Shown here in pieces: positions 1-36,823 of a stretch of 36,823 nucleotides of DNA. Source of the stretch: an uncultured Ignavibacteria bacterium (GTDB lineage Bacteria; Bacteroidota; Ignavibacteria; Tepidaquicellales; Tepidaquicellaceae); assembly GCA_937872315.1 (NCBI GenBank), contig CALMST010000109.1, positions 1-36,823 of the forward strand. The letters are read 5' to 3'. Numbering within the stretch: position 1 is the stretch's first letter; each line of letters starts with the position of its first letter. A program made the position numbers and the translations under genes. The notes under the pieces were generated by a model that was not told the origin of the DNA, did not search any database, and saw only the letters and a program-made list of their open reading frames with translations.

Positions 1-1064
1 GGCATAACTTTCACCTGTGAATACATTATGGTTGCAAAAAGAATTTTACTAAAGTTATACTGAAGACCTCCGAAATATGCATAAGCCGGTAGAGCCGCAA
101 GCTGCCCGGGCTGACCTGTAACAGGCACTGCATTCAGTTCATCTATACTGAGATCCTGAACATAATTTCCAATACCTTTACCGTACAGTCCCTGAAAATA
201 GATCTGGGCTTTTTTTGTGATATCAACATTACCTGTAAGTGAAACCGCGGCTCCGGTTTCAGTTTGATTCTCATTCAGGTAATCATTCCTGTACAGCAGA
301 TTTCTGTAAATTCCTGAAAGTCTTACATGGCTTTCATCGAAATTGTATTCAAGATAGACGGGTATATCCGGTACATTTTGTTTCAGGCTGATAGTATTAG
401 CATAGCTGGTACTGAAGTCAGGCATTTCAGCCCCGATGCCAAATTCCCAGTTTTTTGAAAATGTCTTTGTATATCGTATCATAGTATTGACAGCTTCCGG
501 CATTGCATTCAGTCCGGTGTAGTTGACCGTTGTAGGAAAAGACGCAAGATCAACAAACGTACTCCAGTCCTGACCTAATTCGAAACCAATGTATTTTACA
601 TACACCTGGAAAAGGCTGAAGGTGCTTTCAGGACCTCTGAAATTTGCATTAACGTATCCTACAAGGTTTCCATTGCTTGTCTTATTGATAACTTTAAAAT
701 ATAGTGTTGAAGTATTAGCAAACATCTGATACTGTGAGTTCTGAATGGAATCTTTTGGGACATCAATGTCATAAGTCACGAAATCCAGATTATCGGTGAT
801 CCCGTCAAAGTCAAAAGAAGTTGTAAGATTAAAAAAACCGCCTATTCCTAAAGAGAATTTTCCTCCGGGTGAAGTAAATACAAAGCTTGGTATTTCAGAA
901 TTCCTGAACCAGTCGCTCTGTTCAGTCCGGAACGGAATCAGGGCTGAATCATTTTTGTTTTTTTCGGGAAAGTATTTTATTACTGAAGAATCCTGCTGAG
1001 CTTTAATAATGCAGTTAAATAAAAGTATAAATGTCAGAACAAAGAACGGAGTAAGAATTTTCAT
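1..1064 (-). CDS. Outer-membrane porin-like beta-barrel protein (DcaP-like), partial, C-terminus beyond window edge
   Basis: An open frame reads on the minus strand from an ATG at 1062-1064 to the window edge (354 codons, no stop). The start MKILTPFFVLTFILLF followed by NCIIKAQ is a signal peptide with cleavage probably after KAQ. After a polar linker, residues about 70-350 alternate hydrophobic and polar positions as in a transmembrane beta-barrel. Recognisable segments are GKFSLGIGGFFNLT, ANTSTLYFKV, FQVYVKYIGFELGQDWSTF and NTMIRYTKTFSKNWEFGIGAE. The order 'small barrel opening, then LGQDWSTF, then TMIRYT' resembles DcaP/porin-type trimeric outer-membrane channels of Bacteroidota and Proteobacteria. 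The assignment is by pattern memory, so 'porin-like' is firmer than 'DcaP'. It lies downstream of lon on the same strand, separated by a strong hairpin, so it is probably transcribed separately. The substrate cannot be told. Confidence 0.62.
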   Translation of the reverse strand, partial: MKILTPFFVLTFILLFNCIIKAQQDSSVIKYFPEKNKNDSALIPFRTEQSDWFRNSEIPSFVFTSPGGKFSLGIGGFFNLTTSFDFDGITDNLDFVTYDIDVPKDSIQNSQYQMFANTSTLYFKVINKTSNGNLVGYVNANFRGPESTFSLFQVYVKYIGFELGQDWSTFVDLASFPTTVNYTGLNAMPEAVNTMIRYTKTFSKNWEFGIGAEMPDFSTSYANTISLKQNVPDIPVYLEYNFDESHVRLSGIYRNLLYRNDYLNENQTETGAAVSLTGNVDITKKAQIYFQGLYGKGIGNYVQDLSIDELNAVPVTGQPGQLAALPAYAYFGGLQYNFSKILFATIMYSQVKVM

Positions 1065-1098
1065 AATTAAATTATTTGATCATTTGCCTTTGTTCTAT

Positions 1099-1132
1099 AT
1101 CACTTACCCAGGCAGTAGCATGGGTAAGTGAT
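1099..1132 (-). terminator. 12-bp perfect hairpin between lon and the porin gene
   Basis: ATCACTTACCCA (1099-1110) and TGGGTAAGTGAT (1121-1132) form a perfect 12-bp stem around a 10-nt loop. It sits 50 nt past the lon stop and 34 nt before the porin start, both on the minus strand. There is no U-run on either side, so it may be a factor-dependent terminator, an mRNA-stabilising hairpin in the porin leader, or a palindromic operator. The structure is certain; the role is inferred. Confidence 0.5.
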
Positions 1133-1181
1133 TGTATTTTAAAGTGTATTCTTATATAAGAGCAGTGTCTTTTTGCTTTTG

Positions 1182-3671
1182 TTATTTTTTAAATAAAACT
1201 TTCTTTTCCCTGAACACATACTTTATCCCGTCTTCTACTTTCTCTACAGGAATAATCTTCAGTTTCTCAAGTATCTCTTTCTGAATTTCAGCAAGGTCCT
1301 TTTCATTTTCTTTAGGGATCAGAACTGTCTTAATTCCGCTTCTGACAGCTGCCAGCAATTTTTCATTAAGTCCGCCTATAGGAAGAACATTTCCTCTCAA
1401 TGTGATCTCACCTGTCATTGCCACATCCGTTCTAACAGGACACTTAGTGATTGCTGAGAGCATAGCCATTATCATTGTGATACCGGCAGATGGTCCGTCT
1501 TTGGGTATTGCGCCTTCCGGCAGGTGAATGTGAATTTCTTTTTCCTTGAAAAATGACTCCGGTATTTTAAACAGCTTTGCATTTGATTTAATATAGGAGA
1601 ATCCTGCCTGAGCGGATTCTTTCATTATGTCACCGAGCTTTCCGGTAAGAATGAATTTGCTCGGACCTCTCATTATAGTAACATCCACATTCAGAATGTC
1701 TCCTCCCATAGAAGTCCAGGCAAGTCCTATTACAGAACCTACCATACTCTTTTCTCCATCGTTAGCCTGCTTCTGCTTGTATTTGTGAACTCCAAGATAT
1801 TTTTCAACAAGCTCAGGAGTAACTGTTACTTTCTTCCCGGATTTTTTAACATCAGTATTCTCTACTATAGCTCTTGTGATCTTTCTGATAACGGACGAGA
1901 TCTCGCGCTCAAGACTTCTTACTCCTGATTCGCGGGTGTATTCCTGAACTATTTTCATAACGACATTTTCCGGAAATTCCACCTGATCCGGTGTAAGTCC
2001 GTGCTCTTCGAGTTCTTTTGGAATGATATGCCGCTCGGCGATCTGAACTTTCTCAAAATCCAGATAGCTTCTCATTTCAATGATCTCCATCCTGTCCAGC
2101 AATGGCAGAGGAATATTGTAATACACATTAGCGGTTGTGATGAACAGCACATTTGACAGATCATAATCAACATCAAGATAATGATCATTGAATGACGCAT
2201 TTTGTTCCGGATCCAGTACCTCAAGCATTGCGCTTGAAGGATCCCCTCTGAAGTCATTGCTCATTTTATCTATCTCATCTATCAAAACAACCGGGTTTAC
2301 ACTTCCGGATTTTTTCATTGCCTGAATGATCTTACCGGGCATTGAACCGATGTATGTTCTTCTGTGTCCGCGGATCTCCGCTTCATCTCTGATACCTCCG
2401 ACGGATATTCTCACAAACTTTCTTCCGATAGCTCTTGCAATGGATTTACCGAGTGAGGTCTTTCCGACTCCAGGAGGTCCTACGAAACAAAGTATCTGAC
2501 CTTTCGGCGCCTTCTTGATATTTTTATCATGCAATAATTTCAGCACAGCCATAAGCTCGAGTATCCTGTCTTTTGCCTTATCAAGTCCGTAATGATCTTC
2601 GTCGAGAATTTTCTTGGCATGCTTCAGATCAAAATTATCTGTTGTGAAAATATTCCATGGTACGCTCACCATCCAGTCCAGATAATTTCTAAGAACTGAA
2701 TAATCAGGTGACATGGTCGGTAGTTTCTTAAGTTTTGTAAATTCTTCCATTGCCTTTTTCATCACCTGCTCGGGCATACCGCTTTTGTCAATTTGCTCTT
2801 TAAGCTTTATCAATTCAGGATCGGTCTCAGTGCCTTCGCCGAGTTCGTCCTGAAGGATCCTTATCTGCTCCTGTACTATGAATTTCCTCTGATTCTTCTG
2901 CATGGTCTGATAGATCTTTGCGTCTATCTCCTTTTCGACATTCAGGACTTCCATCTCCGAGCCCAGTAAAAACAGCACTTCATAAAACTGTTTATGCAGT
3001 TCATCTATTTCCAGAATATGCTGCTTTTTATGAACATTTGCGCTGATCGTAGATGCTATATAGAAAAGTTTTCTGTCAGGCTCTTTTATATTATCAAATG
3101 CTATGAGAGTTTCATGAGGGATAGTTCTGCTGGTTTTGACATAATCCGTAAACAGCTTTGCAGACTGCCTGATGAGAGCTTCGAGCTCGGTATCTTTATT
3201 TATGGGGTTTTGCTTTACCGTAATATCCGCAGTGATGAAATTATTACTGTAAAATTTACTGATCTTTGCTGTTACAAGTCCGTCAACCAGAACTTTAATC
3301 AGACCGTTAGGCAGTCGCAGCACCTGAATTATTTTAGCAACTGTACCGGTTTTGTATAAATTTTCAAAAGTCGGATCTTCTATTTTTTCATCAAGCTGAG
3401 TTACAAGCAATATGAATTTATCTTTTTCCACAGCTTTGTTGATTGCTGCTATGGATGATTCCCTTCCTGCAAGGATCGGGAACATCATATAGGGAAATAC
3501 TACAATGTCTTTTAAAGGAAGCACCGGAAGATTATCCGGAATTGTAGCCTTCAGATCGGGAATGCCGGACTGCCCGTCAAAGAGCACTTCCGCTTCACCG
3601 TCTTCGGGTATCTTTTTTGTAATTTCTTTGTGTTCGCTTTTAATTGTCTTTTCTGTTTTACTTTTTGCCAT
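1182..3671 (-). CDS. lon: Lon protease (ATP-dependent serine protease, La)
   Basis: This 829-residue protein has the three Lon parts in order. The N-terminal substrate-binding domain (about 45-245) opens with [20 protein letters not shown]. The AAA+ module (about 340-600) has Walker A GPPGVGKT at 398-405, Walker B VVLIDEID at 461-468 and the typical [16 protein letters not shown]. The C-terminal serine-lysine protease domain (about 640-825) has catalytic Ser728 in PKDGPSAG and Lys771 in [10 protein letters not shown]. The length is usual for bacterial Lon. It degrades damaged and regulatory proteins in the cytoplasm. The N-terminal extension of about 40 charged residues is common in the Bacteroidota/Chlorobi group. 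The start ATG at 3669-3671 lacks a clear Shine-Dalgarno sequence. It is transcribed away from the sulfur operon, with a 760-nt gap between them. Confidence 0.97.
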
Positions 3672-4383
3672 TATTTATATTAAAAATTTTAAGTTTTATG
3701 TCTTTTGTTAATGATTCCATTTCCGCAGATAACATAATACATATATGCTGCTCACTGTTTCAATCCTCCTCCTCGGAGTAATTTTAAATTAATTTAATTT
3801 TATGGGAGAAATAAACTTTTCGATAAATGTGAAATTATGCGGTAATGTTTAGGTGTAAAAGAATTTCCATCAATATAATTTTACTGTTTTAGAGATTCAA
3901 TTCTATTATAGTTAGATGTAAGACTCCGGACGCAATCTTGTCCAGAACGATTAATAAAAATTACTCTATTTCTGAATATAGAAAAATCTAACGGACTTTC
4001 TTTTGAAAGATCAAAAGCAAGCCGGCAAAGAAAAATCTCCCGCCGGTTATAAAAATAAATTATCGGAAAATCATTCGCTTTGGCGGCAAAAATTTCAACT
4101 CACCGCACGGCAGAAGATCACTGCCGTGCGTCTCAGACAGGATGTTTTTGCATTTCGCCAAAGCTCTGAATTTCTTGCGGCAATTTATCACAGGAGGATT
4201 GTTATATTTCACAGCTTGAAATCTTTGATTCTGAAGTGAATTTTATACAATTATTAATTTTACAAAATGTTTTGGACAGTTCTGCTCCAGACGTAAGACG
4301 CTGTACACAGGCTTTAATCCCGTCAGGGATTGCGAGTTTGCAGTTGCTAATGAGCATCGACACACCGAGGCAAATATTTGTTC
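3672..4383. other. Long intergenic region between lon and the arsR promoter
   Basis: I see no convincing gene here. It holds the lon leader (3672 onward on the minus strand), the first copy of the compound hairpin element (3996-4198) and a small perfect hairpin ATCCC-GTCA-GGGAT near 4318-4331. The rest is AT-rich without recognised sites. A short open frame across 4003-4239 only reads through the hairpin arms and is not taken as a gene. Confidence 0.6.
3996..4198 (+). repeat. Compound hairpin element, copy 1 (partly decayed)
   Basis: It has two parts. First is a small stem-loop, CTTTTGA (4000-4006)/TCAAAAG (4011-4017) with loop AAGA, extended by three more pairs past one mismatch. After the linker CAAAGAAAAATC comes a large hairpin. 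Its tip stem is GCACGGCAG (4105-4113)/CTGCCGTGC (4121-4129) with a 7-nt loop. Its middle stem is GCTTTGGCG (4077-4085)/CGCCAAAGC (4156-4164). The outer arms are imperfect. The unpaired stretches AATTTCAACTCACC before the tip and CTCAGACAGGA after it recur almost unchanged in copy 2 at 29129-29327, while the stems differ but stay paired. It could be a mobile palindromic (MITE- or REP-like) element or a structured RNA. Confidence 0.75.
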
Positions 4384-4414
4384 TTGACTATATGAATAAA
4401 TGTTCATATATTTG
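4384..4414 (+). promoter_or_regulatory. Bacteroidota-type promoter of the sulfur operon
   Basis: TTG at 4384-4386 is followed after exactly 20 nt by TATATTTG at 4407-4414, an exact match to the TAnnTTTG -7 element used by Bacteroidota primary sigma factors. The same bases also read as a fair sigma70 promoter, TTGACT-N17-TATATT. The predicted start of transcription is about 4420, leaving a leader of only about 13 nt before the ATG at 4433. The usp promoter at 8731-8761 has identical spacing, which supports both. Confidence 0.72.
4389..4410. promoter_or_regulatory. ArsR/SmtB-type operator inside the promoter spacer
   Basis: TATATGAA (4389-4396) and TTCATATA (4403-4410) form a perfect 8-bp inverted repeat around a 6-nt spacer. 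ATATGAA-N6-TTCATAT is the classic operator shape for ArsR/SmtB/CzrA repressors. It fills the gap between the -33 and -7 elements of the promoter and lies 22 nt upstream of an ArsR-family gene. Autorepression by steric block of RNA polymerase is the natural reading (inference). Confidence 0.75.
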
Positions 4415-4432
4415 TATACTTAATTATAAACA

Positions 4433-4750
4433 ATGCCAACAATAACCAAAAGAACGAACTTAAATGCAGAGCAGGTCACCAGAGTTGCTGAGATACTTAA
4501 AACTATCGGACATCCCGTAAGACTTGAAATACTCGAGGCACTTGAAGAAAAAGAGCCTCTTTCTGTTTCGGAGATTCAGGAAAGGATTAATCTTGATACA
4601 GAGCAATCGCTTCTGTCACATCATCTTATCAAAATGAAAGACAGGGGAATTCTTAAATGTGAGAAGAATGGTATGAATGTTATGTATCGTCTTGAAGACA
4701 GAAGTATTCTTAAGATATTTGATTGTATGCAGGCCTGCAGTTTGTTTTGA
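4433..4750 (+). CDS. ArsR-family transcriptional repressor, probable (per)sulfide sensor
   Basis: The protein has 105 residues, the usual ArsR length. It shows the winged helix-turn-helix: AEILKTIGHPVRLEILEAL (19-37), recognition region SLLSHHLIKMKDRGIL (59-74) and wing KCEKNGMNVMYRLED. Cysteines are at 76, 98 and 102; the last two form DCMQACSLF at the C-terminus. There is no ELCVCDL-type arsenic site in the DNA-binding helix. Its own operon encodes rhodanese, a persulfide dioxygenase fusion and YeeE/YedE transporters. This is the setting of BigR/SqrR-type persulfide sensors, which use a cysteine pair to relieve repression, although here the cysteine positions do not obviously match SqrR. 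It is the first gene of the operon, behind an operator that fits its own family. The ATG has no Shine-Dalgarno, only an A-rich leader. Confidence 0.82.
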   Translation: MPTITKRTNLNAEQVTRVAEILKTIGHPVRLEILEALEEKEPLSVSEIQERINLDTEQSLLSHHLIKMKDRGILKCEKNGMNVMYRLEDRSILKIFDCMQACSLF

Positions 4751-4815
4751 TGAGCCATGAATTTGCACGATTTAACACGAAAAAATAAACAATAAATCTT
4801 TAATCCGGAAAATCC

Positions 4816-5475
4816 ATGATAACCCGTGGCAAAAATATTACTAAATTAATTAACAAGTATAAATTGAATAGTTTAAAAAAAGAAAAAATACTCGATGAAA
4901 GCTTCTGGAATGAAAGATATTCAACCGGGCAGACCGGATGGGACATTGGGATGACTTCAAGACCGATCAAGGAATACACTGACTCGTTAGAAGATAGGAA
5001 CATCAGAATTCTTATTCCCGGATGCGGTAATGCTTATGATGCTGAGTATTTTTCGGAGCAGGGTTTTAATAATATACACTTGCTGGATATTTCAACAGAA
5101 CTAATGAATCACCTGACCCTCAAATTCAAAAACACTTCTAATATAAATTTAATAAACCGTGATTTTTTTAGTTACTTTCCTGATTCAAAATATGACCTGA
5201 TCATTGAACAGACTTTCTTTTGTTCACTTGATCCGGAGCTGAGAGAAAGCTATGCGAAAAAGATGCAAGAACTTTTAAAACCAAACGGCAGACTTGTAGG
5301 AGTGTTATTTGACAGAAAATTTGAATTTGACGGACCTCCATTCGGCGGATCGGAAGAAGAGTATCGAAAACTTTTCGGAAGATATTTTGATATTAAAGTT
5401 CTGGATAAGTGTTACAACTCAATTCCGGAAAGAGAAGGAACAGAATCTTTTATAAATTTAATTAATAAACAATAA
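4816..5475 (+). CDS. TPMT-like SAM-dependent thiol (chalcogen) methyltransferase
   Basis: A Rossmann-fold methyltransferase of 219 residues. The opening FWNERYSTGQTGWDIGMTSRP is the entry signature of the thiopurine S-methyltransferase family. Motif I ILIPGCGNAYDAEYF (about 64-78) binds SAM. The acidic residue after strand 2 (LLDIS) and the segment YDLIIEQTFFCSLDPELR follow, and the end is EREGTESFINLI. Bacterial members methylate sulfide, thiols, selenite or tellurite to volatile products. The first 25 or so lysine-rich residues precede the family domain, so a later start is possible, although no better ATG is seen. The stop overlaps the next start by one base (TAATG), so the two are translationally coupled. 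In this operon it could methylate H2S or persulfide-derived thiols (inference). Confidence 0.82.
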   Translation: MITRGKNITKLINKYKLNSLKKEKILDESFWNERYSTGQTGWDIGMTSRPIKEYTDSLEDRNIRILIPGCGNAYDAEYFSEQGFNNIHLLDISTELMNHLTLKFKNTSNINLINRDFFSYFPDSKYDLIIEQTFFCSLDPELRESYAKKMQELLKPNGRLVGVLFDRKFEFDGPPFGGSEEEYRKLFGRYFDIKVLDKCYNSIPEREGTESFINLINKQ

Positions 5476-6008
5476 TGACATACATAGGGATAATCATTGG
5501 AGCGGTAGCCGGTTTCCTTTACTGGAAATTCATAGGTTGTGAATCGGGTACATGTCCAATAACATCAAACAAATACATTTCAGTAACATACGGAGCGATA
5601 CTCGGATCTTTATTATTTTCAACTTTTGCCGGAGCCAGTACAAAAAGCAGCAGTTTCATAGATAAGTTTTTCAAAGATGACTCAACGGCAAAATATGTTA
5701 ATATCAGTGCGGAAGAAATGAAAACCCTGACAGAAGACAGCAATTATGTTATCGTAGATGTCAGGACCCCATCAGAGCTGGAAAGCGGGTATATACCAGG
5801 AACAGATGTATTTCTGGATTTCAACAAAGCTGAACTGGAAGATGAAATAGATAAACTCGACAGATCCAAAAATTATATAATATACTGCCACAGCGGAAAC
5901 AGAAGCGCCAAAGTCTGTAAGATCATGTCTGTAAAAGGTTTTACAAATGTATATAACCTTTCCGGGGGAATTATGAAATGGAATGGTGAACTAAAGGTCG
6001 ATAAATAA
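5475..6008 (+). CDS. Membrane-anchored rhodanese-like sulfurtransferase with N-terminal DUF6132-like segment
   Basis: 177 residues. The first 55 contain two hydrophobic helices (2-20 and 35-53) flanking the motif GCESGTCPITSNKYIS, which I recognise as the small DUF6132-like membrane domain with two conserved cysteines (22, 27). Residues about 75-175 form a single rhodanese domain: VIVDVRTPSELESGYIPG, then the active-site loop CHSGNRS with Cys138, then GFTNVYNLSGGIMKWN. It passes sulfane sulfur between thiols and probably faces the membrane. It starts inside the stop of the methyltransferase gene and sits 38 nt before the CstB-like gene. The membrane domain and rhodanese are often separate proteins, so the fusion is noteworthy. 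Function by family is solid; the acceptor is unknown. Confidence 0.85.
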   Translation: MTYIGIIIGAVAGFLYWKFIGCESGTCPITSNKYISVTYGAILGSLLFSTFAGASTKSSSFIDKFFKDDSTAKYVNISAEEMKTLTEDSNYVIVDVRTPSELESGYIPGTDVFLDFNKAELEDEIDKLDRSKNYIIYCHSGNRSAKVCKIMSVKGFTNVYNLSGGIMKWNGELKVDK

Positions 6009-6046
6009 ACACAAATTTTAATAAAATATAAAATAAAATAACAATC

Positions 6047-7465
6047 ATGAAAATCGAACAAATTTACACAGGATGTCTAGCACAAGGTGCATATTACATC
6101 ACAAGCAAAGATGAAGCTGTAATAATTGATCCGCTAAGAGAGATCAAACCATACATTGAAAGAGCCAAAAGGGACAACGTTAAGATCAAATACATACTTG
6201 AGACACACTTCCACGCTGATTTTGTAAGCGGTCACGTTGATCTTGCAAAAGCTACCGGCGCAAAGATCATTTACGGACCGACAGCCGCACCTGATTTTGA
6301 CTGCATAATTGCCGGAGACGGAGAGGAGTTTTCTGTAGGTGATATTAAAATAAAAGTTCTTCACACTCCCGGACACACGATGGAAAGTTCATGTTTTCTT
6401 TTAAAGGATGAGAACGGAAAAGATGCAGCATTATTTTCAGGAGATACGCTTTTTATCGGTGATGTGGGAAGACCTGATCTTGCTCAGAAAGCTGCGGATA
6501 TGACACAGGAGCAGTTAGCCGCGACTCTTTTCCATTCCCTCAGGGACAAAGTCATGACGCTTGCAGATGATGTAGTGGTCTATCCTGCTCATGGAGCCGG
6601 AAGCGCATGCGGTAAGAATATGAGTAAGGAAACCATCTCTACGATCGGAGCCCAGAAAAAAACCAATTATGCATTGAGAGAAAATATGACGGAAGAAGAA
6701 TTTGTAAAAGAGGTAACGGACGGACTGCTTCCTCCGCCGAGTTATTTTCCTATGAACGTTGCGATGAATAAAAAAGGATACGAGAACATTGATACAGTAA
6801 TGGAAAGGGGACTGCAGGCAATGAATGCTGAAGAGTTTGAAGCTGCTGCAAATGAAACAGATTCAATAATGCTTGACACAAGAAATGATGCCTTCTTTCA
6901 TAAAGCTTTTATTCCAAACAGTGTTAACATATCCCTTGACGGACAGTTTGCTCCGTGGGTAGGAACTCTGATCCCGGATGTAAAACAGCAAATACTTTTA
7001 ATTACAGAACCCGGAAAAGAAGAAGAATCAGTTATGAGGCTTGCAAGAGTCGGATATGATAAAGTGATCGGATATCTTAAAGGAGGAATTGAAACCTGGA
7101 TTAAAGCCGGAAAAGAAACTGATAAAGTAAACAGGATAAGTGTACTGGAATTTGAAAAATTGTATGATAAGGATAAATCAATAGTCATTGATGTCAGAAA
7201 GCCCGGTGAATACAATTCCGAGCATGTGGACGGAGCAATGAACATTCCGCTTGATTATATAAATGTTAACCTGGCTGAATTTCCAAAAGATAAAGAATTC
7301 GTGATACATTGCGAAGGCGGATACAGAAGCATGACCGCTGCTTCAATTTTGAAATCAAGAGGCTGGGAAAATTTCATGGAAGTTGAAGGCGGATATAGCA
7401 GCATTAAGGAAACAAATGTTCCGAAAACTGACTTTGCATGTCCTTCAAAGACACAAAAAGTTTAA
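6047..7465 (+). CDS. CstB-like persulfide dioxygenase-rhodanese fusion (MBL fold + two rhodanese domains)
   Basis: 472 residues in three domains. The metallo-beta-lactamase/persulfide dioxygenase domain (1-245) has the metal ligands THFHADFVSGH (His54, His56, Asp58, His63), HTPGH (His110), SGDTLF (Asp133) and YPAHGAGS (His182); Cys188 follows in GSACGK. A middle rhodanese homology domain (about 262-358) keeps the fold (IMLDTRNDAFFHKAFIPNSVNI) but carries ITEPGKEEE where the catalytic loop should be, so it lacks the active cysteine. The last domain (about 366-455) is an intact rhodanese with Cys422 in HCEGGYRS. This arrangement, with a dead middle domain, is that of Staphylococcus aureus CstB, which oxidises persulfides to thiosulfate. 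It would detoxify sulfane sulfur in the cytoplasm, consistent with neighbouring rhodanese and YeeE genes. Confidence 0.9.
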   Translation: MKIEQIYTGCLAQGAYYITSKDEAVIIDPLREIKPYIERAKRDNVKIKYILETHFHADFVSGHVDLAKATGAKIIYGPTAAPDFDCIIAGDGEEFSVGDIKIKVLHTPGHTMESSCFLLKDENGKDAALFSGDTLFIGDVGRPDLAQKAADMTQEQLAATLFHSLRDKVMTLADDVVVYPAHGAGSACGKNMSKETISTIGAQKKTNYALRENMTEEEFVKEVTDGLLPPPSYFPMNVAMNKKGYENIDTVMERGLQAMNAEEFEAAANETDSIMLDTRNDAFFHKAFIPNSVNISLDGQFAPWVGTLIPDVKQQILLITEPGKEEESVMRLARVGYDKVIGYLKGGIETWIKAGKETDKVNRISVLEFEKLYDKDKSIVIDVRKPGEYNSEHVDGAMNIPLDYINVNLAEFPKDKEFVIHCEGGYRSMTAASILKSRGWENFMEVEGGYSSIKETNVPKTDFACPSKTQKV

Positions 7466-7491
7466 ATATAAAATTTAAAAAATAAAAGAAA

Positions 7492-8064
7492 ATGCTTGAA
7501 TTAATAAAACAACCATGGCACTGGGCAATAAGCGGAGCCATGATAGGACTCATAGTCCCATTATTACTGGTGTTAGGGAATAAGAAATTCGGAATATCCT
7601 CTTCGTTCAGACATATATGCGCTGCTTGTTTTTCAGGGGATATTAAATTTTTTAAATATGACTGGAAGAAAGAGATATGGAATTTGTTTTTTGTCGGAGG
7701 GATAATAATCGGTGGTTTTATCGCATCGACATTTTTGTCAAATCCCGGACAGGAAATTCAGATAGCGGAAAGAACACTTGAAACTTTGAAAGGTTATGGA
7801 ATAAAAGACTTTTCATCTCTCTTACCCGCAGACCTGTTTAGCTGGGGAAATTTATTCTCACTCAAAGGCCTGATATTTTTTGTGATCGGAGGGTTTCTTG
7901 TGGGATTCGGGACCCGGTACGCCGGAGGCTGTACATCAGGACATTCAATTATGGGACTTGCAAATCTTCAGAAGTCATCTCTTGTTGCAACAGTATTCTT
8001 CATGGCTGGAGGATTTTTGTCAACGAATGTTTTTATTCCATTGATATTTAAATTCATAAACTGA
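7492..8064 (+). CDS. YeeE/YedE family membrane protein, first half-transporter (thiosulfate/sulfur transport)
   Basis: 190 residues with about five hydrophobic helices (11-29, 64-82, 124-142, 150-160, 164-185). The signature YAGGCTSGHSIMGLANL with Cys147 is the conserved sulfur-handling motif of YeeE/YedE proteins such as the thiosulfate transporter TsuA. A second cysteine pair HICAAC (43, 46) lies near the first loop. This is about half the length of TsuA. The gene immediately downstream carries the other half, as in PmpA/PmpB-type pairs found with ArsR-type repressors and persulfide dioxygenases. The gap to the preceding gene is 26 nt and to the next 14 nt, so it is in the operon. The cargo (thiosulfate, sulfite or a persulfide) cannot be decided. 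Confidence 0.85.
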   Translation: MLELIKQPWHWAISGAMIGLIVPLLLVLGNKKFGISSSFRHICAACFSGDIKFFKYDWKKEIWNLFFVGGIIIGGFIASTFLSNPGQEIQIAERTLETLKGYGIKDFSSLLPADLFSWGNLFSLKGLIFFVIGGFLVGFGTRYAGGCTSGHSIMGLANLQKSSLVATVFFMAGGFLSTNVFIPLIFKFIN

Positions 8065-8078
8065 AAAATTTTAAAATA

Positions 8079-8585
8079 ATGATAACAAGTGATCATATAG
8101 AAACAAAGGAAGAGGTCGAGTTAAGACATCTTGATATGGTATGTACAAACGAATCTGAGCTTGTACATCCCTGGTGGTATAATTTCAAATACACTATAGT
8201 TGGAATAATATTCGGAATAGTATTCGTCAAAGCTGAAATAATAAGCTGGTTCAGGATACAGGAAATGTTTCAGCTTTCATCATTCTTTATGTATGGAGTG
8301 ATCGGAACTGCAGTGGTAGTGGGAGCAATATCAGTTTCCATTATAAAAAAACTTAAATTGAAAAGTATTTACGGGGAGCAGATACACATAGATGATAAGG
8401 AGTTTAACAAAGGACAGATCTACGGAGCGCTTATATTCGGTGTCGGCTGGGCTGTAACCGGCGCATGTCCGGGTCCGCTCTTTGCGCAGTTTGGAAGCGG
8501 ATTCAGTGTGATCATAATTACAATAATTTCTGCAGTCGCCGGTACGTGGGTATATGGGAAATTCAGGGATAAGCTGCCGCACTGA
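8079..8585 (+). CDS. YeeE/YedE family membrane protein, second half-transporter
   Basis: 168 residues. A cytoplasmic N-terminus (1-35) is followed by about four helices (38-52, 68-88, 115-135, 142-160). The motif GVGWAVTGACPGPLFAQ with Cys130 is the partner signature of the YeeE/YedE fold. With the preceding gene it would make one complete pore. It is the last gene of the sulfur operon. A short palindrome AATCAGG-A-CCTGATT (8595-8609) lies just after the stop, without a U-run, so I do not call a terminator. Confidence 0.85.
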   Translation: MITSDHIETKEEVELRHLDMVCTNESELVHPWWYNFKYTIVGIIFGIVFVKAEIISWFRIQEMFQLSSFFMYGVIGTAVVVGAISVSIIKKLKLKSIYGEQIHIDDKEFNKGQIYGALIFGVGWAVTGACPGPLFAQFGSGFSVIIITIISAVAGTWVYGKFRDKLPH

Positions 8586-8693
8586 TTAATCTGAAATCAG
8601 GACCTGATTGATAATTTGAGGAAATTAAAGCTGCTGCCGTATATTGTTTTATAAAGAGTGTATTGGCTGCAAAGCATAAGTATTTGTTTAGTC

Positions 8694-8711
8694 TTATGAC
8701 TTTTGTCATAA
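8694..8711. promoter_or_regulatory. Crp/Fnr-like palindrome upstream of usp, distal site
   Basis: TTATGAC-TTTT-GTCATAA is a perfect 7-bp inverted repeat with a 4-nt centre, sharing the TGA-N6-TCA core of Crp/Fnr operators. Its centre is 22 bp, about two helical turns, upstream of a second palindrome at 8719-8730. A Crp/Fnr-family gene lies at 17763-18506. Assigning the site to that protein is inference. Confidence 0.5.
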
Positions 8712-8718
8712 ACTAAAG

Positions 8719-8730
8719 TGATATGTATCA
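8719..8730. promoter_or_regulatory. Fnr-like palindrome abutting the usp promoter
   Basis: TGAT-ATGT-ATCA is a perfect inverted repeat matching the core of the FNR box TTGAT-N4-ATCAA. It ends one base before the -33 TTG of the usp promoter. If transcription starts about 6 nt after the -7 element, the centre lies near -42, the classic class II activator position for Fnr-family proteins. Confidence 0.55.
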
Positions 8731-8761
8731 TTGGCACTATGAGTATGACTTTTTACTTTTG
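8731..8761 (+). promoter_or_regulatory. Bacteroidota-type promoter of usp
   Basis: TTG at 8731-8733, a 20-nt spacer, and TACTTTTG at 8754-8761 (exact TAnnTTTG). The layout equals that at 4384-4414. Transcription would start near 8767, ahead of the ATG at 8781, which rules out the in-frame ATG at 8718 as the main start. Confidence 0.65.
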
Positions 8762-8780
8762 TAAAAAGATTAATACAGAA

Positions 8781-9626
8781 ATGAAAGCAATACTTGTCCC
8801 GATAGATTTTTCAAAATGTTCATTAGATGCTCTGAAATTTGCAGCCTTCACTGCAAAAAGATCTGGAGCAAAGATACATCTTATCAGTATTATTGAAAAA
8901 CAGAATTACTATTTCCTCGGCAGTGATCCGATAGTAATTCCGCCCGAATTAATATACAGCAATAACGCACATGACGAGAAGCTTAAAAATGAGATCAGAA
9001 GCCGTCTTGATAAAATTACAAGATCAGCATATCTGAAGGATATTCCTGTTGAATATAAAATAGGAACAGGATTGAAAGTATTCAAATGTATAGAGGAATA
9101 TTCAAGGATCTCAAAATCAGACATGATAATAATGGGTTCAAGCGGAGCGCATGGAATTACAAAGATACTGATAGGAAGCAATGCTGAAAGGGTATCAAGG
9201 TTTTCGAAGATCCCGGTTCTGATCATGAACCATAGCATCCGTAATATAAAAACTATCATTTTTGCATCTGATTTTGAAAAGGAAGCTTACAGGGTGTTTC
9301 CTTTTGTACAGGAATTTGCAAAAGTTTATGATTCCGAGATACATCTTCTTAAAGTTAATATTTTTACTCATTACAATAATGCCGGAGATATTGCCCTTCT
9401 GAAAAAATTCAATAAAAAATTCAATTCAAATTATAAAGAAGTTGTTTTCGAAAGCAGCACCATAGCTTCGGGTATTCATAAATACGCAGATAAAATAAAT
9501 TCTTCTATGATTGCTATCGGTACTCATGGTAAGAAAGGTCTTATCCGTTTACTTTTTGAAAATGTATCCGAAGAAACCATCAGATATTCCGCTAAACCGG
9601 TATTAACAGTAAATTTAAAAAAATAA
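8781..9626 (+). CDS. Tandem universal stress protein (UspA x2)
   Basis: 281 residues from the ATG at 8781. An in-frame ATG 63 nt earlier would add a cysteine-containing stretch that does not belong to the family and lies upstream of the predicted promoter. The two Usp domains are about 1-140 and 143-280. Domain 1 begins MKAILVPIDFSKCSLDALKF and has the ATP-binding loop MGSSGAHGITKILIGSNAERV (G-2x-G-9x-G-S). Domain 2 begins IKTIIFASDFEKEAYRVFPF and has IGTHGKKGLIRLLFENVSEET, where EN replaces the G-S, so only the first domain looks able to bind ATP. It is a cytoplasmic stress or energy-state protein. It sits between the sulfur and cbb3 operons behind two Fnr-like palindromes, and Fnr/Anr control of usp genes under low oxygen is well known. 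Confidence 0.88.
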   Translation: MKAILVPIDFSKCSLDALKFAAFTAKRSGAKIHLISIIEKQNYYFLGSDPIVIPPELIYSNNAHDEKLKNEIRSRLDKITRSAYLKDIPVEYKIGTGLKVFKCIEEYSRISKSDMIIMGSSGAHGITKILIGSNAERVSRFSKIPVLIMNHSIRNIKTIIFASDFEKEAYRVFPFVQEFAKVYDSEIHLLKVNIFTHYNNAGDIALLKKFNKKFNSNYKEVVFESSTIASGIHKYADKINSSMIAIGTHGKKGLIRLLFENVSEETIRYSAKPVLTVNLKK

Positions 9627-9658
9627 TACGATTTAAACATTATTTTTATTAAAAATAC

Positions 9659-9674
9659 TATGATAAATATCATA
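9659..9674. promoter_or_regulatory. Fnr-like palindrome upstream of the cbb3 operon
   Basis: TATGAT-AAAT-ATCATA is a perfect 6-bp inverted repeat with a 4-nt centre, sharing TGAT-N4-ATCA with the site at 8719-8730. It lies 66 nt before the ccoI start. Relative to a candidate -7 element at 9718-9725 its centre would be near -65, a class I activator position. Fnr-type control of cbb3 oxidases is established in Proteobacteria; here it is inferred. Confidence 0.55.
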
Positions 9675-9717
9675 TATCTTTTTATGTATTTATATAGAGT
9701 ATAAAACTAATTTTTCA

Positions 9718-9725
9718 TATTTTTG
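9718..9725 (+). promoter_or_regulatory. Candidate -7 element of the cbb3 operon
   Basis: TATTTTTG matches TAnnTTTG exactly and lies 14 nt before the ccoI ATG. No TTG is found at the matching -33 position, as expected for a promoter that needs an activator. The surrounding sequence is very AT-rich, so a chance match is possible. Confidence 0.4.
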
Positions 9726-9739
9726 AATCAATATTTTTA

Positions 9740-12211
9740 ATGAGCAAAACAACTTCCAAGACCGGTGTGAAATGTCATTATTGCGGTAATGATTGCAATG
9801 AAACTTTTATCCGTTTTAAAGATAAATATTTTTGCAGACATGACTGTAAGGATGAATTTGAAAAATCACTTCCATCTCTCACTTCACTTCCAAAAGCTGA
9901 GTCTTCCTGCTGTTGTTCATCAAATGAGGCAACCAATATAAAAATTGAAGATCCTGCGGACCAGAACAAATTTAATTTTCTTGATGACAGCGAGATCCGG
10001 AAGAAAATTGTAAATCAAAACAGAAGGTATAACGGAAAGAATGTAACATCTGTTTCCTTATCTATACCCGGCATTCACTGCACTTCCTGCGTTGGTATGC
10101 TTGAGAATATCTACAGGACCAATCCCGGAATTTTAAGTTCGAAAGTAGAATTTCTTCAGAAACAGATCCATATAATCTTTGACAGTTCAGTCATTTCTCT
10201 TAAAGAAATTGTAAAAGTACTTTCCGATGCGGGATATGAAGCCAAGATAGACTTGCATAAAGACAATGAAAATTCCGATAAGAGTAAGTCATCTCAAAAG
10301 GATCTTTACATTAAAATCGGAGTGGCGGGATTTTGTCTGGGAAATATAATGCTTTTAAGTTTTCCCGAATATTTTTCAGGTGAGAATTTTACTGATAATA
10401 CACTTAAAACATTTTTCAATTATCTGAATATACTTCTTTCGCTTCCTGTATTTTTTTACTGCAGTTCCGGATATTTTAAATCTGCCTGGTCAGGTCTTAA
10501 ACAAAAGGTGATAAGCATTGATATTCCCATCTCACTGGGAATTACAGCATTGTTTGTAAGAAGTCTGTACGAAATAATTTTCTTTAACAATGCGGGATAT
10601 ATGGATTCCATGGCCGGACTTGTTTTCTTTCTTCTTTTAGGAAAACTGTTTCAGAGCAAGACATACGAATCATTGAATTTTGAAAGAGATTACAGATCAT
10701 ATTTTCCGGTATCTGTTACAGTCATTGAGGATAAAATTGAAAGAAGCATACCTGTCGCAAATCTGAGACCGGGTGACAGGATACTGATCAGAAATAATGA
10801 AATAGTGCCTGCCGATTCTATTTTGTTCGGCAAAACTTCAAGCGTTGATTATAGTTTTGTTTCGGGAGAATCTATCCCCGAACTAAAGGTAGCCGGTGAG
10901 ATCATTTACGCGGGGGGAAGACATTTAGGGTCATCAATTGAACTGGAAGTCATAAGAACAGTTTCTCAGAGTCATCTTACAAAACTATGGAATGATCCTG
11001 CATTTAAAAAGAACAATACTTCCAAATTTTCAGAATTAACTGATTTTGTCAGTAAGTATTTCACAATTGCTGTTCTTGCAATAGCCGTAACAGCTGCTTT
11101 ATACTGGCTTCCGGATATAAATAAAGCAGTAAATGTATTTACAACAGTTCTGATAGTTGCATGTCCGTGCGCTCTTGCTCTTACAACACCTTTTGCTTTC
11201 GGTAATGCGCAGAGAATACTGGGAAGGAATAAATTCTATCTGAAGAACTCATCGGTTGTTGAGAATTTAGCTAATGTGAATTCGATAGTTTTTGATAAAA
11301 CAGGAACGCTGACAAATTCAAAAGATCTGACAGTTACATACAGCGGAGTTTCTTTAAGCACGGAAGAGCTTGCTCAGATTAAAACTCTTGTAAGAAATTC
11401 TTCACATCCGTTAAGTAAAAATATATATGATTTCATAGATACAGACGAATATTACGAAGCCGAAGATTTTAAAGAATCGGTGGGGGAGGGTATTTCATGC
11501 CGTATCAACGGAAACGATCTGAAATTAGGTTCGGTGAGATTCATAGTAAAAGATCCTGATTGCTCATTTAAAGATCTGAAAAAAGAATATACGGGAAATG
11601 CTGTTTCTTCAAATGTATTCCTTTCTGTCAATGATTCCGTTAAAGGTTATTTTTCTTTCAGGAATAAATACAGAAACGGTATAATGAGAGTGATAGAGGA
11701 TTTGTCCGAAAAATATAAACTTACTTTACTGTCCGGAGATAACAATTCAGAGAAAGAAAATCTGAGTAAATATTTTAATAATGAAAGCTCGCTTTTATTT
11801 AATCAATCACCGCAGGATAAACTGAATTACATAAAGCATTTACAAAGCAACGGCGATAATATACTGATGATTGGTGACGGGCTTAATGATGCAGGAGCAT
11901 TGAAACAAAGCAATACAGGCATTACTATATCTGAAGACATTACTAATTTTTCACCGTCTTGCGATGCTATCGCAGAAGCATCTGAATTTTCTAAGTTCGG
12001 AAAATTCATGGAATTCTCGAGATCAACGATGAATATTATCAGGGTAAGTTTTGTGATATCTTTTCTGTATAATGTAATAGGTTTATATCTCGCTTCAACC
12101 GGGGTTTTCTCTCCGCTTGTAGCCGCTATTCTGATGCCGTTAAATTCGATATCCATAGTGATCTTTGTAACTATAGCAACAAATTTTTCTGCAAAGTTAA
12201 AAAAACTATAA
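9740..12211 (+). CDS. ccoI: Copper-transporting P1B-type ATPase for cbb3 assembly (CcoI/FixI)
   Basis: 823 residues. The N-terminal cysteine-rich metal-binding domain (about 10-40) has KCHYCGNDC and FCRHDC, followed by a cysteine cluster SSCCCSS (57-59). An HMA domain (about 103-170) has GIHCTSC (Cys114, Cys117). Membrane helices follow, with the ion-binding CPCALALTTP (Cys475, Cys477). The actuator loop carries SGES (375-378) in place of the usual TGES. The phosphorylation site is Asp519 in DKTGTLTN, the hinge is IGDGLNDAGAL, and there are two final helices. This layout is that of CcoI/FixI, which delivers copper needed for the binuclear centre of the cbb3 oxidase. It heads the operon, 15 nt before ccoS. 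Confidence 0.93.
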   Translation: MSKTTSKTGVKCHYCGNDCNETFIRFKDKYFCRHDCKDEFEKSLPSLTSLPKAESSCCCSSNEATNIKIEDPADQNKFNFLDDSEIRKKIVNQNRRYNGKNVTSVSLSIPGIHCTSCVGMLENIYRTNPGILSSKVEFLQKQIHIIFDSSVISLKEIVKVLSDAGYEAKIDLHKDNENSDKSKSSQKDLYIKIGVAGFCLGNIMLLSFPEYFSGENFTDNTLKTFFNYLNILLSLPVFFYCSSGYFKSAWSGLKQKVISIDIPISLGITALFVRSLYEIIFFNNAGYMDSMAGLVFFLLLGKLFQSKTYESLNFERDYRSYFPVSVTVIEDKIERSIPVANLRPGDRILIRNNEIVPADSILFGKTSSVDYSFVSGESIPELKVAGEIIYAGGRHLGSSIELEVIRTVSQSHLTKLWNDPAFKKNNTSKFSELTDFVSKYFTIAVLAIAVTAALYWLPDINKAVNVFTTVLIVACPCALALTTPFAFGNAQRILGRNKFYLKNSSVVENLANVNSIVFDKTGTLTNSKDLTVTYSGVSLSTEELAQIKTLVRNSSHPLSKNIYDFIDTDEYYEAEDFKESVGEGISCRINGNDLKLGSVRFIVKDPDCSFKDLKKEYTGNAVSSNVFLSVNDSVKGYFSFRNKYRNGIMRVIEDLSEKYKLTLLSGDNNSEKENLSKYFNNESSLLFNQSPQDKLNYIKHLQSNGDNILMIGDGLNDAGALKQSNTGITISEDITNFSPSCDAIAEASEFSKFGKFMEFSRSTMNIIRVSFVISFLYNVIGLYLASTGVFSPLVAAILMPLNSISIVIFVTIATNFSAKLKKL

Positions 12212-12226
12212 TAAAAATTTTTTAAA

Positions 12227-12391
12227 ATGAGTGTAATTATTCTTTTGATCACCGTCAGTATAATAGTAGCAGGTTCATTCCTGATAGCCTTTATATGGTC
12301 AGTAAAGACCGGGCAGTATGAAGATAAATATACACCGTCGGTCAGGATATTGCTTGATGATACTGAAGCCGGAATAAAAAATAAAAAATAA
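12227..12391 (+). CDS. ccoS: cbb3 oxidase assembly protein CcoS
   Basis: A 54-residue frame starts at the ATG 12227 and ends at the TAA 12389-12391. It has a single N-terminal helix (about residues 2-25), then FIWSVKTGQYEDKYTPSVRIL. The W-S-V-K-x-G-Q-Y-[ED]-D signature is that of CcoS. It lies between ccoI and ccoNO with short gaps (15 and 42 nt). CcoS is required for copper and haem loading of the oxidase. Confidence 0.9.
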   Translation: MSVIILLITVSIIVAGSFLIAFIWSVKTGQYEDKYTPSVRILLDDTEAGIKNKK

Positions 12392-12433
12392 AATTTTAAA
12401 TTATTATAAATAAAAAAGGAATAAAAATATAAA

Positions 12434-14566
12434 ATGATACCTGAAAAATTCAGTTACGATAATAAGATCGTCAGGGATTTTGCTTACGCAACGGTAATCT
12501 GGGGGATCGTAGGAATGCTTGTGGGTCTGATAGTATCCATACAGATCTTCCTCCCTGAGGCAAATTTCGCGACTCAGTATATTACATTCGGAAGAATAAG
12601 GCCGCTGCACACAAATGCAGTGATCTTTGCATTCGTAGGTAATGCGATCTTTATGGGAGTTTATTATTCCCTGCAGAGATTGTGCAAAGCGCGTATGTTC
12701 AGTGATACACTGAGCAAACTTAATTTCTGGGGATGGCAGCTCATTATTGTCAGCGCAGCCGTTTCTCTTCCGCTTGGATTTACCACAAGCAAAGAATATG
12801 CTGAGCTTGAATGGCCGATTGATATTATGATCGCAGTGGTCTGGGTGATCTTTGCTATAAATATGTTCGGGACAATTATTAAACGTCGCGAGAGACACAT
12901 GTATGTAGCCATCTGGTTTTATATTGCAACAGTTGTAACAGTTGCAGTGCTGCACATAGTAAACTCCATAGAACTTCCGGTTGGTTTCATGAAAAGTTAT
13001 CCGGTCTATGCCGGAGTTCAGGATGCGCTGGTTCAATGGTGGTACGGGCATAATGCAGTTGCATTCTTTTTAACAACTCCGTTTCTTGGTCTGATGTACT
13101 ATTATCTGCCGAAAGCTGCTAATCGTCCGATCTATTCATACAGATTATCTATAATTCATTTCTGGTCACTTATATTCATTTACATATGGGCAGGACCTCA
13201 TCATTTATTATATACAGCTCTTCCTGACTGGGCACAGTCACTTGGAGTGGCTTTTTCCATTATGCTGATAGCTCCGTCCTGGGGAGGTATGATAAACGGT
13301 TTGCTAACATTAAGAGGAGCATGGGATAAAGTACGGGAAGACCCTATACTGAAGTTTATGGTGGTAGCCGTTACGGCATACGGTATGGCCACATTTGAAG
13401 GACCTATGCTTTCACTTAAAAACGTGAATGCAATCGCTCACTTTACTGACTGGATCGTAGCGCACGTACATGTGGGAGCACTTGGCTGGAATGGATTTCT
13501 TACATTCGGAATACTTTACTGGCTAATTCCTAAGATTTACAGGACAAACCTTTATTCTGCAAAACTTGCAAACTTTCATTTCTGGATCGGTACACTCGGA
13601 ATTGTTTTTTATGCTGTCCCTCTGTACTGGGCGGGAGTCACACAGTCACTTATGTGGAAGCAGTTCACACCGGAAGGTCTTCTTCTGTATCCGAATTTTC
13701 TTGAGACGGTTATAAAGATCATTCCAATGTATATGATGCGTTCTATAGGAGGAACACTTTATCTGACCGGGGTAATTGTAATGACTTACAATCTTGTAAA
13801 AACAGTAAAGTCAGGAAAGCTTGTACCAAATGAAGAAGCTGAAGCACCGGCGCTTAGCAAGGATATTTTTGAAAAAGCTGAAGCTCAGCACAAGTGGCTC
13901 GAATCAAAACCGGGAAGATTTGCGATCTTTGCAACCGTAGCGATTCTGATCGGCGGAATGGTCGAACTGATCCCGACATTTTTAATTAAGTCGAATATAC
14001 CAACGATAACTGCCGTAAAGCCATATACACCGCTTGAACTTCAGGGAAGAGACCTGTATATCCGCGAAGGCTGTAATAATTGTCATTCGCAGATGATCAG
14101 ACCTTTCAGAAGCGAAACCGAAAGATACGGAGAATATTCAAAAGCGGGAGAGTTTGTTTATGATCATCCGTTTCTCTGGGGATCAAAAAGAACAGGTCCT
14201 GATCTTGCGAGAGAAGGTAAAAAATATCCGAATCTCTGGCATTATTTTCACATGGAAGATCCGCGTGTAATGTCGCCCGGTTCGATCATGCCATCGTATC
14301 CATGGCTGATCACACAGGAGCTGGATATTTCCACTACTCCTTCAAAGATCAATGGAATGAGGACACTTGGTGTGCCTTATCCTCCGGGATATGAAAATAC
14401 CGCAAATGCTGATCTGATGAAACAGGCTGAAGAAATCACTGCAGATCTGAGACAAAACAATGTAGGTGTAGAGAGCAATAGAGAGATCATCGCACTGATT
14501 GCATATATTCAGAGACTTGGTACGGATATTAAAGTGGATCAAATTAGTTTAGAAAAAATCAAATAA
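12434..14566 (+). CDS. ccoNO: cbb3-type cytochrome c oxidase fused subunits I and II (CcoNO)
   Basis: 710 residues joining two subunits. CcoN (about 1-465) has about twelve helices and the full set of ligands: His59 (PLHTNAV) and His346 for the low-spin haem b, His344 (AHVHVG) for haem b3, and His206 (WYGHNAV), His256 and His257 (AGPHHLLY) for CuB. CcoO (about 490-710) is anchored by a helix at 495-516 and carries one c-type haem at EGCNNCHSQMIRPFRSE (Cys547, Cys550, His551), with Met619 in SIMPSYPWL as likely axial ligand. The enzyme reduces oxygen at high affinity and pumps protons. The fusion of N and O is typical of Bacteroidota and Chlorobi relatives. The reading frame is intact over the junction. 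Confidence 0.96.
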   Translation: MIPEKFSYDNKIVRDFAYATVIWGIVGMLVGLIVSIQIFLPEANFATQYITFGRIRPLHTNAVIFAFVGNAIFMGVYYSLQRLCKARMFSDTLSKLNFWGWQLIIVSAAVSLPLGFTTSKEYAELEWPIDIMIAVVWVIFAINMFGTIIKRRERHMYVAIWFYIATVVTVAVLHIVNSIELPVGFMKSYPVYAGVQDALVQWWYGHNAVAFFLTTPFLGLMYYYLPKAANRPIYSYRLSIIHFWSLIFIYIWAGPHHLLYTALPDWAQSLGVAFSIMLIAPSWGGMINGLLTLRGAWDKVREDPILKFMVVAVTAYGMATFEGPMLSLKNVNAIAHFTDWIVAHVHVGALGWNGFLTFGILYWLIPKIYRTNLYSAKLANFHFWIGTLGIVFYAVPLYWAGVTQSLMWKQFTPEGLLLYPNFLETVIKIIPMYMMRSIGGTLYLTGVIVMTYNLVKTVKSGKLVPNEEAEAPALSKDIFEKAEAQHKWLESKPGRFAIFATVAILIGGMVELIPTFLIKSNIPTITAVKPYTPLELQGRDLYIREGCNNCHSQMIRPFRSETERYGEYSKAGEFVYDHPFLWGSKRTGPDLAREGKKYPNLWHYFHMEDPRVMSPGSIMPSYPWLITQELDISTTPSKINGMRTLGVPYPPGYENTANADLMKQAEEITADLRQNNVGVESNREIIALIAYIQRLGTDIKVDQISLEKIK

Positions 14567-14584
14567 TAAAATTAAAATTATAAC

Positions 14585-14749
14585 ATGTTCAAACATTATT
14601 TTGAATCAATTGACGGTCTGGAAATTTATCCCATATTTTCATTAATTGTATTTTTTATATTTTTCGTTTTGGTCTTCATCTGGAGTATGAAGGCGGATAA
14701 AAATTATTTAAAAAAAATGGAGGAGATCCCGCTTGAAAATAATGAATAA
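14585..14749 (+). CDS. ccoQ: Small cbb3 subunit CcoQ-like
   Basis: A 54-residue frame begins MFKHYFESIDGLEIYPIFSL, has one helix (about 16-34) and ends in a charged tail. Its place between ccoNO and ccoP, the single helix, and the segment ending in FIWSMKADK match CcoQ/FixQ proteins. Its stop overlaps the ccoP ATG by 8 nt. Confidence 0.82.
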   Translation: MFKHYFESIDGLEIYPIFSLIVFFIFFVLVFIWSMKADKNYLKKMEEIPLENNE

Positions 14750-15749
14750 AAATAGATCAATTAAGAAGATCTTAAAGAATAAACTGAAATTCTCAGTTTC
14801 ATTACTTGCAGTCTTCTTTCAGTCATCACTGATATTTGCACAGACTGCAGCTCCTCAGGATCAGGGAAATACGGAGACATATAATACCATACTTCTGATT
14901 TTCCTCATAATACTGATAAACCTGGTATTCATCCCTCTTCTGTATTCTGAAAAAGAAAAAACTGAGGAAGCTGAAGAAAAGGAATCATCATTCCAGGTGC
15001 TTAAACAGAAATTCTACGGACTGAAACCAATGGAAGAAGAAAAATCTCTTCTCATTGATGAGGATTATGACGGCATACAGGAGCTTGACAACAACGTTCC
15101 GCCCTGGTTCAATGTGCTTTTTTTAGCTACTATAATATTTGCGATTGTTTATCTGCTCGATTATCATGTTTTTAAAACAGGAAAACTTCCACTTCAGGAA
15201 TATAATGATGAAGTATATGCAGCCGAGCTTCAGAGAGAAGAACTGATAAGAACCGGCGCATTTATTAATGAAAACAATGTTGCATTTTCTAATGCTCCCG
15301 ATGTATTGACTGAAGGTAAACAGATCTATGCTGTGAACTGCATTCCCTGTCACGGCGGAAACGGAGAAGGTATTGTCGGTCCGAATCTGACTGATGAATA
15401 CTGGATACACGGCGGCGGGGTAAAGAATATTTTTAAGACCGTAAAATACGGTGTTCCTGTAAAAGGGATGATATCATGGCAGACACAATTAAATCCTAAA
15501 AAAATGCAGGCGGTTGTTAGTTATGTGATGTCACTTCAGGGAACAAATCCTCCGGGCGGTAAAGCTCCCGAAGGAAATCTGTATAAAGAAGGACAGGATT
15601 CAACGGTAGTTAAATCTGACAGTTTAAAAACCGATAACGTTAAAACAGACAGTTCAAAGTCTGAACAGATAAAATCAGATAGTTTAAAAAAAAATAATAA
15701 TAAAGAGGTAAAGACTGATAAATCTGATACAACGTCGATGAAGAAATAA
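14742..15749 (+). CDS. ccoP: cbb3 oxidase subunit III, single-haem CcoP
   Basis: 335 residues from the ATG at 14742, which overlaps the end of ccoQ; a TTG nine bases earlier is in frame but less likely. There is a signal-like helix (about 17-33), a membrane helix (48-68), a charged loop, a second helix after the conserved NNVPPWFNVLF, and then one cytochrome c domain with CIPCH (Cys200, Cys203, His204) and axial Met243 in VKGMISW. Proteobacterial CcoP has two haems; one is usual in Bacteroidota. The last 55 or so residues are a low-complexity K/S/D/T/N tail with repeated KSDSLK units. It carries electrons to the CcoO haem. Confidence 0.93.
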   Translation: MNKNRSIKKILKNKLKFSVSLLAVFFQSSLIFAQTAAPQDQGNTETYNTILLIFLIILINLVFIPLLYSEKEKTEEAEEKESSFQVLKQKFYGLKPMEEEKSLLIDEDYDGIQELDNNVPPWFNVLFLATIIFAIVYLLDYHVFKTGKLPLQEYNDEVYAAELQREELIRTGAFINENNVAFSNAPDVLTEGKQIYAVNCIPCHGGNGEGIVGPNLTDEYWIHGGGVKNIFKTVKYGVPVKGMISWQTQLNPKKMQAVVSYVMSLQGTNPPGGKAPEGNLYKEGQDSTVVKSDSLKTDNVKTDSSKSEQIKSDSLKKNNNKEVKTDKSDTTSMKK

Positions 15750-15753
15750 ATAT

Positions 15754-17145
15754 ATGGAAACGCAAACCGAGAGTTCATACAGGGATACAATATCAATTGT
15801 TGATGATAAAGGCGGTAGGAAATGGGTTTATCCGAAAAAACCAAAAGGCAGACTTTATAATGCCAGAACAATAGTCAGCATTATTCTTCTTGCAATTTTA
15901 TTCGGTGTCCCGTTTTTAAGATCTGACGGACATCCTGTAATGCTTTTTGATATTCTGAACAGAAAAATTATTCTTTTCGGAACATTCTTTACACCTTCCG
16001 ATTATTATCTTTTCGGACTTATAATGATTTCCGCATTTGTGCTTCTCTTTCTTGTTACAGCGGTATTCGGAAGAGTATTCTGCGGATGGATATGCCCTCA
16101 GACAATTTTTCTTGAAATGGTCTTCAGAAAAATCGAATATTTTATTGAAGGTGATTATACAAGACAAATGGAGCTTAATAAAGCTCCATGGGATAATGCC
16201 AAAATAATAAAGAAGTTTTCAAAATATCTGATCTTCTTCATCCTTTCTTTCATTATTGCAAATACATTTCTTGCCTACATAATTGGTACGGACAAGTTGT
16301 TTAAGATAATGACGGATCCTATGTCAGAGCATCTTAGCGGGTTCATTTCCATTATGGTGTTTACAGGTTTGTTTTATTTTGTATTTGCCTGGTTCCGTGA
16401 ACAGGCGTGTATACTCGTCTGTCCTTACGGCAGGCTTCAGAGTGTACTTCTTAATAAGAATTCAATTGTCATAGCATATGATTTTATCAGAGGAGAACCA
16501 AGAGGTAAACTGAGCAAAGTCAGTGAAAAGAAGACCGGTGACTGCATAGACTGTAAAAAATGTGTCTATGTCTGTCCTACGGGTATTGATATCCGTAACG
16601 GAACACAACTGGAATGCGTGAACTGTACTGCCTGTATAGATGCCTGTGATTCTATAATGGATTCGATCAATAAGCCAAGAGGACTCATAAGATTTGATTC
16701 GATTGAAGGTATAGAGACGAAGACAAAACTGAAATTTACTGCAAGAGTCGCCGGGTATATTGCAGTGCTGCTGGTTTTGATAACAATCACAACACTTATG
16801 TTCACTTCAAGAAAGGATATTGATGTGAGTATATTAAGGACTCAGGGTATGCTCTATCAGAAAATAGAAGGAAACAAGGTCAGTAACCTTTATAATATTA
16901 AGATCTCAAATAAGACTTTTAATGACCTGCCTGTAAGTTTTAAACTGAATAATATATCAGGTGAAATAAAAGTGATCGGTGAAAATGTTAATCTTAAAGC
17001 GGCGGGAATTTATGAGGGAAGTTTAATGGTAATAATTCCTGAAGAAAGTATTAAGACCGTAAACACTCCTATTACTATAGATGTATATACGGGTGATAAA
17101 TTAATTATAAAAGAAGAGACCTCTTTTTTAGGTCCTGTAAATTAA
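15754..17145 (+). CDS. ccoG: cbb3 assembly ferredoxin-like protein CcoG
   Basis: 463 residues. There are about five helices (40-55, 86-105, 158-177, 198-213, 332-350). The N-terminal part has CGWICPQTIFLE (Cys110, Cys114) and CILVCPYGRLQS. A 2x[4Fe-4S] ferredoxin domain follows, with CIDCKKCVYVCP (264, 267, 270, 274) and CVNCTACIDAC (288, 291, 294, 298). The C-terminal Ig-like domain (about 355-463) is the CcoG/RdxA type. CcoG is thought to reduce copper for insertion into the oxidase. It starts 4 nt after the ccoP stop. Confidence 0.94.
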   Translation: METQTESSYRDTISIVDDKGGRKWVYPKKPKGRLYNARTIVSIILLAILFGVPFLRSDGHPVMLFDILNRKIILFGTFFTPSDYYLFGLIMISAFVLLFLVTAVFGRVFCGWICPQTIFLEMVFRKIEYFIEGDYTRQMELNKAPWDNAKIIKKFSKYLIFFILSFIIANTFLAYIIGTDKLFKIMTDPMSEHLSGFISIMVFTGLFYFVFAWFREQACILVCPYGRLQSVLLNKNSIVIAYDFIRGEPRGKLSKVSEKKTGDCIDCKKCVYVCPTGIDIRNGTQLECVNCTACIDACDSIMDSINKPRGLIRFDSIEGIETKTKLKFTARVAGYIAVLLVLITITTLMFTSRKDIDVSILRTQGMLYQKIEGNKVSNLYNIKISNKTFNDLPVSFKLNNISGEIKVIGENVNLKAAGIYEGSLMVIIPEESIKTVNTPITIDVYTGDKLIIKEETSFLGPVN

Positions 17146-17149
17146 TAAT

Positions 17150-17599
17150 ATGAAAATAAGCTGGGGAGTAAAAATAATTATAACTTTTATAATTTTTGCG
17201 GCGGGTATTTTCACAATGGTCGCTGTATCAATGATGAATGATACTGATCTTGTAAGTGAAAACTATTATGAGCAGGAGATCAAATATCAGGACCAGATAG
17301 ATCTGCTTAATAAATCTGCACACCTTAACGAGATTGTTAATCTGACACAGGAAGGAAATGAGCTTATCCTGAATGTTTCAGAACTTGTAAAGGAAGGCGA
17401 AAATTCTTATTCGGGAAAAATACTGTTTTACAGAGGCTCTGATGCAAAAAAAGATTTTGATATTCCGTTTGATCCGGACAGTAACGGGATCCAGAAAATA
17501 AATTCGGAAAAACTTGCTAAAGGTTACTGGAAAGTCAGTCTTAAACTCATAAAAAACGGGGATGACTACTTTGTTGAGAAAAAAATTTTTGTAAATTGA
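17150..17599 (+). CDS. ccoH: cbb3 assembly protein CcoH (FixH-like)
   Basis: 149 residues. One N-terminal helix (about 8-27) is followed by DTDLVSENYYEQEIKYQDQI, the FixH signature for a periplasmic domain, and a beta-rich remainder ending in KGYWKVSLKLI. It starts 4 nt after ccoG and closes the cbb3 gene set. It helps assemble and stabilise the oxidase. No clear terminator follows. Confidence 0.9.
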   Translation: MKISWGVKIIITFIIFAAGIFTMVAVSMMNDTDLVSENYYEQEIKYQDQIDLLNKSAHLNEIVNLTQEGNELILNVSELVKEGENSYSGKILFYRGSDAKKDFDIPFDPDSNGIQKINSEKLAKGYWKVSLKLIKNGDDYFVEKKIFVN

Positions 17600-17762
17600 G
17601 ATCTTTGTAAACTGATAAAAAAATATAATATCCGGTATTCAAACCATTAACCGCTGTTTTTTACTGCCTGTCTTTCTTACATACTTAAAACATCCCATTT
17701 CCCCAAAATATTTCAGATAAGATTAGTTTCCCAATAACTGTTGAATTGTTATTCAGATATAT

Positions 17763-18506
17763 ATGAATTATTTTGATGCTCATAAAAGGTATATTATGTC
17801 AAAAAAATTTCAGACACCATTCTGTGAAACATGCCAGGCAAGGATAGGTTCAATATTCTGCGAACTTACGGAAGATGAATTGTTAAATATTTCTGCGCAA
17901 AAACATTGTAATTTTTATCTGAAAGGCCAGCAGATCTTTACCGAAGGAAATTTTCCGACAGGGTTACATTGTGTAAATAAGGGAAAAATAAAAGTTTCCC
18001 AGAGCGGATTTGAAGGTAAAGAACAGATCATTAGACTTGCCAAAGAAGGCGATATTCTTGGTTACAGATCACTTGTCAGCGGTGATGCCTATACTGCTTC
18101 TGCTATAGCAATTGAAGATTCAAAAGTATGTTTGATCCCTAAAACTCTTTTTTTCGAAATGATAAGGATGAATCCTGAAATTACAGGAAAAATAATGAAA
18201 CTGCTTGCGTCAGATCTGAAAGATGCAGAAAATAAAATTACAAATCTGGCTCAGAAACCTGTTATAGAAAGACTTGCTGAAGCTATTCTTATGCTCAGGG
18301 AATATTATGGTTTTATAAAAGATGAAAATTCACTTACTATTACAATTACCAGAGAAGAGATCGCCAACATTGTCGGAACTGCTACAGAAACTGCCATACG
18401 AATCTTATCAGAACTCAAACGCGAAGGTATAATCGCTCTCGATGGAAAAAAGATTAAGATACTGAATATTGATGCCCTGATTAAACTGGCTAATCTGTAT
18501 GATTAG
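17763..18506 (+). CDS. Crp/Fnr-family transcription regulator, possible Fe-S oxygen sensor
   Basis: 247 residues from the ATG at 17763. A second ATG at 17796 follows an AAAAGG stretch and gives 236 residues, so the start is open. The cyclic-nucleotide-binding fold spans about 45-150 (GQQIFTEGNFPTGLHCVNKGKIKV, then GDILGYRSLVSG). The HTH_Crp domain (about 165-240) has ITREEIANIVGTATETAIRILSELK; the recognition helix carries E..xxR like Fnr and Crp, but with Ile where Fnr has Ser212. The N-terminus has FCETCQARIGSIFC (Cys21, Cys24, Cys33), plus Cys49 and Cys70 as possible fourth ligands, so a [4Fe-4S] cluster is plausible. Its place right after the cbb3 operon, and TGAY-N4-RTCA palindromes before usp and ccoI, suggest it controls both. 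Confidence 0.85.
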   Translation: MNYFDAHKRYIMSKKFQTPFCETCQARIGSIFCELTEDELLNISAQKHCNFYLKGQQIFTEGNFPTGLHCVNKGKIKVSQSGFEGKEQIIRLAKEGDILGYRSLVSGDAYTASAIAIEDSKVCLIPKTLFFEMIRMNPEITGKIMKLLASDLKDAENKITNLAQKPVIERLAEAILMLREYYGFIKDENSLTITITREEIANIVGTATETAIRILSELKREGIIALDGKKIKILNIDALIKLANLYD

Positions 18507-18576
18507 GTATTAAGTATTAGGTATTAAGTATTAAGTATTAAGTATTTGGTATTAAGTATTAAGTATTAGGTATTGG
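18507..18576 (+). repeat. Heptamer tandem repeat (GTATTAR)x10
   Basis: Ten 7-nt units run directly from the stop codon of the Crp/Fnr gene. Eight are GTATTAA or GTATTAG, and two vary (GTATTTG, GTATTGG). The same heptamer, inverted, occurs at the right window edge. The site lies in the convergent gap between the regulator and the first arylsulfotransferase-like gene. Such heptamer satellites are prone to copy-number change. Confidence 0.9.
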
Positions 18577-18626
18577 GTGTATAATACTTTTTTAAGAAAT
18601 CTGCATTTTGTAAAGAATTAAAAAAT

Positions 18627-20639
18627 CTACGGAGTTACGGCAACAACAAACATTCCCGAATTATTAAAAGCTAACAGTACATCTGACACATCCGAGATAT
18701 TATCACCGGTTATATCTGACAACTCATATCCTGTAATGAAATTTATAGCATCATTATAAATATACAACACGTCACCCATTTCTATATAAGAATCATTATT
18801 CACATCACCGCTATAGACAGCAAAAACATCCGGGGAACTGTCAACCTGAATGAGATTACTTCCGAATGCTTTTGACGAATTTTCAGTCATGTCATAACTG
18901 ACAGTTGAGCCGTTTGTAAATATTACACCTCCCGCCTTGCTCCAAGTTTCTAAACTGTTCCTGTGTTTAACGGTAATGAAATAAGTGCCTCCGGGTGTAT
19001 TCCTGAAATTAAAACCTGCGGTGAGTGTTGCAGAATCTAAAACTGCTATAGAAGTATCAATTATTTCAAAAGGTGAATTTATATTTCTAACATAAGCAGT
19101 AACAGTATCACTCCTTCTCATTGTGCCGGCGGAATTGTCATAAAATCCTTCAATGGCTAATTTAAGCTCCAGATCAACATCCAGTATCTCAAAGAATCCT
19201 CTGTATGATCTTATCCCTTGTTCAAATGTAAGCTGAAGAGCAATATCACCTGCGGGAGTTATTTCGGAAAATGTGCCGACCGGAGAAGCGCCCCAGCATA
19301 TAACCGTATTTCCGTTACTGAGTCTTTGTACAGAACCTGTGGCGTTTCCGTAAATAACAGGATCATTTATATACTGCCATACAAGAGTTGCAGTTTTATT
19401 CGTCTCGTCAAGCTGATATTCCACTGCTCTGGAAAAATTAGGTGTATGGAAATTACCATTATCATACATTGTAATATTTCCGTTTGCGATCCGTCTTATG
19501 TCATGCTGATAGGTAAATTCAACCGAATCATTAAAAATTGTAAACTCATTATTTATTCCTCCGAAACGCCAGATGATATCGCCTGTTGCCCGGCTTATTT
19601 TAGTTATCTCGCTCATATGTCTGCAGGACATCATAATGTTACCGTCATCATCGGGTTCGACGGCATTTCCGTGGACATAATCAATTAATGAATCAGTAAG
19701 ATCAATATGGTTTGCATCTGTGATCTGAAAATGATCCCAGCTTCTCCATTGAAAGACGACGTTTCTGTCAGGATCAAGTTCCTGAATTATGAATCCCGTC
19801 ACAATTGCGTTTGGATTTCCGCCGGGCACGATCACACTCATGTCTACCGGCTGAGGATCATAACTTGTAAGCAGATAATTTCCATTGTCAAGTAATTGCA
19901 TGTCATGAATATTTGTAATGTAACCGTTACCGCAATAAAAACTGTCATTGACATTAAAATCGTTATCCATCGAAAGAAACATTCTTCTTGTTCTTGAATA
20001 ATAAGTCATGAGTCCGTTTGGCTGTCTTTTAAAATCCACTACGCCATTAGGTTCCTCTCTTGTAAAAACCGGATTTCCATTCTCATCTGCTATAATTAAA
20101 TGCGGCGGGTATAATATATTCTGTGAACTGTTTGTATAAAGCAAACCGGATGTGGGATTATTGGAGATTTCCACGGTTAATGCCGGTGCCGGGAGCATAG
20201 AATAATTATTTGAATTTACATTTCTGTTGAATGAAGGATCTTCATCATCATAGTACCTGAGCGCATCAACTTCAAGTTTTGCTTTTTGAGTATAGAATGA
20301 AAAGGACATATTATGGTTTTTCATACCTGTGGTTTTTACATTTTTCAGCTCAACATTTACTTTTTCATTTAATGCAAAAGGCTGATCCGGTTTAAAGATC
20401 AAAGACTGTTTGTCCCTCGTGAATATGATCCCGCCTTTGTGAATACCGCTGACCGATCCTGAAACAATTAATTTTGATGTGATATCCCGTGTGAGAATTT
20501 TTTCATCAAAACTGATAATTATGTTGTTTTCGGTATTTACAGATCCGGCATTATCTGTCGGGTCGGTGTAGATGATCTTTGCATTTGTCAAATTAAAGTT
20601 TGAAAATAAAATTACAAGAATTGTCAGGATGGATTTCAT
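18627..20639 (-). CDS. Exported arylsulfotransferase-like protein with Big_5 and dockerin-like C-terminal module, paralogue 1
   Basis: 670 residues. A signal peptide (1-20, cleavage after TNA) is followed by an SbsA/Big_5-type Ig-like domain (about 24-117: IIYTDPTDNAGSV, IIISFDEKI, SLIFKPDQPFALNEKVNV). Next is a beta-propeller of the arylsulfotransferase family (about 145-490) with VVFQWRSWDHFQ, DYVHGNAVE (His323), SCRHMSEITK, TGDIIWRFGG, YQHDIRR (His379) and MYDNGNFH. The C-terminal module (about 495-670) contains VKHRNSLETWSKAGG and two EF-hand-like segments (GDVNNDSYIEMGDV, DITGDNISDVSDV) and ends FVVAVTP. The family transfers sulfate between phenols, but many members of this second type have unknown activity. 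It is the first of three tandem copies, and no lipobox is seen. Confidence 0.82.
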   Translation of the reverse strand: MKSILTILVILFSNFNLTNAKIIYTDPTDNAGSVNTENNIIISFDEKILTRDITSKLIVSGSVSGIHKGGIIFTRDKQSLIFKPDQPFALNEKVNVELKNVKTTGMKNHNMSFSFYTQKAKLEVDALRYYDDEDPSFNRNVNSNNYSMLPAPALTVEISNNPTSGLLYTNSSQNILYPPHLIIADENGNPVFTREEPNGVVDFKRQPNGLMTYYSRTRRMFLSMDNDFNVNDSFYCGNGYITNIHDMQLLDNGNYLLTSYDPQPVDMSVIVPGGNPNAIVTGFIIQELDPDRNVVFQWRSWDHFQITDANHIDLTDSLIDYVHGNAVEPDDDGNIMMSCRHMSEITKISRATGDIIWRFGGINNEFTIFNDSVEFTYQHDIRRIANGNITMYDNGNFHTPNFSRAVEYQLDETNKTATLVWQYINDPVIYGNATGSVQRLSNGNTVICWGASPVGTFSEITPAGDIALQLTFEQGIRSYRGFFEILDVDLELKLAIEGFYDNSAGTMRRSDTVTAYVRNINSPFEIIDTSIAVLDSATLTAGFNFRNTPGGTYFITVKHRNSLETWSKAGGVIFTNGSTVSYDMTENSSKAFGSNLIQVDSSPDVFAVYSGDVNNDSYIEMGDVLYIYNDAINFITGYELSDITGDNISDVSDVLLAFNNSGMFVVAVTP

Positions 20640-20738
20640 GAATTACTGTTATAATTTATAAAAAACTATTTTATTATTAATTAATACTATGGGATTTTTA
20701 CCGATTGTATCTTAAGGCAAAAGTTAATTTAAATTACT

Positions 20739-20779
20739 AAAAAAAAAAATAATAAAAAGGCGGTTGCTATTCCGCCTTT
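20739..20779 (-). terminator. Rho-independent terminator of paralogue 2
   Basis: On the minus strand AAAGGCGG-N8-CCGCCTTT (20756-20763/20772-20779) is a perfect 8-bp stem. It is followed by a T-rich run of about 17 nt (20739-20755). It lies 39 nt past the stop of the gene at 20818-22830 and before the start of the next paralogue, so the copies look separately terminated. Confidence 0.9.
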
Positions 20780-20817
20780 CAGTATTGGTTTTGATAAGAA
20801 AATATGGAGTATTTACT

Positions 20818-22830
20818 CTAAGGTGTTACCGTTCCAACAAATAAAATAGAATTATTGGAAGCAATCAGGACATCAGCAAGTCCGGCAATATTGTTTCCGT
20901 TAAGATCGGAGTCTATATAACCAGCTGCAAAATCAACAGCATCATTAAATGTGTATATCACATCAGATAGTTCGATGAAATCATCATTAACAACGTCACC
21001 GCTGTATAATGCAAAAATATCAGGTGAGCTGTTAACCTGAACAAGATTATTTCCAAACGCTTTTGAAGAATTATCAGTCATGTCATAACTTACTGATGAG
21101 CCGTTGGTAAATGATTCACCACCCGCTTTACTCCATGTTTCAAGACTGTTTCTGTGTTTAACGGTTATATAAAAGTCTCCTGTAGGAGTATTCTTCAATT
21201 TGAAATTTCCCGTAAAAGTGAGAGAGTCAATAACCGCTATGGATGTATCTATGATATCAAAAGGCGCTGCAATGTTTCTTATAAAAACTGTTGCAGTATC
21301 ACTCATATTAAGAATATTATTTGCATTATCATAAAATCCTTCTATGGCAATTTTCAGATCAAGATCAATGTCCAGGATCTCAAAGAAGCCGCGGTAAGAA
21401 CCTATTCCGGGTTCAAATGATAATTCAAGTCTGATCTCACCCTCCGGGGTTACTTCAGAAAAAGTGCCGGGACTGGAAGCTCCCCAGAATATCAGAGTGT
21501 TTCCGTTTTCCAGTCTCTGAGCCGAACCTCTCGCATTACCGTAAATATCAGGAGAGTTTCTGTACTCCCATACCAGTGTTGCTGTTTTATTTATTTCATC
21601 AAGCTGATATTCCACAGCTCTGGAAAACAGGGTACTGTGAAAGTTTCCATTATCAAAAATAGTAATATTACCGTTATCAATTCTTCTGATATCATGCTGA
21701 TAACTTATCTCAATGGAATCATTTGGAAAAGTAAATTCATTATTGATACCGCCTAATCTCCATATAATGTCACCGGTAGCGCGGTTGATCTTTGTGATCT
21801 CGCTCATGTGTCTGCAGGAGATAAGAATATTACCGTCATCATCCTGCTCCACTGCATTGCCGTGAACGTAATCTATCAGTGAATCAGTAAGATCAATATG
21901 ATTAGCATCGGTTATATTGAAATGATCCCAGCTTCTCCATTGAAAGACAACATTTCTGTCCGGATCAATCTCCTGGACAATCAGTCCCGTGACAATTGCA
22001 TTAGTATTACCTCCGGGGACGATCTGACTCATATCCACGGGTTGCGGATCATAACTCATTATCAGGTAATTGCCGTTAGCAAGAAACTGCAGGTCATGAA
22101 TGTCAGTCGAATATCCGTTGCCGCAGTAAAAACTGTCTGTTATGTTATAATCATTATCCATCGAGAAATATTTCTGGCGGTCTCTTGAAAAGTATGTCAT
22201 CACTCCGTTTGGCTGTCTTTTAAAATCCAGTACCTGATTGACCTCCTCGCGGGTGAAAAAATAACTACCGTTTTCATTTGCAATAAGCAGATGAGCTTTA
22301 TTATAAAAATTCTTAAAGTTATTGGTATAGATCAGACCTGAAGTCGGATTGTTATATATAACGGGAGTTAAAGGCGGAGCAGGTAAAGAGGAATAATTAT
22401 CTGAAGTTACAAATTTGTTGTAAGACGGATCTTCTTCATCAAAATACTTCATTGCATCAAATTCAATTTTCTTTTTCTCAGTCTGAAATGAATATGAGAC
22501 ATTGTTATTATAAGATCGCGAAGTTGATAAAATTGAAAGATTTACAGATACTGTCTCATTGAATTCAAACGGATGATAAGGTTTGAATAATAAACTTTTT
22601 CTGTCAGGGGTTATAACTGTCTCGCCGGAATGTACTCCGCTGACTGAACCGGTGACGGTCAATGCCGGACCTGAAGGAGAATTGAGAATCGTTCCGTCAA
22701 AAGTTAATATGATGCCGTTATCTATGCTGACGTGCGCTGCGTTTTTTACCGGATCAGTATAAACAACATCTGCATGAGCATTTTTAAGGCATACAGAAAG
22801 TAAAAATAAGAAAAGAACATAAGTTTTCAT
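20818..22830 (-). CDS. Exported arylsulfotransferase-like protein, paralogue 2
   Basis: 670 residues, the same length and domain order as its two neighbours: signal peptide (1-20, ending KNAHA), Big_5-type Ig-like domain (about 24-117), arylsulfotransferase-type propeller (about 145-490) and dockerin-like C-terminal module. Key segments are VVFQWRSWDHFN, DYVHGNAVE, SCRHMSEITKINR, DIIWRLGG, SYQHDIRR and FDNGNFH. The tail has GDVVNDDFIELSDV and DLNGNNIAGLADV and ends FVGTVTP. Conservation is highest in the propeller core and in the C-terminal ETWSKAGG block, and lowest in the Ig-like domain. It has its own terminator downstream. The substrate is unknown. Confidence 0.82.
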   Translation of the reverse strand: MKTYVLFLFLLSVCLKNAHADVVYTDPVKNAAHVSIDNGIILTFDGTILNSPSGPALTVTGSVSGVHSGETVITPDRKSLLFKPYHPFEFNETVSVNLSILSTSRSYNNNVSYSFQTEKKKIEFDAMKYFDEEDPSYNKFVTSDNYSSLPAPPLTPVIYNNPTSGLIYTNNFKNFYNKAHLLIANENGSYFFTREEVNQVLDFKRQPNGVMTYFSRDRQKYFSMDNDYNITDSFYCGNGYSTDIHDLQFLANGNYLIMSYDPQPVDMSQIVPGGNTNAIVTGLIVQEIDPDRNVVFQWRSWDHFNITDANHIDLTDSLIDYVHGNAVEQDDDGNILISCRHMSEITKINRATGDIIWRLGGINNEFTFPNDSIEISYQHDIRRIDNGNITIFDNGNFHSTLFSRAVEYQLDEINKTATLVWEYRNSPDIYGNARGSAQRLENGNTLIFWGASSPGTFSEVTPEGEIRLELSFEPGIGSYRGFFEILDIDLDLKIAIEGFYDNANNILNMSDTATVFIRNIAAPFDIIDTSIAVIDSLTFTGNFKLKNTPTGDFYITVKHRNSLETWSKAGGESFTNGSSVSYDMTDNSSKAFGNNLVQVNSSPDIFALYSGDVVNDDFIELSDVIYTFNDAVDFAAGYIDSDLNGNNIAGLADVLIASNNSILFVGTVTP

Positions 22831-22864
22831 TTTATCATTATTTAATTAAAAAAAACTTTTCCTT

Positions 22865-22887
22865 ATTGCTTTAAACTAAAAAGCAAT
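22865..22887. other. Leader hairpin before paralogue 2
   Basis: ATTGCTTT (22865-22872) and AAAGCAAT (22880-22887) form a perfect 8-bp stem around 7 nt. It is 34 nt upstream of the start of the minus-strand gene ending at 20818. It may be a leader hairpin or an operator; a T-run 11 nt later on the minus strand is too far for a good terminator. Confidence 0.45.
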
Positions 22888-22916
22888 ATAATATCATAAC
22901 TGATGGATCACGTAAT

Positions 22917-22965
22917 AAAATCAAAACCCGGTTTATCCTTTTTAATAACAAAAGTTAAACCGGGT
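22917..22965 (-). terminator. Probable terminator of paralogue 3
   Basis: ACCCGGTTTA (22926-22935) and TAAACCGGGT (22956-22965) form a perfect 10-bp stem with a 20-nt loop. On the minus strand it is followed by TTTGATTTTA. It lies 61 nt past the stop of the gene at 23027-25039. The long loop and broken T-run make it weaker than the one at 20739-20779. Confidence 0.65.
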
Positions 22966-23026
22966 GAAATAAACAGAGATATTTCTTTATATCCTAAGGC
23001 AATGTAAAATTGCTTGTTAAGATTGT

Positions 23027-25039
23027 TCAGGGTGTTATTGAGCTTACAAATTTTCCGGAGTTATTAAATGTTATCAAAACGTCAGTGAGATCGGAGATAT
23101 TGTTCCCTGTAACATCAGACAATTTATAACCCGTAACAAAATTGCCGGCATCGTTATTAATGTATACAACATCTGTAAGGTCTATAAACAGATCATTATT
23201 TATGTCGCCGCTGTAATTTGCAAATACTACAGGAGAGGCATCGACCTGTGTTAAATTATTTCCGTAAGCTTTAGAAGATGTGTTAGTCATGTCATAGTTT
23301 ACCGTAAAACCGTTTGAGAATAATTCCCCGCCGGCTTTGCTCCATGTTTCAAGACTGTTTCTGTGTTTTACGGTAATGTAATAAGTTCCGGTTGGTGAAT
23401 TTTTAAAAATGAAATTTGCATACAGTGTTACTGAATCCACTACTGCCCTTGCAGTGTCAATAATATTGAACGGGGAAGTAATGCTTCTTAAGTATGCTGT
23501 TACTGTATCTCTCTGGTTAAGAGTATTGGTTGCTGATTTATAGAATCCTTCCATTGCAAGTTTCAGATCAAGATTCTGATTCAGCACTTCAAAATATCCT
23601 CTGTATGCCCCGAGTCCGAGTTCAAAGGAAATTTCAAGAGCAATTGTTCCCTGCGGAGTAACTTCTGTAAAAGTAGGTGTTGACGCGGCTCCCCAGCAAA
23701 TGAATGTATTTCCGTTACTGAGTCTTTGAGCTGAACCTCTAGCAGGTCCATAGATTTCAGGAATGTTTCTGTATTGCCAGACTCTTGTTGCGATTTTATT
23801 TACTTCATCAAGCTGATATTCGACTGCTCTTGAAAAAGAAGGTGAATGATAATTACCATTATCAAACAGAGTAATATTGCCATTTGAAATTCTCCTTATA
23901 TCATGCTGATAGCTGAACATAATTGAATCGTTGGGAAAAGCAAACTGGTTGTTTTTTCCGCTCAAGCGCCATATTATTGCGCCTGTGGTTCTGTTGATCT
24001 TTGTGATCTCACTCATGTGACGGTTTGAGATCAATATATTGCCATCGTCATCCTTTTCAATAGCATTACCGTGAACATAATCGATTAAAGAATCAGTAAG
24101 GCTGATGTTAATACAGTCCGTGATCTGAAAATGATCCCAGCTTCTCCATTGAAAAACTACATTCCTTGCAGGGTCAAGTTCCTGAATTATCAGACCGGTG
24201 ACAATAGCATTTGGATTACCTCCTGCCACAACCTGACTCATATCCACAGGCTGTGGATCATATGCCATTAATAAATAATTTCCGTTGCTAAGTACCTGGA
24301 GTTCGTGTAGATCTGTAGTATAACCATTACCTGTATAAAAACTGTCAATGATGTTATAGCTGTTATCCATTGCCCTGAATACTTTTTTTAATCTGTCAAA
24401 ATACGTCATCAAACCGTTTGGCTGTCTTTTGAAATCAACATTTGGCTGAGGTGACTGAAGACCATATACAGGATTTCCTTCTTCATCCGCAATCAGAATA
24501 TGTGATGGATTAAAAAAGTTAGGGAAATTATTTGTATAAATTAAACCATTGGTTGGATTATTGGAAATTGAAGGCGTAAGTAAAGGAGCAGGCAGTGATG
24601 AATAGCTGTCCTTAACTTCCAGTCTGTTATAATCAGGATCTTCATCATTGAAATATTTCATAACATCAACATCCAGCTTCACTTTTTGCGTCTGAAATGT
24701 AAAAGACCGGCTGTTATCCGCAGTACCGGTAGTCCTGACATTTGCTAAATTTACTGTAACAGTTTCGTTGAATTGAAACGGCTGATGCGGTTTGAAAATT
24801 AAAGTTCTGTTATCACCGGTAATAACAATGTTTCCGGTATGAACACCGCTTTTAGAACCTGTAACCGTGATAAGTGAGTTAAGATCAGAACCGGTTATGT
24901 TTCCGTCAAATGTAAAGATTATATTATTCTCTATGCTGACATACTGCGCGTTGTTTACAGGATCAGAATAGATTATTTTTGCCTGGGAGATATTTATGCC
25001 GGCAAATAAAAACACTAAAAATAGAACTGTAGCCTTCAT
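23027..25039 (-). CDS. Exported arylsulfotransferase-like protein, paralogue 3 (diverged in the core)
   Basis: 670 residues with the same plan: signal peptide (1-20, ending ISQA), Big_5-type Ig-like domain, propeller and dockerin-like C-terminal module ending FVSSITP. Most core segments are kept: VVFQWRSWDHFQ, DYVHGNAIE, NRHMSEITKINR, SYQHDIRR and FDNGNYH. Two positions shared by the other two copies differ. TDANHIDLTD has become TDCINISLTD, losing a histidine, and WRLGG or WRFGG has become WRLSG. This copy may therefore differ in substrate or activity. The sequence upstream of the start has no recognised promoter, and the intergenic region there is long. Confidence 0.82.
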   Translation of the reverse strand: MKATVLFLVFLFAGINISQAKIIYSDPVNNAQYVSIENNIIFTFDGNITGSDLNSLITVTGSKSGVHTGNIVITGDNRTLIFKPHQPFQFNETVTVNLANVRTTGTADNSRSFTFQTQKVKLDVDVMKYFNDEDPDYNRLEVKDSYSSLPAPLLTPSISNNPTNGLIYTNNFPNFFNPSHILIADEEGNPVYGLQSPQPNVDFKRQPNGLMTYFDRLKKVFRAMDNSYNIIDSFYTGNGYTTDLHELQVLSNGNYLLMAYDPQPVDMSQVVAGGNPNAIVTGLIIQELDPARNVVFQWRSWDHFQITDCINISLTDSLIDYVHGNAIEKDDDGNILISNRHMSEITKINRTTGAIIWRLSGKNNQFAFPNDSIMFSYQHDIRRISNGNITLFDNGNYHSPSFSRAVEYQLDEVNKIATRVWQYRNIPEIYGPARGSAQRLSNGNTFICWGAASTPTFTEVTPQGTIALEISFELGLGAYRGYFEVLNQNLDLKLAMEGFYKSATNTLNQRDTVTAYLRSITSPFNIIDTARAVVDSVTLYANFIFKNSPTGTYYITVKHRNSLETWSKAGGELFSNGFTVNYDMTNTSSKAYGNNLTQVDASPVVFANYSGDINNDLFIDLTDVVYINNDAGNFVTGYKLSDVTGNNISDLTDVLITFNNSGKFVSSITP

Positions 25040-25562
25040 GTATTATTTTGAATTAATTTATATAAGATCTTACACCTGTTTAGAAATGGAAAACAGTTGG
25101 ATAAGATTGGTTTTTTTAAGATAAATATTTGTGTAAAAGTAATTTGATAATTTTTATTGCAAAAAAAAAGTTAAATTTTAGTTTTGAGCTTATAATCTTT
25201 CAATTCTGTTCAAAACAGTAAAAAAATATAGAATTAATTTTAATTTATATCCGGATTTAACTTCTTTTTCTTTATAAATACACAGATTTAAAATCATTAT
25301 TAAAACTATTTTAAATGATTGAAAATATTTCGGACAGCATAATTAATCCTGATAAAAGGAAGTCGGGTTCATTTGAAATGATAATTTCTGTTAAAATGAG
25401 AATTATCCGTCAATTATATTAATGTATTTCCGGTAAAATTCTTTTACTCCGAAAAAAGTTCAATTTCCTGATATTAGTCCGGTGTTTTTTGAATTTAAAG
25501 GTTAAATGATTTTAATGGACTGCTGTTTTGTTTTCAACTAACCGGTGTACTTTGCCGGGTAA

Positions 25563-25909
25563 TTTCCTGCAATTGATACCGGATTGGGATTTGAAGTCGG
25601 AGCAATACTGACAGGAGGTCTGAACCTGCATGTTGTGCAGGCATATTACTATCCTGAAATTTCAGGAATAATATTGTTCCGGACCGCATTTGTTATGACC
25701 TGACCGTTTGGTTTAACTTTCGTAGATCTGCTTACAAAAACCTCTGAACGGGGTGGACTCAATTTTGGAACAGAAGGTTCATCTCTTATCTTTTTTCAAT
25801 TTTACTGATCATAATTATTGATACAACATTTAAGATAAACTCTTCACCTGAATATATTAAGACAACTTCTTTATATAAAATGAATTCCGGCAAGGCATTT
25901 TATATTTAA
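25563..25909 (+). pseudogene. Probable decayed membrane-protein gene
   Basis: One frame reads protein-like sequence for 46 codons (GLGFEVGAILTGGLNLHV, then YYYPEISGIILFRTAFVMT). It hits a TGA at 25701-25703 and resumes in the same frame with PFGLTFVDLLTKTSERGG and LNFGTEG. From about 25778 the hydrophobic reading moves to another frame (FISYLFSILLIIIIDTTFKI) and ends at the TAA 25907-25909. One stop plus one frameshift suggests a broken inner-membrane protein gene. I do not recognise the family, and no start codon is evident. Confidence 0.33.
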
Positions 25910-25921
25910 TGTCTTGCCGGA
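25886..25921. terminator. Long hairpin past the DNRLRE gene
   Basis: CCGGCAAGGCATT (25887-25899) and AATGTCTTGCCGG (25908-25920) pair over 13 bp with a single non-Watson-Crick position (G-U on the plus strand, A-C on the minus), plus one closing T-A pair. The 8-nt loop is AT-rich. It lies 90 nt past the stop of the minus-strand gene at 26012. Flanks are AT-rich but lack a clean T-run, so its role as terminator is only likely. Confidence 0.55.
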
Positions 25922-26011
25922 GTTATATATAAATATGTAACAGCATAATCCGTTTTTAATCCGGGCGGCGGGCAGATCATACTGAACATCATGCTTTTTT
26001 ATAAATTGGTG

Positions 26012-27250
26012 TCAGGGTTTTATCACGCTTACAAAATTGTTGGAATTATTAAATGCTATCAATACATCTGTTACATCCACAAGATCATCTCCGGTCAGAT
26101 CGGTTGGCACATATCCTGTCGTAAATAAATTGGCATCATTAAACACACTCACAAGATCAGTGGCATCTACAAATCCGTTCTGATCCACATCACCTCCGTA
26201 AAAGCAATATTTGGCAAGTTTAAATACCTGATTACTTCCGTAAGCAGTTGCTGCATCATCTTTGAAAGAATAATATTCAAATCCGTTAAGACTAAATGTG
26301 ACTGGAACACTGCTCCAGGTCTCTATGGTATTTCTGTGATGAACCGAAACATAGTAATCTCCCGGAGGAGCATTAAAAAAACAGAATTGTCCACCCCAGG
26401 TCCCAACTATCGCAGATGCAGAATCGACTACATTATATGGAGAGACCGGACTGTGAAGTTTTACGGTCATTACGTCTTCAACCATCTCCGATCCGTTCCA
26501 GAATCCTTCAATGAGTGATTCAAGATAAAAATTGAAAACGGCAGTTTCATAAATGACGGTAACTTCAGGTTGGAATTCAATCGTGTCTGCATCTGCGGTA
26601 TGAAATCTCTTTGCCGTGGAATCTGAAGTTTCATCCCCGATCAGGATCCATCCGAATTCATCAGAAGGATTATCAAGCCATGACTGAAAATCCGCAACCA
26701 ATTCGGGAGTTGAATTAAAATTATAATATCCGGGACCTCCGACTGTAGCAGAAGTACTGACTATCCCGGAATAAACTCCGCCCGGCGAAGACCATAAGTC
26801 AGTATTGTAATAACGATGCAGCCATGTTGCATCATAACTGCTTGCCGCGGTTCCGTCTTCTTCAAGGCCGGGAGCATTTGAATTTCCCTGACCCCATCTT
26901 TCCAGTACTTTTCTGACTTCAATTGTTTTGTTTTCCGGATTACCACCTGCGAGATGAAGTTTTAAGTTTACACTTAATACTTTTGTGCATGGCGGGAAAA
27001 ATTCTATTGCAAGAAAATTCAACAATGCTCTTCTGATAAGACCTGTGTTACTCTTACCTGCAAACATGTATTTTCCCCTTCCATTACTTATCATACCTCC
27101 TGCATCTTCATATAAGGTATTGTCGAAATAGGAAGGCAGGGTTATCGTATCCTGAATACAGTATGCTTTTTTATCCGCCGAAAAAATTATTATTAAAAGT
27201 ATAAAAAAGAAAAGTGATACTTTTGTTAAATTTTTTAAAATGTTTTTCAT
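26012..27250 (-). CDS. Exported DNRLRE (CBM96-like) protein with the shared dockerin-like C-terminal module
   Basis: 412 residues. A long hydrophobic signal region (about 10-30) ends near KKAYC. Residues about 34-235 form a DNRLRE/CBM96-like beta-sandwich: DNTLYEDAGGMISNGRGKYM, RRALLNF, SVNLKLHLAGG, VRKVLERWGQG and ATWLHRY, ending in FQPEVTVIYE. Residues about 240-412 are the same module as in the three upstream paralogues: LIEGFW, HHRNTIETWSSVPV, AYGSNQV, GDVDQNGFVDATDLVSVFND, DLTGDDLVDVTDVLIAFNNS, and the end FVSVIKP. The N-terminal domain is of a kind seen in cell-surface and carbohydrate-binding proteins. Sharing only the C-terminal module with its neighbours suggests a common surface-localisation route. 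Confidence 0.75.
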   Translation of the reverse strand: MKNILKNLTKVSLFFFILLIIIFSADKKAYCIQDTITLPSYFDNTLYEDAGGMISNGRGKYMFAGKSNTGLIRRALLNFLAIEFFPPCTKVLSVNLKLHLAGGNPENKTIEVRKVLERWGQGNSNAPGLEEDGTAASSYDATWLHRYYNTDLWSSPGGVYSGIVSTSATVGGPGYYNFNSTPELVADFQSWLDNPSDEFGWILIGDETSDSTAKRFHTADADTIEFQPEVTVIYETAVFNFYLESLIEGFWNGSEMVEDVMTVKLHSPVSPYNVVDSASAIVGTWGGQFCFFNAPPGDYYVSVHHRNTIETWSSVPVTFSLNGFEYYSFKDDAATAYGSNQVFKLAKYCFYGGDVDQNGFVDATDLVSVFNDANLFTTGYVPTDLTGDDLVDVTDVLIAFNNSNNFVSVIKP

Positions 27251-27409
27251 GCTGTTTTATTTAATTTTAGATTTATAATTTAATTATGTCAAAAATACTT
27301 AATGAATTCGTTTTTATGCAAAGACAAATTTCTTAATTTGTAGGATATTTTGCGCTTAAGCCTAAATAACTGTAGTAAATATGATTTTTAATTTTTCAAA
27401 AAATAATTT

Positions 27410-28861
27410 ATGGATGAAAGCAATTTTATTAAACTTCTGAAGACGTTTTCTCCGGATGAATTCAAAGATTTTTTTCTGCTGGTTAAATCTCCGTTTTTTA
27501 ACCGCGAGAAAGTACTGATAAGATTCTCGGAATTACTAAAAAAATATTACCCTGACTTTAATGAAATCAATTTGGACAAAAGGAAAATATTTGTAAAACT
27601 ATTTCCGGGTAAAAAATATAATGATGCTTTGCTGAGAAATACTGTTTCCGACATGGTTAAACTGGCGGAGGAATATTTGAAAATAATTCAAATGAGAAAA
27701 GATCCGTTTTATGAACAGTATAATCTTTTAAAAGAACTTACAAACAGGAAGCAGCAGAAATTATTTAAAATGAATTTCCGGAAAGCAGAAAAGATACTTA
27801 AGGAAACCGGGATAGCTGATGAAATTTATTACCAGAATAGTTTTCTTCTTGAGGACGAGCACAGAAGAAATATAGTTGTCAATTCAAGCAGGATACTTTT
27901 TAAAGATGATAACATGGATAAACATGCATATTTTCATAATCTGCATTTTATTATCGAGAACATAAAAATATACGCTATACTGCTGAACCAAAGCAAACAC
28001 ACTTATGACCATAAATTTGATTTCCGGTTTTATGAATACCTAAGAAAATATATCGAAGAAAATATCGCATTTTATAAACACATACCTTACATAATTATTT
28101 TTTATAATTGTGTTATGATCTTTCTGACTGGTGAAAAGACTTATTTTGATGAATTGAAACTGCTGGTAAAAAAGCATTACTCAAAGCTGACACTGACTGA
28201 CAGAAAGAATATGTTTATAGTTCTGACAAATCACTGCAACACGCAGATCAAATCAGGGAATGATGATTTTAAAGGGGAGCTGTTTGAAATAAATATGGAA
28301 ATGCTCAAAACCAAAGCTTATCTTGAAGGAAATGATTTTATGGCTCACTATATATATAATGCCATTGCCGTTAATGCCATAAATTATGAAAAAACGGACT
28401 GGGCAGATAAATTCGTTGAAAGATACAGGACCATGCTTCATTCTGACTTCAGGGAATCATCTTACAATTACTGCAAGGCTTTGATCACACTTGAAAAGGG
28501 AAAACCTGACGAATCACTGGGATATCTTTCCAGGGTTGAGGCTCTGGATATTTTTTTTAAACTGTTTATTAATTCCACGCTTTTAAAGATATACTTCCGC
28601 AAAAATGAATATGAAGCATTCCTATCACTGGTTGACAGTTTCCGGCATTTTTTAAAAAGAAATAAAGAGCTCAGGAATGCTGACAGGGTTCAGTATAATA
28701 ATTTTATATTTTATATAAAAAAAATATTTACCATAAAATCAAAACACGGAAAGAAGGAAATTTCTGAATACCTGATTCTGAAAGATAAAATTGAAAGGAT
28801 TAATGAAACAGTGCATAAGGATTGGCTGATTAAAATATTAAATGAGTTGATAAAAAATTAA
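27410..28861 (+). CDS. Helical cytoplasmic protein of unknown function
   Basis: 483 residues with no signal peptide or membrane segment, rich in Lys, Phe, Tyr, Glu and Asn. It begins NFIKLLKTFSPDEFKDFFLL, then SPFFNREKVLIRFSELLKKY, LFPGKKYNDALLRNTVSDMV and LAEEYLKI. The pattern of amphipathic helices throughout suggests a TPR- or armadillo-like helical solenoid. I recall similar 'SP-FFN ... LFPGK-YN ... LR--LSDL' proteins as uncharacterised, of about 500 residues, in Bacteroidota and Ignavibacteria. It is divergent from the DNRLRE gene with a 159-nt gap and has no downstream partner. No function is proposed. Confidence 0.7.
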   Translation: MDESNFIKLLKTFSPDEFKDFFLLVKSPFFNREKVLIRFSELLKKYYPDFNEINLDKRKIFVKLFPGKKYNDALLRNTVSDMVKLAEEYLKIIQMRKDPFYEQYNLLKELTNRKQQKLFKMNFRKAEKILKETGIADEIYYQNSFLLEDEHRRNIVVNSSRILFKDDNMDKHAYFHNLHFIIENIKIYAILLNQSKHTYDHKFDFRFYEYLRKYIEENIAFYKHIPYIIIFYNCVMIFLTGEKTYFDELKLLVKKHYSKLTLTDRKNMFIVLTNHCNTQIKSGNDDFKGELFEINMEMLKTKAYLEGNDFMAHYIYNAIAVNAINYEKTDWADKFVERYRTMLHSDFRESSYNYCKALITLEKGKPDESLGYLSRVEALDIFFKLFINSTLLKIYFRKNEYEAFLSLVDSFRHFLKRNKELRNADRVQYNNFIFYIKKIFTIKSKHGKKEISEYLILKDKIERINETVHKDWLIKILNELIKN

Positions 28862-29128
28862 TTTTAATCAGATGGTGTAATTTGTTTTCGGAATCCGGTC
28901 CTCTGGTCTTAAACTCTTTACTTAAAACTGAATCATTTTATAATTCTTAAAGCAGACACACAGAGAGGCTGAGAATGATCTTTAATCTCGAAGGGTCAAA
29001 TTCCCCGCCGCTTGCGGCGAAAGAATATTTAATTGGTTCTATAAGAATTAGTTGGTATTGAATATTTCTTTTTTGCGTTTGACAATTTATCTAAATGTAA
29101 TATAGATTCAAACATTGATCTGGTTTAC

Positions 29129-29327
29129 CTTCTTTCTTTTGAACGATCAAAAGAAAGAAGCAAAGAAAAATCGCCCGCTGGTGGTAAATTGCCGGAAATT
29201 CTCTCGTATTGGCTAAAAAAATTTCAACTCACCACTCGCCACAAAAGCACTGGCGAGTGGCTCAAACAGGAAATTTTTTCTTTTAGCCAATACTTAGAAT
29301 TTCTTTCGGCAATTTACCACAGGCGGG
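29129..29327 (+). repeat. Compound hairpin element, copy 2 (well preserved)
   Basis: A small perfect hairpin CTTCTTTCTTTTGA-ACGA-TCAAAAGAAAGAAG (arms 29129-29142 and 29147-29160) is followed by CAAAGAAAAATC and a large hairpin. Outer arms: GTGGTAAATTGCCG (29181-29194)/CGGCAATTTACCAC (29307-29320), extended by CCCGC/GGCGGG. Middle stem: GTATTGGCTAAAA (29206-29218)/TTTTAGCCAATAC (29281-29293). Tip stem: CCACTCGCC (29232-29240)/GGCGAGTGG (29252-29260) with an 11-nt loop. The unpaired AATTTCAACTCACC before the tip and CTCAAACAGGA after it match copy 1, while the stems have changed in a paired way. No protein gene accompanies it. Confidence 0.85.
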
Positions 29328-29411
29328 AAACAAAAAATTTGATTAAAAAAGTATTTTTGAAATTATTTTCCATAGAAATCAGATAGACCTAAAAAATTAT
29401 AATAAGTTAGA

Positions 29412-29435
29412 TACCCCGCTGCTTGCGGCGGGGTA
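29412..29435. terminator. GC-rich hairpin, possible bidirectional terminator
   Basis: TACCCCGC (29412-29419) and GCGGGGTA (29428-29435) pair perfectly around 8 nt. On the plus strand CTTTAATTTTT follows; on the minus strand an AT-rich run follows. It is placed 83 nt past the stop of bshA (minus strand) and far past the plus-strand gene ending at 28861. Its inner part repeats a 17-mer also found at 29003-29019, so it may equally be part of a dispersed repeat. Confidence 0.5.
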
Positions 29436-29518
29436 CTTTAATTTTTAAATTAACCCCTTACAAATTATAATATCACACCCAATCCACCATTTAACCATTC
29501 AACCAATCAACCTTATCA

Positions 29519-30661
29519 TTACCCCTCAATTATCTTCTTATAAAAAGCCTCATATTGAGGAACGATTATTTCTTCGCTGAATTCTTCGGCTCTCTTTCTT
29601 GCGTTTTTTGAAAGTATCCCGTATCGCTTTTCATTGGTAAGAATTTCTATAGCGTATTTTGCCATTCTTTCGACATCTCCTATCTCAGCAATATATCCGG
29701 TTTCGCCGTGATGATTAAGCTCAGGTAATCCTCCAACACTTGATGATATTACAGGTACACTGCAGCTCATAGCTTCAAGCGCAGATAATCCGAAACTTTC
29801 AGATTGGGAAGGAATGATAAACAGATCCGCAACAGATAAAAGCTCTACAAGCGCATCCTGTTTTCCCATGAATTTAATGTCTTCCGAAATTCCGAGTTCG
29901 CGGCCGAGCCTTTCGCAATCACTTCTTTCGGGTCCGTCACCGATCAGTATCAGTTTTGAGTCAACCGTTTCTTTTACTTCATTGAAGATCCTGATAACAT
30001 CCTGTACCCGTTTAAGTGCCCGGAAATTGGAAGTGTGTACAAGTATTTTTTCTCCGTTAGGGGCAAAGTTTTTCTTAAAACATTTTGTTTTCTCATCTTC
30101 CTGGCGTTTGTATTTTTCTATGTCGATGAAGTTATGGATGACTTCGATATCCTTGTCGATCTTATACTGCTGCTGAGTTTTATCTTTTAAAAATTTAGAA
30201 ACCGCTGTTACCCCGTCGGATTTTTCTATGCTGAATTTCATAGTAGGCAGAAAGCTCGGCTCGAGTCCGGTCAGTGTAATGTCTGTGCCGTGAAGAGTTG
30301 TAATGAATTTAATGTCTTTTGCATTATTCGTTTCTGATTTTAATATTTCCCTCGCAAGATAAGCGCTGGTAGCATGGGGTATTGCATAATGAGCGTGAAG
30401 AATATCAAGATCATAAAATTTTGTTACTTCCACCATTTTACTCGATAAAGCAATGCTGTATAATGGAAATTCAAAGAGCGGATAGTTGTTGATCTCAACT
30501 TCATGATAAAATATATTATCTACAAATCCGTTAAGCCTTGTCGGCATGGCATAGGAAATAAAATGAACTTCGTGTCCTCTTAATGCGAGTGCTTTTCCAA
30601 GTTCCGTCGCTACTACTCCGCTTCCCCCGTATGTCGGGTAACAGGTGATACCTATTTTCAT
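29519..30661 (-). CDS. bshA: N-acetyl-alpha-D-glucosaminyl L-malate synthase (bacillithiol pathway), GT4 family
   Basis: 380 residues, the usual BshA length. The N-terminus MKIGITCYPTYGGSGVVATE followed by LGKALALRGHEVHFISYAMP is a close match to BshA, including the GGSGVVATELG nucleotide-sugar loop. LHAHYAIPHA, TTLHGTDIT and GVTAVSKFLKD follow. The C-terminal GT-B half has ILVHTSNFRALKRV, LILIGDGPER, LSVADLFIIPSQSESFGLSA and LEAMSCSVPVISSSVGGLPE, with the E-x7-E donor motif. It joins UDP-GlcNAc to L-malate as the first step of bacillithiol synthesis in the cytoplasm. Bacillithiol users include Bacteroidota and Chlorobi relatives, and its persulfides are substrates for CstB-type enzymes. It stands alone here; bshB and bshC are not in the window. 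Confidence 0.9.
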   Translation of the reverse strand: MKIGITCYPTYGGSGVVATELGKALALRGHEVHFISYAMPTRLNGFVDNIFYHEVEINNYPLFEFPLYSIALSSKMVEVTKFYDLDILHAHYAIPHATSAYLAREILKSETNNAKDIKFITTLHGTDITLTGLEPSFLPTMKFSIEKSDGVTAVSKFLKDKTQQQYKIDKDIEVIHNFIDIEKYKRQEDEKTKCFKKNFAPNGEKILVHTSNFRALKRVQDVIRIFNEVKETVDSKLILIGDGPERSDCERLGRELGISEDIKFMGKQDALVELLSVADLFIIPSQSESFGLSALEAMSCSVPVISSSVGGLPELNHHGETGYIAEIGDVERMAKYAIEILTNEKRYGILSKNARKRAEEFSEEIIVPQYEAFYKKIIEG

Positions 30662-31072
30662 AATTTAATTAATTTGGTAAATATACTTTTAAATGACTAT
30701 AAGAAAAATTCCTTTGTGAACTCCCATTCACCGGCACTGCCCAAAACATTTTTTAAAAATAATATTTGGTTTAAATCCAATGCATGATCAAAGATTTCAG
30801 GTTATGAAACAAAACAGCCGGCGGGTGATTCGGAAGTTTTGCAGGAGTAAGGATGAAACTGTTCCATATATCATTAAAACGTTCCGGTCAGTTTTGGACC
30901 GATAATTTGTTTATCATTAAATACTCAATGGAAATTTAATTATGTGTTGTTTAACTTTAAGAAATTCGTTTCGGATTTAAACCCTCAATTGTCACAGATC
31001 CAATGTGAATCTTAAATTAATAAAATCAGTTAGCATTCAAAGTTCGTATATTAAAACGACAATATAGCCCAA
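30662..31072. other. Intergenic region between divergent bshA and the propeller lipoprotein
   Basis: No gene is supported. It should hold the promoters of both divergent genes, but I find no exact TTG-N20-TAnnTTTG match. A weak hairpin CGGTC-N7-GACCG sits at 30885-30901. The rest is AT-rich. Confidence 0.5.
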
Positions 31073-32269
31073 TTGAAATTATTTACACAAATAATATTAA
31101 TCTGTTTCGCTTTAGATTTATATTCATGCCAGAATCTGAGCATTGATGAACGGGTTGAGATCAATGAGAAAGAAGACTGGCTTTTTATAGGTGGTGATGT
31201 AGAGAGAACAAATATTTCCAAATCCAAAGTAAATCTTGAACCTCCATATAAACTATACTGGCAATATGATGTGGACGGAGGTCTTTCCAAAAATTGTCTT
31301 GCGGTCAGTGATGCTATTCTGTTTGTCAATACTCTTAACGGTGAATTTTTTGCGATTGATATAACAAGCGGGAAGAGTCTCGGGAGAACTTCGACAATAG
31401 GAAGATCTTCTTTCTCCACACCGCTCATTCTTGGCAACAATGTCATTATTGCCTCGTCCGGAGATTCAAGAAGCAAAGTGTTTAATTACAATCTTGTCAC
31501 CGGAATTGTCAAATGGGAAAAAAAGATCGGCTGGGTTGAATCTTCCCCTCTGCCTGACGGTGACAATATAATCTTCTGCGCAGTTGACGGAATAGTTTAT
31601 AATCTTAACAGTAAAACAGGTCGATTTAACTGGACTACTCGTTATGCAGATAAGAAAAAAAGGTACGGATCTTTCTATACCAGTCCGGCTATTGCGGGAA
31701 ACTTAATACTTGCAGGGAATTCTGATTATAACATGTATGCATTTGATCTGAATACAGGAAAAGAAATATGGAATTATCAAACCGGTAATTCCATCAACTG
31801 TGATGCAGCCGTCAGTGAAGGTAAAATTTATTTCGGCTCTGATGACATGTCTTTCTATTGTATTGATACTACCGGAAATCTTATCTGGAAGAAAGAATTG
31901 AATACAAAAATTCTTTCCTCCCCGACTTTTTATGACAGCACTGTTATTATTTCAGCAATTAACGGAAAAATATATTCGCTTAATAAATATACCGGTGACA
32001 GTGTATGGGCTTACACTACCAAAGGAGTCATAACCGCATCACCTCTGATACAGAACAATAAAGTCTATGTCGGTTCTTATGATACTTATTTCTATTGTCT
32101 TAATGCTTCCGACGGAAGAGAACTCTGGAAGTATCAGTGTGAAGGAAGAATAAAAACAAGTGCGGTGATCTGGAAAAATTTTATTTTTACTGCCAGTGAC
32201 CGGAAATTCGTTTACTGTTTTTCGGATAAGGAAATGCCAGAAGAAGAATTTAAACCGAAACACAGATGA
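31073..32269 (+). CDS. Outer-surface or periplasmic PQQ-like beta-propeller lipoprotein
   Basis: 398 residues, starting with TTG at 31073. No ATG lies between the upstream in-frame stop (31052) and this codon, and this start gives a proper lipoprotein signal MKLFTQIILICFALDLYSC with lipobox LYSC, so TTG is chosen. The mature part is made of repeated blades of the PQQ_2/BamB kind: FAIDITSGKSLG, YNLVTGIVKWEKKI, YNLNSKTGRFNWTTRY, YAFDLNTGKEIWNYQ, YCIDTTGNLIWKKE, YSLNKYTGDSVWAY and YCLNASDGRELWKYQ. Seven or eight blades are visible. PQQ-coordinating residues of alcohol dehydrogenases are not evident, so a scaffold or binding role is likelier. It overlaps the next gene by 4 nt (ATGA), so they work as a pair. 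Confidence 0.8.
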   Translation: MKLFTQIILICFALDLYSCQNLSIDERVEINEKEDWLFIGGDVERTNISKSKVNLEPPYKLYWQYDVDGGLSKNCLAVSDAILFVNTLNGEFFAIDITSGKSLGRTSTIGRSSFSTPLILGNNVIIASSGDSRSKVFNYNLVTGIVKWEKKIGWVESSPLPDGDNIIFCAVDGIVYNLNSKTGRFNWTTRYADKKKRYGSFYTSPAIAGNLILAGNSDYNMYAFDLNTGKEIWNYQTGNSINCDAAVSEGKIYFGSDDMSFYCIDTTGNLIWKKELNTKILSSPTFYDSTVIISAINGKIYSLNKYTGDSVWAYTTKGVITASPLIQNNKVYVGSYDTYFYCLNASDGRELWKYQCEGRIKTSAVIWKNFIFTASDRKFVYCFSDKEMPEEEFKPKHR

Positions 32270-33138
32270 GATATTTATTCGCAAATATAATTTTTCTGAT
32301 TATTTTTATTCTGAATATCAATGCCGCCGGTTCGCAGACCGATTCTTCATTTGCCGCTGAAAACCATGAAGCGGAGTTGGGTGATTCCCTTTCTGTGGCA
32401 GATACTATGAAGGTCGAAACGGATTCAGTAAAATTTTACTTTTTATCCGTAAAAACAAATATTGAAAATGCGGAGATATATTCAGATACGGTTTTTATCG
32501 GCAGAACACCGCTGGACACTTTTAAAATTAAAGAAGGGATGCATTTCCTTAAGATAATAAATCCGATCTCTCTGAAAGAATGGAGCAATTATATAATCAG
32601 AATTGAAGCAGACATTAAGAAAGATACTACCATCAATGTTGAATTCGATTATTTTTATTTTATAAATACGATCCCGTTTAATGTAAAAGTTTTTAATAAT
32701 GACTCATTGCTTGGAGAAACTCCTCTCAGGTTTTACAGAGAAAAAAAACTGGAGGGATTCCTGAATTTTGTCAAGAGGGATTATAAAGATAAAGTGTTTG
32801 ATCTGCGAAATTATGATTTCAAAACCGGCTTAAGCATTGAACTCCTGCCGAAAGGAACTGAAACGGTGAATGATATAGTATATCAGGACCGCTCTACGCA
32901 GTTCAAAACCAAAAGACCTCTTCCACCTATCTTCGGAACAGCACTGTTAGCTGTTGGCAGCGGTATATTTGCGATTAATTACAAGCAATCAGCTAACAAT
33001 GAGTATGACAGATATCTGAGGACAGGAAATACTACTTTTCTGGATAATGCCAACAGTGACGATACGGTCTTCACAGTATCGATAATCTTAATGCAGGCTG
33101 CGCTTGCCGGACTGATCTATTTCTTGTTTTTTGACTGA
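32266..33138 (+). CDS. PEGA-domain-like membrane protein
   Basis: 290 residues. The signal peptide is about 1-22 (LIIFILNINAAGSQ). PEGA-like beta-strand repeats lie at about 62-205: VKTNIENAEIYSDTVFIGRT (PLDTF follows), GMHFLKI, IPFNVKVFNNDSLLGETPLR. The 'x-x-G-x-T-P' turn is the PEGA hallmark. Two hydrophobic helices end the protein (about 225-240 and 272-288). It overlaps the propeller lipoprotein gene by 4 nt, so the two proteins may form one envelope complex. The function is unknown; PEGA domains often sit in cell-surface proteins. Confidence 0.65.
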   Translation: MRYLFANIIFLIIFILNINAAGSQTDSSFAAENHEAELGDSLSVADTMKVETDSVKFYFLSVKTNIENAEIYSDTVFIGRTPLDTFKIKEGMHFLKIINPISLKEWSNYIIRIEADIKKDTTINVEFDYFYFINTIPFNVKVFNNDSLLGETPLRFYREKKLEGFLNFVKRDYKDKVFDLRNYDFKTGLSIELLPKGTETVNDIVYQDRSTQFKTKRPLPPIFGTALLAVGSGIFAINYKQSANNEYDRYLRTGNTTFLDNANSDDTVFTVSIILMQAALAGLIYFLFFD

Positions 33139-33180
33139 TCAGAATTACAGATGTTTTTTACGGATATAGAAAATTTCAAA

Positions 33181-34077
33181 TTAATCTACCATCTCAAGCT
33201 TCTCCCCCGGTTTTAAAACCAGATTTCTCCATACAATTGTAAGCAATATTATTAAGGAACCGGTGATTGCATAAACGCTTGGTGTCTCTCCCACTCCGAT
33301 AAAAACCCAGACCGGACTTAATATGGCTTCAAGCATTGCTATGATCATTGACTCTGTCGCAGAGATATACTTTACTCCTTCATTGAAAATAATGTAACTT
33401 ATTCCGATCTGAAAAACTCCCATGAATAACAGGACAAGTCCCTGTGTCAGGTCAAACGAAAAATTACCCCATATTACAGGCAGACAGAAAATACATACTA
33501 AAAAGTTGCCTGCTACTATATATACAAGTGTTTCATCGCGCTTATGAAGCTGTCTTTTCCATTTTAAAAAAAGGGTGAAGAGCGCAAAACAGATTCCCGA
33601 ACCTATGGCAATTAAATTTCCAAGATAACCCGAAAGCTCAAGCTTTCCGAAAAAGAAAAGTATCATGCCAAAAAGACAAAATATCAATGCTATCAGGTTT
33701 TTCTTTTCGAATTTTGTTTTAAGAAATGCAGGCTCGAGAAATAAAAGATATATAGGAGCTGTGAACTGAAGGAAGATCGCATTGGCAATGGTGGTTAATT
33801 TTGCGGCAACAACAAATAATATAAGTATCAATGAATAACTTAAACTGCACAAAACTGAGATAAGATCAAACTGGAATTTTAACTTCTGCTTTCCGGCTGC
33901 CGAAATTACAATGATTGTAATAGCTGCAATAAGTGACCTGTAAAAAGAAATCTGAAAAGCATCCAATGTAAGTATCCTGATAAATAAACCTCCGGAGCTC
34001 CAGAGAAGCGCAGCCGCGCTAATAAAGATCAAACCTTTTTTATGGTCGGGTATTGAAGCTGAGATTTTTGCAATCAT
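33181..34077 (-). CDS. DMT-superfamily transporter (EamA family)
   Basis: 298 residues with ten hydrophobic helices in two EamA repeats (about 14-137 and 150-290). The first begins GLIFISAAALLWSSGGLFIR and has the FYRSLIAAITI helix; the second has GNLIAIGSGICFALFTLFLK and ends PVWVFIGVGETPSVYAITGS. EamA proteins usually export or exchange amino acids and small metabolites. The substrate cannot be predicted. It is convergent with the PEGA gene and has no operon partner. Confidence 0.85.
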   Translation of the reverse strand: MIAKISASIPDHKKGLIFISAAALLWSSGGLFIRILTLDAFQISFYRSLIAAITIIVISAAGKQKLKFQFDLISVLCSLSYSLILILFVVAAKLTTIANAIFLQFTAPIYLLFLEPAFLKTKFEKKNLIALIFCLFGMILFFFGKLELSGYLGNLIAIGSGICFALFTLFLKWKRQLHKRDETLVYIVAGNFLVCIFCLPVIWGNFSFDLTQGLVLLFMGVFQIGISYIIFNEGVKYISATESMIIAMLEAILSPVWVFIGVGETPSVYAITGSLIILLTIVWRNLVLKPGEKLEMVD

Positions 34078-34654
34078 TTGAAATTAAAAACGGATGATTT
34101 CTTAAGGTTATCATTATACAATTAATCTGAATTAAGTTGAATTCAAAACAGGATTGTTAATATGAATTTTAATTTTCAGAAATTCTGATGTTTAAATTTT
34201 ATAATAGCTTTTTAAATTATCAATACTTATCATGCACAATAGTTCTTATACTTAATTAAAACACGGAAAAACATTTATGAAAGCCGGTCTGATCTTCAAA
34301 TCCTGTCTTTCATTTAATAAAATTTAAAAAGAAGCTTAAAATCAAAAAGCAGTTTTACCAGTTTGATCTTTATTTTCATTTTTCAGATCAGATTTAAAAA
34401 TTGCCTGAAGACTTTTGAGACTTCCGGTTCTTTTTATTTATACCTTATTTATATCAAGGAGTAGTAATTAAGATTTGCCGGGCAGAGGAAAATAATATAT
34501 GAAAAAACAGGAATTACAATTTCTGCTAGCCTCCGGATTCTGAATTTATTCTTTTCAGATAAATAACTGAAGATCTGTATAATCTCTTCTTTTTGAGATT
34601 CACTGAAAATATTTATTTAATTGAAAATTCATTTAATATCAATAATTAAAAATC
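34078..34654. other. AT-rich intergenic region, no gene seen
   Basis: 577 nt without a supported gene. Only small hairpins such as AATCTC-N8-GAGATT (34581-34600) are present. It separates the EamA gene from a divergent small membrane protein and presumably holds both promoters, but none is clear. Confidence 0.5.
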
Positions 34655-34981
34655 ATGTTGAAAAAAAATGTAATTGGGATAACAGTTTTTATAATTCTGT
34701 TATTTTTTATTGTGCTTTTTCCCTATGAAGGGATATTTTTTCAGATTAAGAAAATATCAGGAGGCGATCCCGGAATTTCCCGGTATAATGTGGATTCCGT
34801 AACCGAAATGTTAATACCGGATATTGTTATTTTAATTTCAGTTGTTGTATTTGCTGTCTTACTTTCATATCAGTTAGCAGTTGTCATACAAACTTTTTCT
34901 GAACTTGCCATAAAAAAATTTAAAGCCGCAAAAAAATTACCCGAAGTAAAAAGCAGTGAGGATTTAGAAGAAAATGTTTAA
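34655..34981 (+). CDS. Small two-helix membrane protein of unknown function
   Basis: 108 residues. Helix 1 (about 7-25, IGITVFIILLFFIVLFPYEG) and helix 2 (about 54-80, IPDIVILISVVVFAVLLSYQ) flank a loop of about 28 residues. A Lys/Glu-rich C-terminal tail follows. The ATG has no Shine-Dalgarno. The amino-acid make-up is convincing for a real inner-membrane protein. I do not recognise a family, and no neighbour hints at its job. Confidence 0.6.
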   Translation: MLKKNVIGITVFIILLFFIVLFPYEGIFFQIKKISGGDPGISRYNVDSVTEMLIPDIVILISVVVFAVLLSYQLAVVIQTFSELAIKKFKAAKKLPEVKSSEDLEENV

Positions 34982-35207
34982 ATGTTTATTTGATGTTTTT
35001 TGAAAAATATAATTTGCAATAATGATCATTGCATAAAGGGAAGACCGGTTTTTTAATTAATATAAAAAATGTATCTGTTATAATGATAAGTTGTCATTAA
35101 CTTCCGGGATTAATATAAATCATGAAAAATAAAAACCAGAATAATCAAGGAGTCGCAGCCTGGATAGTTAAGATTCGTGTTTCAAGTAAAAAAATATTAT
35201 TCGGTTG

Positions 35208-36152
35208 TTAATTCTTTTTCCTGATCTGCTTTAACATTATCTTCGTCATCTTTTCGAGATCGTATTCACTCTTCCAGCCCCAGTCTTTTTGCGCAACACG
35301 GTCATCAATAGTCTGCGGCCAAGATTCTGCAATTGCCTGGCGGAAGTCAGGTTTATATGAGATCCTGAATTTCGGAAGGATCTTTTTTATCTCAGATGCA
35401 AGCTCCTGCGGATCAAAACTTATTCCGCTTACATTATAGCTGGAATGTACAGACAGTGAAGACTGATCAGCTTCCATAAGCTCAATGGTAGCTCTGATCG
35501 CATCAGGCATAAACATCATAGGGAGTGTCGCATCAGGATTTAAAAAACATTCATAAGAACCTGATTTCACAGCATCATAAAAAATTTCTACGGCGTAATC
35601 TGTTGTTCCTCCGCCTGCTTCAGTTTTGTAACTGATCAAACCGGGATACCTTATGCTTCTTACATCAAGTTTATGTTTCTTATTATAATACTCACACCAT
35701 CTTTCTCCGGCAAGTTTACTGATACCATAGACGGTATTTGGTTCCATTATGGTAAGCTGAGGAGTATCGATCTTTGGTGTAGTTAATCCGAATACTGCAA
35801 TCGAGCTGGGCCAGAAAACTTTTTTAATCCCTACTTCACGGGCAAGATCAAGAATATTCAGTAAACTTTTCATGTTAATATCCCATGCCTGTAAAGGCAG
35901 ACGTTCCGCATTTCCGGAAAGAACCGCAGCCAGTAAATAAATCTGAGTAATATTGTATCTTATTACAAAATGAATGAGTCTTTTATCATCCATGACATCA
36001 AGTATCTGAAAAGGACCCGATCTTTTAATGTCCTTTGGCGCATCTTTTATGTCTGTGGCAAAAACGTTTTCATTACCATAAACTTTCCGAAGGGCTAATG
36101 TCAATTCGGAGCCGATCTGCCCTGCTGCTCCGATCACAAGTATTCTTTCCAT
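35208..36152 (-). CDS. L-threonine 3-dehydrogenase, SDR type (NAD-dependent)
   Basis: 314 residues of the extended SDR family. The NAD-binding GAAGQIG (8-14) opens the Rossmann fold, with Asp34 in FATDIK as ribose-binding acid. The catalytic set is Ser116/Ser117 in FWPSSIAVFG and Tyr142-x3-Lys146 in NTVYGISKLAGERW. RYPGLISYKTEAGGGTTDYA and VEIFYDA are the signature of the SDR-type threonine dehydrogenases of Bacteroidota, distinct from the zinc-dependent enzyme of E. coli. It makes 2-amino-3-ketobutyrate from threonine. UDP-sugar epimerases are the main alternative, but the PGLISYKTEAGGGTTD block argues against them. Confidence 0.85.
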   Translation of the reverse strand: MERILVIGAAGQIGSELTLALRKVYGNENVFATDIKDAPKDIKRSGPFQILDVMDDKRLIHFVIRYNITQIYLLAAVLSGNAERLPLQAWDINMKSLLNILDLAREVGIKKVFWPSSIAVFGLTTPKIDTPQLTIMEPNTVYGISKLAGERWCEYYNKKHKLDVRSIRYPGLISYKTEAGGGTTDYAVEIFYDAVKSGSYECFLNPDATLPMMFMPDAIRATIELMEADQSSLSVHSSYNVSGISFDPQELASEIKKILPKFRISYKPDFRQAIAESWPQTIDDRVAQKDWGWKSEYDLEKMTKIMLKQIRKKN

Positions 36153-36340
36153 TATTGAGAGTAATTAAATTTGTAAAGTTTAAAAGTTAGTAAGGTTCGT
36201 ATTGTTTGGTATTAAAAAATATAACTAAGTAAATAAGATAAGAGCTTAAAGTTTTCATAAAAAGAAGTTAGTTGTTAAAGTTTATATAGCATAAATATTT
36301 ACTTTTCAAGTTATACAAACTATACAGACACTTATCACAC

Positions 36341-36772
36341 TTATTTCGGATCAAGCTTTTTTATGATCTCTTCCTGTTTTTGTATTTCAATATCAGTCAG
36401 CTGAATGCCTTTCTGTATCTTCTGCTGGATCTGAGAATAAGGAAGCCATACCTCTTCTACCTGAGCTATTTTTTTATTGTCCGGAAGATGTTCTACCTTT
36501 GCGTTAAATTTATCCTGTTTGAAAATGCCGAGAGATTTCTGATAATTGTCTATAGAGAGATCATATTTCTGAAGAGAGTTATATGCTCTTCCCATATACA
36601 TATATGCCTCGCCGAAATCAGGATTCTCTATAACGGCTTTTTCAAATTCAGGGATACACTCGCTGTAATTTTTTTCCTGAAACAAAAGCACCCCGGCATC
36701 ATAGCTATCTTTTCCTTTGGTGTTGCAGCCGGAGATTATTAAAGCTGTTAAAAATAAAAGTAAGTATTTCAT
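36341..36772 (-). CDS. Small TPR lipoprotein
   Basis: 143 residues. A lipoprotein signal MKYLLLFLTALIISGC (Cys16, lipobox ISGC) is followed by about two TPR units: SYDAGVLLFQEKNYSECIPE with FEKAVIENPDFG, then AYMYMGRAYNSLQKYDLSID with NYQKSL. A charged helical tail (about 95-143) has IQQKIQKGIQ. It would sit in the envelope as a protein-binding scaffold. The gene is transcribed away from the heptamer repeat at the window edge. Confidence 0.75.
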   Translation of the reverse strand: MKYLLLFLTALIISGCNTKGKDSYDAGVLLFQEKNYSECIPEFEKAVIENPDFGEAYMYMGRAYNSLQKYDLSIDNYQKSLGIFKQDKFNAKVEHLPDNKKIAQVEEVWLPYSQIQQKIQKGIQLTDIEIQKQEEIIKKLDPK

Positions 36773-36795
36773 TCTAATATATTTTATTTTTTTAC

Positions 36796-36823
36796 TTAAT
36801 ACCTAATACCTAATACCTAATAC
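36796..36823 (-). repeat. Heptamer tandem repeat (GTATTAR), inverted, runs off the window
   Basis: Four units (TTAATAC then CTAATAC three times) reach the last base; read on the minus strand they are GTATTAG/GTATTAA, identical to the array at 18507-18576. The array begins 24 nt upstream of the start of the TPR lipoprotein gene, so it lies in its leader or promoter. The true length is unknown because the window ends inside it. Confidence 0.85.

Follow-up and report, generated by a model that had tools for sequence, protein, structure and literature searches.

The dockerin fold is otherwise associated with docking to cohesins, not with export. The closest described structures are the type II XDoc dyads of cellulosomal scaffoldins (PDB 2b59, 4wi0 and 5k39), in which, as in the module described here, a beta-sandwich precedes a dockerin. 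The C-terminal domains (CTDs) of the type IX secretion system (T9SS) fall into two main classes, A and B, and a minor type C (ChiA), each with its own shuttle where this is known; types B and C are a precedent for unrelated CTD classes served by separate shuttles (PMC12618676, PMC10202324). In Cloacimonadota, dockerin-bearing enzymes and a scaffoldin with a T9SS tail have been proposed (PMC8542988). Our literature search found no paper on the module, on PorU2/PorV2, or tying such tails to the T9SS. We report that a tail of 175 residues with predicted calcium-binding loops, previously undescribed and carried by about 110 exported proteins of one genome, probably serves as an alternative label by which proteins are directed to the cell surface or fixed there.

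The window, the whole stretch of 36,823 nucleotides that was analysed, encodes one DNRLRE protein and three arylsulfotransferase-like proteins, all listed among its open reading frames on the minus strand (Table 1). The first-pass annotation had noticed a common C-terminal module of about 175 residues in these four proteins, and the alignment bears this out, with 174-178 shared residues and 35-42% identity to the DNRLRE copy. The motifs it listed are present (xEGF[YW], [KH]HRN[ST][LI]ETWS, A[YF]G[SN]N and two EF-hand-like loops), except that FNNS occurs in only three of the four copies, and the ending it gave as FV-x3-P has to be corrected to F-V-x4-P. Its description of the N-terminal parts as unrelated holds for two independent bodies, not for four, since the three arylsulfotransferases are close paralogues with 63-67% mutual identity. 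Elsewhere in the window, reading the ORF list by eye suggests genes for a copper-type P-ATPase, for subunits of a cbb3-type oxidase, for a CcoG-like protein and for a Crp/Fnr-type regulator (9740-18506), and this block reaches the convergent arylsulfotransferase cluster. The same reading suggests a sulfur-related block at 4816-8585, in which genes resembling rhodanese and persulfide dioxygenase accompany a YeeE/YedE-like pair.

Table 1. Module-bearing proteins of the window and the parts of the module, with positions in the window.
Feature	Position	Strand	Basis
DNRLRE-domain exported protein, 412 aa: signal peptide, DNRLRE body, C-terminal module	26012..27250	-	NF033679 E 3.4e-9
C-terminal XDoc-like module of the DNRLRE protein, 174 aa, FVSVIKP at the stop	26015..26536	-	Genome search, alignment, AF2 model
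X-like beta-sandwich half, module residues 1-112, with IEGFW and HHRNTIETWS	26201..26536	-	AF2 model; transthyretin/carboxypeptidase-regulatory-like by VIA-align
Dockerin-like half, module residues 113-174, two Ca-loop/helix repeats	26015..26200	-	AF2 model, Foldseek, VIA-align, profile search
EF-hand-like loop 1, module residues 116-127, DVDQNGFVDATD	26156..26191	-	D116 in 78/81, D127 in 81/81 copies
EF-hand-like loop 2, module residues 146-157, DLTGDDLVDVTD	26066..26101	-	D146 and D157 both in 81/81 copies
Terminal F-V-x4-P, module residues 168-174	26015..26035	-	F168 is the repeat equivalent of internal F138
Arylsulfotransferase-like exported protein 1, 670 aa: Big_5, ASST body, module	23027..25039	-	PF14269 E 7.8e-31, PF05935 E 2.3e-30
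Module copy of arylsulfotransferase-like protein 1, end FVSSITP	23030..23557	-	Alignment
Arylsulfotransferase-like exported protein 2, 670 aa	20818..22830	-	PF14269/PF05935
Module copy of arylsulfotransferase-like protein 2, end FVGTVTP, SNNS in place of FNNS	20821..21348	-	Alignment
Arylsulfotransferase-like exported protein 3, 670 aa	18627..20639	-	PF14269/PF05935
Module copy of arylsulfotransferase-like protein 3, end FVVAVTP	18630..19157	-	Alignment

Neither Pfam nor NCBIfam has a family that spans the module. The AlphaFold2 model based on 81 copies (mean pLDDT 97.6, no residue below 90) consists of a beta-sandwich followed by two Ca-loop/helix repeats. The first ten Foldseek matches in the PDB were all cellulosomal X-module-dockerin structures, and the top eight in VIA-align were all XDoc dyads (Z 11.2-12.7 over 137-145 residues; next best 6.6), of which the best is a type II dyad (Z 12.7 over 142 residues); the X half looks like a transthyretin or carboxypeptidase-regulatory domain. 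XDoc and dockerin chains also ranked first in the sequence-profile search (best E 5.8e-4), and Dockerin_1 (PF00404) matched 20 of the 81 copies at E <= 0.01 (best 1.9e-6), the window copies staying below the cut-off. Both loops follow the canonical DxNxDGxxDxxD pattern of PF00404 (D116, N/D118, D/N120, D124 and D127; D146, N/T148, D150, D154 and D157), with D127, D146 and D157 invariant and D116 nearly so, whereas the X half and the F-x5-P end lie outside that model. The module is thus predicted to be a calcium-binding XDoc-fold unit made of a beta-sandwich and a two-EF-hand dockerin. Since its best PDB matches are XDoc dyads, the predicted fold is that of a dockerin, contrary to the first-pass annotation, which had preferred a sorting or anchoring signal to a cellulosome-type dockerin; yet no cohesin was found in this genome or in seven other module-rich ones. 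Shared with the dyads are the order of the two halves, the overall fold, the two Ca-loop/helix repeats and the C-terminal position in the carrier. The module differs from them in its low identity (about 10-18%), its exchange with T9SS sorting domains, its roughly 110 copies, bodies unlike cellulosomal enzymes, a diderm host and the lack of a recognisable cohesin.

The extreme C-terminus itself had been proposed as the signal, and here the evidence points the other way. Repeat 1 aligns with repeat 2 (hhalign E 3.9e-12), pairing the internal F138 with the terminal F168, so the conserved terminal F is explained by the duplicated dockerin fold. The final P is the only feature beyond the repeat and is conserved also where the chain continues, and the last residues are modelled as well folded (pLDDT 97). 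We therefore discarded the idea that the FV-x-P end acts as a sorting motif by itself.

In the 4.56 Mb genome from which the window derives, the 174-residue DNRLRE module gave 111 matches, nearly all with E <1e-19, a recurrence far beyond chance. The corresponding loci contain 110 distinct copies, one per protein and situated at or near the C-terminus. Among the 108 copies with a complete 3' end, 87 end at the module proline (84 with exactly F[VIA]-x4-P before the stop and 3 with hydrophobic-x4-P), 18 continue for 1-86 residues while retaining the F-x5-P end, and 3 end otherwise. About ten copies (L036, L043, L069, L047, L066, L050 and L035 among them) have an extra tail of 28-86 residues, which mostly starts with PPGAxP and in several cases contains FENDAxRQKYE and VPNW and has a basic end; comparable short tails follow the module in relatives. 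By a simple heuristic, 95 of 104 module proteins have a signal-peptide-like N-terminus, compared with 58 of 179 control ORFs, and only two have a lipobox-like one. Their bodies, from short to about 1,600 residues, belong to kinds that are typically secreted or displayed on the surface: subtilase, M12B protease, VPS10/BNR propellers, LVIVD, FG-GAP, SBBP, ASST and DNRLRE. The expectation that a proteome scan would reveal many unrelated exported proteins ending in the module was thus confirmed, and its confinement to this gene cluster, which would have spoken against a sorting role, does not apply; of the internal occurrences raised together with it, only rare cases were found.

The strongest evidence for reading the module as a sorting label is its exchange with the T9SS type A domain (TIGR04183/PF18962). 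Both are terminal, are found on signal-peptide proteins, number more than 100 per genome and take the same position on the same orthologous bodies. The module is longer, however (about 175 versus 80-100 residues), and its last part is a dockerin where type A has an Ig-like sandwich; TIGR04183 has no match in the module copies, and a comparison of the two profiles gave an hhalign probability of 2%, that is, no detectable homology, so that the exchange is not mis-detected homology. The type B domain (TIGR04131/PF13585) is of similar length (150-235 aa), and its models are absent among the Pfam and NCBIfam families matched by the 81 copies at E <= 0.01. The genome encodes at least 150 type A domains. 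The loci fetched from it comprise 112 module ORFs and 86 type A ORFs, none with both, and 60 module bodies have a type A-tailed homologue there, several over the whole body at 50-70% identity (LVIVD 70% and 61%, subtilase 68%, VPS10 63%). Orthologues were surveyed in 44 genomes of the order. For the arylsulfotransferase body, 5 of 30 loci have the module (G000, G070, G239, G097 and G127) and 25 type A, with no other tail; for the subtilase body the counts are the same, with the module in G000, G070, G127, G097 and G175, and in the last three of these a second subtilase copy adjoins the module-tailed one. Pooled, the 60 loci divide into 10 with the module, 50 with type A and none with both. Together with the paralogue pairs, this shows that the module substitutes for the type A signal on one and the same cargo.

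PorU was detected in all 40 genomes tested, including the window's own, in which PorV adjoins it. The module is therefore the terminal domain of signal-peptide-like proteins in a T9SS-bearing genome, and on orthologous bodies it occupies the CTD position, two of the features that define a T9SS C-terminal signal by function. We put the probability that this XDoc-fold module stands in for the type A signal, as a label for export or surface attachment, at roughly one half, its function being deduced from these patterns. The module would mark a Sec-exported periplasmic protein to cross the outer membrane and take its place on the cell surface, with the genome's own T9SS as the most likely route. 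The module would then represent a further, structurally unrelated class of C-terminal signal with its own receptor, for which a shuttle, a PorU2-type attachment protease or a docking protein are candidates. The interpretation of the first-pass annotation is partly supported: a portable terminal module replaces a sorting signal on orthologous bodies, but it has a dockerin fold and no separate C-terminal motif.

A search for a co-occurring membrane protein had also been suggested. A dedicated shuttle was not found in searches of the PorV family, whose numbers do not track the module (7-11 in module-rich and 6-14 in module-poor genomes), or of PorP/SprF, which gave sub-threshold matches only and none at the cut-off. 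PorU2-like C25 proteins (NF052324, below cut-off) do track it: eight well-assembled module-rich genomes have 4, 4, 4, 4, 4, 4, 5 and 4 (pieces counted in G167), and other family members have 0-2. In the PorU2-like tree the extra copies form two clades, found among the sampled genomes only in module-rich ones. The three module-rich genomes in the PorV tree group together, however, so the co-occurrence may reflect a single evolutionary event, and we treat it as a lead only. The four PorU2-like proteases of the window's genome are about 1,620 aa long (L214:5-4885, L215:5394-10244 and L216:5941-15738; C26, C283 and C323), have type A-like C-termini and mostly lie beside glycosyltransferase or polysaccharide-export genes. 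A more specific scenario, to which we give about one chance in three and which we hold tentatively, is that one Ignavibacteria clade turned a cellulosome-type X-dockerin fold into a new class of T9SS outer-membrane export and surface-sorting signal on about 80-160 proteins per genome, with clade-specific PorU2 proteases as processing or attachment partner. If so, a calcium-binding dockerin-fold signal on as many proteins as the standard tag would widen the recognition range of the T9SS and could explain how dockerin-tailed proteins leave diderm cells. Hundreds of unannotated secretome proteins gain a common label.

The main rival is a private, divergent docking partner: the tail would be a true docking module that plugs 110 already exported proteins into a surface scaffold through a cohesin diverged beyond recognition, much as cellulosomes are assembled, and would anchor them without exporting them. 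The match to type II XDoc dyads, the profile matches to XDoc and dockerin chains and the near-invariant Ca-binding loops all suit docking, and the dockerin enzymes and T9SS-anchored scaffoldin proposed in Cloacimonadota (PMC8542988) keep this rival in first place. Cohesins are also common in other families of the class, being detected in 229 of 391 genomes, but they are missing exactly where the module is most abundant. The window's genome has none by Pfam (PF00963), nor do the other module-rich genomes, and a class-specific profile built from 18 Ignavibacteria cohesins found nothing in it or in seven other module-rich genomes, although its best control hits reached 1e-30 to 1e-41. At this sensitivity, the encoded cohesin partner that defines a cellulosomal dockerin is therefore lacking in all eight. 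Within the window's own family, cohesins occur in three genomes only. Docking also leaves unexplained how proteins without a type A tail cross the outer membrane, and we regard it as unlikely, if the most serious of the alternatives.

Less probable still is that the exchange alters the destination, type A copies being secreted and module copies remaining periplasmic or bound to an envelope ligand through the calcium-binding module. Paralogues with either tail kept side by side in one genome would fit different destinations, and the X half has its likeness to transthyretin or carboxypeptidase-regulatory domains to recommend it; more than 100 subtilases, metalloproteases, VPS10, FG-GAP and adhesin-like proteins with bodies up to about 1,600 aa, however, seem improbable periplasmic cargo. 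A reading of the module as a commonplace accessory domain, which gene duplication and recombination have spread and which plays no part in targeting, is very improbable: tandem clusters of module genes (C125, C304 and C46) and rare internal copies speak for it, but almost every copy lies at the end or close to it, and in orthologues the module replaces type A at the same position. Free shuffling would not give this pattern.

As to the distribution of the module, a scan of named genomes with a 13-row module profile retained 79 loci, all from Ignavibacteria or 'Bacteroidetes' metagenome-assembled genomes, and 129 of 391 genomes of the class contain module matches. Counts of 79-163 first-look candidates in well-assembled genomes are limited to five genera (g1, g5, g8, g11 and g12) of the window's own family, and genomes outside these mostly have 1 to 16 matches. 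In 99 of 114 complete module ORFs from the other named Ignavibacteria loci, the stop directly follows the last residue of the module. In one protein of a distant Ignavibacteriales genome (L145:3518-4825), a T9SS type A domain comes after the module, perhaps an intermediate state, and two G384 genes continue for at least 370 residues downstream of the module; these exceptions indicate that it is not always a terminal signal. In distant lineages and in those with few copies, the homologous dockerin-like end is likewise C-terminal; most often P or [ST]xVP precedes the stop, or a short tail, often basic, comes after it. The loci L316-L334, from nine families (f10, f13, f17, f18, f20, f22, f26, f27 and f28), have a dockerin-like terminal domain that stops in [ST]QVP or VPx and belong to a wider family of dockerin-like tails at protein ends, most of which lacks a model. 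One of these distant class members is an alpha-amylase-like protein with a dockerin-like end.
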